From a bacterium (GTDB lineage Bacteria > UBP6 > UBA1177): a stretch of DNA of 52,311 bases. Positions within the stretch are counted from its first letter, which is position 1, and each line of letters starts with the position of its first letter. This document shows positions 1 to 52,311 of the stretch, one piece after another. The stretch lies in assembly GCA_017645765.1 (NCBI GenBank), contig JAGCNV010000018.1:1-52311 (forward strand), read 5' to 3'. The notes under the pieces were generated by a model that saw only the letters and a list, made by a program, of their open reading frames with translations, had not been told where the DNA came from and ran no database searches. The position numbers were made by a program, and so were the translations under genes.

Positions 1-109
1 ACAGCACAGCACAATTATTAAAAGCGTGTCCATCCTATAATTTCAGTCAAGTTTTTTCTATAAAAAATTTCAATAATATCATCAACTTTTTTAATTTTGG
101 AGATTTAAA

Positions 110-1132
110 ATGAAGAAAATTTGTATTGTTCTAGTTCTTTTTTGCACATTTTTCAATTTACTGGCCTACGATGACGATGACAAACTGAAGCTTGCTGTTA
201 TGGAATTTGAGGACAGAAGCGGTAAAATTTCAAAACAGACTCTTTCCGAAGCAACGGAATATGTCCGTAATTCAATTATCAGTTCAAACACCTACATCGT
301 AATTGCCAAAGAACGGCAGGAACGGGAAATGATAAAGGCAATGAAAAAAGAATCCTACAAAGCCTGCAACGATAAAAACTGCCAGATTCCGCTCGGTCAG
401 GCACTTGCCGCTGACACAATCATGAGAACAACGATCACCTATTTCGGCGGTGTTTACACAATTTCTTCGGAACTTATCGACCTTGCAAAAGAAGCAAGTG
501 TCATCGGAGCGAAGAAAAACTACAACGGAAGCGAAGAATCTATGCGTGAAGCACTTGACTCCATTGTTGAAAAAATCATTTCGACTTATCAAGGTATATT
601 GGAAAAAGATAAAAGAATACGGGAAGAAGAAATGAAAAGAGAGGCCGAGGAAAGAAGAAGGGAAGAGATGAAAAGAGAGGCCGAGGTAAAAAAACAAGAA
701 GAGATGAGGAGAGAAGCCGAAGCGAGAAAAAGAGAAGCTGAAATAAGAGAAGAACAGGAGGCCCGTGAAAGGGAAAGAGAAAAAAGAAGAGAAGAAAAAC
801 AGCAGCGTAGGGCAAAAGCCCATGACGACCTGGAATCAGGACCTCTTATAAAAAAAGCAGGATACGGCATGCTTATTGTCGGCGCATCATCTATGGCTTT
901 GGGAGGATTATGCTTTCTCTTTGCGACAGATCCAGATGAATCGGTAGATGTAGACGCAGCAGAATCCGCTGGAATTTCTTTTTTAGTCATCGGTGGAGCT
1001 GCACTTCTCACAGGAGCTATTCTAGCACCGCTCGGAGCTGTCAGAGAAAAAAAAGCGAGAATCGAACTCGACAGTCTTTCCATTGCTCCGACAAATGATG
1101 GATTTTACGCATCGTTAGGATTCAGTTTTTAA
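110..1132 (+). CDS. Secreted CsgG/TolB-like protein with charged coiled coil and C-terminal membrane segments
   Basis: 340 residues. A signal peptide covers residues 1-19 (hydrophobic, ending near LLA). Residues about 26-160 resemble the alpha/beta fold of CsgG, LpoB and TolB-N type periplasmic proteins: an opening LAVMEFEDRSG strand, a Cys pair (ACNDKNC), then GQALAADTIM and a strand pair. Residues about 165-240 are an extremely charged Glu/Arg/Lys coiled coil containing three 12-residue repeats beginning EEM(K/R)REAE. Two hydrophobic, Gly/Ala-rich segments follow (about 247-270 and 286-310). The start is supported by a GGAG Shine-Dalgarno sequence a few bases upstream of ATG. Signal peptide plus later membrane segments suggest envelope anchoring. 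The exact role is unknown; assembly of an envelope structure is inference from the CsgG-like part only. Confidence 0.6.
   Translation: MKKICIVLVLFCTFFNLLAYDDDDKLKLAVMEFEDRSGKISKQTLSEATEYVRNSIISSNTYIVIAKERQEREMIKAMKKESYKACNDKNCQIPLGQALAADTIMRTTITYFGGVYTISSELIDLAKEASVIGAKKNYNGSEESMREALDSIVEKIISTYQGILEKDKRIREEEMKREAEERRREEMKREAEVKKQEEMRREAEARKREAEIREEQEAREREREKRREEKQQRRAKAHDDLESGPLIKKAGYGMLIVGASSMALGGLCFLFATDPDESVDVDAAESAGISFLVIGGAALLTGAILAPLGAVREKKARIELDSLSIAPTNDGFYASLGFSF
626..733 (+). repeat. Three 36-bp in-frame tandem repeats (12-residue coiled-coil unit)
   Basis: Units begin at 626, 662 and 698 and each encodes a 12-residue unit starting EEMKREAE or EEMRREAE. The first two units are nearly identical in DNA, the third is diverged. 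This is a recent expansion inside the coiled coil of the first gene. Confidence 0.8.
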
Positions 1133-1251
1133 AAGATCTTAAATATTCTTGATACTCTGTAAACAACAGCAGCAAAACCAAGCAAAATCGAAGAAAATAC
1201 CGTCATTCCGCTTGTCCTCCCCGGCAAACTCGTTAATGTGGTTGGGTAAAC

Positions 1252-1356
1252 AGATTCTTCACTCATTTCGACAGGCTCAATGACCAGAATACCGGTTTGC
1301 GTCATGTTGAGGCTTGCCGAAACATCTCTAAGATTCTTCGCTTTGCTCAGAATGAC
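1252..1356. repeat. REP-like extragenic element (GTCATTCTGAGC family)
   Basis: On the minus strand the block starts GTCATTCTGAGC and continues into GAAGAATCT, GATGTTTCGGCAAGCCTCA and ACATGAC, then a second GTCATTGAGC and GAAGAATCT. The outer GTCATTCTGAGC is the inverted complement of the inner CTCAACATGAC, so a hairpin can form. Plus-strand units are at 1252-1284 and 1331-1356, with a related unit between. The block ends against the stop codon of the downstream HAD gene. Similar short extragenic repeats occur in several bacterial phyla; their function is not known to me. Confidence 0.6.
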
Positions 1357-2012
1357 TAATTTTTATCCGCCATTTCAAGAAGTTCTTTCGGTTCAGAAAT
1401 AAGGATATCGGCTCCAAGAGCGACAAGGTCTTCTTTCCTGCCGAAACCCCAGAGGCATCCGACCGAGGTGATCCCCGCATTTTTCGCAGTCAGGATATCT
1501 GCTTTCATGTCACCGACATAAACGGTTTGAGAAAGCGGAACTTTCGTGATTTCAGATATCTCGAATATCCCGTCGGGAGCGGGTTTGAGCGGAATTCCGG
1601 GGCGTTCGCCAAGGATCGCGTCAAAATGGAATTCGCCGAGAATGGTTTCGGCGTTTAGAAGCGCGTATTTGTGCTCTTTGTTGGTAAGAATCGAGATTTT
1701 TATCCTTCTTTCAACAAGCCCCGAAAGTGTTTCCCTGATCCCTGGAAAGGGCGGGATCGTGCCTACTCCTTCTTCGTGGTAAAGGTCGAGAACTTCGGGC
1801 AGAAGGACCGGGATCACATCGTCCGGAGCCTCTTTCGGAAGCGCACGGCGAAGCAGCATCCGCATTCCGTCACCGACAAAACCTTTGTATTCTTCGATCG
1901 TATGCTCCGGAAAACCGTGTTTACGCAGAATTCTGTTGTTTGTCCTTGAAATGATGTCGAGCGTGTCGAGAAGCGTTCCGTCCATATCGAAAATAACCGA
2001 TTTCAGCTGCAT
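1356..2012 (-). CDS. HAD-superfamily phosphatase, phosphoglycolate-phosphatase type
   Basis: 218 residues, the usual length for Gph-like HAD hydrolases. Motif I is FDMDGTLLDT at residues about 8-17 (nucleophile and acid Asp), motif II is the Thr of ILTNKE, motif III the Lys of LKPAPDG, and motif IV is YVGDMKADI. The region between motif I and II (about residues 20-90) is the helical cap expected for subfamily IA. It probably dephosphorylates 2-phosphoglycolate or another small phosphoester in the cytosol; substrate cannot be fixed from sequence. An AGGAGG Shine-Dalgarno precedes the ATG. It stands alone, convergent to the first gene and divergent from radC. Confidence 0.85.
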   Translation of the reverse strand: MQLKSVIFDMDGTLLDTLDIISRTNNRILRKHGFPEHTIEEYKGFVGDGMRMLLRRALPKEAPDDVIPVLLPEVLDLYHEEGVGTIPPFPGIRETLSGLVERRIKISILTNKEHKYALLNAETILGEFHFDAILGERPGIPLKPAPDGIFEISEITKVPLSQTVYVGDMKADILTAKNAGITSVGCLWGFGRKEDLVALGADILISEPKELLEMADKN

Positions 2013-2027
2013 TTTTCCTCCTTTTTG

Positions 2028-2087
2028 GCGCGCATCGTTAAGGTCACCAGGGTCCTTAAAGTCCTTAAGGTCCTTCGGGTTGCGCGC
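2028..2087. repeat. 9-bp minisatellite flanked by GCGCGCA/TGCGCGC inverted ends
   Basis: Four 9-bp units run from 2042 to 2077 (ggtcaccag, ggtccttaa, agtccttaa, ggtccttcg). The array is bracketed by a 7-bp inverted pair, GCGCGCA at 2028-2034 and TGCGCGC at 2081-2087. It lies in the gap between the divergent HAD and radC genes. No coding role is seen. Confidence 0.65.
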
Positions 2088-2179
2088 ACTCTCTAACTGA
2101 TTTCAGTCTGGAAAGCAAGAGAAAGCATTGTTACTTCAATATTTATTAAAACTCTTATTCATAATCTTAATTTTTAATC

Positions 2180-2208
2180 TTGATTTTCAAATTAAGATAA
2201 TTTATATT
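2180..2208 (+). promoter_or_regulatory. Putative sigma-70-type promoter of radC
   Basis: TTGATT at 2180-2185, a 17-bp spacer, and TATATT at 2203-2208, in an AT-rich stretch. The predicted start of transcription lies only about 10 bp before the Shine-Dalgarno of radC, giving a very short leader. Confidence 0.5.
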
Positions 2209-2224
2209 AAAACGCGAGGTGATT

Positions 2225-2944
2225 ATGAAACAGATAAAAGACCTTTATGAAAAGGACAAGCCGCGCGAAAAGCTGCTTTTGAAAGGGGTTTCCGCGCTGA
2301 GCAACCGTGAACTCATCGCCCTGATTTTCGGAAGCGGAGGCAAAGATCACCCGCTGATGAGCATTTCGAAAGAGATCGAAAAACTGCTTGAAGATGAGAA
2401 GCTTGAAGCTCTTGATATCGGAAAACTTTCTGGAATTCCAGGTGTCGGGAACTCCAAGGCATGCCAGATTTTAGCGGCATTTGAACTTGCAAAACGCTTT
2501 TACATTGAAAGCGAAAAGCCGCTGATCCGAACTCCTGAAGATTTGCTCCCGCTCCTTAAAGATTATGCTGACAAGAAGCAGGAACACTTTCTGACAGTGA
2601 CTTTAGACGGCTCGAGACGGGTGATCGACGTTCACCTCACATTCATCGGAACATTGAACCAGGCTCCGCTCCATCCCAGAGAAGTTTTCGCCTTAGCCTT
2701 CACCGACAGGGCAGCTTCAATTATCGTGGCGCACAACCATCCATCCGGCAGCCTGATACCGTCAAATGAAGATAAAAAAATAACAAAACAACTGCGCGAA
2801 ATCGGTTTTTTTATGGGAATAGAACTTTTAGATCACATTATTTTTACGAAAGGCGGCGGATACTACTCTTTTGCGGGAAACGGCTGGTTTACAGGAAATT
2901 GCATTGAAATATTAAAGGTTTCCGAAGAAATTAAACAGGTTTGA
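2225..2944 (+). CDS. radC: RadC family JAB/MPN-domain protein
   Basis: 239 residues from the ATG at 2225. That start is chosen over an in-frame GTG two codons earlier because GAGGTG sits directly before it and would itself overlap the GTG. The N-terminal part (about 1-90) has the RadC helix-hairpin-helix, with SGIPGVGNSKA near residue 72. The C-terminal JAB metal site is intact: an upstream Glu, then AHNHPSG, with the later acidic residues spaced as in the family. Despite the historical name, the family's role in DNA repair is doubtful; a metal-dependent peptidase-like or DNA-associated function is the usual cautious statement. It is immediately convergent with purL, with no bases between the stop codons. 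Confidence 0.92.
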   Translation: MKQIKDLYEKDKPREKLLLKGVSALSNRELIALIFGSGGKDHPLMSISKEIEKLLEDEKLEALDIGKLSGIPGVGNSKACQILAAFELAKRFYIESEKPLIRTPEDLLPLLKDYADKKQEHFLTVTLDGSRRVIDVHLTFIGTLNQAPLHPREVFALAFTDRAASIIVAHNHPSGSLIPSNEDKKITKQLREIGFFMGIELLDHIIFTKGGGYYSFAGNGWFTGNCIEILKVSEEIKQV

Positions 2945-5900
2945 TTATTTCATCTTATTCATAAGGCCTTTCCAGCTCTTTTTGAGTTCCGCGACATCGA
3001 GATCGACGACGCTTTCGTCCTTGAGACCGTTGATTTTGAGGAATGTTCCGGATGTTACTTCTCCTATTTCGGTACAGTCGCAGTCTTTCATAACCTTCTT
3101 GAATGATTCTGCATTTTCAGGTTTTACCGAAACAAGGATCCTTCCGTTCGATTCGCTGAAAAGGAGCGTGTCGTTTCTTGTGACATCGCTGCTCTTAGCC
3201 ATTTTCTTGAGGTCTACTTTCGCGCCGAAACCACCGGAGAAGGCGGATTCTGCAACTGCTATAGCAAAACCGCCGTCCGAAAGATCGTGAGCACTTGCTA
3301 TAAGTCCCTGCTTCATTGCTTCGTGGAGAGCGCGGTAATTCTTCATAAACTTCGCCGAATCGACTTTCGGGACAAATCCTTCGTGTTTTATGCCGTGGTA
3401 GAGATAGTATTCGCTGCCGCCAAGCTCGTCTTTCGTCTCTCCTATGAGGAAAATCTTGTCGTTTTCATGCTTGAAATCCATGGTGACCATCTTCTCAACG
3501 TCGTCCATCTTTGAAATGAGGGTAAAAAGAAGTGTCGGCGGGATCGAAATTTTGTTTTTGCCGCTGCCGTAGTCGTTGTGCATACTGTCTTTGCCGCTGA
3601 TGAGCGGAATTCCGTATTCGGTGCAGTATTTGTAAAGCGCTTTGTTGGAACGGACAAGCTGAGCAAGTTTCGCCTTTCCGTCGTCGTTCTTTTCGGCATC
3701 ATATATCGGATCGGGCCAGCAGAAGTTGTCGAGACCGCTCATGAAATCGGGGTCTGCGCCGACACAGACTGCGTTTCTGACGGCTTCGTCAATTACGCTT
3801 GAAGTCATGTGGAAGCAGTCGATATCACTGAATGAAGGCTTGATTCCGTGCGAAACGACGATCGCGTTTTTCTTGAATGGAGAAACTCTGAGAACGCCTG
3901 CATCGCTCGGACCGTCGTGCTCGACTCCGCAGAAAGGCTTGCCAGCGCTTCTGCCCTGAACTTCGTGGTCGTACTGTCTTACCCAGTCCTCTTTCGAAGC
4001 AATGTTCACGCGTCCGATCATGTCAAGCAGAGTATGGTTTAGATTGCTCTTTTCAGCCGGAACGAACTCTTTTTCAGGCTGTCTTTCACGGAAATTCCAG
4101 ACTGCTTCGAGTTTGTATTTCGGGTTGCCTTTGTGGAGAAATTCCATTTCAAGGTAAGCCGCCTTGATGTCGTTGTAGTAGATTTCAAGGTATCCCGTGT
4201 TGGTGTATTCGCCGACAATCGTGATTTCGACTTCGTGAATGTCTGCGATTTTCTTGAGCTCGTCGTATTTCTCTTTCGGAACAGAGAGTGTCATGCGCTC
4301 CTGAGCCTCGGAAATAAAAATCTCCCACGGCTGCAATCCCTGATATTTGAGCGGAACTTTTTCAAGGTTGACTCTTGCACCGCCTGTATCCTGCGCCATT
4401 TCGCCGACACTCGAGCTGAGTCCGCCTGCGCCGTTGTCTGTGATTGCGTTGAAAAGGTCTTTGTCGCGCGCTTCAAGAATGAAGTCGAGCATTCTTTTCT
4501 GAACGATGGCGTCACCGATCTGAACCGCTGTTACAGGGCTTCCTTCGTGAAGTTCCTCGCTGCTGAAGGTCGCGCCGTGGATTCCGTCCTTGCCTACTCT
4601 GCCGCCAGACATAACGATGAGATCACCCGCTTTTGCCTCTTTCTTCCACGAAGGTTTGCCGTTGAGCTCCATCGGCATGAGTCCGCCGGTTCCGCAGAAA
4701 ACGAGCGGCTTGCCGAGATATCTGTTATCAAAATAGATTGAGCCGTTTACGACAGGGATTCCGCTTTCGTTGCCGCCGTCTTTTACGCCTCTGTGGACTC
4801 CTCTGAAAATTCTTCCCGGATGAAGCAGTTTTTCAGGGATTTCACCGCGGAAGAACGGGCTTGCGAAGCAGAAAACATCTGTATTGAGAATAGGTTTAGC
4901 ACCCATTCCGCAGCCGATGATGTCTCGGTTTACACCTACGATTCCAGTCAAAGCGCCGCCGTACGGGTCAAGCGCGCTCGGAGAGTTGTGGGTCTCAACC
5001 TTCATCGCGAAAAGGGTGTCGTCGTCGATCTGGACGATTCCGGCGTTGTCGTCGAATACCGATTTTATCCACGGTTTGCTGTCAAGCATGTCGGTCGTGG
5101 TTTTTTTGATGCACGATTTATAGAGCGAGTGGATTTCCTCATTTTTCTCGCCGATTTTGTCTTCATATTTTATGTCTGCCGCAAAAATTTTGTGTTTGCA
5201 GTGTTCGCTCCATGTCTGTGCGAAAACTTCGACCTCGCAGTCGGTAGCTTCAGCCGACATCCCGTGAGCGACCCTGTTTTTGATGACATCTTCGCGCCTG
5301 AAATAGTCGCGGATCGCCTTCATTTCGTCGATGTTGAGCGCTAAAACGCGCGATCTCGAAATCTTCATCAGGTCTTCGTCGGAAACATCGAGGGCCATTT
5401 TTTCGACAACGGGCTGCGTTTTGTCAACGACTCTCGGAACCGCGTCGCCTATTCTCTGACCTTTCTTCCACTGTTTCGCGCTGAGAATCGAATAACGCTG
5501 GATTACGCCGTTTGCAAGAAGGTCTGACGCAATTTTTTTGATTTCGTCTTCGCTGATATTTCCGCTGATCAGGTATTTCCTGCCAGAAAAAACCATATCG
5601 TTCTCGCCGATGTGTCCGAGGAAGGTCTTGAGTCCCCAGAGAGCCGTTTTTCCTTCGTTGTCGGTAACACCTGGAAGGTAGCCGGTTTCCACTATCCAGT
5701 CAAAAGAGTAGTTATCGGCAAGAACTTCGCGCGTTTCAAATACTTCAGTCACAGGATCTGAAAGAACTTCCGCAGCAAAAGCAGCGACCTGCTGCTGGGT
5801 GACATCCTCGCAGTCGATCAGATAAACTTTGAGCATCTTGACATCGGTGACCGTTTTGATTCCGAGATCGGTCTCGATCCTTCTTTTCCAAGTCAATCCC

Positions 5901-5950
5901 TGAGCGTCCTTCACTTCTTCGTTCAAACCGACTTCAACTCTGAAAACCAT
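2945..5950 (-). CDS. purL: Phosphoribosylformylglycinamidine synthase, PurS-PurL fusion without glutaminase domain
   Basis: 1001 residues. It catalyses ATP-dependent conversion of FGAR to FGAM in purine synthesis. The first about 80 residues resemble PurS (two strand-helix units). A helical linker then carries the conserved WSEHCKHKIFAA segment, and two AIRS-type halves follow, with KVETHNSPSALDPYGGA, DNGAGGLSSSVGEMA, SGKDSMHN and HDLSDGGFAIAVAES. The chain ends after the second half, so the PurQ glutaminase seen at the C-terminus of about 1300-residue enzymes is absent and must be supplied by a separate gene outside the window. The ATG has a strong GGAGGA site. It is the last gene of an rpoN-ptsN-purL row with only 9 bp before it. 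Confidence 0.93.
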   Translation of the reverse strand: MVFRVEVGLNEEVKDAQGLTWKRRIETDLGIKTVTDVKMLKVYLIDCEDVTQQQVAAFAAEVLSDPVTEVFETREVLADNYSFDWIVETGYLPGVTDNEGKTALWGLKTFLGHIGENDMVFSGRKYLISGNISEDEIKKIASDLLANGVIQRYSILSAKQWKKGQRIGDAVPRVVDKTQPVVEKMALDVSDEDLMKISRSRVLALNIDEMKAIRDYFRREDVIKNRVAHGMSAEATDCEVEVFAQTWSEHCKHKIFAADIKYEDKIGEKNEEIHSLYKSCIKKTTTDMLDSKPWIKSVFDDNAGIVQIDDDTLFAMKVETHNSPSALDPYGGALTGIVGVNRDIIGCGMGAKPILNTDVFCFASPFFRGEIPEKLLHPGRIFRGVHRGVKDGGNESGIPVVNGSIYFDNRYLGKPLVFCGTGGLMPMELNGKPSWKKEAKAGDLIVMSGGRVGKDGIHGATFSSEELHEGSPVTAVQIGDAIVQKRMLDFILEARDKDLFNAITDNGAGGLSSSVGEMAQDTGGARVNLEKVPLKYQGLQPWEIFISEAQERMTLSVPKEKYDELKKIADIHEVEITIVGEYTNTGYLEIYYNDIKAAYLEMEFLHKGNPKYKLEAVWNFRERQPEKEFVPAEKSNLNHTLLDMIGRVNIASKEDWVRQYDHEVQGRSAGKPFCGVEHDGPSDAGVLRVSPFKKNAIVVSHGIKPSFSDIDCFHMTSSVIDEAVRNAVCVGADPDFMSGLDNFCWPDPIYDAEKNDDGKAKLAQLVRSNKALYKYCTEYGIPLISGKDSMHNDYGSGKNKISIPPTLLFTLISKMDDVEKMVTMDFKHENDKIFLIGETKDELGGSEYYLYHGIKHEGFVPKVDSAKFMKNYRALHEAMKQGLIASAHDLSDGGFAIAVAESAFSGGFGAKVDLKKMAKSSDVTRNDTLLFSESNGRILVSVKPENAESFKKVMKDCDCTEIGEVTSGTFLKINGLKDESVVDLDVAELKKSWKGLMNKMK

Positions 5951-5959
5951 AGCTTCCTC

Positions 5960-6409
5960 CTATAAATTTGAGATTAGATTTATCATTTCTTCGGGATTCT
6001 GCGCTGCAATAAGCCCTGCGCGTATTTTGTCGCTGCTGCAAAGGACTGAAATCTGACTTATCAGTTTGAGATAAAGCAGATTATTCCCTTCAGGCACGAT
6101 AAGCGTAAAAACAAGACTGACATTTTCGCCGTCACTACTTCCGTAAGGCATTGGATTCTTTAATGAAATGAGTTGAACAACGACTTCTTTCGAACCTTTT
6201 ATCCGGCAGTGAGGAACAGCTACGCCCTTGCCGATCCCGGTAGATCCGTAGGTTTCTCGCTCAGTCAGACTTTTGAGCACCGTTTCTTTGGAAATACCGG
6301 CGCAATTTTCCACGTTCCCTGCGATATATTCAAAAAGTTCTTCCTTCGTTTTCATGTCGGCACGGCATGCGACGAGTTCTTTTTTCAGGAATTTTCCTAT
6401 TTTGCACAT
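5960..6409 (-). CDS. ptsN: PTS IIA-like nitrogen-regulatory protein (EIIA-Ntr type)
   Basis: 149 residues, full length for a single EIIA fructose/Ntr domain. The phospho-acceptor is His67 in GVAVPHCRI, preceded by the typical RETYGSTGIGKG. EIIA-Ntr proteins take phosphate from a nitrogen PTS and act as regulators rather than sugar transporters. The gene begins 2 bp after the rpoN stop codon and its Shine-Dalgarno (GGGAGC) lies inside the end of rpoN, so translational coupling is likely. The rpoN-ptsN pairing is a classical neighbourhood in proteobacteria; there is no hpf or npr between or after them here, and purL follows instead. Confidence 0.92.
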   Translation of the reverse strand: MCKIGKFLKKELVACRADMKTKEELFEYIAGNVENCAGISKETVLKSLTERETYGSTGIGKGVAVPHCRIKGSKEVVVQLISLKNPMPYGSSDGENVSLVFTLIVPEGNNLLYLKLISQISVLCSSDKIRAGLIAAQNPEEMINLISNL

Positions 6410-6411
6410 AA

Positions 6412-7941
6412 TCAGCTCCCGACTTCGAATTGATAGTTTCTTTTGCGCTCCCTTGCCAGAGGAATGTTCATTTTCGAGCGGTATTTCGCGACCGTTCTGC
6501 GGGCGACTTCGATCCCCTCCCTGCTTAAAATGTTGGCTATATCGTCGTCACTGTAGGGATTTTCGCGGCTTTCCCCTTCGATTATCTCGACGATTTTCTG
6601 CTCGAGACGCTTGTTCGTAGTCAGATTGTCGTTTACCTGCTTTACGAAGAAGTATTTCAGCTCGAAAATCCCGTGCGGAGTCTGCGCGTATTTGCCGTTC
6701 GTAAGCCTTGAAACCGTAGCGATATGGCGGCCGATATCATCAGAAACATCTTTCAGAGTGAGCGGCTTCAGAAATTTGTCACCGTGCTCAAGGAACGCCT
6801 TCTGATGCGAAAAAATGCTTGCCGCGACCTGATAAAGCGTGCGGTTTCTGTCACTCACAGATTTGATTATCCACTCGGCGTTTTTATATTTTTCACGGAT
6901 AAAATGCTTTTCATTGCGGTTTTTGACGTTTTTCATGTTGTCTTCGAAGAGATCTGTTTTAAGAATGACTGTCGGCAGCATTTTGTCATCGATATAGATC
7001 ACCGGCTCTCCTTCACGCATAAAAACCATGAGGTCGGCTTTGACATATTCCGTCCGCTCCTGCTCGTAACCGAATGCCGGATAAGGCGCAGCAACACCGC
7101 TTCTGAAGAAAAGCAGAAGTTCCGAAAGTTCCTGCTGAGTGATTCCAAGACTTCCGCAGAGAGCGTCAAAATTTTTCTTCACGAGCAGATCGAGCATTGT
7201 CTCATCGCTGAAAAGACGATTGATAGATTTTTCGAATTTTTCAGGAATATCGACCGATCCGTGCTCAATGAAAATGAATCTCAGATATTCCGGGAAATTG
7301 CGGCATCCACAGCCTAGAGGTTCAAAATTCTTAAGTATTTCTCTGGCTTTAGCCACCGTTTCTTCGTCAGTCGCAATCTGATCAGCGATATCTTCGTCGC
7401 TGTCGGCAAGAAAACCTCTTGCATCGAGATTGTAAGCCATATAGATGAGAACATCCTTCATCGTTTCAGGATAAGACGAAACCGAAATCTGAAAGTCAAG
7501 CGACTGGGCAAAACTCTCTTCAGCCGGGACCGTGTTTTCGAAATTGAAATCATTGGGGATATCGTTCGATTTTTTGAGATTCGTTTCACCGAAATTGTTT
7601 GATGAAGTCTCCCTGATCTGCTCCCAGTCGAAATCGGCCAGGATCGAACTCATATCGGCTGAATTGTCGTTGATTTGCAACGGAATTGTGACATCTCCGC
7701 TATTTGTATCGGCGACATCGACCTCTTCTCCATGCTGAAGGACAGGTTCTTCCTGAATATCATCGCCCCAGTCTTCGACTTCGAGAAACGGATTTTCCGA
7801 AACTTCCTCAAGTATCATCTCCCTCAGTTCAAACTGGTTTTTCAGCAGCATCTCTATGCTCTGACGCATCTGGAGCGTCATTCTGAGATCGGTTTTAAGT
7901 ACCAGATTCTGCTGCTGCTGTATCTTCAAAGAAGAACTCAT
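6412..7941 (-). CDS. rpoN: RNA polymerase sigma-54 factor
   Basis: 509 residues. Region I is the Gln-rich and Leu-rich N-terminus that binds activators. An acidic linker (about 55-130) follows. The core-binding domain comes next, and then the C-terminal DNA-binding domain with a helix-turn-helix around LKDVSDDIGRHIATVSRLTNGK. The RpoN box, which reads the -24 element, is ARRTVAKYR at residues 480-488 and is intact. The factor needs bacterial enhancer-binding proteins, none of which lies in this window. A good own promoter (TTGCCG, 16 bp, TATAAT) precedes it, so it is likely expressed apart from the HD-GYP gene upstream. Confidence 0.96.
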   Translation of the reverse strand: MSSSLKIQQQQNLVLKTDLRMTLQMRQSIEMLLKNQFELREMILEEVSENPFLEVEDWGDDIQEEPVLQHGEEVDVADTNSGDVTIPLQINDNSADMSSILADFDWEQIRETSSNNFGETNLKKSNDIPNDFNFENTVPAEESFAQSLDFQISVSSYPETMKDVLIYMAYNLDARGFLADSDEDIADQIATDEETVAKAREILKNFEPLGCGCRNFPEYLRFIFIEHGSVDIPEKFEKSINRLFSDETMLDLLVKKNFDALCGSLGITQQELSELLLFFRSGVAAPYPAFGYEQERTEYVKADLMVFMREGEPVIYIDDKMLPTVILKTDLFEDNMKNVKNRNEKHFIREKYKNAEWIIKSVSDRNRTLYQVAASIFSHQKAFLEHGDKFLKPLTLKDVSDDIGRHIATVSRLTNGKYAQTPHGIFELKYFFVKQVNDNLTTNKRLEQKIVEIIEGESRENPYSDDDIANILSREGIEVARRTVAKYRSKMNIPLARERKRNYQFEVGS

Positions 7942-7965
7942 AATCCCACCCGCAAAAAACGGGAA

Positions 7966-7993
7966 ATTATAATGCCAAAAAAGATGACGGCAA
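7966..7993 (-). promoter_or_regulatory. rpoN: Putative sigma-70-type promoter of rpoN-ptsN-purL
   Basis: Reading the minus strand: TTGCCG (7993-7988), 16-bp spacer, and a perfect TATAAT (7971-7966). The leader to the rpoN ATG is about 20-25 bases and includes a small CCCG...CGGG hairpin and a GGGTGGGA ribosome-binding site. Confidence 0.65.
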
Positions 7994-8015
7994 GATTTTT
8001 GCTATAAGAAAATAG

Positions 8016-9290
8016 CTACGACATCAGGAATTTGGAAAAAACTTCGACGACATTCGGATCGAACTGTCTTCCGACATTTTTCTTAAGTTCGCTCAAAGCC
8101 TCTTCCTGCTGTTTTTTTCTGTGATAAGGACGGTTTGAAGTGATTGCGTCATAGGCGTCAGCAACATGCATTATTCTCGATGCAAGCGGGATTTTCTCGC
8201 CTTTCAGACCTTCTGGATAACCTGAACCGTCCTGATTTTCGTGGTGATAGAGAATGTAATATGCGATTTTATCCATTCCCGTGACTTTGTTGAGTATGTC
8301 GTAACTTCTCTGCGGATGTGCCTTTACGTTCAACCACTCTTCATCGGTAAGTTTCTCCCTTTTGCGGTAAACTAAGCGGTTTCCGGCAATTTTGCCGATG
8401 TCATGCAGGAAGGAAGCCCACCGGATAGTAAGAATCTCGCTTTCGTTGAGTTTCATCAGATAAGCCATCTGCACTGAAAGTTCCGCCACACGCAGAGAGT
8501 GGTTGTATTCGGACGAAGTCAGGTTGTCGGCAATGGATGCGACCATTTTGAAAAAACGGTTCAATGTATCTGGCGAAGAAAGCAGGTGATGGTCTGTCAT
8601 CTCTTTTTTCAATTCCGCCATGCTCTTTTCAACAGATTCACTGTTTTTCACCGCGTCGAAAAGCGCTTCGTTTTTCACAAGGTCGACAAAAATTTTATAA
8701 ATTTCCGGGTCAAACTCTTCCTCGGAAAATATTCCGAGCAGAGAGATAATTTCATCCGGCTCATCAACAGAATGAACCTGCGCAGCTATTTCAACCGCGT
8801 CCGCAACTCTGATTATGCGCGAACAGAGCGGTATTTTGTCACCTTTCAGACCTTTAGGAAAACCGGTTCCGTCGAAAAATTCGTGATGAGTCCCGACGAT
8901 CTCGCTGATATTTCTGAAAGTCGGAAAAGTGCCAAGGATCGTTTCCCCTCTGTGCGGATGGACAAAAATACGGAAATTGCCTTTCTGACCGTAAACATCG
9001 GGAATCTGAGTCAGAAGGTCTATTACATGACCTCCGACCATGACTCCGCCGATATCGTGGAGCAGAGAAGCAAAAAACAGCTCTTTCATCGTATTTCTGT
9101 CGAGATTCAGTTTTTTGCCGATTCTGCACGCCATGATGCAGACTTTCCAACTGTGATAAATTTCGCTGCCGGAATTGTCGAGCTCGCACGCTCTGACGAA
9201 CTCAGATACAAAATCGGCAGCGAACGATGAAGGAAAAGCTATATCCTGAATAGGCAGCTGAGTGAGTCTTGCCTGAGGGTAAATAGTCAA
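8016..9290 (-). CDS. Tandem HD-GYP domain protein (putative cyclic-di-GMP phosphodiesterase or sensor)
   Basis: 424 residues with two HD-GYP-like domains. Domain 1 (about 35-215) has HD at 78-79, HPHRGE near 111 and HHEFFDGTGFP at 135-145. Domain 2 (about 255-424) has HDIGK at 296-300, HPQRSYD near 325 and HHENQDGSGYP at 349-359. Both keep metal-ligand histidines, but domain 1 has GFP in place of GYP and reads as degenerate or regulatory. No receiver or membrane segment is present in this chain; a stand-alone receiver is encoded just upstream. The start is uncertain: the TTG directly after the response-regulator stop codon is the only start before conserved sequence. Coupled translation with the regulator is therefore likely. 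Confidence 0.85.
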   Translation of the reverse strand: MTIYPQARLTQLPIQDIAFPSSFAADFVSEFVRACELDNSGSEIYHSWKVCIMACRIGKKLNLDRNTMKELFFASLLHDIGGVMVGGHVIDLLTQIPDVYGQKGNFRIFVHPHRGETILGTFPTFRNISEIVGTHHEFFDGTGFPKGLKGDKIPLCSRIIRVADAVEIAAQVHSVDEPDEIISLLGIFSEEEFDPEIYKIFVDLVKNEALFDAVKNSESVEKSMAELKKEMTDHHLLSSPDTLNRFFKMVASIADNLTSSEYNHSLRVAELSVQMAYLMKLNESEILTIRWASFLHDIGKIAGNRLVYRKREKLTDEEWLNVKAHPQRSYDILNKVTGMDKIAYYILYHHENQDGSGYPEGLKGEKIPLASRIMHVADAYDAITSNRPYHRKKQQEEALSELKKNVGRQFDPNVVEVFSKFLMS

Positions 9291-9704
9291 TTAAAGTGCT
9301 CCAAGCTGTTTGATTACACCCTGCCAGCGGATCAGCTTCTTTTCCGATTCTTCAACGATCGAAACAACGTGTTCGAGGTTGTTGAACGGTTTGAGAAGGA
9401 AATCGTTTGCGCCGTTTTCAAGAGCTGCGATAACTCTGTCGGTCGTAGCATAAGCGCTCATCATGATGATCTGCGTAAGACCGTTAACCTCTTTCATCAT
9501 GCTGAGAGCGGAAAGACCGTCCATGTTCGGCATGGTGATGTCGACAAGGGCGATATGAACGATGTTATTTCTCATATATTCGATCGCTGCAGCCGGATTG
9601 CTGTTCGTAACTACATTGTAACCTTTGTCTTCAAGGAGTCTGCGGAGGCTGGAAAGAATGCTCTCTTCGTCGTCAATGATAAGAACGTTGATATTTTTGT
9701 TCAT
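9291..9704 (-). CDS. Single-domain response regulator (CheY-like receiver)
   Basis: 137 residues from the ATG at 9704, which follows GGAGGTAATT; an in-frame TTG four codons earlier lies inside that ribosome-binding site and is rejected. The acidic pair is DDEE at 11-14, the phospho-acceptor is Asp55 in ALVDITMPNMDG, the Ser/Thr switch is in MMSAYAT, and the conserved Lys is in FLLKPF. There is no output domain beyond about 20 extra residues, so it probably works by partner binding. The HD-GYP gene begins at the next base after its stop, which makes a split receiver plus HD-GYP output pair the natural reading (many family members have these fused). The cognate kinase is not in the window. Confidence 0.92.
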   Translation of the reverse strand: MNKNINVLIIDDEESILSSLRRLLEDKGYNVVTNSNPAAAIEYMRNNIVHIALVDITMPNMDGLSALSMMKEVNGLTQIIMMSAYATTDRVIAALENGANDFLLKPFNNLEHVVSIVEESEKKLIRWQGVIKQLGAL

Positions 9705-9719
9705 AATTACCTCCAAACC

Positions 9720-10304
9720 TTAGAAGTTAAAGAAAGTTTTAACAACATTTCTGGAATCGAGCATCTTTACGATCGATTTGTAGTTGTTCCAGAAATAAAT
9801 TTTTTCAGCGTAGTCGGTAACCGATTTTTCGTTAAGAGTTATAGTATCAATAACTTTGACAACAACTCTGAAACCGGTTTTTTCATAAATATAGTCGCCG
9901 AGATCTTTTGCCGGGAAAGAGTGTGCAAGTACCGTAAGAACAACGCTGCTTCTCAGGTATGAAACAAATCCTGCAAGCGTTTTCGGAGCAAACTCTTCGA
10001 TGAAAGCCGCACCACACTTCATGATTTTGTTGATGGTCTTTTCTTCTTCCTTGAAAAGAGTGGTGATCGGTTCATAAAGGAAATGCTTATCGTTAAGGTT
10101 ATAATGATAAGCGTTGCCGACCTGTTCTCTCAAAACAAGGCCTGTTTCGATAAGAAAATCAAGGGCTTTCTTGTTTGAATTCGGATTCGTGCTGCTAAGA
10201 ACAGCGATTTTTCTTCCCGTATAATTCTGTTTGTTTACGAGAATTCTGATGATGTCTACTTTCGCTCTTGAACCGAGCAAGTAGGAAAGCGGTAAATAAG
10301 TCAT
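9720..10304 (-). CDS. Winged-helix DNA-binding-like protein of unknown family
   Basis: 194 residues. Residues about 8-85 look like a winged helix of the ArsR/MarR kind: GSRAKVDIIRILV, a recognition-helix region around SSTNPNSNKKALDFLIETG, then a wing with REQVGNAYHYNLND. The remaining about 110 residues are mixed alpha/beta with the segment SSVVLTVLAHSFPAKDLGDYIYEKTGF and no motif I recognise. This resembles wHTH proteins that carry a nucleotidyltransferase-like domain, but no catalytic GS...DxD signature is visible. AGGAGG precedes the ATG and a good promoter lies upstream. It leads a three-gene row with the response regulator and HD-GYP gene (15-bp gap), so it may regulate that row. Confidence 0.6.
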   Translation of the reverse strand: MTYLPLSYLLGSRAKVDIIRILVNKQNYTGRKIAVLSSTNPNSNKKALDFLIETGLVLREQVGNAYHYNLNDKHFLYEPITTLFKEEEKTINKIMKCGAAFIEEFAPKTLAGFVSYLRSSVVLTVLAHSFPAKDLGDYIYEKTGFRVVVKVIDTITLNEKSVTDYAEKIYFWNNYKSIVKMLDSRNVVKTFFNF

Positions 10305-10354
10305 AACAACCTCCTGAAAAAATTGTTTTTGTTAAAAGAGCCTAAAATCTCGGA

Positions 10355-10382
10355 ATTATAGAGTTCTACAAATTCAAGTCAA
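10355..10382 (-). promoter_or_regulatory. Putative sigma-70-type promoter of the winged-helix/response regulator/HD-GYP row
   Basis: Minus strand: TTGACT (10382-10377), 16-bp spacer, TATAAT (10360-10355). This is one of the best promoter matches in the window. The leader is about 45 bases and ends in AGGAGG. Confidence 0.7.
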
Positions 10383-10425
10383 TAAAAAAAATAAACAAAA
10401 AACCGCGATTTTTTGAAATAAATAA

Positions 10426-10443
10426 AACAAGTACTGTCTTGTT
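10426..10443 (-). terminator. Possible weak terminator after queA
   Basis: An AACAAG/CTTGTT stem of 6 bp with a 6-base loop is followed on the minus strand by an interrupted T-run. The stem is short and AT-rich, so confidence is low. Confidence 0.3.
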
Positions 10444-10470
10444 AAGGCTGATATGTATCAAAAACTTTTT

Positions 10471-11511
10471 CTAAAGAATAAGCATCGAATCGCCGTAGGA
10501 ATAAAAACGGTATCTGTTTTCGACCGCCTCTCTGTATGCATTCATAACGAACTCGCGTCCGGCAAATGCAGAAATCATCATAAGAAGCGTGCTGCACGGA
10601 AGATGAAAATTCGTAATAATGCGGTCTGTAAAGCGGAACTCGTAGCCCGGATAGATGAAGATTCCCGTCTCTTTGTCGCACGGTTCTATGATATTTTTTG
10701 CAACCGCCGCACTCTCCAGTGCCCTTACGGTCGTTGTTCCGACTGCAAGAATTTTTCTCCCCGCAGCCTTGTCTGCATTAAGCCGAGCCGCAGTCGCTTC
10801 ATCAATCACAAAATGCTCCTTGTGCATCGTGTGCTCTTCGACTTTTTCACTTTTTACAGGGAGAAAAGTTCCCAAACCGACATCCAGAACGACATTTTCA
10901 ACGTGTCCGCCGGTGATTTCGCGGATTTTTTCGATTATTTCTTTACTAAAATGAAGTCCGGCAGTCGGTGCCGCAACAGAACCGGCAGTTTCGGCATAGA
11001 CAGTCTGATATTTTTCCTTATCGTCAGGTCTGCTGTGCTTTTCGTTGCGCCTTTTCAGAATGTAGGGCGGCAGCGGAATGTCGCCGAATTTATCGAGATA
11101 ATCAAAAAGTTCATTCTCACCGAGAGAAAATTTTACATCGGCAAACTGTTCCGACCTCGAGACAAGTTCGGCAGTAAGCCCGTTTTCGAAATAGACAATC
11201 TCTCCTTTGTCAATATGTTTCGAACACTTCACCATCACCTGCCAGAGTCCGTTCTGAAGCGCTTTAAGCAGCAGAAATTCGACTTTCCCGCCGCTTGAAC
11301 GCTTACCGAAAATACGTGCAGGAATGACTTTCGTCGAATTGAAAACGACCGTTGTCATATTGTCGATATAATCGGTTATCAAGCTGAAATCCGAGTGTGT
11401 TATCGAATTTCTGCTCCTGTCGAGAACCATCATCTTCCCCGTTCCGCGCTCCGATGGATCGTCAGCGATCAGCTCTTCGGGAAGTTCGTAGTTGAAAATT
11501 CCGGTATCCAT
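10471..11511 (-). CDS. queA: S-adenosylmethionine:tRNA ribosyltransferase-isomerase
   Basis: 346 residues, full length. It transfers the ribosyl part of SAM to 7-aminomethyl-7-deazaguanine in tRNA to make epoxyqueuosine. Visible family segments are FNYELPEELIADDP at the N-terminus, HSDFSLITDYI, VFNSTKVIPARIFG, AAPTAGLHFSKEII, VLDVGLGTFLPVK, and the C-terminal FHLPCSTLLMMISAFAG. The start has a GGCGGAAA site and sits 17 bp after the DUF58 stop codon, so it probably belongs to the row led by the large CoA-activase gene. No other queuosine gene is in the window. Confidence 0.95.
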   Translation of the reverse strand: MDTGIFNYELPEELIADDPSERGTGKMMVLDRSRNSITHSDFSLITDYIDNMTTVVFNSTKVIPARIFGKRSSGGKVEFLLLKALQNGLWQVMVKCSKHIDKGEIVYFENGLTAELVSRSEQFADVKFSLGENELFDYLDKFGDIPLPPYILKRRNEKHSRPDDKEKYQTVYAETAGSVAAPTAGLHFSKEIIEKIREITGGHVENVVLDVGLGTFLPVKSEKVEEHTMHKEHFVIDEATAARLNADKAAGRKILAVGTTTVRALESAAVAKNIIEPCDKETGIFIYPGYEFRFTDRIITNFHLPCSTLLMMISAFAGREFVMNAYREAVENRYRFYSYGDSMLIL

Positions 11512-11528
11512 TTTTCCGCCTTAAAAAG

Positions 11529-12833
11529 TTATTGAAAATCTATTTTTGTTTCGTATCGGCTAAGCTCCGCATCGCTTTCCGCGCTTCCTGCATAAAAAAT
11601 CCTGATGCCGCAATTCAATCCGGCAAGTGTTTTCAGAGCCTTTTTCCTGTTTTCATCGTATTTTGAAGTGAAAAAGAAAACCGTGGAAGCGCTTCGGCCT
11701 GCTTCAAACAAGGTTTCGAGGCAGTTTTCGAACTTGTTTTCCGCATCGTTTTCAGCAAGAGCGAGCGTAGAGAGAGCGTTGGAAAAACTCTTTTTCGAGC
11801 TGTCGGGAATTTCGTGAATTTCTCTGCCGACAAAAAGAAGCTGAGGAAGATTTTCCTCTATCTGCATTGCGTTCAGAAGAGATGCGGCAGCCGACAGGAT
11901 TTTTTCGAAGTCTTCGCTGAAGTGTTCTTCAAAAAAGTTGTCAACAAACATAACAGAACCTGAATCGACCTCTTTGTAAAACTCTTTCGTCCTCAGCTGC
12001 CCGCTTTTCGCACTCGATTTCCAGTGGATGTTTCTTATCGAATCACCCGGCACGAAATCACGCAGCGACTTCAGTTCAAAGCCGCTTCCAGTCTCTGGAG
12101 TTTCGCGTGTTTTTTCGTTTTTTTCATTTGAGTCAGCTCCTTCGTTTTCGGGGATCTCAAACGATTCCTTTATTTCGGGCAGAACCAGGAAACTCCCGGG
12201 ATTTGCAATGATTTTTCCTTTTTTCAAAAGTCCGAAAACACCTTTGTGAAAAATATATGCACCGCCGAAAGTGATTTTTCCGCGCCTTTCCGGAAGAAAA
12301 GATGCCTCAAAAAGAATTCCGCCGTCGGTTTTCCTGCCGGCAACAGCAGATTCTTCATATTTTCCGCCGCAGTTTTTATCAATCAGCCACTTCCAGCGGT
12401 AGTAACCCATTCTTCGGTCAAAGGCGTTCCGTTTCTCTTCGCCCGGCTCTTTCGTAGCGGCAAAAACTTCAAAAGTCGGAACCGGTGCAGCCGGAACCTC
12501 GGCATAAAAAAGGTTCTCCAAAACAGCCTTTTCATCTTTTGCCCGCAGAATCACCGGATATTTAACTTCTTTTCCCTTTGCAACGCAGTCCGGGAGAAAT
12601 CTTTCGAACTCAAAGGCAAAAGATTTGAACATAAGCGAGACAGCATCGGTCAGAATCAGCGCCAGCGATGCCGCAAAAACAACGAAAAGCATACTGACAC
12701 GCGTATTAAGGCCGAAAAAAATTAGAGAAAAAGCACAGATAAGAAGAACTTTTCCTGAAGTAGTAAACTTTCTTTCGATTTTTTCGTTCAGCCTGTAAGT
12801 TGCCGAATACCACTTGTAGTGCCGCTTCTTCAC
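11529..12833 (-). CDS. DUF58 domain membrane protein
   Basis: 434 residues beginning at a GTG. Two hydrophobic helices (about residues 27-70) place it in the inner membrane. A beta-rich middle segment (about 75-240) follows, then the DUF58 signature LRDFVPGDSIRNIHWKSSAKS near residue 262, and a von Willebrand-like C-terminal fold with VMFVDNFFEE. DUF58 proteins usually sit next to a MoxR AAA ATPase and transglutaminase-like genes; neither is present here, which makes this an orphan example. The spacing to the upstream gene is 35 bp and to queA 17 bp. Confidence 0.8.
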   Translation of the reverse strand: MKKRHYKWYSATYRLNEKIERKFTTSGKVLLICAFSLIFFGLNTRVSMLFVVFAASLALILTDAVSLMFKSFAFEFERFLPDCVAKGKEVKYPVILRAKDEKAVLENLFYAEVPAAPVPTFEVFAATKEPGEEKRNAFDRRMGYYRWKWLIDKNCGGKYEESAVAGRKTDGGILFEASFLPERRGKITFGGAYIFHKGVFGLLKKGKIIANPGSFLVLPEIKESFEIPENEGADSNEKNEKTRETPETGSGFELKSLRDFVPGDSIRNIHWKSSAKSGQLRTKEFYKEVDSGSVMFVDNFFEEHFSEDFEKILSAAASLLNAMQIEENLPQLLFVGREIHEIPDSSKKSFSNALSTLALAENDAENKFENCLETLFEAGRSASTVFFFTSKYDENRKKALKTLAGLNCGIRIFYAGSAESDAELSRYETKIDFQ

Positions 12834-12868
12834 GATTTCACCTTAAACAGAGCCTGACTCGCGAACTG

Positions 12869-15800
12869 TTATTTTCTCATTCTCAGTATGTTGGCAACTC
12901 TGTCGTTTATGTCGATGTCGCCGTCGTAGAACTGAGAAACTATCGGAATGTTGTATGTGCTTTTTACTTCCTGGAAAATCGAGTCAGTGATCGTTCCGTG
13001 CATACAGCCGAAAGGCGCAACATTGACGATCATCGAAGCTCCCTGTTTTGCGAACATTACGGCGCGTCCGACAGTGAGAATCGCCTCTCCCACAAATTCT
13101 GGATGGAGATACTTCATTCCTTCGTCGAGAGTCTCTTTTATCGCCGGCTCGTGACGGTCATAAAGGATTTTTTCTGTTGCCTTGCAGTACAATTCGTCAA
13201 TGTGCGAGACATAGAGGTTTTTGATAAGCGATTCGCCTCTTCCGAAAAGAGAGAAAGCCTTCTGTTTCGCCATGAAATCCTGAACCCATACGGTGTAAAT
13301 CAGCCACTCGAAAAGCGGTGCGAGCCATGCTTCGCCGCCATTGTCCTCGATTACGCGGATCAGATTTTCGTTTGCGCAGGCGTTGCTTCTCACATATATT
13401 TCGCCGACGATGCCTACTAGCGGCTTCTTCTCGTTGTAACGCGGGATTCTACCAAGTTCAGAAGCAAGTTCCTCGACGACCGGAAGCGGATTCTTTTTCT
13501 GTTCGAAAACACTTTCAAGAGTGCGCATAGCCTTTTCCAAAAATGTGTCAACATCACCTTTCGTCTTTTCGTAAGGTCTTGTTCTTGTCGTCATTTTCAT
13601 CAGCGCATCGCTAGTGATGACTGAATGCATCAGGTATCTTCTGAGCTGTTCCTCTACTCCCTGATACGAGTTTATGCTTGAAGGAGCGAGGATATCGACA
13701 TTTTTGAGTCCGAGTTTTTCAAACGCGATCCTGTCGAGCATGTTGTACTGTCCTAGTCTGCACGGCCCTTCCGAAGAAGGCATGAAGAATGTGTGCTGTT
13801 TTTCAGGCTCTTTTTTTATCTGGTTGAGGAATGCACCCAAAGTGAGGATCATCGGCAGGCACTCCTGACCGCGTGTAAAGCGTTTTCCCGTCATGAAATC
13901 GTGCTTTGTCTCAAGCGGGATTGCCACTGCGTCGTATCCGAAACCTCTGAAAGCCGCAGCGAAAAGAGGCGAACCGAAGTGCATCGGCGGGATCCAGATT
14001 TTGCCGGCTTTGAGTTTTTTGTCCGCAAGATAGATGTCGGGAAGCGGATGCCCGTCGGACTCTTTAACCCCTTTCATGTAGCTTTTTACGACATCAACAA
14101 AAGCTTCGACTCTCGTGAGATATCCGCCGTCGCTCGAATGCTCATCAAGTTCCAGAATAAGCATCGGTTTTCCTTTCATTTCGTTCTCTGCGAAAGAAAG
14201 AATGAAGCTGTCGGGGCCGCATGAGAAGTTGGTGAGATAGATCGGGAAGACATTTTCCTCTTTTTTCGCTCTTTTCAGCGCGGCGATGATCTTCTGACCG
14301 TAATTCCAGAAAAGATTCCAGTAGTTCGTGTCGGCAAGTCCACCGACATTTATCTTCATCATGTCTATCGGAAGCACGTCAAAGCCCATTCCGGCGATGG
14401 TTTCGGGCAGACCGAGGTTGATCCCTTTGTCGTAAAGGTTGTAAGGTCTGCCGACAAGAAGGAAGAGAGGCTTTTTCGCATTTTTCGCGTTTTTAAGCAT
14501 CGCTTCGCCTTCATCGATAAGGCGCTCGGTCTCTTTTCTGTAGTAGTCCCGGGCCTCTTTCCACGCCTTTCTCACTTGTTTTTCCTTAAGCTCCGGAAAA
14601 AAGGGTTCCAGCGCCTTGAAAATGAGAGTCCCGTTCTTGTCATCCGACATTCTGAAGTCGATCACAGGGTCGATTATTTTTGTCTTCGGATTCATTCCGT
14701 TCTTTTCCATGACGGTCGAAATTATCGACGGATTGCTCTGAACATAAGGACAGAAGAAGCTGATAGCCGTTTTTACGTTGTCGCCGGCAGAAATGAGAGT
14801 CGGGTAGAAAACGGGGATATTTTTGTTCGCGAGTTCGAGTGTGTGGCCTATCGAAGTTTTGACCGGGAAGCAGAAATCGGATGCCGAATATTTTGACGAA
14901 AGCCCTTTGATTTCAGCAGTTGTCGAAGGAGCCGAAATTACACTTTCGATACTGAGAAGCGAGAACATTTTTCTCCAGAGCGGAAGGAAGGTCCAGCTTG
15001 AAACTGCAAGCGGAATCCCCACTTTTCCGACCGATTCTTTTTCAGGAAGCATGCTCTTGAAAAATGACGAGTTTCTCTTTTTTATAAGCTCGAATTCCTT
15101 GATTTCACGGCGTGTTGTCGTCTCTGCGTCTCTTCCGCAGCCGTAACCCCAGGAAGATTCTCTGCCGCCTTTTTCAGAAATGTGGTTTATCCGGCAGAAG
15201 TTACTGCAAAGTTTACAGATTTCGGTCCTTGAAGTGACTTCGATTGTAGCCGATTCCGCTCCACGGAACGCCGATTCTTTAGAATCTTTCTTTGCCGAAA
15301 CTTCTTCGAGTGCTACCAATGCCGCGCCGATGCAGCCCATGACGTGACAGTATGGAGAAACTATTATTTCAACGCTGAGCAGATTCTCGAAAGCCGCCGC
15401 AAGCCCTTTGTTGCGGGCAGTCGCACCCTGAAAGAAAATTTTATCCTGACTGATTTTGCGGTTTCCGACAACTCTGTTGAGATAGTTTTTCGCAACGGAA
15501 TAAAGCACAGCCGCGATTACTTCCTTCTTGTCGAAACCCTGCTGCAGAAGCGCGCGGATATCCTGCTCCATAAAGACTGTGCAGCGGTCGCTCGTAGCCG
15601 GCGGAACAATGTCTTCTGTCATTTTTCCGACCAGATTTATCGGGATCTCAAGCTTTCTCGCCTGTTCCTCGACGAAAGAGCCGGTTCCTGCCGCGCAGAC
15701 ATAGTTCATGTTGACTTCTTCAGGCATTCCGTTTTTGAGACGGATGAATTTCGCGTCCTGTCCGCCGATCTCGAAAATCGTCTCGACTTCGGGGAACATC

Positions 15801-16987
15801 GACGCCGTTCCTTTCGCGTGGGCAGTGATCTCGTTGATTATTGCATCTGCTCCGAAAATTATTCCGGCAAGTTTTCTGCCCGATCCGGTCGTTCCGAAAG
15901 CACGGATTTTTGTAGTTGCGGGAATCAGTGAATAAAGCGCTTTGAAAAGCTTTTTCGCCGCATTCACAGGGTCTCCCCCCGTTTTTCTGTAAATATCGAG
16001 AACAGGAACCCCTTTCATGTCGAGAAGAGCCAGTTTCGTGCTTGTGGAGCCGATATCCATGCCGAGGATCGCCTCTGGAATTTCTTTGTAAGCGGCATTG
16101 TGGATCCTGATTTCGTTTCCGAGCTCATCAATAGTGAATTCCGCGAAAACCGGATATTTACTCTTTTTGAGGGTTAGCGGTGGCATTTTTTCAGTTACGA
16201 ACGAATGTCTGAGTTTGTCGGGATCGATTTCCGAAATCTTCACGACAGCCGCTTCCGCAGCACCTTTTGCAAGGAAAGCCTCGCTGGAAGCGGGAACGAT
16301 CCATGACGAAGTCGGAAAAAGAGTCCTGAACCAGCGGACGACCTCTTTGTTGAGGCTGACTCCGCCGATAAGAAGGAAGTTTCCCTTGATTTCAAGGCCG
16401 CGGAAAAGGGTGCTCGTCGCCGAAACGACGAGTGCGCGGCACATTCCAGCCCACATCTCCTCTTTCGTGCGTCCTTCCTGCTGGTGGTGGATGAGGTCGC
16501 TTTTTGCGAAAACAGTGCATCTGCTGGCGATTGAAGGTGGTTCCGCGATATCGAGAGCCGGTATGTTTTCGAGGTCGATCGAAAGCCTTTCCGCCTGTTC
16601 TTCAAGAAAAAGTCCCGTTCCCGAAGCGCAGAGCGAATTTGAGGAAATATCGGAAATCTTTCCCGATTTTATCACATATTTTTTGAGCGACGACGCACCT
16701 ATTCCGATGATTGCGGCATAATCCTTTCCTGCAAATTCCGCGCTTTTGAGTTCAGCGCTTGCCGCCTCGGCTTCCGAAACAAAAATATCGCTTCTTACTT
16801 TGGCGAACTCCGCCGCGTTTTTTCCGGTAAAGCGAACGCGTGTTTCAGGGTCTGCGTCAGCAAAAATTTTCTTAATTATTTCAGTGATTTTTCCGCCGTG
16901 CCTTGCGCGGAAAACGACTTTATTTTCATTCTTTGAAAAAACAGTGATGAATGTTGACCCGATGTCAATTCCAAGACGTTCCTGCAT
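12869..16987 (-). CDS. Giant 2-hydroxyacyl-CoA dehydratase activator-type protein (two ASKHA ATPase domains plus DUF2229 and dehydratase-like part)
   Basis: 1372 residues. Two BadF/BcrA-type ATPase domains are arranged in tandem. The first opens GIDIGSTFITVF with CASGTGLFLEEQA near residue 140; the second opens GMDIGSTSTKLALLD near residue 310 with CAAGTGSFVEEQA. Those Cys residues are the usual bridging Fe-S ligands. A Cys-rich segment (CKLCSNFC ... GYGCGRD, about 590-620) could bind another cluster. Then come a DUF2229-like domain (VGIPLAVSSWTFLPLW) and a C-terminal part related to dehydratase subunits (SCGPDSFILSFAENE, GEIYVRSNA, APFGCMHGT). The family is usually called CoA-activase; the real substrate is unknown. 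No separate HgdA/B dehydratase or CoA-transferase is nearby. GGAGGAG precedes the ATG. Confidence 0.85.
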   Translation of the reverse strand: MQERLGIDIGSTFITVFSKNENKVVFRARHGGKITEIIKKIFADADPETRVRFTGKNAAEFAKVRSDIFVSEAEAASAELKSAEFAGKDYAAIIGIGASSLKKYVIKSGKISDISSNSLCASGTGLFLEEQAERLSIDLENIPALDIAEPPSIASRCTVFAKSDLIHHQQEGRTKEEMWAGMCRALVVSATSTLFRGLEIKGNFLLIGGVSLNKEVVRWFRTLFPTSSWIVPASSEAFLAKGAAEAAVVKISEIDPDKLRHSFVTEKMPPLTLKKSKYPVFAEFTIDELGNEIRIHNAAYKEIPEAILGMDIGSTSTKLALLDMKGVPVLDIYRKTGGDPVNAAKKLFKALYSLIPATTKIRAFGTTGSGRKLAGIIFGADAIINEITAHAKGTASMFPEVETIFEIGGQDAKFIRLKNGMPEEVNMNYVCAAGTGSFVEEQARKLEIPINLVGKMTEDIVPPATSDRCTVFMEQDIRALLQQGFDKKEVIAAVLYSVAKNYLNRVVGNRKISQDKIFFQGATARNKGLAAAFENLLSVEIIVSPYCHVMGCIGAALVALEEVSAKKDSKESAFRGAESATIEVTSRTEICKLCSNFCRINHISEKGGRESSWGYGCGRDAETTTRREIKEFELIKKRNSSFFKSMLPEKESVGKVGIPLAVSSWTFLPLWRKMFSLLSIESVISAPSTTAEIKGLSSKYSASDFCFPVKTSIGHTLELANKNIPVFYPTLISAGDNVKTAISFFCPYVQSNPSIISTVMEKNGMNPKTKIIDPVIDFRMSDDKNGTLIFKALEPFFPELKEKQVRKAWKEARDYYRKETERLIDEGEAMLKNAKNAKKPLFLLVGRPYNLYDKGINLGLPETIAGMGFDVLPIDMMKINVGGLADTNYWNLFWNYGQKIIAALKRAKKEENVFPIYLTNFSCGPDSFILSFAENEMKGKPMLILELDEHSSDGGYLTRVEAFVDVVKSYMKGVKESDGHPLPDIYLADKKLKAGKIWIPPMHFGSPLFAAAFRGFGYDAVAIPLETKHDFMTGKRFTRGQECLPMILTLGAFLNQIKKEPEKQHTFFMPSSEGPCRLGQYNMLDRIAFEKLGLKNVDILAPSSINSYQGVEEQLRRYLMHSVITSDALMKMTTRTRPYEKTKGDVDTFLEKAMRTLESVFEQKKNPLPVVEELASELGRIPRYNEKKPLVGIVGEIYVRSNACANENLIRVIEDNGGEAWLAPLFEWLIYTVWVQDFMAKQKAFSLFGRGESLIKNLYVSHIDELYCKATEKILYDRHEPAIKETLDEGMKYLHPEFVGEAILTVGRAVMFAKQGASMIVNVAPFGCMHGTITDSIFQEVKSTYNIPIVSQFYDGDIDINDRVANILRMRK

Positions 16988-17020
16988 TTCTCCTCCGATT
17001 ACAAAAAACCAATCTGCAAC

Positions 17021-17048
17021 CTTATATTTTTAAAAAATTTTATTGCAA
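17021..17048 (-). promoter_or_regulatory. Putative promoter of the CoA-activase/DUF58/queA row
   Basis: Minus strand: TTGCAA (17048-17043), 16-bp spacer, TATAAG (17026-17021), in an A/T-rich 77-bp gap. It starts immediately after the stop codon of the AbiEii-HutI chimera. Confidence 0.6.
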
Positions 17049-17064
17049 GTGTAAAAAAGAAAAC

Positions 17065-17262
17065 TCAGAGGATCTGTTTTCCTTTTACAAATACTTTTTC
17101 GCAGTGGTTGTGTGCGAAGTGGTATATCGGATATGCGACGCTCGGCGAATCCATGATGACAAGGTCTGCGTCCTTGCCGATCTCGATCGAACCTTTGGTT
17201 TTGTCTCTTCTGAGAGATTTTGCGCCGTTTATGGTGATTCCTTTGAGCGATTCTTCAACGCT
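17065..17262 (-). repeat. Direct repeat copy A: diverged duplicate of the last 198 bp of hutI
   Basis: This block aligns without any gap to 18316-18513, from codon SVE(E/D)SL to the shared TGA stop. By hand I count roughly 25 mismatches in 198 bp, many at third codon positions. Similarity stops abruptly at both ends: beyond the stop codon, and at the join to AbiEii sequence. Confidence 0.9.
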
Positions 17263-17664
17263 ATGCACACCGATATCGATCTTGCTTTCAATAGCCTTTC
17301 CGCTGCTATCTGATATTATTATGTGAACACGTTTTCCGAAATAATCCTCCTGCCTCAATTCTTCTATTTCTCCACTCTGTTCGATGCGAATATCGGACAA
17401 GCAGTGGAGTTTATCTATAAATAGCCGGATTGAATCGTCATTCAGAGAGTAACGGATAAAGTCGATATCCATGTCCTGGGTGGCTCTCCGCGCACTTTTA
17501 GTGATACTTCTCATAACAACGCCGCCTTTTATAGTGACATTTCGGTTGAAGGAACTTTCTGCAAGTGCTTTTAAAACTATATCCTGACAAACCTTGGATT
17601 CAGCACTTTCATTGAAAAAGCCCTCTTCGTTGGCTGCGTGCAGCATTTCATCAATAACCGCCAT
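17065..17664 (-). pseudogene. Chimeric gene: truncated AbiEii-type nucleotidyltransferase toxin fused in frame to the C-terminus of HutI
   Basis: 199 codons from the ATG at 17664, which shares one base with the abiEi stop (TGATG). Residues about 1-134 are the AbiEii nucleotidyltransferase start: TIKGGVVMRSITKSARRATQ followed by DMDIDF holds the first metal site, and KIDIGVH is the next motif. At that point the sequence switches to SVEESLKGITINGAKSL, which is the HutI C-terminus (65 residues, 7 differences from the intact hutI 1 kb away). AbiEii proteins normally run to near 280-300 residues, so the C-terminal half, with the remaining catalytic residues, is lost. I infer a dead or altered toxin. 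Because the reading frame is open and abiEi is intact, expression of the chimera remains possible. Confidence 0.85.
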
Positions 17665-18206
17665 CAAAAGACCTCCGAGTCCAATGCTTCGCTGATCATC
17701 TTGTGCCTCGGGAAAAACGATGCATATTCCTGAACGCGCTCAATATCCATTTCATAGATAATACGCCTGTAATTTCCGAGAATTTCCTTGTAATAATCAT
17801 AGGGAAGCTTGTTTTTGAATCTCAAAAGTTCGATTAGCATACGCTCGCGGTCATACATTTTGAAAACAGCATCGCCGCGATTGGCCGTCATCACCCCTAA
17901 ATTCAGAATGTCGGTATTGACAAAAAACTGCCGGATACGTTTGTCACGCAAGGCTCTTGATGACTCCGGTGTCGCAATGCAGTATTCATCGGGGACGACA
18001 TCTGTCAGTCCGTGATAGAAAAACGCCGTATCCATCGTAATTATCACATCAGGATACTTCGCCGCTATCACCGCCAATACGGAAACATCTGGTTTGTCAG
18101 CGTAAATCCCCTTTTCTATCTGAAAAATCCGTCCGCTGCTGACAGCTTTTTTTATCTGATAATCCGATTTGTAAATTTTAATACAGTCGCTGTATGTGTA
18201 TATCAT
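17664..18206 (-). CDS. abiEi: AbiEi-type antitoxin/transcriptional regulator of a type IV toxin-antitoxin pair
   Basis: 180 residues. The N-terminus is a winged-helix (SDCIKIYKSDYQIKKAVSSG, IEKGIYAD), and the rest matches the AbiEi antitoxin fold: AAKYPDVIITMDTAFFYHGL, IATPESSRALRDKRI, YDRERMLIELLRFKNKLPYDYYKE. AbiEi proteins repress their own operon and counter the AbiEii nucleotidyltransferase. The gene precedes the toxin chimera with a TGATG overlap, the standard order. CGGAGCG precedes the ATG. The upstream gap holds a promoter overlapped by inverted repeats (18226-18257), as expected for autoregulation. Confidence 0.88.
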   Translation of the reverse strand: MIYTYSDCIKIYKSDYQIKKAVSSGRIFQIEKGIYADKPDVSVLAVIAAKYPDVIITMDTAFFYHGLTDVVPDEYCIATPESSRALRDKRIRQFFVNTDILNLGVMTANRGDAVFKMYDRERMLIELLRFKNKLPYDYYKEILGNYRRIIYEMDIERVQEYASFFPRHKMISEALDSEVF

Positions 18207-18225
18207 TTGCGCTCCGTTTTAGACT

Positions 18226-18257
18226 AAATGTATGTTAATTTTACATTTCAACATACA
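18226..18257. promoter_or_regulatory. abiEi: Inverted repeats over the abiEi promoter, candidate AbiEi operator
   Basis: A perfect 8-bp inverted pair, TGTATGTT (18229-18236) and AACATACA (18250-18257), with 13 bp between. It is overlapped by a second 7-bp pair, AAATGTA (18226-18232) and TACATTT (18242-18248). Both lie across the -10 box. Known AbiEi antitoxins bind inverted repeats in their own promoter. Confidence 0.6.
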
Positions 18258-18266
18258 ACAGATCAA
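18238..18266 (-). promoter_or_regulatory. abiEi: Putative promoter of abiEi-abiEii
   Basis: Minus strand: TTGATC (18266-18261), 17-bp spacer, TAAAAT (18243-18238). The leader is about 25-30 bases. The -10 box lies between the arms of the inverted repeat. Confidence 0.55.
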
Positions 18267-18315
18267 ATCTTATACTCAAAAAAAAACATGTCAAGCTCGT
18301 TCATTCCGGATTTTA

Positions 18316-18513
18316 TCAGACGATTCTTCTGCCCTTGACGAAAACTTTTTCGCAGTGGTTGTGGGCAAAGTGGTAGATCGGATATGAGACGCTCGGAGAA
18401 TCCATTATGACAAGGTCTGCGTCCTTGCCGGTTTCGATGGAGCCTTTGGTTTTGTCTCTTCTGAGAGATTTCGCGCCGTTTATCGTGATTCCTCTGAGCG
18501 AGTCTTCCACGCT
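18316..18513 (-). repeat. hutI: Direct repeat copy B: 3' end of intact hutI
   Basis: Partner of the block at 17065-17262, equal in length, with no indels. Start-to-start distance is 1251 bp, which spans the abiE pair and its promoter. Confidence 0.9.
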
Positions 18514-19551
18514 GAGACGGAGCTGCGTTGCGCCTAAACTTGCTGCAAGCGGTAAAAATCCGCACATGCAGCTTCCTGGGTTCATGTCGGTAGCTAAAGC
18601 GACAGTTACGCCGTTTTCAAGCATTTTGCGCGCCGGAGCAAACGGAAGCCTCGAAAAAACGGAAGTTATCGGCAGAACGCCCGCTACAACACCGTTTTCT
18701 GCAAGTTTTCTGATCCCTTCGTCGCTTATCGCTTCGAGATGGTCAACGGAAGCCGCTCCCATTTCGGCTGCGAGTTCGGTTCCACCGAGAGAGTGGAATT
18801 CGTCAGCGTGAAGTTTGAGTCCGAAACCGAGTTCTTTCGCTCTGAGCATAAGTTTTTCTGTCTCTTTGAGCGAAAAATAGCCTTCCTCGCAGAAAACATC
18901 GGCGAATTCGGCAAGATTTCTAGCCTTTATTTCAGGCAGCATCTCGTTGTTTATGAGGCTGATGTAGCCTTCGTGGTCGTTTTTGAATTCGGGCGGATAA
19001 GCGTGCGCGCCGAGGAATGTGGAAACGATTTCAACCGGGAAGCGTTTTTTGAGTTCTGCTATCGCCGTGAGCAGTTTAAGTTCGCTTTCGGTGTCTAAAC
19101 CGTAGCCCGATTTGATTTCGACCGTCGTCACGCCGTAGGAAACAAGCTGGGAGAGGCGTTTTGAAGCCTGTTCAACGATCTCTTCAAGCGACGCTTTTTT
19201 CGTTTTCAGGGTGCTGTTGATTATTCCGCCGCCCGCCGCCGCGATTTCTTCGTAGGTAGCCCCTCTCGATTTCATCGCGAACTCGTCCTCGCGTGTCGCC
19301 GCGAAAACAAGATGCGTGTGGCTGTCGACAAGACCCGGGAAAACAGCTTTGTTTCCGGCATCGACAATGACTTCCTTGAATTTTGTTTCGAAACCGGGTT
19401 CCGTTTTTCTGAAATCACCGCTTTCACCGGCAAAGCAGATCTTTCCATCTTCGTCAGCTGCAATAAGAAGAGACGAACCTTTTAAAACCGGAGATAAAGT
19501 TGTAGCGGTAAAAATTTCAGAAATGTTTCGGAGTATAAGAGAGTATTTCAA
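18316..19551 (-). CDS. hutI: Imidazolonepropionase
   Basis: 411 residues, full length. It hydrolyses 4-imidazolone-5-propionate to formiminoglutamate in histidine degradation. Amidohydrolase metal ligands are visible: DSHTHLVFAATREDEF near residue 77 with the family-specific GATYEEIAAAGGGI after it, LHADEFHS near residue 245, the H in SVDHLEAISD, and ALATDMNPGS near residue 319. The first codon is TTG, three bases after the rpsT stop codon, so translation is probably coupled to rpsT. hutH lies 30 kb away on the same strand; hutU and formiminoglutamate hydrolase genes are not in the window. Confidence 0.95.
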   Translation of the reverse strand: MKYSLILRNISEIFTATTLSPVLKGSSLLIAADEDGKICFAGESGDFRKTEPGFETKFKEVIVDAGNKAVFPGLVDSHTHLVFAATREDEFAMKSRGATYEEIAAAGGGIINSTLKTKKASLEEIVEQASKRLSQLVSYGVTTVEIKSGYGLDTESELKLLTAIAELKKRFPVEIVSTFLGAHAYPPEFKNDHEGYISLINNEMLPEIKARNLAEFADVFCEEGYFSLKETEKLMLRAKELGFGLKLHADEFHSLGGTELAAEMGAASVDHLEAISDEGIRKLAENGVVAGVLPITSVFSRLPFAPARKMLENGVTVALATDMNPGSCMCGFLPLAASLGATQLRLSVEDSLRGITINGAKSLRRDKTKGSIETGKDADLVIMDSPSVSYPIYHFAHNHCEKVFVKGRRIV

Positions 19552-19554
19552 AAC

Positions 19555-19827
19555 TTATTTTGAGAAAGTTCTGTTGAACTGGCGTGCAAGTCTTGCGACC
19601 TTTCTTGCAGCGGTGTTTTTGTGAAGAACGCCTTTGCTTGCAGCTTTCTGGATTTCGCTTATTGCCGTATTAAGTTTTGCGACTGCATCTTCGCGGTTCT
19701 CAGCTGTCTCGGCTGCTGCCTCGAAGTAGTGCGAGAAAGTTTTTACTCTTGATTTGATAGAACGGTTGTAAAGTCTTCTTTTTTCACTTGTTCTAATTCT
19801 TTTTTTTGCCGATCTGTGGTGAGCCAA
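19555..19827 (-). CDS. rpsT: 30S ribosomal protein S20
   Basis: 90 residues from a TTG at 19827, giving MAHHRSAKKRIRTSEKRR, the normal S20 N-terminus. An in-frame ATG four codons earlier would lengthen the protein, but that ATG overlaps the GGAGGAT ribosome-binding site, so TTG is chosen. S20 is a basic helical protein that binds the 5' domain of 16S rRNA. The E. coli gene also starts with UUG, where the weak start matters for autoregulation; the same may hold here. It is followed after 3 bp by hutI, an unusual partner. Confidence 0.95.
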   Translation of the reverse strand: MAHHRSAKKRIRTSEKRRLYNRSIKSRVKTFSHYFEAAAETAENREDAVAKLNTAISEIQKAASKGVLHKNTAARKVARLARQFNRTFSK

Positions 19828-19877
19828 ATTATCCTCCATTTATAAACTTAAGTCTCACGGAACCAAAAAACCGCCGT

Positions 19878-19905
19878 GTTATATTCAGAAAAGTCCGAAT
19901 GTCAA
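19878..19905 (-). promoter_or_regulatory. rpsT: Putative promoter of rpsT-hutI
   Basis: Minus strand: a consensus TTGACA (19905-19900), 16-bp spacer, TATAAC (19883-19878). A leader of about 45 bases ends in the GGAGG site. Confidence 0.68.
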
Positions 19906-19963
19906 GTTTAAAAGTGATTCTGCTGTTTTCCGGCTGCCTCCGCAGTCCATGGACGGCATCAGT

Positions 19964-19995
19964 AAATTGCGATTTCTTGACTTAAATCGCGATTT
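19964..19995. promoter_or_regulatory. Two tandem palindromes flanking a -35 box, candidate operator
   Basis: AAATCGCGATTT at 19984-19995 is a perfect 12-bp palindrome, and AAATTGCGATTT at 19964-19975 differs by one base. They start exactly 20 bp apart, about two helical turns, on either side of the -35 box of the downstream parvulin gene. This arrangement fits cooperative repressor binding. Confidence 0.5.
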
Positions 19996-20006
19996 GGCTT
20001 TAATAA
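19977..20006 (+). promoter_or_regulatory. Putative promoter of the parvulin lipoprotein operon
   Basis: TTGACT (19977-19982) with TTAATA (20000-20005, 17-bp spacer) or TAATAA (20001-20006, 18-bp spacer). The leader to the ATG at 20059 is about 45 bases and contains AAGGAGG. Confidence 0.6.
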
Positions 20007-20058
20007 TGCGTTTTTTTTGTTCTACGGAAAATTTTTTCTGTATTTTAAGGAGGTTATT

Positions 20059-21174
20059 ATGAAAAAATTATCGATTTTCGTTTTATTTGCTTTGTTACTG
20101 GCTTTTTCAGGTTGCTGCAACGATGCAGGGAAAGTGGAACTTTATCCGAATGAAGGCGGGAAAACTATTGCCGAATTCGGCGGTGTAAAAATCAGCGAAA
20201 AATATATGAAGACTTATGTCGACAATCTCAACGACTATCTTAAAGCCCGCTACAATACGCCTGAAAGAAAGGAAGAGCTTATGACAAAAATCACGGAAGG
20301 CGAACTTGTCGCAATGAAAGCTATAAAAGACGGCGCACTTAACGATCCGATCCTTCTTTCCCAGATAAAAAACACGATCGCAAGATATTACAGCGGTACG
20401 AAAATGAAAGTTCAGATCGAAGAAAGTCTCAAAGTTTCCGAAGACGAAATGAAGAAGTACTACGAAGAAAACAAGAACACCTTCAACACTCCGGAAAAAG
20501 TCAAAGCGAGCCACATTCTTATCAAAATAACGGATTCCAGAGACAAGGAAGCTGCCAGGAAACTTGCAGAAAAAGTTGCGGCAGAGGCTGAAAAAAGCGC
20601 AAAAGATATGGGAAGTTTCGCTAAACTTGCAGAAAAATACAGCGAAGACGAAGGTTCCAAGAAAAGAGGCGGAGATCTCGGCTACTTCCAGAGAACAGAA
20701 GAAGGCGGCAGCATGGTTAAGGAATTCAGCGACGGTGCTTTCGCGCTTCAGAATGTAGGCGACATCAGCAAACCGGTGGAATCTGAATTCGGTTTCCATA
20801 TCATCAAGCTGACCGGCAAAAAAGAAAAGATTGAAAAAACTTTTGAAGACGTCAAGATAAATATCGAGAACACTCTCAAAACCGAAAAGAGAAAAACGGC
20901 TTACACCGATATGCTTGAAAGCTACAAAAAGGAACTCGGATTCAAATTCGACAAAGATGCCGCTCTTGCAATCGACATCTCCGTTTCTGAAAGTGCAAAA
21001 AGCGCTTCCGACAGTTTTGACAATAATCAGAGAGCAAAACTTCAGAAACCGATCCTCTCGAAAGAACAGCTTGAGCAGTTGAAAAAACAGCAGGAAGAAA
21101 TCAAAAAGAACGGCGGCGATCCGAATAAGAACCAGAATATGAAACTCCAACTCGGCAAACCTGCAAAAAAATAA
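20059..21174 (+). CDS. Parvulin-type (PpiC) peptidyl-prolyl isomerase lipoprotein
   Basis: 371 residues from the ATG at 20059, chosen because AAGGAGG precedes it; the open frame runs 14 codons further upstream without a ribosome site. A lipoprotein signal ends LLAFSGC, with acylated Cys near residue 18. Residues about 20-140 are a SurA/PrsA N-terminal chaperone region. The PpiC domain (about 140-255) has [25 protein letters not shown] and [10 protein letters not shown]. The tail (about 320-371) is Lys/Gln-rich and low in complexity. It probably folds secreted or outer-membrane proteins in the periplasm. It is followed after 4 bp by a second parvulin gene. Confidence 0.88.
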
Positions 21175-21178
21175 TCTG

Positions 21179-22108
21179 ATGAAAAAAAGGTCCGTTTTTT
21201 TCTTTATTTTCATTTTATTTTCATTCTTGTTTGCGGAAGAACAGCTTCTGAACAAAATGGTTGTCCGTGTCAACGGCAAAGTTTACACGATTTATGACTG
21301 CAAAAAACTGCTGCGCTTTGATGATCCGGCAAGCGTGAATACTCAGGCTGTGCTTGACAGAAAGGATAAACTCATTGATCAGCTCATAAACAACGCCATT
21401 TCTAAACAGGAAGCCGAAGCACTCGATATCACTGTTCCGGATGACGAACTTGATGCCGCGGTAGATTCTGTTCTGGCACAGAACAAGATGACACGCGGGC
21501 AGTTCGAGCAGGAACTTTCCAAAAACAATATGTCGTTTGAGACTTACCGCAACGAAGTTCTGAGGGAACAGCTTACGCTCCTCAAACTGAAAAAACGGAT
21601 AATCGTCACAATGGATGTCGATGAAAGAGCTCTGCGTGAAATATATGAAAAGGAATTCAGCAGCGAGCAGGAACTCTATTTCACCGCATCCCACATCATT
21701 ATGCAGGCAAACGAAAGCAACGACACCGAGATAAAAGATGCCGTTACTACTATTTATAAAGAAATAACCGAAGGAAAAATGACTTTCGCAGAAGCCGCAA
21801 AGTCATATTCCCAGGACGGTTCGGCTGCAAACGGAGGTTCACTTGGAACTTTTTCGGCACGCGACATGGTTCCCGAATTTTCGGAAAGACTTGCAGTTAT
21901 GAAAGAAGGGGACGTAAGCGAACCTTTCAGAACACGCTATGGCTGGCATATCGTTAAACTTGACAAAGTTGAGAAACACGATCCGCCGACTTACAACGAG
22001 TCTTATGAAATGCTGCGTAACATCTACTTTCAGCGCAATGTCGAAAAAATGTTTCAGACATGGCTAAAAAAGAAACGCAGTGAAAGCAAGATAGATATTC
22101 TTCTTTAA
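21179..22108 (+). CDS. SurA-like periplasmic chaperone with parvulin domain
   Basis: 309 residues. The signal peptide covers about 1-19 (FFFIFILFSFLFA) with no lipobox. A SurA_N chaperone region (about 22-155) contains VVRVNGKVYTIYDCKK and LIDQLINNAISKQEAEAL. One PpiC domain (about 160-265) has TASHIIMQANES, AANGGSLGTFSARDMVPEF and YGWHIVKLDKVE. Classical SurA has two parvulin domains; this chain has one. It lies 4 bp after the parvulin lipoprotein gene, so the two form an envelope folding operon. Confidence 0.87.
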   Translation: MKKRSVFFFIFILFSFLFAEEQLLNKMVVRVNGKVYTIYDCKKLLRFDDPASVNTQAVLDRKDKLIDQLINNAISKQEAEALDITVPDDELDAAVDSVLAQNKMTRGQFEQELSKNNMSFETYRNEVLREQLTLLKLKKRIIVTMDVDERALREIYEKEFSSEQELYFTASHIIMQANESNDTEIKDAVTTIYKEITEGKMTFAEAAKSYSQDGSAANGGSLGTFSARDMVPEFSERLAVMKEGDVSEPFRTRYGWHIVKLDKVEKHDPPTYNESYEMLRNIYFQRNVEKMFQTWLKKKRSESKIDILL

Positions 22109-22263
22109 TTTTTTTCTCCGACAGATTTCAATCGAAGTGTTGTTTAAATGGAATTTTCCCCGTCTTTTCGTCATAAAAGAGGAAAAAACGCAAAAAAAAT
22201 GCCCTGTCAGATAAAAAAACAACAAAAAAAGTAAAAAAACGCCTTAATTTTACTGAAAAATAT

Positions 22264-22291
22264 TTGACAAGCACTGTGACAATCTTAAAAT
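22264..22291 (+). promoter_or_regulatory. Putative promoter of the HU-like gene
   Basis: A consensus TTGACA (22264-22269), 16-bp spacer, TAAAAT (22286-22291), in an A-rich upstream tract that could act as an UP element. The leader to the ATG at 22329 is about 30 bases. Confidence 0.68.
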
Positions 22292-22328
22292 GACGCGTTG
22301 TTTGTTAACCTTTTTTATGGAGAGTGTT

Positions 22329-22649
22329 ATGGCAAAAGCAGCAAAGAAAAAAAGAGAGTACCTCGTAGCAACCACGAAAACCGATTTCGTTAAAAAGATG
22401 AAAGAAACGGTTAAATCAGTTGCTCTTACGAACGATCAGGCTAAAGAGCTTTACGATGTTTTCACAGCTATCCTTAAGGATACTGTTATTTCTGAGAAAA
22501 GACTCAGCCTTAACGGTGTAGGAACTTTCAAAGTAAATGAAAGAAAAGCTCGCAAGGGTATCAACCCGAAGACCCGTCAGGAAATCAAAATCCCGGCAAC
22601 GAAGACTGTTTCTTTCAAACCGACACCTGTTTTCAAGAAGGAACTCTAA
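22329..22649 (+). CDS. HU/IHF-family DNA-binding protein
   Basis: 106 residues from the ATG at 22329, preceded by GGAGAG; the longer frame from 22290 overlaps the promoter and is rejected. The N-terminus is a short Lys/Ala tail (MAKAAKKKREYL) before the normal HU start (TKTDFVKKMKE). The body has ISEKRLSLNGVGTFKVNERKARKG and PKTRQEIKIPATKTVSFKPT, the HU signature of dimer body and DNA-binding arm. It is a nucleoid protein that bends DNA. The gene has its own promoter and a strong terminator, consistent with high expression. Confidence 0.93.
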   Translation: MAKAAKKKREYLVATTKTDFVKKMKETVKSVALTNDQAKELYDVFTAILKDTVISEKRLSLNGVGTFKVNERKARKGINPKTRQEIKIPATKTVSFKPTPVFKKEL

Positions 22650-22677
22650 TTCCAGTTTTTTAAATCCTTTCAGGATG

Positions 22678-22713
22678 GCGGTCATGCGATTTTTCGTGTG
22701 GCCGCTTTTTTTT
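22678..22713 (+). terminator. Strong intrinsic terminator after the HU-like gene
   Basis: A 12-bp stem (22678-22689 with 22694-22705, three G-T wobbles) with a TTTT loop is followed by eight T residues at 22706-22713. It separates the HU gene from the convergent parA. Confidence 0.88.
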
Positions 22714-22760
22714 GCCCTGATTCTGTCAGACTGTATGATTTGCGATGCCAGATTTTTGAA

Positions 22761-23513
22761 TTACTTGATTCTTTCGAGGAACTCTTCGGCAAGTTCGAGA
22801 TATTTTTTAGCACCGATCGAAGCAACATCGTAAAGAAGTATCGGCATTCCGAAGCTCGGGGATTCGCTCAGTTTGACGTTGCGCGGAATCACCGTTTCAA
22901 AAACTAAATCGCCGAAATGCTCGCGGACGTCGTTTTCGACTTCATAGGTGAGTTTGACACGTTTATCGTACATCGTTAGAAGTATTCCGTAAATTTCTAC
23001 CGCAGGATTCAGTTTCTGGATCCCCTTCATCGTTTCCATTATTCTGCTCAACCCTTCGAGCGCAAAATATTCGCACTGGATCGGAATTATTATGCCGTCG
23101 GACGCGATCATGTTGTTTACCGTGAGGATATTTAGCGTCGGCGGTGAATCGATTATTATGAAATCGAACTTGTCTTTCAGTTTGTCAAGCGTTTCCTTCA
23201 GGACAAATTCGCGGTTTTCGACTTCAAGAAGCTCGATCTCGGCACCTGTCAGATCTGAATTGCACGGAATCACCTTTAATGAAGGCAGTTTCGTCGGATA
23301 TACCGCTTTGATGTCAGGATCAGCCATCATGTCATAGATCGTATTGAAGTTTTCTTCTTTGATAGAACTCATTGAAGTTGCGTTTCCCTGCGGATCCATG
23401 TCGATAAGCAGCACTTTTTTTTCAAGGGCGCTGAGTGATGCCGCGAGGTTTACTGCGGTCGTGGTTTTGCCTACGCCGCCTTTCTGATTGATTACGGAAA
23501 TCGTTTTTCCCAT
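22761..23513 (-). CDS. ParA/Soj-family ATPase
   Basis: 250 residues. The deviant Walker A is KGGVGKTTT near residues 11-19, followed by DMDPQGNATS, the Walker B region DFIIIDSPPTLNIL and VIPRNVKLSESPSFGMPI. This is the Soj/ParA chromosome partitioning form, without an N-terminal DNA-binding extension. No parB and no parS-like 16-bp palindrome was noticed nearby. It is the last gene of a purD-engB-SurA_N-parA row, 11 bp after the previous stop and with GGAGAT before the ATG. It could be the chromosomal ParA separated from ParB, or an orphan that positions another cargo. Confidence 0.88.
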   Translation of the reverse strand: MGKTISVINQKGGVGKTTTAVNLAASLSALEKKVLLIDMDPQGNATSMSSIKEENFNTIYDMMADPDIKAVYPTKLPSLKVIPCNSDLTGAEIELLEVENREFVLKETLDKLKDKFDFIIIDSPPTLNILTVNNMIASDGIIIPIQCEYFALEGLSRIMETMKGIQKLNPAVEIYGILLTMYDKRVKLTYEVENDVREHFGDLVFETVIPRNVKLSESPSFGMPILLYDVASIGAKKYLELAEEFLERIK

Positions 23514-23524
23514 TTTTATCTCCG

Positions 23525-24037
23525 TTATGGCATTGAAAAAATCATAAGTTTCTGCCGTTTCAAAAGATTTTTCTTCCAGTCTTCAACGGCTTTTCGTTTT
23601 TCTTCTTCCGAAATTCGCTTTTCTTTCGGAAATTTCTGCTCAAGAAAGCGGGTCGTCATCTTGTCGGTAATGAGCCTCATTTTTATTATCGTTTTAAACT
23701 CAAAATCGGTAAGTTCGTATTTTTCGATGAATCTCTTCATGTTGATGTTTTTTTTGTATGTATCGACTTTCTGCCTGACAAGTTTTTCATCGACCGTGAC
23801 TTCGTGTTCGCGAGCCTCTTCAAATGCGATTATCCTGAAAAATATCAGTTCGAGTATCGTCTGCTTCATTTCGGCTGAAAGCGGCGTTTCGGGCGGGAAG
23901 TTGTTCTCGATGTTGAGAAGTTCCCCTTCCTGAAGAATTTCGGAATATGTTATCGCGCGGTTGTTCATGCTTGCTACGACCGTTTCAAGCGGAACAGTCT
24001 GGGAAAAAAGCATGAGTGAAAGCAGAGCAAAAATCAT
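23525..24037 (-). CDS. Short secreted SurA_N-like chaperone domain protein
   Basis: 170 residues. A weak signal peptide (about 1-15) is followed by VVASMNNRAITYSEILQEGELL, the opening of SurA-type chaperone domains, and by helices with ILELIFFRIIAFEEAREHEV. The C-terminus is Lys/Arg-rich. No parvulin domain is present, so it would be a chaperone-only or remnant form. Its ATG shares one base with the engB stop (TAATG), which suggests strict co-translation. A third SurA-related protein within 4 kb is notable. Confidence 0.65.
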   Translation of the reverse strand: MIFALLSLMLFSQTVPLETVVASMNNRAITYSEILQEGELLNIENNFPPETPLSAEMKQTILELIFFRIIAFEEAREHEVTVDEKLVRQKVDTYKKNINMKRFIEKYELTDFEFKTIIKMRLITDKMTTRFLEQKFPKEKRISEEEKRKAVEDWKKNLLKRQKLMIFSMP

Positions 24038-24609
24038 TACTTCCCTTCTCCGCTTTCAAGAACTTTTTCAATATAATCAAGAAGTTGTTCTTTCCCGGTG
24101 CCATCCATTGCACTTGCAAAAAAAGAATCCGGATTCTTCTGTTTCGCAGCCGAAAGTTCCGTTTTCGTGAGTTTGTCTGTCTTTGTAAAAACCGGAGTGT
24201 AACCGATCTGGTAATGGTCCAGAAACTCTATCATCTGCCCGTCGTTAGGCAGAATCCCGTGACGCGAATCGATGAGAAGAAAAATACCGGCGAGGCTTTT
24301 TCTCGTCCTAAGATACTTTTCAATAACGACACGCCAGAGATCCTGCTCGGATTTCGAACGTGATGCAAAGCCGTAACCCGGAAGATCGACGAAATAGAAT
24401 GAATCATTCACGTTGAAGTAGTTGAGGAGAACTGTTTTTCCCGGTTTTTTTGAGGTTTTGACCAGATTTTTACGCCCGAGCAGCATGTTCATCAGACTCG
24501 ATTTCCCCACATTTGAACGCCCGATGAATGCAAATTCGGGTCTGCCGTCTTCGGGAAGCCCTGACATGGACGAGGCACTTTTTACAAATTCAGCTTTCTT
24601 TATCAGCAT
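24037..24609 (-). CDS. engB: Ribosome-biogenesis GTPase EngB/YsxC
   Basis: 190 residues. G1 is GRSNVGKSSLMN near 28-39, G2 lies around KPGKTVLLNYF, G3 is DLPGYGFA, G4 is TKTDKL and G5 is around FFASAMDG. It assists assembly of the large ribosomal subunit. The gene overlaps both neighbours by a single base (TAATG on each side). Confidence 0.95.
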   Translation of the reverse strand: MLIKKAEFVKSASSMSGLPEDGRPEFAFIGRSNVGKSSLMNMLLGRKNLVKTSKKPGKTVLLNYFNVNDSFYFVDLPGYGFASRSKSEQDLWRVVIEKYLRTRKSLAGIFLLIDSRHGILPNDGQMIEFLDHYQIGYTPVFTKTDKLTKTELSAAKQKNPDSFFASAMDGTGKEQLLDYIEKVLESGEGK

Positions 24610-25925
24610 TAGTTCCTTTCTCTTTCGCGGTGTGCGATATCGTGCCTGAAGTAAGCCTTGTCGAAAGTTATCTTTTCAACATTTCTATACGTGTTTTCAA
24701 CCGCTTCGTTTATATCTTTCCCGCCTGACGTGACCATGAGGACCCTGCCGCCGTCGGTTATGACGTTTCCTGAAGCGTCGAGCTTCGTTCCGGCGTGGAA
24801 TACGACGCAGTTTTCATCGACCGAATCAAGTCCGGAGATGATTTTTCCTTTTTCATAGCCTTCGGGATAGCCGCCGCTTGCGAGGACAACACACATTCCG
24901 TAGCCGCTTCTCCAGACGAGTTCCGGCAGAGCTTCAAGCGTTGTGCAGAGAGGAAGCGAGCCGTTTTTATCAGCCTGAGAGCCCTCTTTTCCGGCAACAG
25001 CCCAGAAATACGGAACGATATCGCTTATAAGCATAAACATCAGCGGTTCCGTTTCAGGATCACCGAAGCGGACATTGTATTCGAGGACAAAAGGTTCGCC
25101 GTCAACTATCATAAGGCCGATATAAAGGATTCCGCGGTAGTTTATGCCGCGCTTTTTCAGTTCGTTAAGAAGCGGCTGCGTGATAGTTTTATCGACTTTT
25201 TCATAAAGTTCGTCAGTTCCGGATTTTACCGGTGTGTAGGCTCCCATTCCGCCTGTATTCAAACCTGTGTCGCCGTCGTTCAGCGCCTTGTGATCCTGCG
25301 AAAAAAGGAGTCTTTTGACAATTTTTCCGTCGGTAAGAAGAAGAAGTGAAAGCTCTTCGCCTTTCAAAAACTCTTCGATTACGACTTTTGCACCGGCCGC
25401 CTTGAACTTTCCACCCAGCATTTGCGAAAGTTCGGAAGCCGCCTCTTCATAAGTTGCGCATATTATTACCCCTTTTCCTGCAGCCAAACCGTCAGCTTTT
25501 AAAACTACCGGATATTTTGAAGTTTTCAGTATTTTGTCGCCGCTTTCAAAATCGGTGACTGTTGAATATGCCGCAGTCGGAATTTTCGCTGATTTCATAA
25601 CTTCTTTCGCGAAAGCCTTGCTTGATTCAAGACGGGCAGCCTCTTTGTTGACACCGAAAATGCGGAGACCTTCGGCTTCAAAGGCGTCAACAATTCCTTT
25701 TGCGAGATAATCTTCGGGACCGACTACAGTGAGATCTATAGATTCCTTTATTGCGAAATCAAGCAGCGATTCAACAGAATCGTCTTTAATATCAGGTATT
25801 TCTGCAACTTTGGCAATTCCTGCGTTTCCCGGAAAGCAAAAAAGTTTGTCAACATAAAAACTTTGAGCGATTTTCCATGCAAGAGCGTGTTCGCGCCCCC
25901 CTTTTCCGACTACCAGAACTTTCAT
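24609..25925 (-). CDS. purD: Phosphoribosylamine-glycine ligase (GAR synthetase)
   Basis: 438 residues, the usual length. It joins phosphoribosylamine and glycine with ATP in purine synthesis. Family segments are VVGKGGREHALAWKI at the N-terminus, VVGPEDYLAKGIVDAFEAEG, VVLKADGLAAGKGVIIC in the ATP-grasp, FSQDHKALNDGDTGLNTGGMGAY, and YNVRFGDPETEPLM. It leads the purD-engB-SurA_N-parA row. purL is the only other purine gene in the window, over 18 kb away. Confidence 0.95.
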   Translation of the reverse strand: MKVLVVGKGGREHALAWKIAQSFYVDKLFCFPGNAGIAKVAEIPDIKDDSVESLLDFAIKESIDLTVVGPEDYLAKGIVDAFEAEGLRIFGVNKEAARLESSKAFAKEVMKSAKIPTAAYSTVTDFESGDKILKTSKYPVVLKADGLAAGKGVIICATYEEAASELSQMLGGKFKAAGAKVVIEEFLKGEELSLLLLTDGKIVKRLLFSQDHKALNDGDTGLNTGGMGAYTPVKSGTDELYEKVDKTITQPLLNELKKRGINYRGILYIGLMIVDGEPFVLEYNVRFGDPETEPLMFMLISDIVPYFWAVAGKEGSQADKNGSLPLCTTLEALPELVWRSGYGMCVVLASGGYPEGYEKGKIISGLDSVDENCVVFHAGTKLDASGNVITDGGRVLMVTSGGKDINEAVENTYRNVEKITFDKAYFRHDIAHRERERN

Positions 25926-26011
25926 TTTTCCCTGTTTTCCTCTAAAAATCAGTAAAACGTGATATTTTAAGGAATAAGTCCGTCATGTCAAACTTTGAGC
26001 GTGCGACAAAT

Positions 26012-26039
26012 TTGCAATATATGTTTAAATTCCTAAAAT
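26012..26039 (+). promoter_or_regulatory. Putative promoter of the M18 aminopeptidase gene
   Basis: TTGCAA (26012-26017), 16-bp spacer, TAAAAT (26034-26039). It places transcription start about 38 bp before the ATG at 26084. Confidence 0.5.
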
Positions 26040-26083
26040 ATTGCGTTTTTTTGGTGTATTACAAATTACAGGGGAGTTTACAA

Positions 26084-27370
26084 ATGAAAAAGGAAATCAA
26101 ACAGCTTGGTCAAGAACTAATTGATTTTATTGACAAATCTCCGACAGCTTTCCATGCTGCACAGAACATTGCCGAAACTTTGGCTAAAAAAGGCTTCACT
26201 GAACTCGACGAAGCAAAACCGTGGAAACTTGAGAAAGGCAAAGGATATTTTGTCAGAAGAAACAGCTCTTCTCTCATCGCTTTCAGGCTCGGGACCGATA
26301 CTCCGGTAAACACCGGTTTCAAAATCGCCGGTGCCCACACCGACAGTCCGCTTCTTAAATTAAAAGAAAACGCGGAAAATGTTTCGGCGGGATGCGTCAG
26401 AGTTACGACCGAAATCTACGGTGGACTGCTCGTCTACACATGGCTTGACAGAAATCTCGGAATTGCCGGCCGTGTAATGGTCAAAACCAAAAAAGGCGAA
26501 GTCGAAAAACTCGTCAACATAAACAAACCTGTCGCCATAGTTCCTTCTCTTGCGATCCACATGAACCGCGAGGCGAACAAAGGCTTTGAGTTCAACCCGC
26601 AGAATCATCTTCAGGTCGTCCTCACTGCGGACAGTGAAGCCAAGAATGTTCTGAAGACGCTCGTTGCGAAGGAAATCGGCGAAAAACCTGAAAATATCGG
26701 CCAGACAGACCTTTTCGTCTACGATCTGCAGGGCGGAACCTTCGGCGGAATCGACGACGAGTTCATCTCAACCGGCAGACTTGACAACCTTCAGATGTGT
26801 CACTCGATTCTGACAGCTTTCCTTGCGGCAAAACCGGGCAAGGCAACGACTGTCGCCGCTTTCTACGACAACGAAGAGATCGGCTCACGTACTCCGATGG
26901 GTGCAGATTCATCCTTCACGAGAACGATTCTCGAAAGGATCGTGGCACTTACTTCCGACGGACGCGACGACCGTTTTGTCGCATTCTCGAAGAGTTTCCT
27001 CATCAGTGCAGACGGCGCTCACACGCAGCATCCTAACTTCCCTGAAAAACACGATCCGGCTTACGCTCCGAAAATGAACAAAGGTCCGGTCATCAAATTC
27101 AGCTCGAGTTTCAGATACGCTACGACAGCTGAAACAAGTTCATATTTCGAACAGCTCTGCGCAGGAGCAAAAGTTCCCTGCCAGAAAATCGCAAACCGCT
27201 CAGATGTTCCGTCAGGCAGCACGATCGGCCCGATGTCATCAGCCGCTCTCGGCATTAAAGCAGTCGATGTCGGCAACGCGATGTGGGCTATGCACTCGAT
27301 CAGAGAAACCGCAGGGACTGCCGATCATTACTACATGACAAAGGCACTTGAGTATTTCTTTGGAAAATAA
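26084..27370 (+). CDS. apeB: M18-family aspartyl aminopeptidase
   Basis: 428 residues from the ATG at 26084, chosen for GGGGAG before it and because family members start with a helix like QELIDFIDKSPTAFHAAQN. Metal-site segments are GAHTDSPLLKLK (first His/Asp), a mid-chain DEFISTGRLDNL, YDNEEIGSRTPMGADS (bridging Asp/Glu pair), SADGAHTQHPNFPEKHD, and a final MHSIRETAGTADHYYM. It removes N-terminal acidic or neutral residues from cytosolic peptides and typically forms dodecamers. It appears to be monocistronic, divergent from purD. Confidence 0.93.
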   Translation: MKKEIKQLGQELIDFIDKSPTAFHAAQNIAETLAKKGFTELDEAKPWKLEKGKGYFVRRNSSSLIAFRLGTDTPVNTGFKIAGAHTDSPLLKLKENAENVSAGCVRVTTEIYGGLLVYTWLDRNLGIAGRVMVKTKKGEVEKLVNINKPVAIVPSLAIHMNREANKGFEFNPQNHLQVVLTADSEAKNVLKTLVAKEIGEKPENIGQTDLFVYDLQGGTFGGIDDEFISTGRLDNLQMCHSILTAFLAAKPGKATTVAAFYDNEEIGSRTPMGADSSFTRTILERIVALTSDGRDDRFVAFSKSFLISADGAHTQHPNFPEKHDPAYAPKMNKGPVIKFSSSFRYATTAETSSYFEQLCAGAKVPCQKIANRSDVPSGSTIGPMSSAALGIKAVDVGNAMWAMHSIRETAGTADHYYMTKALEYFFGK

Positions 27371-27381
27371 GGCAAAATTTT

Positions 27382-27410
27382 TTGATATTTTTCTTTTTTT
27401 TTGCTAATGT
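27382..27410 (+). promoter_or_regulatory. Possible promoter of the HEAT-repeat lipoprotein gene
   Basis: TTGATA (27382-27387), 17-bp T-rich spacer, TAATGT (27405-27410). The -10 match is imperfect. AAGAGG precedes the gene start. Confidence 0.45.
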
Positions 27411-27463
27411 GCGCCCCGATGTGTTTTTTGTTGCTTTAAATCCATTATTTTTAAGAGGTTGTT

Positions 27464-29383
27464 ATGAAATTGAAAAGTTTAATGCTTTTGGTTTTGATTC
27501 CGGTTGCAATGATGCTTGTTTCATGTAATCCGGAAGACGAGTACCTTGGAAAACTTTACTCGAAAGACACGAGAAACTACGCGATCCAGGGTCTTAAAAA
27601 GATGAAAGGCGAGATCGTCAATATGGACAAAGCCTGCTCGAAGCTCCTCAAGCTCGACCAGACTCCCGAAGCAGGTCTTGCAGTTCTTACCGCAGGTGAA
27701 ATCGGCTGCACGCAGTCTGTAGACAGAATCAGCGAAATCGTTGACAAATGTCTCACCACGACAAACGTAAGAAACCTTAAAACACTTGAAAGTGCAGCTA
27801 TGGCTTTCGGACTTCTCGAACAGCCCTCCTCTGTTCCTACACTTGCAAAGTATTTCACGCTTCAGACTCCTGAAGTTCTCGCTCCCGGAATGCGTGAAAA
27901 AGCAGAATCTGTTGCAAAACGTGCTGCAATCGAAGCTTTGGCTAAGATGCCGAACGAAAGTAAGCACCTTGTTCCTGAAATCCTTAAGGTTTTCGACTCG
28001 AAAATTGAAGATTTCGGTACAAAATACACCACCGCAGGTCTTCTCGGCGAATGGCGTGATCCTTCAACGGTCCGTCCGCTCGTAACCGCTCTTTTCTACG
28101 AAGAGCAGGGTTTCAGCCTTTTCCCGGAAGCAAGAAAATCGCTCATCAAACTCGGCAAAATGGCTGAAGAAGAGCTTATTAAGGCTTACAACGGCGAAAA
28201 CCCGAAAGTAAACGAGATCCAGAATGACAACAAAGAAAGAGCTACAAAACAGTTCTGCCCCGAATACATCGGCAACGAAGAAGCTAAGAAGAAAGGCGAA
28301 TGCCCGAAAGACGACGAATACATGGCAACAATCGCTTCGATCGAAACCACGACAAAGCTCAAAACTTCGATCGTTCTTGCCGACATCCGTTCGAAACAGG
28401 CAGTTGACATGGTTATCAAAGAGCTCGAAACTCAGCTTGCAACTGACAAAAAACAGCCTTTCCTTGCTGAGCACCTTGCAGTTCAGCTTGCAAAATTCGG
28501 CGACTTCAGAGCTACCGACACGCTTCTCAAAATGGTCAGCAAGAAGTTCACGAAAGATACAACAAACGACAAGAAATCCAAAGGTCAGCTTTCAAAAGAG
28601 GAAAAAGCTCAGGCTAAACTTGCAGACAGAGGTCAGGAAATTTCGATCATGATGAAAGGCGCTGAAGCTTTGGCTATCCTCGGCGACCCGAAAGCTCTTC
28701 CGTACCTTGAAGAAGTCATCAAGCAGAAACCGGTTTCCGAATACAATGAAATGAACGAAAAGATCATTTTCTACGAAGCTACTGTTTGGGCTGCTGATGC
28801 TCTTACAAGAATGGTTTCCGATCCGGAAATGGCTGACAGATTCATCACTGTTGCAAAAGGCGTCATTGAAGAAGGCGAAAAATATGTTGCAAATGTTGAA
28901 AAGAAATCGACAGAAAAAGTTAAAAAGGAACTTCCTGTAGGTCAGGAAATTTCAAAAGACGATATGGACAAGAAAGTCAAGACGGAATCGAGACTTGACG
29001 TAAACTACGATTCTACAAACAAGACCGTAGAAATGTTCAAGAGATTCATCGACAGAGCAAATGCTGCGAAAGAGTGCAAAGCTGACAACGCATGCTACGT
29101 TGCAAAACTCGGCGACAAAAATCCGGCTGTTGTTGAAAAAGCTGTTTACATGCTTGGTTACTCTGGCAAACTCGGTGACTACAAAGAGCAGCTTAAACCT
29201 GTTATGAGACACGCTGAACCTTATGTCCGCGAAGCTATGTCGATCGCTCTTCTCAAAACCGAAGATAAGGGCTTTGCTCCTATTCTTGACGAAGTTCTCA
29301 AGGCTGAAGGCGACAAAGTCGAATATGCAGCAGCTATGAAGGAATTCAAAGCAATCTCCAGCTATCTCAGCTCTGTAAACTAA
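27464..29383 (+). CDS. HEAT-repeat lipoprotein
   Basis: 639 residues. The lipoprotein signal is MKLKSLMLLVLIPVAMMLVSC with the Cys at residue 21. The body is almost entirely helical with repeating pairs in HEAT style, for example DRISEIVDKCL, KRAAIEALAKMP, YTTAGLLGEWRDPSTVRPLVTAL, GAEALAILGDPKALPYLEEV, and VVEKAVYMLGYSGKLGDYKEQL. A few Cys pairs (GECPKDDE, ECKADNACYV) could form disulfides in the periplasm. Such proteins usually act as scaffolds. The radical SAM gene follows after 47 bp without an obvious terminator. Confidence 0.75.
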   Translation: MKLKSLMLLVLIPVAMMLVSCNPEDEYLGKLYSKDTRNYAIQGLKKMKGEIVNMDKACSKLLKLDQTPEAGLAVLTAGEIGCTQSVDRISEIVDKCLTTTNVRNLKTLESAAMAFGLLEQPSSVPTLAKYFTLQTPEVLAPGMREKAESVAKRAAIEALAKMPNESKHLVPEILKVFDSKIEDFGTKYTTAGLLGEWRDPSTVRPLVTALFYEEQGFSLFPEARKSLIKLGKMAEEELIKAYNGENPKVNEIQNDNKERATKQFCPEYIGNEEAKKKGECPKDDEYMATIASIETTTKLKTSIVLADIRSKQAVDMVIKELETQLATDKKQPFLAEHLAVQLAKFGDFRATDTLLKMVSKKFTKDTTNDKKSKGQLSKEEKAQAKLADRGQEISIMMKGAEALAILGDPKALPYLEEVIKQKPVSEYNEMNEKIIFYEATVWAADALTRMVSDPEMADRFITVAKGVIEEGEKYVANVEKKSTEKVKKELPVGQEISKDDMDKKVKTESRLDVNYDSTNKTVEMFKRFIDRANAAKECKADNACYVAKLGDKNPAVVEKAVYMLGYSGKLGDYKEQLKPVMRHAEPYVREAMSIALLKTEDKGFAPILDEVLKAEGDKVEYAAAMKEFKAISSYLSSVN

Positions 29384-29430
29384 TTTCCCGCTCATATAAA
29401 TCCGTTCATTCTCACATTTGAGGTTTTCAA

Positions 29431-31305
29431 ATGAAGATAGCCATCGTCAATGTCAATAAGTCAAGAGTAGTAAAAAACACGGAATACCATGTTTTTACCG
29501 CCAAGGCCTTTGTTGAAGCAAGATCGTGGAACGAAATAAGCGCCGAAATAGTCAATGTATACATGACAGACGACATGTCGACTTCTGCCGGAATAATAGA
29601 AAACCAGCAGGCCGACATCGTCGTTTTCAGAGTGCTTTACTGGAATGCCGGCTACATCCTGAAACTGGCAAAATCGTGCAAAAACATGAAGTTCACAAAA
29701 GGACTCTGGGGTTACGACACCTTTGCGAGCCCGGAAGAATACTTCAAAAAAGAATTTGACTTCGATTTCATCATTCAGGACGAGCCGGAACTTTCCCTCT
29801 ACGAAATGGCGATGCTAAAACGGAACGGAGACAGCATAGGAAAGGCTTCAGGCATAGTTTTCAAAGATAAAAAGAGCCACTCTTTTGTTTATGGCGAAAA
29901 CCACGTTATTGCCGATCTGGACACCATTCCGTCGCCTTATCTCAACGGGATGATACCTGTCAGCGAATCGACGTCGGTTTACTGGGAAATAGCGCGCGGC
30001 TGCCTTTTCAAATGCGACTTCTGCATTGATTTTTCGCACTCAGGCAATCTGCGTTACCACAGTTTTGCCTACCTTGAAAAAGAGCTGAAGTTTTTTGCAG
30101 AAAAAGGGGTTACACAGATATCTGTCGGCTGTCCGATCGCGAACCTGAGCCATCAGCACTTCAGCAAGATACTTTCCATGATAAACGAGTATCTGCCGAA
30201 CGCGATTTTCGAAATGTCCGTAAGAGCAGACCTGCTTTCAAAAAGCGACATAGAGACTTTAGCCGACATGAACATTTTCCTGAATATCGGACTTCAGACG
30301 ACAAACCAGAAAGTCCACGAAAATCTTCTCACATCGTTCAATGTCAACAAAGCTCTCTCCAACATCAGGTATATGGCGAATTTTCCGGCTTTAATGTTCG
30401 GAATCGATGTGATTGCAGGTCTTCCCAGAATGTCCTACGAAGATTTTCTCAACGATCTCGAAGTCGTTTTCAACCTTTGGCCGATATCAATAAACCTCAA
30501 AGGTCTTTCGGTCTATCCTGGCACTAAAATATACAACCGGATGCGTGAATTCGGCTACATTATCGAAAATTCATATCCCTACAACGCACTGGAAAACGCG
30601 CAATTTACCAAAAAGGATATGGAAAAGGCGGAGGAGCTTTCCGACGGAATAGATCTCCTTTACAACAAAGGACGCATGGTTTCGATAATCACGATGCTCG
30701 CAAAAGGACTTGAAATGCCGTGCCACGAGATCATCATGCGCTGGAACAAGTGGATAAGAAAGCAGGCTCCCGATATAGTCGCAGCTGATATAGATTCGAT
30801 CGAATATTCGCGTCTTTTCGGCTATATTCACGAGTTCTTCGCATACATTTTTGACCGTTTTCAGAAGAAAAAACTGTGGCCTGTAGCATCCGATCTTCTG
30901 AAGCATAACCACTTTTACACTACTTCTCTCATGGTCGAAAGCGAAGACAAGGTGGCAATGCCCTACCAGCTAGACACCATCTGCGATTCAACGGTTTTCG
31001 GCATCAATGATTCAGCGTTTTTCGACAAATTCTCTTATGACATCGAAGATTTGATCGATACCGGCTATATCGACCTCAAGAAGTATGCGTCAGAAGTCGA
31101 CAAGGAAGAGCTTTACGGCATCGTTTACCGCATTGACGGCTCGGTTTTTGCAAAAGTCATCTCGAATGAAGAGTTCATGGTGTTCGATTATATCCGCTCC
31201 AAAGGAACGGCGACATTTGCCGAACTGAAGAAAAAATTCAAAAAGGTCGATGTTCTCGACATTATCTACACTTGGTGCGAAGACGGCGTTCTTTTCGTAG
31301 CCTAA
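29431..31305 (+). CDS. Radical SAM protein with N-terminal cobalamin-binding-like domain
   Basis: 624 residues. Residues 1-140 resemble the Rossmann-like cobalamin-binding domain of B12 radical SAM enzymes, but the DxHxxG cobalamin motif is not seen, so it may not bind B12. The radical SAM core (about 180-410) starts with the cluster motif Cys191, Cys195, Cys198 (GCLFKCDFC), and continues with QISVGCPIANLS, NIGLQTTNQ and GIDVIAGLPRMS. The last about 200 residues are helical with no recognised fold. Substrate is unknown. It converges on the sulfatase gene, with the stop codons overlapping by 4 bp. Confidence 0.82.
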   Translation: MKIAIVNVNKSRVVKNTEYHVFTAKAFVEARSWNEISAEIVNVYMTDDMSTSAGIIENQQADIVVFRVLYWNAGYILKLAKSCKNMKFTKGLWGYDTFASPEEYFKKEFDFDFIIQDEPELSLYEMAMLKRNGDSIGKASGIVFKDKKSHSFVYGENHVIADLDTIPSPYLNGMIPVSESTSVYWEIARGCLFKCDFCIDFSHSGNLRYHSFAYLEKELKFFAEKGVTQISVGCPIANLSHQHFSKILSMINEYLPNAIFEMSVRADLLSKSDIETLADMNIFLNIGLQTTNQKVHENLLTSFNVNKALSNIRYMANFPALMFGIDVIAGLPRMSYEDFLNDLEVVFNLWPISINLKGLSVYPGTKIYNRMREFGYIIENSYPYNALENAQFTKKDMEKAEELSDGIDLLYNKGRMVSIITMLAKGLEMPCHEIIMRWNKWIRKQAPDIVAADIDSIEYSRLFGYIHEFFAYIFDRFQKKKLWPVASDLLKHNHFYTTSLMVESEDKVAMPYQLDTICDSTVFGINDSAFFDKFSYDIEDLIDTGYIDLKKYASEVDKEELYGIVYRIDGSVFAKVISNEEFMVFDYIRSKGTATFAELKKKFKKVDVLDIIYTWCEDGVLFVA

Positions 31306-33200
31306 GGTCTTCTTTCCGTAAATACAGTATTGAAAAGATTCAGGAATTCTTCTTCCGAAGTATCCGCCGGTTTTTCCGTATTTATAGTTTTCATCGATTT
31401 TTCATCCGAAAAATAGAGGAATTTTTTGTCGAACCCTATCGTTTTTTCCTTTCTTTCCGCCGCAAAAAGGCTTTGTCCCCACCATCCGGCAGGTTTTTCT
31501 ATCCCCAGAATGTGGGCAATCGTCGGCGCGATATCTGTCTGGTCGGCACGAGTTGAAAAATCGGTTTCGGGAAGTGGTCGTTTAGAAAGAAAAATGAGCG
31601 GAATCTTCGCCAGATTGTTCCTCGGATGACCCGGAATTTTCGCAGTAACATTGTTGAGCGGGCACGAGTGGTCTGCCGAAATAACGATGAGCGTAGAATC
31701 GTCAAAAAGTCCCTCTTTATCGAGACTTTCGATAAAACCAGAGATGTCGAAATCCATCCTGTCGAGAGAAGTAAGCCACAGTTTTGCCACCCGATCCTTT
31801 ATATTGTCGATTTTCGGTGCAGCCGGATAGTTCAGATGGAGGTATTTCATCTGCCCTGCCGGCGGATGCGTATCGGTTCCGAGAATTGATACAAACAGCT
31901 TCTCATCACGATTTCTCTTAATATAATCAATAGTTTGTTCATACAGTTTTCTATCTTCAAGTCCCCAGCCGTAAATATATTTTTTCAGATTTTCATCTTC
32001 GAAAAAATCTTCCCTGCCGATGATTTCGGAAAATCCCATGTTCTGAAAAACAAGATTTTCATTGGCGAAAAATTTCGAAGCACTTCTTATGAAAACCGGC
32101 TTAAAACCGTGCTTTTTCAAGATTTTCGGAAGCGAATTTATGTGACCGGTCGGTTCCTGAATATTGTAATTCGGATGCGAATCGAACGTCACCGTAAGCC
32201 CTTGCAGAGTGGGAGATCCGCTTGTGGTAATGTTGGTAAAAGTCTGCTCCATAATATCGTCGCGGCAGAAAAAGCGTTTTGCGAAATCTCCTTTGATCTT
32301 ACCGTTGTAACAGGGCAGCGCATCAAGCGAAAGAGATTCCGTGAAAATGTAGATCACCCTTGAATATTCTTCGGTTTCAAGCGGTTTCTCCCCGTTTTTG
32401 CCGAGATTCACACAAAAAGCATCTATTGTTTTTTTGTATGGAGAAAAATCATTCGTCACCGTAAAATCTTCAGAAAAAAGCCGGTAATCACCGACAAATC
32501 TTTCTGTAACCGGAGTAAGTACTTTGAATCTTTCTCCCAAAGCGGGAAAAATCACGTCGGTCATAAAGTCTATCCACTGATTCTGCGTAACATAGTAAAT
32601 CTGAGCGTTCCTGAAACCCGTTATGACACGGTCGAACCTCTCGTCTTTATCAAACAGAGCCGAGGCTGAAATATTTAGTAAATTCAACAAAATACAAACA
32701 GAAAGCCAGAAAAACGACTTTTTAAAAAGATCCTCTTTCGGAATTTTTCTTATGCAGAAAAATGAGACTGCGAAAACAGCGGAAACAAATGCAAAAATCA
32801 CAACAAATCCGTACCACGGAACGAAGGAAGTAACGCTGTAAGGCGTGATCAGAGCGAAGTGACTGCGTTCCACAAGCGTGTTACCGAAATAATAAAGCAG
32901 AATGTCGGCAACGGCTAAAGTTGCATTCGCAGCGACGTAAAGCGCCGGAATGAAAGTTATTCTGAATACTGCCTTCAAAATCAGCATGAAAAACAGGAAA
33001 AACGCCGCATCGAACAGAAGTTTGATCGCAAAATGGAAGCAGATATCGGTATCTGTTATTGAAAAACCGTTCTTCTGCGATGCAACGACGAGAAAAATAA
33101 TATTGAGAATCGTAAAAAAAACGACCGAAAGTATCTGAAAAAGGTCAAAACGCGGAAGAAATTTTTTAAAAAATCCTAGGATTTCAGTTTTACCGATCAA
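31302..33200 (-). CDS. LtaS/OpgB-like membrane phosphotransferase (sulfatase fold)
   Basis: 632 residues from a TTG at 33200. This start is preferred to the TTG at 33218 because a promoter just upstream predicts transcription from about 33222 and a GGGGA site lies before 33200. Five or so membrane helices fill residues about 10-190. The extracytoplasmic sulfatase-fold domain starts near residue 290: YIFTESLSLDALP (metal Glu), TSGSPTLQGL with the likely catalytic Thr, FVSILGTDTHPP, and VISADHSCPL (Asp-His metal pair). In a diderm, such enzymes transfer phosphoglycerol or phosphoethanolamine to glycans or lipids. Its position after the secretion cluster suggests surface glycan or lipid modification, which is inference. 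Confidence 0.8.
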   Translation of the reverse strand: MIGKTEILGFFKKFLPRFDLFQILSVVFFTILNIIFLVVASQKNGFSITDTDICFHFAIKLLFDAAFFLFFMLILKAVFRITFIPALYVAANATLAVADILLYYFGNTLVERSHFALITPYSVTSFVPWYGFVVIFAFVSAVFAVSFFCIRKIPKEDLFKKSFFWLSVCILLNLLNISASALFDKDERFDRVITGFRNAQIYYVTQNQWIDFMTDVIFPALGERFKVLTPVTERFVGDYRLFSEDFTVTNDFSPYKKTIDAFCVNLGKNGEKPLETEEYSRVIYIFTESLSLDALPCYNGKIKGDFAKRFFCRDDIMEQTFTNITTSGSPTLQGLTVTFDSHPNYNIQEPTGHINSLPKILKKHGFKPVFIRSASKFFANENLVFQNMGFSEIIGREDFFEDENLKKYIYGWGLEDRKLYEQTIDYIKRNRDEKLFVSILGTDTHPPAGQMKYLHLNYPAAPKIDNIKDRVAKLWLTSLDRMDFDISGFIESLDKEGLFDDSTLIVISADHSCPLNNVTAKIPGHPRNNLAKIPLIFLSKRPLPETDFSTRADQTDIAPTIAHILGIEKPAGWWGQSLFAAERKEKTIGFDKKFLYFSDEKSMKTINTEKPADTSEEEFLNLFNTVFTERRP

Positions 33201-33228
33201 TATAATTCCCCAAGCCAAAAACCAGCCA

Positions 33229-33256
33229 TTTATAATAAATCGGTGAAAAACTGCAA
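33229..33256 (-). promoter_or_regulatory. Putative promoter of the LtaS/OpgB-like gene
   Basis: Minus strand: TTGCAG (33256-33251), 16-bp spacer, TATAAA (33234-33229). It sits in the 60-bp gap after the giant lipoprotein stop codon and argues for a separate transcript. Confidence 0.6.
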
Positions 33257-33282
33257 TATATTGGAAGAATTTAACGTATGCG

Positions 33283-36200
33283 CTACTGCAGGAGCATTGT
33301 TTTGTACTTTCCTCCGAAACAGCTTGCCGGCTGACTCAACTTGTTTTTGCACTTTTTACAGTTTCTGTTGTCATACTCATCATAATCCCCCGATTCATCG
33401 TAAAAAATTATCTCCCATTCAGAGTGTTCACACTGAACACTTGAATCAGGCGAAACCTCAAATGTCTTTCCGCTGCCGTAGGCGATTTTCAATTTTGTAT
33501 CAGATGCAAAGTTATGTGTTTCCACGGCACATGAATGATCCATCTGATAACAAGAATTTAAGACATCACAATCAAAATTATGACTGTGTTTTTCGTCTTT
33601 GAAAAATACAAAATCGCCCTTGACCGTAAAGTTGTTCTGATAATTTTTCACAGAGGAGACTGACGCAGACAGAAGAGTCTGTCCTCCGCAAACAGAAGGT
33701 ATCTCGGAATTCAAAGTCAAAGTATAGTCATTTTCGGAAACACAGGACGGCTTCTCGAAATATACATTTAGAGCTTTGTTTTTGAAACTTAGAGAAGCTT
33801 TGTTTGGCTTTTCATCGGAAGAAAGAAGGCAGTAGAGAAATGCGTTGGCTGAAGACTGCGTAAAATTTTTGATATAGTTATTGTTGTCAGCAAAAGTGAC
33901 AACAACTTTCATGTTCCTGAACTGACCGGTACTTTCCGCAGACAATACCGTAGATAAGATGTTGTTTAAAGAAGATAGCGGCATCGAATAACTTCTGCTT
34001 AAAATAAGTTTTTCCTTGTTGTCCTGAAGGACACCGTTGAGATACCTGCCGTAAAGATAAAGATCTATCTTTGAAATTTCCGCCATTTTTCCGGAATCAA
34101 GCATAATTTTAACTTTGAAAACATCTCCGGGATAGAGAAACTGCCCCTTTTGAGGCTCCAGAGAAAGATTCAAGTCAGACATATCGAAAAATCTGAATTC
34201 TGTCACATCCGTTCTTTGTGTCGAAGCGGATTTGCTTTCTACAGAAACCGTGTAATAACCGCTTCCTGAAAGCATTGAAGGCATAATATCCATGCTGTTC
34301 GAGCAATCTGCCGAAAAAGCCGAATTTCCCTGTTTTGTTATAGTACACTTGTAATCGACTCCGTTTTTCGTATCCCACCATAAATTGGATTTACCTTTAC
34401 TAGTAAAAAATTTTTTCGTTAAATTTATCTTAAGAGGCTCTACCGGAGTAAAATCCATAGGTATTGTCAAAGAATGTTCAGAACGATTGCCGACTTCATC
34501 GTAAGCTATGATCTTAAAGTTGTTGATACCGTCAACACTTCCTTCAAGATCGCAGTAAAATTCATCGCAGTTTCCGCTTAAAGCAGCATCGGCATTAGGA
34601 ACATACCGACAACTTTTTATCCAGCCGACTTCTGAAGACTGAATAAAAACACGCATATTTTCAGGAGCTGAAAAATTATCACTGTATGAAAACAGAATCT
34701 GCGGTTTTCTGGACCCTAGAAGCATATATCCTCCGCTGTTGCAGTTCGGAGCATTCACGCAAGTTTTGATAAAAAAAGAACTTTCACTATCAACACATTC
34801 CGTAAAAACAGATTTTTCCGTATCGTAAGAGATAAAAACAGGAGGACGGTTATCTATAAAAACAGAGCCAGAAGAATCGCTGAAATCTTTATTCGTGCAG
34901 TTGCCGACCTCATCGCAAACAGAGACAAAACCTTTACATTCAACAAGCAGGCTGTCTTCTGACGGCATAAGCAGATTGAAAAAATCAAGACTCTCGTATG
35001 CAGCAGCATAACCACCGGTTTTATCCTGAGAAACAGATCCGTTAAAAATGCCGCACGAAACTTTAAAAGCCCATCTGGCGACATCCTTGTCAGGATTGAC
35101 AAGCGATGCTGTAAAATAATTTTTATTCATGACACTGTTGTTGACAAGCACTCTTCCGTCCGATTCCAACATTAGAAGAGGGACTTCCGGCGGAGTCGTA
35201 TCGACCTTAAACGAACCGTAAACCGTTGAATGATTTCCGGCATGATCGACAGCCGTCAGAGTGACTTTATAAAGTCCGTCGGTCTCACTGCCTTCGAACC
35301 CTGCATCAAGAAGAGCAGCTGCAAAAATTTCAGCCGAAAGAGAACATTCACCGGCATTGCAGCTTTCTCTCTCTTCTTCAAAAACGACCGTTTCCTCTTC
35401 CTCCCACTTTGCAATAGTGAATTTTATATTTTCTATCCAGCTGTCAGAAACACTCCACGAAACATTGACATCTTCAGTTCTGACTGTTCCTTCAGGACAA
35501 TCCAGATTTAAAGAAGGTTTTTTGTTGTCGAGAAAAACTGACACATCTTTTTCAGTAATATTGTAAGCTATATCCTGCGCCGAAACAGAAAATTCAAGCT
35601 GCTTCTCCATCGGAACACTTTCATCGTCGGAATATTCTGCAAGCATGGTAAATTCAAGGCTTTCGTCTGAGAATCCGCTTCCATCGATACTCTGCGGCTC
35701 AATCCGCTTCACCCTGAAAACAAAATCGGCAGATTTACTCTTCAAAGAGACTGAATTGAGATCGACGAAACTTCCATACTGAGGAACGACCCTGAATCTA
35801 AGAAGAAAAGCCTTTGCGAAATGAGGTGTCGAACTGTTCATAGAATCATACTGCCTGAATCCGCCTTTCGTATAACTCCCCAAATCCCCTGTCACATCGG
35901 CATTTTCTTCATCTTCAGTTTCAAAAAGATCATGAAAACCGGAGATTTCTATTTTCGGTCCAGGCAAATCAACAGGCACAGGTACACTTTCGGCCGGAAA
36001 AAGAAACTGATCGGAATTTGAGGCGATATTCCCGACAATAGTACCAAGTTGCGTAAAAACCGTTTCATTGAAGGAGCTCGTAAGGAACCTCTTTATCGAA
36101 AGGGCGTAGTAGTATCTGAAAAAGTTGGGATCAAGTTCTATTTTTCTATTGTCTTCACCAAAAAAAAGCTGCTTTTCGCCGTTTTTTCCGTCAAAAACCG

Positions 36201-38157
36201 TATCTTTGTAATCTTCCTGCAAAAGCTGCAAGACATTGGAGACATCGTAAATCCCGTGTTCCGAACCGATATCGGTCTCCATAAAATATGCAAGATATTC
36301 AAGTCCGGAGAGAAGAACATAATATTTGCTCATGCTGTCCGCGGCATTAGTGTTCAAAGGCTCCTCTTTCCACTCAAAAGCGTAGCTCAAATGCTGCGAA
36401 AGGTGCTCTGATACCAGGTAATACAGCTCTTCATCGTCAATATTTCCCAAATTTCTGCGGCTTACAAAAATATAAGTTCCGACAGTCGTAAGCGGTGTAA
36501 CGACGATATCTTCATCCGTAGTTGGAATAAATACCGCCGACAAAGTGCCGCTGAAGCGCCGGGAATCGCTATTTTCCGAAACTACAGGCTCGTAAGTACC
36601 GCCTGAAACGTTCACTATGCAAACTTGCCCGAGTTTCACCTTTATTTCGTTTCCAGAGGACGAATCATCGTTTTTTTTGCTCTCAGAACTGCTTCCGCAT
36701 GAGACCGAAACACTTTCAAAATGACTCAGAGGGTTTGTCACAAAAGGCTTCACCTTAACTGAAACAGTATTTTTCGTATAAAACGGGAATGAAGCCTTAT
36801 ATTCCCTCTTGTTTACCGAAACAGTACACTCAAGAACATTTTTTCCTTCAGGAAGTTTTTCAGTATCGACAACCGCTTTATACTGATAGCTGGTGTTACT
36901 CTGATTTTCTATCGAATAACCTTCGATAAAGCAGGAAATATCTTCAACGGCATATCTTTTGTGAGTCGCTTCGACCTTTATATCAATGCTGTTCCGTGCA
37001 GGATCATCTTCCGAAGCGGTCGGATCAAGAGTTCCGTGCCTATAAAAATCGGCGAAAACCGAAGGAGCTTCGTTGTTGACGAATATAACTTTTTCAGCGC
37101 TTTCTACCCTTATACCGTTACTTGCTTCGCAACGGACAACAACTTCTTTTTCATTTTCAATGTTTTCGGTAGTGAAACTCCCTTGAAAAAAAGCTGCATC
37201 TTCATTTTTGTCAGCCAGTTTTTCTCCGTCTGCGGAACAGTTCAGCGTTACAATCATGTTTTCAGGCTCCGCTTTCGCTTCAATTGCTACCACACCGCTG
37301 AAATACTCCGGCAGAGCTCCTTTGTTTCCTTCCGGATAAACCATGATTTCTATCGAAACTCCGCTTTTTCCAGCCTCTTCGCCGCCTAAAAATTCAGCTT
37401 CGGAAGTTCTTATTTTCTCACTCCACTCCTTTAGTTCCGAAGCGGAGAATTTTTCGCTTACCTCGCTTAAAAAATCACTCATAAGTCCTTTCATAAATGC
37501 TGCATTCACTGTTGCACTACCGAATTTCACATAAGTCGAGCCGTCGATCACATTGTCGTCGGTGAGATCGTCATAAAGCAGATTCAGCAGATTTTCCGTC
37601 GAGAACTGAGTTTCCGCCTGAGTATCGTTCGCAGCCGAAACCGTTTCGGCGATTTTTGCAAAAGCCTGACTCCAAAGATAACGCTTTGTAGCGTCTGTCA
37701 GCGAACTTTGAAGCTCAGGGAAGACATCCCCGGAAATATCGAGATAATCGAACCACTCTGATTTAGAGGTAACAGATCTATATTTTTCTATAAACGAAGA
37801 GAAAAAATCTACCACTACGACGATATTTTTTTCTTCTGCCGCTTTAACACTGCTTTCGTTGCATCCGTTCCACGCCACAGGCTCATCCGACGAAACGAGA
37901 GCCACCGTTCCGCCGCACACTTTGACCTTGAGATCTCCGATATTCCGCACAGATTCAAAGCGTATTTCACCGTTTTCATCCGTTTCACCTGATAAGACCT
38001 CCGTCTCTCCGTCGAAAACTTTTACCTGCGCGTTTTTCTGAACAGTCCTTACAGCGACATCGAACTCCAGTATGCCGTTGTCAGGCCGTTTCCCGTCACA
38101 TGAAACAACAGTCGAAAGAAGAGCGAGACAAAAGAAAAAATTAAAAATCTTTTTCAT
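33283..38157 (-). CDS. Giant Ig-like repeat lipoprotein (1624 residues) coupled to the T4SS-like genes
   Basis: The signal peptide ends LLSTVVSC, with the acylated Cys near residue 20. Residues about 25-85 look like a carboxypeptidase-regulatory or Ig-type beta sandwich (VKVFDGETEVLSGETDENGE). A helical region follows (about 110-250). Several Ig/cadherin-like modules are then separated by the typical linkers FVNNEAPSVFADF, FLDNKKPSLNLD, VDTTPPEVPLL and FIDNRPPVFIS. Many Cys pairs are probably disulfides. The C-terminal about 60 residues carry C-x-H and C-x2-C pairs (VQCEHSEWE, NCKKCKNK) that could bind metal. It begins with an ATGA overlap to the beta-barrel gene. A surface-exposed fibre or adhesin is the likely role; I do not recognise a named family. 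Confidence 0.7.
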   Translation of the reverse strand: MKKIFNFFFCLALLSTVVSCDGKRPDNGILEFDVAVRTVQKNAQVKVFDGETEVLSGETDENGEIRFESVRNIGDLKVKVCGGTVALVSSDEPVAWNGCNESSVKAAEEKNIVVVVDFFSSFIEKYRSVTSKSEWFDYLDISGDVFPELQSSLTDATKRYLWSQAFAKIAETVSAANDTQAETQFSTENLLNLLYDDLTDDNVIDGSTYVKFGSATVNAAFMKGLMSDFLSEVSEKFSASELKEWSEKIRTSEAEFLGGEEAGKSGVSIEIMVYPEGNKGALPEYFSGVVAIEAKAEPENMIVTLNCSADGEKLADKNEDAAFFQGSFTTENIENEKEVVVRCEASNGIRVESAEKVIFVNNEAPSVFADFYRHGTLDPTASEDDPARNSIDIKVEATHKRYAVEDISCFIEGYSIENQSNTSYQYKAVVDTEKLPEGKNVLECTVSVNKREYKASFPFYTKNTVSVKVKPFVTNPLSHFESVSVSCGSSSESKKNDDSSSGNEIKVKLGQVCIVNVSGGTYEPVVSENSDSRRFSGTLSAVFIPTTDEDIVVTPLTTVGTYIFVSRRNLGNIDDEELYYLVSEHLSQHLSYAFEWKEEPLNTNAADSMSKYYVLLSGLEYLAYFMETDIGSEHGIYDVSNVLQLLQEDYKDTVFDGKNGEKQLFFGEDNRKIELDPNFFRYYYALSIKRFLTSSFNETVFTQLGTIVGNIASNSDQFLFPAESVPVPVDLPGPKIEISGFHDLFETEDEENADVTGDLGSYTKGGFRQYDSMNSSTPHFAKAFLLRFRVVPQYGSFVDLNSVSLKSKSADFVFRVKRIEPQSIDGSGFSDESLEFTMLAEYSDDESVPMEKQLEFSVSAQDIAYNITEKDVSVFLDNKKPSLNLDCPEGTVRTEDVNVSWSVSDSWIENIKFTIAKWEEEETVVFEEERESCNAGECSLSAEIFAAALLDAGFEGSETDGLYKVTLTAVDHAGNHSTVYGSFKVDTTPPEVPLLMLESDGRVLVNNSVMNKNYFTASLVNPDKDVARWAFKVSCGIFNGSVSQDKTGGYAAAYESLDFFNLLMPSEDSLLVECKGFVSVCDEVGNCTNKDFSDSSGSVFIDNRPPVFISYDTEKSVFTECVDSESSFFIKTCVNAPNCNSGGYMLLGSRKPQILFSYSDNFSAPENMRVFIQSSEVGWIKSCRYVPNADAALSGNCDEFYCDLEGSVDGINNFKIIAYDEVGNRSEHSLTIPMDFTPVEPLKINLTKKFFTSKGKSNLWWDTKNGVDYKCTITKQGNSAFSADCSNSMDIMPSMLSGSGYYTVSVESKSASTQRTDVTEFRFFDMSDLNLSLEPQKGQFLYPGDVFKVKIMLDSGKMAEISKIDLYLYGRYLNGVLQDNKEKLILSRSYSMPLSSLNNILSTVLSAESTGQFRNMKVVVTFADNNNYIKNFTQSSANAFLYCLLSSDEKPNKASLSFKNKALNVYFEKPSCVSENDYTLTLNSEIPSVCGGQTLLSASVSSVKNYQNNFTVKGDFVFFKDEKHSHNFDCDVLNSCYQMDHSCAVETHNFASDTKLKIAYGSGKTFEVSPDSSVQCEHSEWEIIFYDESGDYDEYDNRNCKKCKNKLSQPASCFGGKYKTMLLQ

Positions 38158-38780
38158 ACTTTCCCCCAGTTATAGTAATTTACAAAGAATGTTGCACCGA
38201 AAAAGCCGAACAGATCAAGCGAATGATCATGCGGAGACCACTTGTAGAGCACTTGCGCAGAGAGCATTATCCACTCCCAGACTCTGAACTGGAAATCGAT
38301 CCCCGCAGCGACAACACCGTTTACTTTCGCGTAATCTTCTTTCTTGTAAGTAGCGATACTTCTCCCGCCGTCATCAATAAATTCGATATTTGAAAAAGTC
38401 TCGACTTTGAAACCGCCTCCGGCAACGATGTGAGGCGAAAAAAAAGTGCCTGGAAAAACATTGTATCTTGCAAGAACAAGCGTTTGTACCCGCCAATAGT
38501 CAAAATATTCCTTTCCTTTGATCTCCTGAAACTCCGCTTTTCTCGAAGTGTCGCCGACCCGCGTAAATGAAGGCTGCAAGCCGATGTCGAAGTTGTCAGT
38601 CAGACCGAAAAAAAAGTTCAAACCCGCATTCCAGCTGGCATATACGACAGTCGTTTTACTGTCGGTTTTAAGTGAAAACGGGAAAAATCCGCCTCCTCCG
38701 ATATTGATCTGGATCTCGCCTTCTTCCGCAAAAAGCGTAAAAGAAAAAATAAATAAAATCAGAAAAACAAACTTTTTCAT
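38154..38780 (-). CDS. Outer-membrane beta-barrel-like protein
   Basis: 208 residues from the ATG at 38780, preferred over the frame start at 38798 because the true signal peptide begins MKKFVFLILFIFSFTLFA and the previous gene ends at 38782. The mature part alternates polar and hydrophobic or aromatic residues with Gly-rich turns (GEIQINIGGGGFFPFSL, ASWNAGLNFFFGLTDNFDIGLQPSF, VAAGIDFQFRVWEWIML, FFGATFFVNYYNWGKV), typical of an eight- to ten-strand OmpA/OmpW-size barrel. It lies between the VirB10-like gene and the giant lipoprotein with a 2-bp gap and an ATGA overlap. An anchor or pore partner for either is plausible. Confidence 0.72.
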   Translation of the reverse strand: MKKFVFLILFIFSFTLFAEEGEIQINIGGGGFFPFSLKTDSKTTVVYASWNAGLNFFFGLTDNFDIGLQPSFTRVGDTSRKAEFQEIKGKEYFDYWRVQTLVLARYNVFPGTFFSPHIVAGGGFKVETFSNIEFIDDGGRSIATYKKEDYAKVNGVVAAGIDFQFRVWEWIMLSAQVLYKWSPHDHSLDLFGFFGATFFVNYYNWGKV

Positions 38781-38781
38781 G

Positions 38782-39819
38782 CTATTCAAGATAAACAAAA
38801 AACGATGTCCCGGCAGGAACTCTGTATTCCTGCCTCATTTTGTTCGCATCTTCCTGCTTTGCGAGCTCCGCTGTCGCAGGATTCACCGTGTTTGCCGCTG
38901 TCATTCCAGCCGTGCTGCCTACACTCCCGGCAAGTCTCGATACGACCGCACCGGCAGTTTTGGTAATTCCCTGCTTTACTTCAGATTTTATATTTTCACC
39001 CGATATGTCGGTAACTTCCGATTCTATACCGGGGTCCTTTCCCGAAACCGCAAAACCTTTGACCGAAAATTCGTCAGCACCGATGATCAGTTTGGAAAAT
39101 GCCAACTGCGTCCGCTTGTTGACGAAACTTTTAGCAGATCCGTAGAACTTAGCCCCTTTCGGAATCTCGCCGGTTTCCTCAAGAACAGTCGCAACAACGG
39201 TGGATTGAGCCGTCGAACGTATCGAAAAATCGAGTTTCACCTTCACTTTCACATCGTGCAGAGCAAAAAGATTGTCTTTGCCGAGAATCTCTTTCTTTCC
39301 TTTTACGAAAACACCGCCGCCGGCACTTTCTCCTCCGGGAACAAACCGCCTTTTTCTTGTTGTCTGAGTGGCGCCTGAAGCTGCCGCATCGCTCATTTTT
39401 GCATAAGCCTCAAGAATCTCTCTGTCTTTTTCCTCATTTTTATTTCTTTTCTTTGTTACAGCCGCTTTCGGAGCGGCTTCGGCGCGTTTTTCTTCCGTTT
39501 CACCAGAGTGATTTTTCTTAGATTTCGGATTGTTCATAGCCGATTTAATATCTCCTGTCACCCTGCCGCGAAGCAACTCGCTGAAGTCGTTGAATTTAAC
39601 TTCTTCCGCTCTTTCCTTTTCACGTTTTCCGCCGCCGAAGACAACCGCAGTAAAAACCAGCATTACGGCAGCAAGAGTCAGGAGAACCGCAAAAAAAGTC
39701 ACTTTTCTGCGCTGCCCTTCATATTTCACTGGTCTGATTTCCTTTGAAACAGACGGCGAATCGGAACCTTGCCCTTCTTCCGCCAGCATTTCAAGAGGCG
39801 ACTTTTCCCTTTCTTTCAT
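38782..39819 (-). CDS. VirB10/TraB/TrbI-like T4SS scaffold protein
   Basis: 345 residues from the ATG at 39819 (TGATG with the previous stop codon). A cytoplasmic N-terminus is followed by one membrane helix (about 40-62) and a long charged, low-complexity linker (65-160) as in TraB/VirB10. The C-terminal beta domain has IPKGAKFYGSAKSFVNKRTQ, a strand pair with IIGADEFSVKGFAV, Gly/Ala helices (AGAVVSRLAGSVGSTAGMTA, the likely antenna region) and the closing RVPAGTSFFVYLE. These proteins span both membranes and form the outer-membrane pore cap. The order after TraE- and TraK-like genes matches F-type systems. Confidence 0.8.
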   Translation of the reverse strand: MKEREKSPLEMLAEEGQGSDSPSVSKEIRPVKYEGQRRKVTFFAVLLTLAAVMLVFTAVVFGGGKREKERAEEVKFNDFSELLRGRVTGDIKSAMNNPKSKKNHSGETEEKRAEAAPKAAVTKKRNKNEEKDREILEAYAKMSDAAASGATQTTRKRRFVPGGESAGGGVFVKGKKEILGKDNLFALHDVKVKVKLDFSIRSTAQSTVVATVLEETGEIPKGAKFYGSAKSFVNKRTQLAFSKLIIGADEFSVKGFAVSGKDPGIESEVTDISGENIKSEVKQGITKTAGAVVSRLAGSVGSTAGMTAANTVNPATAELAKQEDANKMRQEYRVPAGTSFFVYLE

Positions 39820-40766
39820 CAAAACGACACCTTCAGTTCAAGTTTTCGCTTTTTTCCGGCACTTTCGTTCACTTCGATTATGTATTCGCGCGAATAGTCC
39901 TCATCGCTTATTTTAAAGGCGATACCGCCGCTTACTATCTCGTCGAACTGCATCGAAAATTTGTCAATGTGATACTGCGCGTTGTCGATCTCTACCTTTC
40001 CCCCTTTTGTCGAATAGATCTTCACCGACTCTATATGAAACCGCTGCCGGTAACGGTTTTTTACCGAGAAATTCACCGTTATAAGGGCATCCTTTCCGAT
40101 CTTGCAGATACGGTCGCTCCTCAGGAAAACCAGATTTTCCTCTGTTCTCGCAGAATAGCTGCTGCACTGGAAAAATTCGCTGAAAGATTTCGCCATCATC
40201 CCGATCATGTTTTTATCTATCTCTTTTTTTATTTCCTTCATCCGCTTTTCGTATTTTCCTTCAAGCTCTTTTCTCAACATTTCCAGATGTTTATTGACTG
40301 CTTTGTTCGAACTCTCCCACTCAGGATATGAAAAAATTATCCTGTTGCTCGCCTCTTCAGTCGGACGTATCACGAAATTGAAGATAAAAGCCTGCCCTGA
40401 ATTTATTTTGAACTGCACATTTGAGCTTAAGCCGTACATCAGAGCCTCTTCAGGTGCCTCGCTGAACATAAGCCCCCACACTTTCATCTTCAAAGGCTCC
40501 GTTTCGACCTCGATTTTAAGAAGTCCGGCATCACCTACAGTCGGAGTTTCGGTAAGCGAAATATTTTCAGGAAACTCAAAAACAAAGACTTCACCTAAAG
40601 CGATGTTCACTGTTCTGTAAATCACAGTATCGCTGTTCTGTATCGTAATGACTGCGACTTTTTCTGTGATCGGAATAAATTTCGCCTTTTCCTCGTCACT
40701 GTCAAAATCCCTGGCAAGCACATTTAGCACAGCTAAAAAAGCTAATAAAATCAGAAGTTTTTTCAT
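39819..40766 (-). CDS. VirB9/TraK-like T4SS secretin-type protein
   Basis: 315 residues. The signal peptide covers about 1-18 (LLILLAFLAVLNVLA). An N-terminal beta domain (ITIQNSDTVIYRTVNIALGE, IVIRPTEE-like strands) is followed by a helical insert (about 155-195) and a C-terminal beta domain (ALITVNFSVKNRYRQRF, GGIAFKISDEDYSREYII). Length and layout fit TraK/VirB9, the periplasmic ring protein that binds the VirB10/TraB cap. Assignment rests on position between the VirB8- and VirB10-like genes and on fold pattern rather than a strict motif. There are 5 bp before it and a 1-base overlap after it. Confidence 0.65.
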   Translation of the reverse strand: MKKLLILLAFLAVLNVLARDFDSDEEKAKFIPITEKVAVITIQNSDTVIYRTVNIALGEVFVFEFPENISLTETPTVGDAGLLKIEVETEPLKMKVWGLMFSEAPEEALMYGLSSNVQFKINSGQAFIFNFVIRPTEEASNRIIFSYPEWESSNKAVNKHLEMLRKELEGKYEKRMKEIKKEIDKNMIGMMAKSFSEFFQCSSYSARTEENLVFLRSDRICKIGKDALITVNFSVKNRYRQRFHIESVKIYSTKGGKVEIDNAQYHIDKFSMQFDEIVSGGIAFKISDEDYSREYIIEVNESAGKKRKLELKVSF

Positions 40767-40771
40767 TAAGC

Positions 40772-41503
40772 CTACTCTTTTTCCTCTTCAATAAGATATT
40801 CTTTTTCGTTTTCAGTCAGATATGCCCTGAGTTCCCTGAAATCATCAAAACTTTTTCCTGTGTAGAAATCGACGAGAAGCCCGTCGGGAGATAGTTCAAG
40901 CGAGACAGGAACTACAAGAAGCAGTGCCGAAAACCAGACTAAAGTTTTCTTTTTTTCGTTTTCTCCGGAATAGTCTACGGCATTTCCGAAAGTCATCTCG
41001 CCCAAACCCTCGACAGTTACCGTGGAACCTACTTCCAATGCACCTTTCACGACTTTGAGCTTTGTCAGAGAAAACTTCGTTTCGAAATTTTTGTTCTTCC
41101 ACATATCGATCTTTTCATTGTGGACAGACTTGTCGAGAAGGATCTGTCTGAATTTAGGTGTCAGCATATTGTAGGCCTCTTTCAGATCTTCGTCGATATT
41201 AGGGCTCACTCCGTCGAATTTACCGATAAAATCGGAAATAAAGCGGTGCACTCTGACAAGATTTGTTGATGTTTCCAAAGTTTCGCTTCCAGCAAAAACG
41301 ATCCGCCTTCCATCTTTGTCAAAAGCTATTACCGGTGCGGGTTTCACAGATACTGACCATGCAAAAAGAAGAGCTGAAAGAGTTATAAAAAACATCATCA
41401 CGCAGAAAGCAAAAGCAAGTATGCGGAAAAATTTTCTCATTTTTTCAATATCGCGATACTTCAAGGTATCGAAAAATTTTGTTGCATCATCTTTTTTCAT
41501 CAT
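40772..41503 (-). CDS. VirB8/TraE-like T4SS inner-membrane protein
   Basis: 243 residues. It starts at ATGATG with an ATGA overlap to the VirB6-like gene. A short cytoplasmic part contains DTLKYRDIEKMRKFFRI, followed by one membrane helix (about 25-50, ILAFAFCVMMFFITLSALLFAW). A periplasmic domain has VRVHRFISDFIGKFD, MLTPKFRQILLDKS and FSLTKLKVVKGALEVGSTVTVEG. This matches the TraE/VirB8 pattern of one N-terminal anchor and an NTF2-like or TraE periplasmic domain. The C-terminal tail is acidic. Confidence 0.7.
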   Translation of the reverse strand: MMKKDDATKFFDTLKYRDIEKMRKFFRILAFAFCVMMFFITLSALLFAWSVSVKPAPVIAFDKDGRRIVFAGSETLETSTNLVRVHRFISDFIGKFDGVSPNIDEDLKEAYNMLTPKFRQILLDKSVHNEKIDMWKNKNFETKFSLTKLKVVKGALEVGSTVTVEGLGEMTFGNAVDYSGENEKKKTLVWFSALLLVVPVSLELSPDGLLVDFYTGKSFDDFRELRAYLTENEKEYLIEEEKE

Positions 41504-42390
41504 TTCATCCTGTAACGGTCAATATGAGCCAAAGTTATAGTCTTTATGTTAACAACTGCACTTCTGATCTGCTCCGAGCCAACCGCTTTTGAAGCGAAAA
41601 AAGGAATCGCTGTAATACCGAGCCACATGAACAAAAGACCTGAGAATACCGCAACAGTGTCTCTGTCCATTCTGAAACTGTAGGGGCAGGCGCATATTTC
41701 GGAAGCAAGCTTCATGATTTCGACCTGTGCCTTACCCGTGATGAAGATAAAAACGGCGTAAAACACAGGCCACAGGGCAAAAACAGCGATCGAGCGGAAA
41801 AAACCTCCGATGGAAGCGAAACCCTGATTGGGAAAAGCAGGGAAGACCAGTGCAAAACATAGTCCCACCATGTTCAAAGACATCAGAGTTCCCCATCCGT
41901 ATGAAAAAATCACCTCTTTCGACACCCAGACAAAAAGCATTAGTAAAAAAACGGCTAATTTGCAGAAATACTGGAAATAAAAAGATGTGATCAAAGCAGT
42001 CCCGGCTTCTCCCAAAAGAGGATCGGAAAACTGCGGACACATTTCCGGAATACTGCCGGAAAGCCCTGAAATCATCAGAAGGTTCGAGGAATAGAGAGAA
42101 AAGGCTTTGAAGAACTCATCGTCAAGCTCTCCGACTATCGGAAACTGATATGTGACAAGCATTATTTTTTCTATAAAATCAGGCAGATAGAGATAAAGCA
42201 GGACCGTAAGCGCCGACTTCCACGCAACTCCTGCAAAATCGGGCTTTTCGGACTTCTGTATTTTGAAGATTTCAGTCACAAAACTTATTGCGAGACCTAC
42301 CGAAATCACAATAAAAACGACGCTCCAGAGCCATCCTGCTCCAGCCGATTCAAGCAGGGTTTTAGGGTTATAGCAGATATTGAAATTCAT
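41500..42390 (-). CDS. VirB6/TrbL-like polytopic inner-membrane protein
   Basis: 296 residues with six or so hydrophobic helices (about 20-40, 50-75, 125-150, 160-185, 195-220, 240-262). A periplasmic loop between helices 2 and 3 has Cys residues. A run of small residues in the middle (GWGTLMSLNMVGLCFALVF) resembles the VirB6 core. Position between VirB4 and VirB8 genes is the VirB6 slot. The gene has ATGA overlaps on both sides. Sequence similarity to named families is not obvious to me. Confidence 0.6.
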   Translation of the reverse strand: MNFNICYNPKTLLESAGAGWLWSVVFIVISVGLAISFVTEIFKIQKSEKPDFAGVAWKSALTVLLYLYLPDFIEKIMLVTYQFPIVGELDDEFFKAFSLYSSNLLMISGLSGSIPEMCPQFSDPLLGEAGTALITSFYFQYFCKLAVFLLMLFVWVSKEVIFSYGWGTLMSLNMVGLCFALVFPAFPNQGFASIGGFFRSIAVFALWPVFYAVFIFITGKAQVEIMKLASEICACPYSFRMDRDTVAVFSGLLFMWLGITAIPFFASKAVGSEQIRSAVVNIKTITLAHIDRYRMK

Positions 42391-44732
42391 CTTCCCCCGC
42401 TTAAAAATTCCTTCACGGCATCCATAATGAAAAGATTCTTCCTGTATGCCAGCATAGCCGCTTCAGCACAGGCGTTGATGAGGTTAACACCCCGGATTTC
42501 AGCAAATCTCTCAAGCAGCCGGTTTTCCTCCTTGTCACTCGTTGCTACGGCGTAATCGAATGGCGAAAGCTCTATCCTCACTACTTCGGATTCCACTTTG
42601 TCTCCCAGCTGAGTTCTGAAAAGAGCCGTCGAATACTCCCCTTTTACGGTTTTAAGGCTTTCAAAAGCTGTTTTTTCAGCAGCACTCAGACCAAAATCAT
42701 CCGCGATCACACGCTTCGCCTCTTCATCGCTGGCATGGCTTAAAAATATCGTTGTAGTCGTGTTGATCTTGATTTTCGAAGAAAGGGAGACCTCTTTGAA
42801 ACTTAAGAAATTCTGCGTCACTGTCCAGACTCCGGTATTGTATTTTCTCGCCGTGGCGAAAAGTTCTTCTATCAGGTCGGCAAGACGCGGATCTTTGATA
42901 AGCTGAGCCGCTTCGTCAAAAACTATGAAGCTGTTCGTTATCTCGAAAGCGCTCCGCTTCGCTTCCTGAATGACGATGAATGTCAGAAGTTCCTTCAGCT
43001 TTTCGCTGAGCCCCGAAATTCCCTGCAAATCATAGATCACAAAAGGCTCTCTGCCGTAATCGACAGTTGATTTTCCGTTTATGATGCGCGACACCGGATC
43101 ATCTAAAAAACCCCGTAGCAGGCGGCGTATCATTTCGGCTTTTGTAGTGTCTTCATCTTCGATAAAATCGATCAAATCTGCAAGTATTGGTTCGCTTTTG
43201 GCAGCATACATACTGCGTACCGCCTTCGAAACGATGTTTCTGAAAAGATCGGCGTTCATATTCTTCTCGCGGATTTCAAGAACAATATCGAGGATCGTGT
43301 TGAGAAAGTTGAGCGCAGAGCTGTTCCATTTCCCGTCAACATATACTTTATCCCGCTTCGGAAAAGGGTTTATCACGATTCTTCCGCTCGGATCTATCGG
43401 AATGAAAACGCCTCCGTAAAGTTTCACCATTTTCAGATAACTTGAGTTTTCAGCCCCTGCAAAATCAACAATGAAGATCCTTCCAGGGTAATTTTCATCG
43501 TAATGTATGTTCGGGAAAAAAGTGTGTGCGATTAGAGTGTTTACCGTCACTGATTTTCCGCTTCCGGAACAACCGAAAATAGAGCCGTTTTTATTGTTGC
43601 GCTTCGATGATCCGGCATCAAAACCGTATATTTCGCCGAAACGGTTCCTTAAAAAAAGTGGAAATCTGCCGCCAAAGTCGCCGTGTCCGTGCTTTGCCGC
43701 AGGAATCATCTCGATAAAATTCGCACTGAGAACTCTGATCTGCCGCTCAGAAAATCTCATGAGAGATGGAAGCGACTTAAAGAATTCCAGATCGTGCCCC
43801 CATGTCTCCTCCTCAAAGAAAAATCCGTAATTCTTCATTAGAACGCAAAGTTCTTCCGTACGTTTTTCAAGCAGCCTGAGGTCTTGCTCCGAGACAACAA
43901 TCTTCGCCGAAAGAAAACCTATCTTGTGCTTTGAAACGGTAAGAAGATTCATCAGTTCGTCCGATTCCTTCGCGTTCTTCGCTGCACCTCTGCCGCTTGT
44001 CGCGATGTAAAAACGCTCTTTCGCCTCGAGAGAAAGTAGTTCCCGCGCCTGAGGAAGTGCCGTAAACGAAACTGAAAAAGTGAAATTGCACGAAAAGTTG
44101 TCTATGAGACGTGAAACCGCGAAAGGATGAGTTTCCTTCGGCATGAATTTTAAAGAAAGGACTTTGCAGAAACTCTCTCCGACCTTGAAATATTCAGGAG
44201 TCGCCGTGCACTGCTTTTGCAAAAGTTCTTCGCGAACGCTCATTTCGGGATGGATCTTCATCTCTCCGCCGAAAGAAATCATTTCGTAAAGAAACTCCTT
44301 TATTTCCGAATTGTCGAGACAGTGCGCGGTCATTCCAAAACTATGAACGAGATTTTTGTGGTATTCGATATCCGGAACACTTTCCGGAAGACGGGTTTTA
44401 GGCAAATCATCGGAAACAGCGAAAAAATAACGGCATTTTCTGATCCCGTTCTCACGAAGAAATCCGAGACGCTGCCTTATTACAGGATTGGTTTCAGAAT
44501 CGAAGCGTCCTTCAACAAGTTCATCAGTGTCGCGGACTATTGCAAAAAACTCGACAGCTGTTCCTTCGCGCAGTTCCCGTATGAAAAAGGACTCAGCCGA
44601 TTGCAGATCGTGAGTAGAAAAATAACAGTCGGCCCCCTTAACTTCCCAAAGAGAGAAGCGCTGCATCGCGGAATTCAGGATAAAACCATCCTCAACGGCA
44701 CATATTTTCAGCATATCGAAAATACTTTTCAT
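42387..44732 (-). CDS. virB4: VirB4/TraC-type T4SS ATPase
   Basis: 781 residues. An N-terminal domain (about 1-340) contains the usual CagE/TrbE/VirB-like region. Then comes the P-loop GCSGSGKSVTVN at 387-398, preceded by GSSKRNNKNG, and a further strand with FIVDFAGAENSSYLK. Walker B is FIVFDEAAQ at 602-610, followed by ATARKYNTGVWTVTQNF, the strand-to-helix segment typical of VirB4/TraC, and an arginine region. It powers pilus assembly and substrate transfer at the inner membrane. It is full length and shows no frameshift, so the system should be functional. ATGA overlaps join it to both neighbours. Confidence 0.9.
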   Translation of the reverse strand: MKSIFDMLKICAVEDGFILNSAMQRFSLWEVKGADCYFSTHDLQSAESFFIRELREGTAVEFFAIVRDTDELVEGRFDSETNPVIRQRLGFLRENGIRKCRYFFAVSDDLPKTRLPESVPDIEYHKNLVHSFGMTAHCLDNSEIKEFLYEMISFGGEMKIHPEMSVREELLQKQCTATPEYFKVGESFCKVLSLKFMPKETHPFAVSRLIDNFSCNFTFSVSFTALPQARELLSLEAKERFYIATSGRGAAKNAKESDELMNLLTVSKHKIGFLSAKIVVSEQDLRLLEKRTEELCVLMKNYGFFFEEETWGHDLEFFKSLPSLMRFSERQIRVLSANFIEMIPAAKHGHGDFGGRFPLFLRNRFGEIYGFDAGSSKRNNKNGSIFGCSGSGKSVTVNTLIAHTFFPNIHYDENYPGRIFIVDFAGAENSSYLKMVKLYGGVFIPIDPSGRIVINPFPKRDKVYVDGKWNSSALNFLNTILDIVLEIREKNMNADLFRNIVSKAVRSMYAAKSEPILADLIDFIEDEDTTKAEMIRRLLRGFLDDPVSRIINGKSTVDYGREPFVIYDLQGISGLSEKLKELLTFIVIQEAKRSAFEITNSFIVFDEAAQLIKDPRLADLIEELFATARKYNTGVWTVTQNFLSFKEVSLSSKIKINTTTTIFLSHASDEEAKRVIADDFGLSAAEKTAFESLKTVKGEYSTALFRTQLGDKVESEVVRIELSPFDYAVATSDKEENRLLERFAEIRGVNLINACAEAAMLAYRKNLFIMDAVKEFLSGGR

Positions 44733-45001
44733 TTTTTCGCCCCGACAACGTCTTTATGCTGCCGGCAGTAGAAAACTTTTCCTCCGCCGAACATCCTGAG
44801 AACGAAAATCCACCACTCAGCCTTGCCTGAAAACATTTTCTCACGGACAAAAAAAGTCGCGGCAAAAATCACGGCAGGCAGAACAACAAGAAGAACAATG
44901 TTTTTTAAAACTGCGCCCAAAAAGAAAAAAACCGTCATTAAAACCGCCTGACCTTTATCGACAAAAGCCTGTTTTGTTCCCAAAATACCGTAAACCTTCA
45001 T
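44729..45001 (-). CDS. VirB3/TraL-like small membrane protein
   Basis: 90 residues from the ATG at 45001, which overlaps the previous stop codon as ATGA; an in-frame GTG two codons upstream is less likely. One or two membrane helices lie in residues about 15-50 (VLMTVFFFLGAVLKNIVLLVVLPAVIFA), then a cytoplasmic tail with WWIFVLRMFGG. Size, topology and position before VirB4 fit VirB3/TraL. Confidence 0.6.
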   Translation of the reverse strand: MKVYGILGTKQAFVDKGQAVLMTVFFFLGAVLKNIVLLVVLPAVIFAATFFVREKMFSGKAEWWIFVLRMFGGGKVFYCRQHKDVVGAKK

Positions 45002-45303
45002 ATCCACCCTGCGATAATGCTTAAAATAGTCGAAAACGCGGCAAGTCCTGCACCGGCACCAAGAATTTTGAGTGCGTCCGACCAGATGTTCTGATCTTTG
45101 TTGATATATCTGAAAAGAAGCGAAACTATAGCCCCGCCGAGCCCGCCGTAGATCCCGATATATCTCGCCACGTCGAAAACGGTGTCAGCCATCTCCTGAA
45201 ATTTCGATTTTATACCGCTGGTATCTGCCGCAAACAAAAAATCAGGAAAAGTCAAAACAATAATCATAAAAACAGCAGTAGCACACCATTTAATTTTTCT
45301 CAA
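44998..45303 (-). CDS. VirB2/TrbC-like pilin candidate
   Basis: 101 residues from a TTG at 45303, chosen because GAGAGGTGG lies just before it; the longer frame from 45327 has no ribosome site. The signal peptide is about residues 1-26 (AVFMIIVLTFPDFLFAA). The mature part has two hydrophobic helices (about 46-66 and 78-101: IYGGLGGAIVSLLF, LGAGAGLAAFSTILSIIAGWI) joined by a short charged loop (RYINKDQNIWSD). That is the VirB2/TraA pilin plan. It is the first gene of the T4SS-like row. Confidence 0.68.
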   Translation of the reverse strand: MRKIKWCATAVFMIIVLTFPDFLFAADTSGIKSKFQEMADTVFDVARYIGIYGGLGGAIVSLLFRYINKDQNIWSDALKILGAGAGLAAFSTILSIIAGWI

Positions 45304-45333
45304 GATACCACCTCTCAAATATTGCAATTAACA

Positions 45334-45345
45334 AATTTGCAAATT
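45334..45345. promoter_or_regulatory. 12-bp palindrome in the divergent control region
   Basis: AATTTGCAAATT is a perfect palindrome in the predicted leader of the T4SS-like row. A partial copy (GCAATTTGC) occurs near 45505, close to the divergent promoter. It could bind a common regulator; this is inference. Confidence 0.35.
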
Positions 45346-45347
45346 CA

Positions 45348-45375
45348 TATTTACTTAAAAAATTTATTTTTTCAA
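45348..45375 (-). promoter_or_regulatory. Possible promoter of the T4SS-like row
   Basis: Minus strand: TTGAAA (45375-45370), 16-bp spacer, TAAATA (45353-45348). The whole 45304-45525 stretch is very AT-rich and contains other weak matches, so this is only the best-placed candidate. Confidence 0.35.
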
Positions 45376-45525
45376 CTTTTTTATTGAGTATTAGAAAAAA
45401 TATTTAGAAACATAGCGAAACAATAGCAAATTTTATATTAGAAATAACTTTCTAAAAATTATGATAACGCAAATATTTTCAAACAAAAACACAAATAGGC
45501 GTTCGCAATTTGCAGATATTTTCGC

Positions 45526-45553
45526 TTGACTATAATTTTCAGTTTTTTATAAT
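45526..45553 (+). promoter_or_regulatory. Strong putative promoter of the Ca2+-repeat/VWA lipoprotein gene
   Basis: TTGACT (45526-45531), 16-bp spacer, perfect TATAAT (45548-45553). The leader is about 27 bases and includes AAGGAGGA. Confidence 0.75.
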
Positions 45554-45586
45554 AGAGTGTTGTTTAACTCTAAAAAGGAGGACAAT

Positions 45587-47791
45587 ATGAAGAAAATGAT
45601 TTTTGTGATCGTTCTGTTCTTAGCTCTCGTTTTCTGCGGATGCGGAAATTCTGAAGAAGAGACCGTATGCGCAAGTTCGCTGGATTGTGAAATCGGCTTC
45701 GTATGCAATACTGACACGGGAAAATGTCAACGTCACGATAAAGCCGATACTTCAGATTCGGGAGATACTTTTGCCGACACCTCAGATTCAGGAGACAGCT
45801 CCGATTCCGGAGATTCTGACACTTCCGATACTGGGGAAATTGCTGGGAAAACAGGTGTAATGTGTGACTGTTTCGGCAAGCAGTATGAAATTCCAACATT
45901 TGCTTCCGGGAACGGTGCGGCATGGTGCAATGCTGACGAAGACGGTGACAACATCCCGAACTGCATCGAAGTCCCGAAAGGTGTTCCTGTTGATACAGAT
46001 GAAGACGGTACTCCTGATTACAAAGACACCGATTCAGACAACGACTGGATTCCCGATTCGGAAGAGTGTTCCGATTTCGCCGAAAACAAAATGTGTCCCG
46101 ATACAAACGGTGACGGAATGCCGAATTACCGCGATATAGACAGTGACGGCGACGGTATTCTCGATTCAACAGAATGTCCTAAAGAAAAATTTGAACAAAA
46201 TCAGAAATGTCCAGATGCAGACGAGGATGAAACACCGAATTATATTGACGATGACAGTGACGGTGACGGCATTCCCGACAGAACAGAAACTGATAAAGAT
46301 GCCGACGGTGACGGCATTCCCAACTATCTCGATCCTGACAGTGACGATGACGGTATTCCCGATGCGAAAGAGTGTCCTTTTCAACCCTGCCGTGATTCAA
46401 ATGACAACAATATCCCCGATTTTATGGAAACCGACAGTGACGGTGACGGTCTGCCGGACAGTCAGGAAGTGTTCTGCTCAGATTCGGGAATTCATTCTTC
46501 AACAAGTAAAGATACGGACGGTGACGGATTCAGCGACCTTGCCGAAGTTTTGATTGGAAGTGACCCGTGCAATGCAGAGGAAGGTGTCAAGGATAAAGGG
46601 GTAAAATTCTATTTTGAGCTTCCGTACGAAGGGGAAAAGCAGAATGATACACTCGTTTTCTCGCCGCAGGTTCAGAAAGCCGACATTTTCTTCAATGTCG
46701 ATACGACGGGTTCGATGGGCGAAGAAATCGATGCTTTAAAAAGCACTCTTTCTTCAAAAATTATTCCTGGAATCAAAGCAAAAATTACCGACAGTGCGTT
46801 CGGAGTCTCCTATTTCGATGATTTCCCTGTCAACGGTTACGGCTACACCTCATATTTGTGGCAAACCTGCAATGACATGCCTTTCGGTTTGCTGCAATCT
46901 CCTACAACAGACACTTCGGCAGCACAGGCTGGAGTAAACCAACTCAGCCTTCGCTGCGGTGCAGACGGTCCCGAGTCGGGTTATGAATCGCTTTACAAAA
47001 TCGCTACCGGGGTAGAACTCAGCTGGAACGGCGGTTCTGTAGCGGCCGGAGGAGTCGGTTTCAGAGAAGGAGCAATACCTATTGTTTTCCACATCACGGA
47101 TGCCGCAGCTCACGATTCAAGCAACACTCCTTACAACTCCTCTTATGTCTACACTATATTTAATCAGTCTCAGGTCATTGAGAAAATGAACGCGATCGGA
47201 GCAAAAGTCGTTTCTGTTGTATCAGAAGGCGGTGATACAACTACTGCAACAAATCAGCTCACCACTGTTTCACACGATACAGGTGCAGTCGTTCCGAGCT
47301 GTGCCAACGTCGGAAGAACAACTCTTCTCTACACGATAAAAAGCGACGGCTCGAACCTTGATTTATCCGCAATCGACGGTGTTGACGCACTCATAAAATA
47401 TGCAAGTTTCGACGTTAGAGTAGAACCTGCCGATGACCTCAATGATCCGTCGCTTGACACATCCTGCTTCCTTAAAAAAGTGGAAGCTCTTGAATACCAG
47501 CCGGTCGACAGCTGTGCAGCAACAATTATTGCAACTCCGGCAGCATTCAACGGAGCTGATTACAACAACGGGTTCAGCAACTTCACGACCGGAACTTCGA
47601 CCGCCGGAACTCCCGGAAACAAGCTCACCTTCAACGTTGAAGCCATGAATGACTGTTTCCCGCAGGAGAAAGAGGCGAAAATGTTCAAAGCATACATCAA
47701 CGTAATCGACAACAAAACCGGATCAGTTCTTGACACTCAGCCTGTAACGATAATCGTTCCGGCAAAAGAAAGCAGCACTGAAAACTACTAA
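45587..47791 (+). CDS. Lipoprotein with thrombospondin-type-3 repeats and von Willebrand A domain
   Basis: 734 residues from the ATG at 45587 (AAGGAGGA before it). The lipobox is LALVFCGC. A Cys-rich module follows (CASSLDCEIGFVC, about 25-45), then a Ser/Asp-rich linker built of DSGD/TSDT units (about 50-85). About seven Ca2+-binding TSP3-type repeats (units like DSDGDGIPD, about 117-325) come next. The VWA domain starts near residue 363 with the metal-site motif VDTTGSMGEEID at about 371. The C-terminus is Cys-containing. It is a surface-exposed, Ca2+-stiffened adhesin-like protein. It is divergent from the T4SS-like row, with which it may share control. Confidence 0.85.
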   Translation: MKKMIFVIVLFLALVFCGCGNSEEETVCASSLDCEIGFVCNTDTGKCQRHDKADTSDSGDTFADTSDSGDSSDSGDSDTSDTGEIAGKTGVMCDCFGKQYEIPTFASGNGAAWCNADEDGDNIPNCIEVPKGVPVDTDEDGTPDYKDTDSDNDWIPDSEECSDFAENKMCPDTNGDGMPNYRDIDSDGDGILDSTECPKEKFEQNQKCPDADEDETPNYIDDDSDGDGIPDRTETDKDADGDGIPNYLDPDSDDDGIPDAKECPFQPCRDSNDNNIPDFMETDSDGDGLPDSQEVFCSDSGIHSSTSKDTDGDGFSDLAEVLIGSDPCNAEEGVKDKGVKFYFELPYEGEKQNDTLVFSPQVQKADIFFNVDTTGSMGEEIDALKSTLSSKIIPGIKAKITDSAFGVSYFDDFPVNGYGYTSYLWQTCNDMPFGLLQSPTTDTSAAQAGVNQLSLRCGADGPESGYESLYKIATGVELSWNGGSVAAGGVGFREGAIPIVFHITDAAAHDSSNTPYNSSYVYTIFNQSQVIEKMNAIGAKVVSVVSEGGDTTTATNQLTTVSHDTGAVVPSCANVGRTTLLYTIKSDGSNLDLSAIDGVDALIKYASFDVRVEPADDLNDPSLDTSCFLKKVEALEYQPVDSCAATIIATPAAFNGADYNNGFSNFTTGTSTAGTPGNKLTFNVEAMNDCFPQEKEAKMFKAYINVIDNKTGSVLDTQPVTIIVPAKESSTENY
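45935..46560 (+). repeat. In-frame thrombospondin-type-3 repeat region
   Basis: DNA units around gacagtgacggtgacggcat recur about seven times with variable spacing and encode D-x-D-x-D-G Ca2+-binding loops. The repeats also create long spurious antisense open frames. Confidence 0.8.
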
Positions 47792-47800
47792 CTCTCTTTC

Positions 47801-48724
47801 ATGCTTGCAGTCATCATAAATCCGAAATCGGGCAAAAAACACCTGAATCTGCAGAGGCAGTATCTGATGCGCCGGCTTGAAGAACACAATATCTCTTTCA
47901 CATCCAAAGATACCGAATACAAAGGCCATGCCACGGAAATTGCACGTGATTTTGTCGAATCAGGATACGGCAGCATTCTGGTCTGGGGCGGCGACGGAAC
48001 TCTCAGCGAGACTGTAAACGGCATAATGACGGCGGAAATTCCCGAAGAAAAGCGGAAAAACATTCAGCTCGGCCTTGTACCGCGTGGGACGGGCAACGAT
48101 TTCGGACGTTTCTGGGGACTTACAAGGAATTACAGACGCTCGCTCGACATATTTTTTGCAGGCAAACCTCAGCCTTTGGATGTGGGATGTCTAACTTACT
48201 TCAGCAACGGCGAGGAACGCCACAGATATTTCATCAATTCTATCGGCTACGGCGTCGACCCGCTAACATGCGTCTATGCAGACAAGCTGAAACCCTTCAT
48301 TGGCTCGCATCATCTCAACTATCTTTTCGGACTGATCGCGGCGCTTTTCAAACAAAAACCTGTTCCTGTCACTCTGAAAGTTGACGGAACCGAGTGCTTC
48401 AGGGCGGGACTTTTCACAATGAATGCCGGAAACGGGCCTTATTCAGGCGGCGGGATACGCCAGAACCCCGATGCAGACCCGCGGGACGGCATTTTCAACG
48501 CGATGTTTGTAGAAAAACCGACTATCAGACAGCTTTTCAAGGCACTTCCCAACCTCTTCAACGGTCATCTCACAGATGTTCCCGTCATCCACACGATAAA
48601 AGGCAGTGAAATAGAGATCGAAACTGAACAGAATGTTATCGTCGAAACTGACGGGATCTTAATGAATTACGAGGGGAACGGACGCCTGAGCTGCATCCAT
48701 CATGCGATAAATTTTATTATTTGA
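47801..48724 (+). CDS. Diacylglycerol kinase/YegS-like lipid kinase
   Basis: 307 residues. The N-terminal catalytic fold opens MLAVIINPKSGKK, then has WGGDGTLSETVNGIM at about 66-80 (the GGDGT nucleotide motif) and LVPRGTGNDFGRFWG. A C-terminal beta-sandwich contains MNAGNGPYSGGGIRQNPDADPRDGIF, typical for the family. It phosphorylates diacylglycerol, sphingoid bases or phosphatidylglycerol at the inner membrane; substrate is not predictable. It starts 9 bp after the VWA lipoprotein stop, with a weak ribosome site, so coupling is possible. It overlaps hutH tail-to-tail by 8 bp. Confidence 0.9.
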   Translation: MLAVIINPKSGKKHLNLQRQYLMRRLEEHNISFTSKDTEYKGHATEIARDFVESGYGSILVWGGDGTLSETVNGIMTAEIPEEKRKNIQLGLVPRGTGNDFGRFWGLTRNYRRSLDIFFAGKPQPLDVGCLTYFSNGEERHRYFINSIGYGVDPLTCVYADKLKPFIGSHHLNYLFGLIAALFKQKPVPVTLKVDGTECFRAGLFTMNAGNGPYSGGGIRQNPDADPRDGIFNAMFVEKPTIRQLFKALPNLFNGHLTDVPVIHTIKGSEIEIETEQNVIVETDGILMNYEGNGRLSCIHHAINFII

Positions 48725-50243
48725 GAGGACCGACTGCCTTTTCAGCCGTTTTGACTATTTCGTATTCCTTCTTGAGGACATTCATGAACATCGGGTGAAG
48801 GAATGCGTCGTTTTCCATGAAGGGAACGTCCTTGCGGATAAGTTTGTAAACGGGCTCGATCCCTGCGCCTGCCTTCATCGGTTTCCTGAAATCGATCGCC
48901 TGCATTGCGGTGAGAAGCTCTATGCAGATGATTTTTACGGTGTTTTCAACTACAGCTGTGCATTTTCTTGCAGCGGTCGTTCCCATGCTGACGTGGTCTT
49001 CTTTTCCTGCCGAAGTCGGGATCGAATCTACTGTTGCCGGGAAAGACTGGGTCTTGTTTTCGCTTGCAAGGCTTGCAGCTGCGACATGAGCGATCATGAA
49101 ACCGCTGTTAAGACCTTTGTTTTTAACGAGGAATGCGGGAGCCTGGTTGAAAACGGGGTTGATGAGCTGCTCGATCCTGCGCTCGGAGATGCTTCCAAGT
49201 TCCGAAACAGCCGCGGTGAGGTAGTCCATAACGAGTCCGATCGGTTCGCCGTGGAAGTTTCCTGCTGAGATCGTCTCTTTCTCGTCTGGGAAAATAAGCG
49301 GGTTGTCAGTTGATGAATTGAGCTCGGTCGTGATGACTTTCTCAACATGGCGGAGTGCGTCTCTGACTGCGCCGTGAACCTGCGGAGCGCAGCGGAGACT
49401 GTATGCATCCTGAACTTTCGGGCAGTTGCGGTGGCTTTCCCTGATCTCAGATTTAGCGATGAGTTTGAGAACGTTTTCGGAAACTTCCGCCTGTCCAGGA
49501 TGAGCTCTGACGATGTTTACCTTCTGATCGAATGCACGGTCGGTACCCATGATGCCTTCGATAGTAGATGTGAGCGCGATATCTGCAAGTTTGAGAAGGT
49601 TGTGGACTCTGTGAACTGCAAGAGCGCCGAGAGCGGTCATTACCTGCGTTCCGTTGATGAGAGCAAGTCCTTCCTTAGCCTTGAGCGTGATGGGTTTTAT
49701 CTTTTTCGCTTTGAAAACTTGAGCAGTTTCAACCATTTTGCCATCATCGGTCATTACGAAACCTTCTCCGCAGAGAACGATCGCAAGGTGAGCTAAAGGA
49801 GCGAGGTCACCGCTTGCGCCGACGCTTCCCTGAGACGGGATGAACGGGATTATGTCTTTATTGAGGAGTTCAAGAAGTTTGTCGAAAGTTTCGAGAGAGA
49901 TGCCGCTGAAGCCCTTCGCAAGGACGTTTGCGCGCAGAAGCATGATCGCTCTGACAGTCTCTTTGTTGAAAGGTGCGCCGACACCGATCGCGTGGCTGCG
50001 GATAAGGTTGATCTGAAGAGTTTCAAGGTCTTTGTGCTCGACTTTGACATCACTTAAGATTCCAAAACCGGTGTTGATACCGTAAACAGCCTTGTCCTTT
50101 TTGAGGATCGAATCGACGAATTTGCGGCATTTCGCCATTTTTGCCCTCGTCTTTTCGTTGATAGCGACTTCAGCCTGACCTTTGGCAACGAGAACGACAT
50201 CATCGATCGTAAGGTTTTCACCGTTAAGAAAAACTTTTTTCAT
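48717..50243 (-). CDS. hutH: Histidine ammonia-lyase
   Basis: 508 residues, full length. It converts histidine to urocanate with an autocatalytic MIO cofactor formed by Ala-Ser-Gly at 143-145 in GSVGASGDLAPLAH. Other family segments are YGINTGFG (catalytic Tyr) near 54, QDAYSLRCAPQVHG near 280, SSTDNPLIF and GNFHGEPIG. GAGAGGGA precedes the ATG. It pairs functionally with hutI but is not adjacent to any other hut gene. Confidence 0.97.
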   Translation of the reverse strand: MKKVFLNGENLTIDDVVLVAKGQAEVAINEKTRAKMAKCRKFVDSILKKDKAVYGINTGFGILSDVKVEHKDLETLQINLIRSHAIGVGAPFNKETVRAIMLLRANVLAKGFSGISLETFDKLLELLNKDIIPFIPSQGSVGASGDLAPLAHLAIVLCGEGFVMTDDGKMVETAQVFKAKKIKPITLKAKEGLALINGTQVMTALGALAVHRVHNLLKLADIALTSTIEGIMGTDRAFDQKVNIVRAHPGQAEVSENVLKLIAKSEIRESHRNCPKVQDAYSLRCAPQVHGAVRDALRHVEKVITTELNSSTDNPLIFPDEKETISAGNFHGEPIGLVMDYLTAAVSELGSISERRIEQLINPVFNQAPAFLVKNKGLNSGFMIAHVAAASLASENKTQSFPATVDSIPTSAGKEDHVSMGTTAARKCTAVVENTVKIICIELLTAMQAIDFRKPMKAGAGIEPVYKLIRKDVPFMENDAFLHPMFMNVLKKEYEIVKTAEKAVGPLK

Positions 50244-50430
50244 AATTCCCTCTCAATTCAAGTTTATAAAACAAAAAACGAGTGTGTATAGCACAAAAAA
50301 CGGAAAAAAGAATTTTAATCCATGGCATTTTTTCTCCCGACAAGCACACGGTTTCCCTCAAAACAACATTAAATTTGGTAGAAAATACCGGAAATTACGC
50401 TAAGCTCAACAACTGAAAAAATTGAAAAAC

Positions 50431-50514
50431 TGGAGATTTTGTGATATTTAGCACTCACGAATATGGAGATTTTGTGAAAATCTTCATGTTTTAATTTGGA
50501 GATTTTGTGAAAAT
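50431..50514 (+). repeat. Three 18-bp direct repeats at exact 33-bp period
   Basis: tggagattttgtgaaaat occurs at 50464-50481 and 50497-50514, and a copy with two changes (tgatatt ending) at 50431-50448. The period is 33 bp in both intervals, about three helical turns. Each unit also looks like a ribosome site plus GTG (GGAGATTTTGTG). The array ends about 12 bp before the AAA-DUF4143 gene. It may be an operator array or duplicated leader. Confidence 0.75.
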
Positions 50515-50525
50515 GAGGTTCGTTA

Positions 50526-51884
50526 ATGGCAGAAATCGTACTGAAAAGAAAGACTTACGAAGAATTACTCAAATGGAAAAAGGAATATGCCCCTGAATAT
50601 GCTTTGTTCCTGAAAGGTGCACGCCGTGTCGGAAAGACAACGATTGCGGAAGAACTCGGAAGAAACGAATATAAATCTTTCATAACGATAAATTTCCAGT
50701 CAACGAATGATACCATCCGAGACCTTTTCGTGAACAGTCTTTTGGACTTGGATTATTTTTTCAACGTAATTCAGCTGCAATACGGAAAAAAGCTTTACAA
50801 GCGTGAATCACTCATCATTTTGGATGAAATACAGCTTTACCCTTTAGCACGCCAGGCTCTGAAGACCCTGCTGGCTGACGGAAGATACGACTATATTGAA
50901 ACAGGATCTCTGGCTGGTATAAAAAAGAAGACCGAGAGCTCGGAAATCCTTATTCCGTCCGAAGAATATGCCGTGGAAATGTTTCCTCTCGATTTTGAAG
51001 AATTTCTCTGGGCAACTGGCGATGAATTTACTTTCCCTATCATAAAAAGCAGTTATGAAAAGGTTAAACCGCTCGGGAACCTGCACAAAGACATTTTCAG
51101 GAAGTTCAGAGAATACATGTGTGTCGGCGGAATGCCTCAGGCTGTTGTAAAATACATTCAGACGAAAGATTTTGAGAAAGTCGATTTTGCCAAAAAAGAG
51201 ATCCTGGCTCTTTACAGAAACGACATCAAGAATCAAAAAGAGGAAAACAGCACTTATCTGGGAAATATTTTAGACAATATTCCTTCCGAGCTTTCCAAAC
51301 ACGAAAAAAGGAGTTCGTTTCAACTCTCTCATGTGGATAAAAACGCCAGATACCGCGAATACAGCAGCCCTCTCACGTGGCTTTCGGAAGCTATGATCGT
51401 AAATGTTGCAAGAAACGTCACCGATCCGAGCCCGGCACTTACTCTCAGCATGGATGACGAGCGTTTCAAGTGCTATCTGCTTGATACCGGTTTGCTTATA
51501 AACCTCAGTTTCGGTGACGGAACATTTATGAATAATGAGTTTTACAAGGCGATTCTCACAGATCGCCTGCATATAAACGAGGGAATGTTTGTAGAAAATG
51601 CGGTCGCGCAGTGCCTTCGCAGCAACGGACACAAAATCCTTTTTTATGTTGAATACAATGGTAATGGCAAACCTGTGATGGAAATCGATTTTCTGATCAG
51701 GAAAGAGAAAAAAGTTGTCCCGGTCGAGGTGAAATCAGGCAGGGAGTTTGCAGCGAAATCACTCCGGAATTTCAAAACAAAATTTTCCAACAGGATCGGC
51801 TTTCAGTATGTCCTGTATGACGGCGATGTAAAACGGGATAACGAAGTGATTTGTCTGCCGTATTATATGGCTGCGCTGCTATAG
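50526..51884 (+). CDS. AAA ATPase with DUF4143 C-terminal domain
   Basis: 452 residues. The P-loop is GARRVGKTT at 31-39, and Walker B is SLIILDEIQLYP near 96-107, followed by YIETGSLAGI. The middle helical part has MFPLDFEEFLWA and MCVGGMPQAV, both typical of the AAA_14/DUF4143 family. The C-terminal DUF4143 region contains ENAVAQCLRSNGHKILFY and EIDFLIRKEKKVVPVEVKSG, a PD-(D/E)xK nuclease-like strand pair. Such genes are common, often present in many copies, and of unsettled function (toxin-antitoxin or defence links have been suggested). GAGG lies 7 bases before the ATG. Codon use appears like its neighbours. Confidence 0.85.
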   Translation: MAEIVLKRKTYEELLKWKKEYAPEYALFLKGARRVGKTTIAEELGRNEYKSFITINFQSTNDTIRDLFVNSLLDLDYFFNVIQLQYGKKLYKRESLIILDEIQLYPLARQALKTLLADGRYDYIETGSLAGIKKKTESSEILIPSEEYAVEMFPLDFEEFLWATGDEFTFPIIKSSYEKVKPLGNLHKDIFRKFREYMCVGGMPQAVVKYIQTKDFEKVDFAKKEILALYRNDIKNQKEENSTYLGNILDNIPSELSKHEKRSSFQLSHVDKNARYREYSSPLTWLSEAMIVNVARNVTDPSPALTLSMDDERFKCYLLDTGLLINLSFGDGTFMNNEFYKAILTDRLHINEGMFVENAVAQCLRSNGHKILFYVEYNGNGKPVMEIDFLIRKEKKVVPVEVKSGREFAAKSLRNFKTKFSNRIGFQYVLYDGDVKRDNEVICLPYYMAALL

Positions 51885-51979
51885 CCGGAAGAAACATCCA
51901 TAGCACAGCAAGTTTTTATTTCAACTCAAACCAAAGGAATACCGGCAGATATTTTCCTCTTTTCCCTGATATTTGCAGG

Positions 51980-52311
51980 CTACAACAAAGTTTTCTTCAG
52001 ATTTTTCAACGCATCGGGATTGTTCGCGGTGATAACTCCGAGAGTAGGGCATTTTTCCATTTCGGGGCACTCTCCGCAGCTCCCGACACCCTTTTGCAAT
52101 GCGCATTTGCGGACGGCGCAGAGGTTTTCGCAGTAGAAAGTTTTGATCCCGTCAGCGCGGCATCCGGTGCAGTTGATGTGCTCCGGCAGAATTGTCGCGT
52201 GGTTCAGTTCGCTCCACAGTTTCGCCGTTTTTTCACGCAGGGCGTCATCGTTGTTTTTCGTCGCGATGTATGCGTCGCACTTTTCGCAGTCAAGGCCGCA
52301 GTAGCTGATAG
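51980..52311 (-). CDS. DUF3795-type Cys-rich protein, 5' end cut by window edge
   Basis: The last 110 codons of a minus-strand gene that begins beyond the window. The visible part opens ISYCGLDCEKCDAYIATKN, the DUF3795 hallmark, continues with INCTGCRADG, YCENLCAVRKCAL and SCGECPEMEKCPT, and ends KNLKKTLL before a TAG at 51980-51982. About twelve Cys in pairs suggest zinc or Fe-S binding. Function of the family is unknown. The short open frame 51921-52106 in another frame is a shadow. Confidence 0.85.
   Translation of the reverse strand, partial: ISYCGLDCEKCDAYIATKNNDDALREKTAKLWSELNHATILPEHINCTGCRADGIKTFYCENLCAVRKCALQKGVGSCGECPEMEKCPTLGVITANNPDALKNLKKTLL

What the first reader, a model, noticed from the sequence alone, without database searches (positions are those of the whole stretch)
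38154..45303. Compact chromosomal T4SS-like row lacking VirB11, VirD4 and relaxase
VirB2-, VirB3-, VirB4-, VirB6-, VirB8/TraE-, VirB9/TraK- and VirB10/TraB-like genes are chained mostly by ATGA or TGATG overlaps. No coupling protein, VirB11 ATPase, relaxase, VirB5 or VirB1 lies in the window, and both sides are ordinary genes (hut, pur, ribosomal). A system driven by VirB4 alone could build a pilus or surface fibre, or export proteins, rather than move DNA.
Basis: partly seen in the sequence, partly recalled or inferred. Interest (0 to 1): 0.78.

Follow-up and report, generated by a model that had tools for sequence, protein, structure and literature searches.

The report
Resident T4SS with giant lipoprotein
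An uncultured group of rumen bacteria keeps, as a fixed part of its chromosome, a stripped-down version of the machine that other bacteria use to pass DNA or proteins between cells; it lacks the DNA-handling parts and is always tied to a giant immunoglobulin-like surface protein, which suggests it now serves cell contact or surface display rather than DNA transfer.

Summary
The row is real but longer than reported. It is a nine-gene operon, window 45303 down to 33283 on the minus strand: VirB2-, B3-, B4-, B6-, B8-, B9-, B10-like genes, then a small outer-membrane beta-barrel and a 1624-aa Ig-like lipoprotein, joined mostly by 1-4 bp overlaps. The host is a rumen MAG of candidate phylum UBP6. 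The operon occurs once per genome in 22 of 28 held genomes of the phylum (all 15 of the genus, 4/4 of the family, 3/6 of the rest of the order). The barrel sits in exactly the same 22 genomes; the lipoprotein is in 21 of them, the 22nd contig ending first. The genes are under purifying selection. The own genome has no coupling protein, no VirB11 and none of three relaxase families. An allied layout (VirB10, then Ig-like lipoprotein, no VirB11) is on two Myxococcus plasmids and a Tenderia plasmid, at least two with coupling-protein-like genes, so VirB11 may never have belonged to this type. Best reading: a resident, non-conjugative T4SS in which VirB4 powers display of the lipoprotein, or of a pilus carrying it. 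Precedent: the Ig-like RSP protein of plasmid R27 needs T4SS ATPase TrhC for export. DNA uptake (ComB-like) is not excluded. No function was tested.

The parts
44998..45303 (-). VirB2/TrbC-like pilin: signal peptide ending FAA, then two-helix mature pilin of about 76 residues, near-invariant across the family; TTG start with GAGAGG Shine-Dalgarno
   Evidence: (TrbC in 7/11 orthologues, weak)
44729..45001 (-). VirB3-like small membrane protein (position and topology only)
   Evidence: no VirB3 family hit
42387..44732 (-). VirB4/TraC ATPase, Walker A and B intact; the only ATPase of the operon
41500..42390 (-). VirB6-like polytopic membrane protein, about 5 TM segments (position and topology)
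   Evidence: no VirB6 family hit
40772..41503 (-). VirB8
   Evidence: PF04335 in 8/15 orthologues, best 5e-7
39819..40766 (-). VirB9/TraK-like periplasmic protein with signal peptide; lowest dN/dS of the machine
   Evidence: (AlphaFold, then Foldseek: TrwF/VirB9 2.9e-8)
38782..39819 (-). VirB10/TraB/TraM-like: cytoplasmic N-terminus, one TM, linker, conserved C-terminal domain
38154..38780 (-). small outer-membrane beta-barrel-like protein with signal peptide; co-occurs exactly with the T4SS
   Evidence: (OMP_b-brl_2 0.06, weak); homologue on Myxococcus plasmid pYRE 1.6e-6
33283..38157 (-). giant lipoprotein (1624 aa): lipobox VVSC at residue 20, conserved N-terminal region (1-370), bacterial Ig-like modules; always last gene of the operon where the contig reaches
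   Evidence: Big_13 in 8/9 orthologues, best 4e-15

Best explanation
The operon encodes a chromosomally resident, non-conjugative type IV secretion machine. Shown: a VirB2-3-4-6-8-9-10 set fixed in one order of phylum UBP6, single copy, under purifying selection, without coupling protein, VirB11 or the tested relaxases, and inseparable from a small outer-membrane barrel and a giant Ig-like lipoprotein. Inferred: because no T4CP feeds cytoplasmic substrates, the machine acts on things already exported by Sec. VirB4 extracts VirB2 into a short pilus or piston inside the VirB8-9-10 channel; this pushes or docks the giant lipoprotein at the cell surface, with the barrel as its outer-membrane partner; the Ig modules then bind other cells or feed particles. 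On related plasmids the same lipoprotein would serve mating contact; in UBP6 only the contact part remains.
For: Conserved nine-gene operon. Barrel in exactly the 22 genomes that have VirB9, absent from the 6 phylum genomes that lack it; lipoprotein in 21 of the 22, the other lying on a contig that ends inside the barrel gene; no full paralogue of either. dN/dS medians 0.035-0.16. No T4CP, VirB11 or tested relaxase, with positive controls in G020. Ig-like modules. Ig-like lipoproteins downstream of VirB10 on Myxococcus pYRE and MxC21-1 and a Tenderia plasmid: UBP6 profile E 1.6e-18, 1e-11, 8e-5; the pYRE lipoprotein matches only these 3 of 72,556 plasmid records. Precedent: the 155-kDa Ig-like RSP of plasmid R27 needs the T4SS ATPase TrhC for export (PMC6764697), and TrhA and TrhH too, and binds conjugative pili (PMC8730810). 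VirD4-less T4SSs such as Ptl work in two steps from the periplasm (PMC12857230).
Against: No experiment. Lipoproteins can reach the surface by other routes, so the machine may not move it. The lipoprotein could be structural (a VirB7 or VirB5 replacement) rather than cargo. Its domain type also occurs outside T4SS loci, e.g. giant lipoproteins of Vibrio matched by the Tenderia protein. RSP is not described as a lipoprotein. AlphaFold of the N-terminal region (pLDDT 70) gave no clear relative.
Confidence: 0.48

Rival explanations
1. Adhesive or mating-type pilus: the machine only builds a VirB2 pilus, the lipoprotein acting as base or adhesin, as proposed for the Trw system of Bartonella.
For: Pilin, VirB4, VirB6 and VirB8-10 all intact; mature VirB2 is near-invariant. 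F-type pili are built without VirB11 (established knowledge; see PMC12857230 for VirD4-less systems).
Against: No VirB5-like tip gene in the operon; a single invariant pilin, unlike the multiple variant pilins of Trw; no pilus seen (uncultured).
Confidence: 0.22
2. DNA uptake: a ComB- or Ced-like importer feeding ComEC.
For: Gene set nearly equal to the published ComB set (VirB2-4, 6-10, no VirD4 or VirB5; PMC12857230); ComEC present in own genome and most relatives.
Against: ComB needs a distant VirB11, HP1421 (PMC13395361), and no VirB11 was found here. ComEC is equally present in genomes that lack the T4SS, and PilB, PilT and a GspD-type secretin offer the usual route. No role for the barrel and Ig lipoprotein.
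Confidence: 0.12
3. Protein effector export to other cells (Brucella VirB- or Ptl-like), with unlinked Sec-exported substrates.
For: T4CP-less systems of this kind exist (PMC12857230).
Against: No effector or immunity genes recognised in or next to the operon; the only constant passengers are the barrel and lipoprotein.
Confidence: 0.1
4. Remnant of an integrated conjugative plasmid, decaying or idle.
For: Allied machines are plasmid-borne.
Against: Intact ORFs, catalytic motifs and dN/dS 0.035-0.16 over a whole order; strict co-inheritance of nine genes.
Confidence: 0.04

Closest known systems
T4SS of Myxococcus stipitatus plasmid pYRE (NZ_CP102771) and Myxococcus sp. MxC21-1 plasmid (NZ_CP123279)
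   Same: VirB4 homologues (phmmer 3e-44 and 7e-21); VirB8 homologues; on pYRE also VirB9 (1e-11), barrel (1.6e-6) and 1605-aa Ig lipoprotein (1.6e-18); on MxC21-1 the lipoprotein (1e-11); no VirB11
   Different: Plasmid-borne; VirB10 fused to a Ser/Thr kinase; pYRE has an annotated TraM-recognition T4CP. The VirB4 tree does not place them as sisters of UBP6 (pYRE groups with Thermus; long branches).
T4SS of Candidatus Tenderia electrophaga plasmid (CP013100, 67919-78977)
   Same: Gene order B2-B3-B4-x-B6-B8-B9-B10-small barrel-like-Ig lipoprotein; no VirB11
   Different: T4CP-like gene (weak PF12696) and MOBP relaxase typed by PLSDB; extra 225-aa gene at the VirB5 place; VirB4-position protein lacks Walker A; similarity to UBP6 weak except for the lipoprotein, other parts named by TrbC/TrbI hits and position
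R27 (IncHI) T4SS with Ig-like proteins RSP and RSP2 (PMC6764697, PMC8730810)
   Same: Large Ig-like protein of the transfer region whose export needs the T4SS ATPase TrhC
   Different: Conjugative, larger gene set; RSP secreted to the medium, not described as a lipoprotein; homology not tested here
Helicobacter pylori ComB (PMC12857230, PMC13395361)
   Same: VirB2-4, 6, 8-10 set without VirD4 or VirB5; chromosomal
   Different: ComB imports DNA and needs VirB11 HP1421 encoded elsewhere; no giant lipoprotein in the published set
Bordetella Ptl, Brucella VirB, Bartonella Trw (VirD4-less T4SSs, PMC12857230)
   Same: No coupling protein; two-step or pilus-only function proposed
   Different: Richer VirB sets (from established knowledge, not tested here) and known host-directed roles
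Patescibacteria T4SS and archaeal Ced (PMC12102498, PMC9905601)
   Same: Domesticated chromosomal conjugation machinery, mostly without relaxase
   Different: MPF_FATA-related or archaeal; not built on a VirB8-9-10 diderm complex with an Ig lipoprotein (inference from their class)

Membership tests
Type IV secretion system (superfamily) | VirB4 ATPase with Walker motifs | tested here: met
Type IV secretion system (superfamily) | VirB8, VirB9 and VirB10 envelope complex | tested here: met
   VirB8; VirB9 fold; VirB10 (weak, 1e-4) plus topology
Type IV secretion system (superfamily) | VirB2 pilin, VirB3 and VirB6 | tested here: inconclusive
   TrbC weak in 7/11; B3 and B6 by position and topology only
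Conjugative element / ICE | T4SS coupling protein (VirD4/TraD) | tested here: not met
   PF02534 none; PF12696 hits only this VirB4 in own genome
Conjugative element / ICE | relaxase | tested here: not met
   PF03432, PF08751, PF07514 none in own genome; other families (e.g. MOBV, MOBC) not tested
Conjugative element / ICE | sporadic distribution and att-type integration | tested here: not met
   present in all 15 genomes of the genus with flanks mostly kept; no tRNA in window; att sites not searched as such
MPF_T (VirB/D4-type) | VirB11 ATPase | tested here: not met
   the five strong T2SSE hits in own genome are PilT/PilB/GspE/TfpB-like
MPF_F | TraF/H/N/U/W/TrbC accessory set | not tested
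   no such genes in the operon; no genome-wide search made
ComB-type DNA uptake system | VirB11 (ComB11) working with ComB4 | tested here: not met
   requirement from PMC13395361
ComB-type DNA uptake system | uptake of DNA into the periplasm | not testable with these tools
   uncultured; needs mutants
Ig-lipoprotein T4SS type (proposed here) | VirB2-10 block followed by small barrel and giant Ig lipoprotein, no VirB11 | tested here: met
   UBP6; plasmids: (barrel homology shown only on pYRE)
Ig-lipoprotein T4SS type (proposed here) | single origin of UBP6 and plasmid members | tested here: inconclusive
   VirB4 tree does not group them; long branches
VirB4-dependent export of an Ig-like protein (RSP-like) | export lost without the ATPase | not testable with these tools
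   precedent only, PMC6764697

The most novel reading that the evidence does not exclude
An undescribed class of type IV secretion system whose surface end is a giant Ig-like lipoprotein plus an outer-membrane barrel instead of VirB5/VirB7, which runs without VirB11, travels on plasmids of Myxococcota and Gammaproteobacteria, and was fixed in one order of phylum UBP6 as a VirB4-powered surface-display or contact organelle.
Probability: 0.35. Interest if true: 0.85.

Novelty: new variant of a known kind. Interest (0 to 1): 0.68.

Why it matters
Few T4SSs without a coupling protein are known (Ptl, Brucella VirB, ComB, Trw), and whether VirB4 alone can run one is open; the 2026 discovery of a hidden VirB11 for ComB removed a leading candidate. 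Here is a family in which VirB11 is absent from whole genomes and from allied plasmids, and whose constant partner is a giant Ig-like lipoprotein. If the display model holds, it would be a T4SS reduced to its contact function and a testable system for VirB4-only action. It also gives the plasmid relatives a candidate mating-contact factor, and the uncultured rumen phylum UBP6 a conserved surface organelle.

Tried and rejected
Single-sequence Pfam and NCBIfam scans: among the T4SS genes only VirB4 passes a cut-off. PDB sequence-profile searches for B8, B9, B10 and the barrel: nothing. hhalign of the alignments against single R388 proteins: no signal, too shallow. AlphaFold of the lipoprotein N-terminus: moderate confidence, no clear homologue. 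Viral contigs with the VirB9 alignment: none. VirB9 in 358 genomes outside the phylum: none at 1e-4. phmmer with R388 VirB11 or TrwB on the plasmids was too insensitive to use and was replaced by PF00437 with R388 as positive control. Considered and rejected: an ICE (distribution, flanks, no T4CP or tested relaxase), a decaying remnant (dN/dS, motifs), the TSP3/VWA lipoprotein at 45557 as part of the system (found whole in only 2 of the relatives' loci), and exclusivity of the lipoprotein domain to T4SS (Vibrio and Burkholderia examples). MOBH hits in relatives are weak short matches, none in own genome.
Full report
What is there. The window is one whole contig (C24) of a 2.65-Mb, 109-contig, 99%-complete genome. 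Near relatives are rumen and ruminant-gut MAGs, one titled UBP6_UBA1177, so the host is a member of candidate phylum UBP6. On the minus strand from 45303 to 33283 lie nine genes with at most a 5-bp gap between neighbours. Two more follow: a 208-aa signal-peptide protein with beta-barrel character (38154-38780) and a 1624-aa lipoprotein (33283-38157) whose start codon overlaps the barrel's stop codon.

Identities. VirB4 is secure. VirB8 is secure through its orthologues: PF04335 in 8 of 15. VirB9 has no sequence match, but its AlphaFold model has chains from the outer-membrane core complexes of R388 (VirB9), the F plasmid and related conjugation systems, and Dot/Icm as its five best PDB hits. 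VirB10 is supported by weak TraM/TrbI hits in orthologues, topology and a conserved C-terminal domain. VirB2 has the pilin pattern and weak TrbC hits. VirB3 and VirB6 rest on position and topology. The lipoprotein has bacterial Ig-like modules (Big_13 in 8 of 9 orthologues). The row has the order of R388 minus VirB5, VirB7 and VirB11.

Distribution. VirB9 is found once each in 22 of 28 held phylum genomes and in none of 358 genomes beyond: all 15 of the genus, 4 of 4 others in the family, the one genome of a second family and 2 of 5 of a third; it is absent from the 3 genomes of the family outside the order. VirB4 gives the same picture (one 59%-complete genome lacks it). The barrel occurs in exactly the same 22 genomes. 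The lipoprotein occurs in 21 of them, the 22nd being on a contig that ends inside the barrel gene, and never in a genome without the T4SS. Ignoring kinship, such a match of barrel and VirB9 by chance is 1 in 376,740; kinship makes the true figure less extreme. Loci are colinear, with B9 and B10 swapped and an extra VirB8-like gene in the third family. Flanks (hutH, dagK) are kept in most loci of the genus. The VirB4 tree makes UBP6 one clade (100/100) that splits by family. dN/dS medians run from 0.035 (VirB9) to 0.16 (VirB3); the lipoprotein is the least conserved product, 64% mean identity in the genus against 91% for VirB9. dS is near saturation, so these are rough.

What is missing. PF02534 finds nothing in the own genome. 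PF12696 finds only this VirB4 there and in the genus. The T2SSE family gives five strong proteins in the own genome, read as PilT, PilB, GspE- or TfpB-like, none VirB11; of the two weak hits one is a helicase-like protein and the other was not listed. PF03432, PF08751 and PF07514 find no relaxase there. The searches work in this lineage: sister genome G020 has MobF relaxase and F-type TraD on separate small contigs. Other relaxase families and VirB1 or VirB5 genome-wide were not tested.

Relatives on plasmids. The best plasmid match of VirB4 is Myxococcus stipitatus pYRE (2e-40). It has homologues of VirB8, VirB9, the barrel and the giant lipoprotein, a kinase-VirB10 fusion judged by its C-terminus, and an annotated T4CP. 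A second Myxococcus plasmid and a Candidatus Tenderia electrophaga plasmid show an allied layout. None of the three has any T2SSE/VirB11 gene, while R388 does in the same search. The lack of VirB11 therefore seems a property of this T4SS type, and the giant lipoprotein a regular part of it. Against one simple lineage: the VirB4 tree groups pYRE with Thermus, not UBP6, with long branches; the Thermus system has a VirB11-type ATPase and no such lipoprotein annotated. Derivation of the UBP6 operon from such plasmids is thus an inference.

How it most likely works. Shown: a conserved T4SS core with one ATPase, no T4CP route for cytoplasmic DNA, and two constant outer-envelope partners carrying signal peptides. 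Inferred: Sec exports lipoprotein and barrel; VirB4 drives VirB2 assembly inside the VirB6-8-9-10 conduit; this places the lipoprotein on the surface or carries it on a pilus; its Ig modules make contact. The precedent is good: RSP, a 155-kDa Ig-like protein of R27, is not exported without TrhC (PMC6764697), nor without TrhA or TrhH, and binds conjugative pili (PMC8730810). Ptl is the precedent for a two-step, VirD4-less machine (PMC12857230). ComB-like DNA import is less likely: ComB needs VirB11 (PMC13395361), and ComEC does not follow the T4SS in distribution.

Verdict. A real, conserved, non-conjugative T4SS; a new variant of a known kind, possibly the resident form of an undescribed T4SS class. 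The mechanism is the likeliest of several and untested.

Noticed in passing
L112 17858-20299 and L114 24386-26761: On two Myxococcus plasmids the gene at the VirB10 place is an N-terminal Ser/Thr kinase fused to a VirB10-like C-terminal domain; on MxC21-1 the VirB9 place is taken by a DUF2381 protein, hinting that DUF2381 may be a VirB9 family.
   Followed up: partly
L078, L079 (G020 contigs C126, C266): Sister genome G020 carries F-type TraD and MobF relaxase genes on several small contigs, apparently unrelated conjugative elements within UBP6.
   Followed up: partly
L043 6239-6883; L044 4752-5408: In one UBP6 family a second VirB8-like gene sits between VirB6 and VirB8, and VirB9 and VirB10 are in swapped order.
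   Followed up: partly
L038 2988-4436: In G015 a 482-aa gene (looks like a divergent AAA-4/AlbA_2 protein) is inserted between VirB2 and VirB3.
   Followed up: no
L113 13512-15884: VirB4-position protein of the Tenderia plasmid lacks a Walker A motif and has no significant Pfam match, though a VLLDE Walker B-like motif remains.
   Followed up: partly
window 45557-47791 +: Divergently oriented lipoprotein with TSP3 repeats and a VWA-like domain upstream of the operon; found whole in only two of the relatives' loci.
   Followed up: partly
window 31302-33218 -: Sulfatase-family protein 64 bp downstream of the lipoprotein gene, same strand, kept in at least three relatives.
   Followed up: no
L117 13983-23672; L118 13716-21692 and 22221-28868: Vibrio large replicons encode giant lipoproteins (2215-3229 aa) with an N-terminal region like that of the Tenderia T4SS lipoprotein; no T4SS gene was found next to them.
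   Followed up: partly
L041 (G004), L040 (G010): Two genomes filed in the same genus have VirB4 only 63% identical to the window's, lower than that of other genera; one copy (G010) has an in-frame TGA.
   Followed up: no
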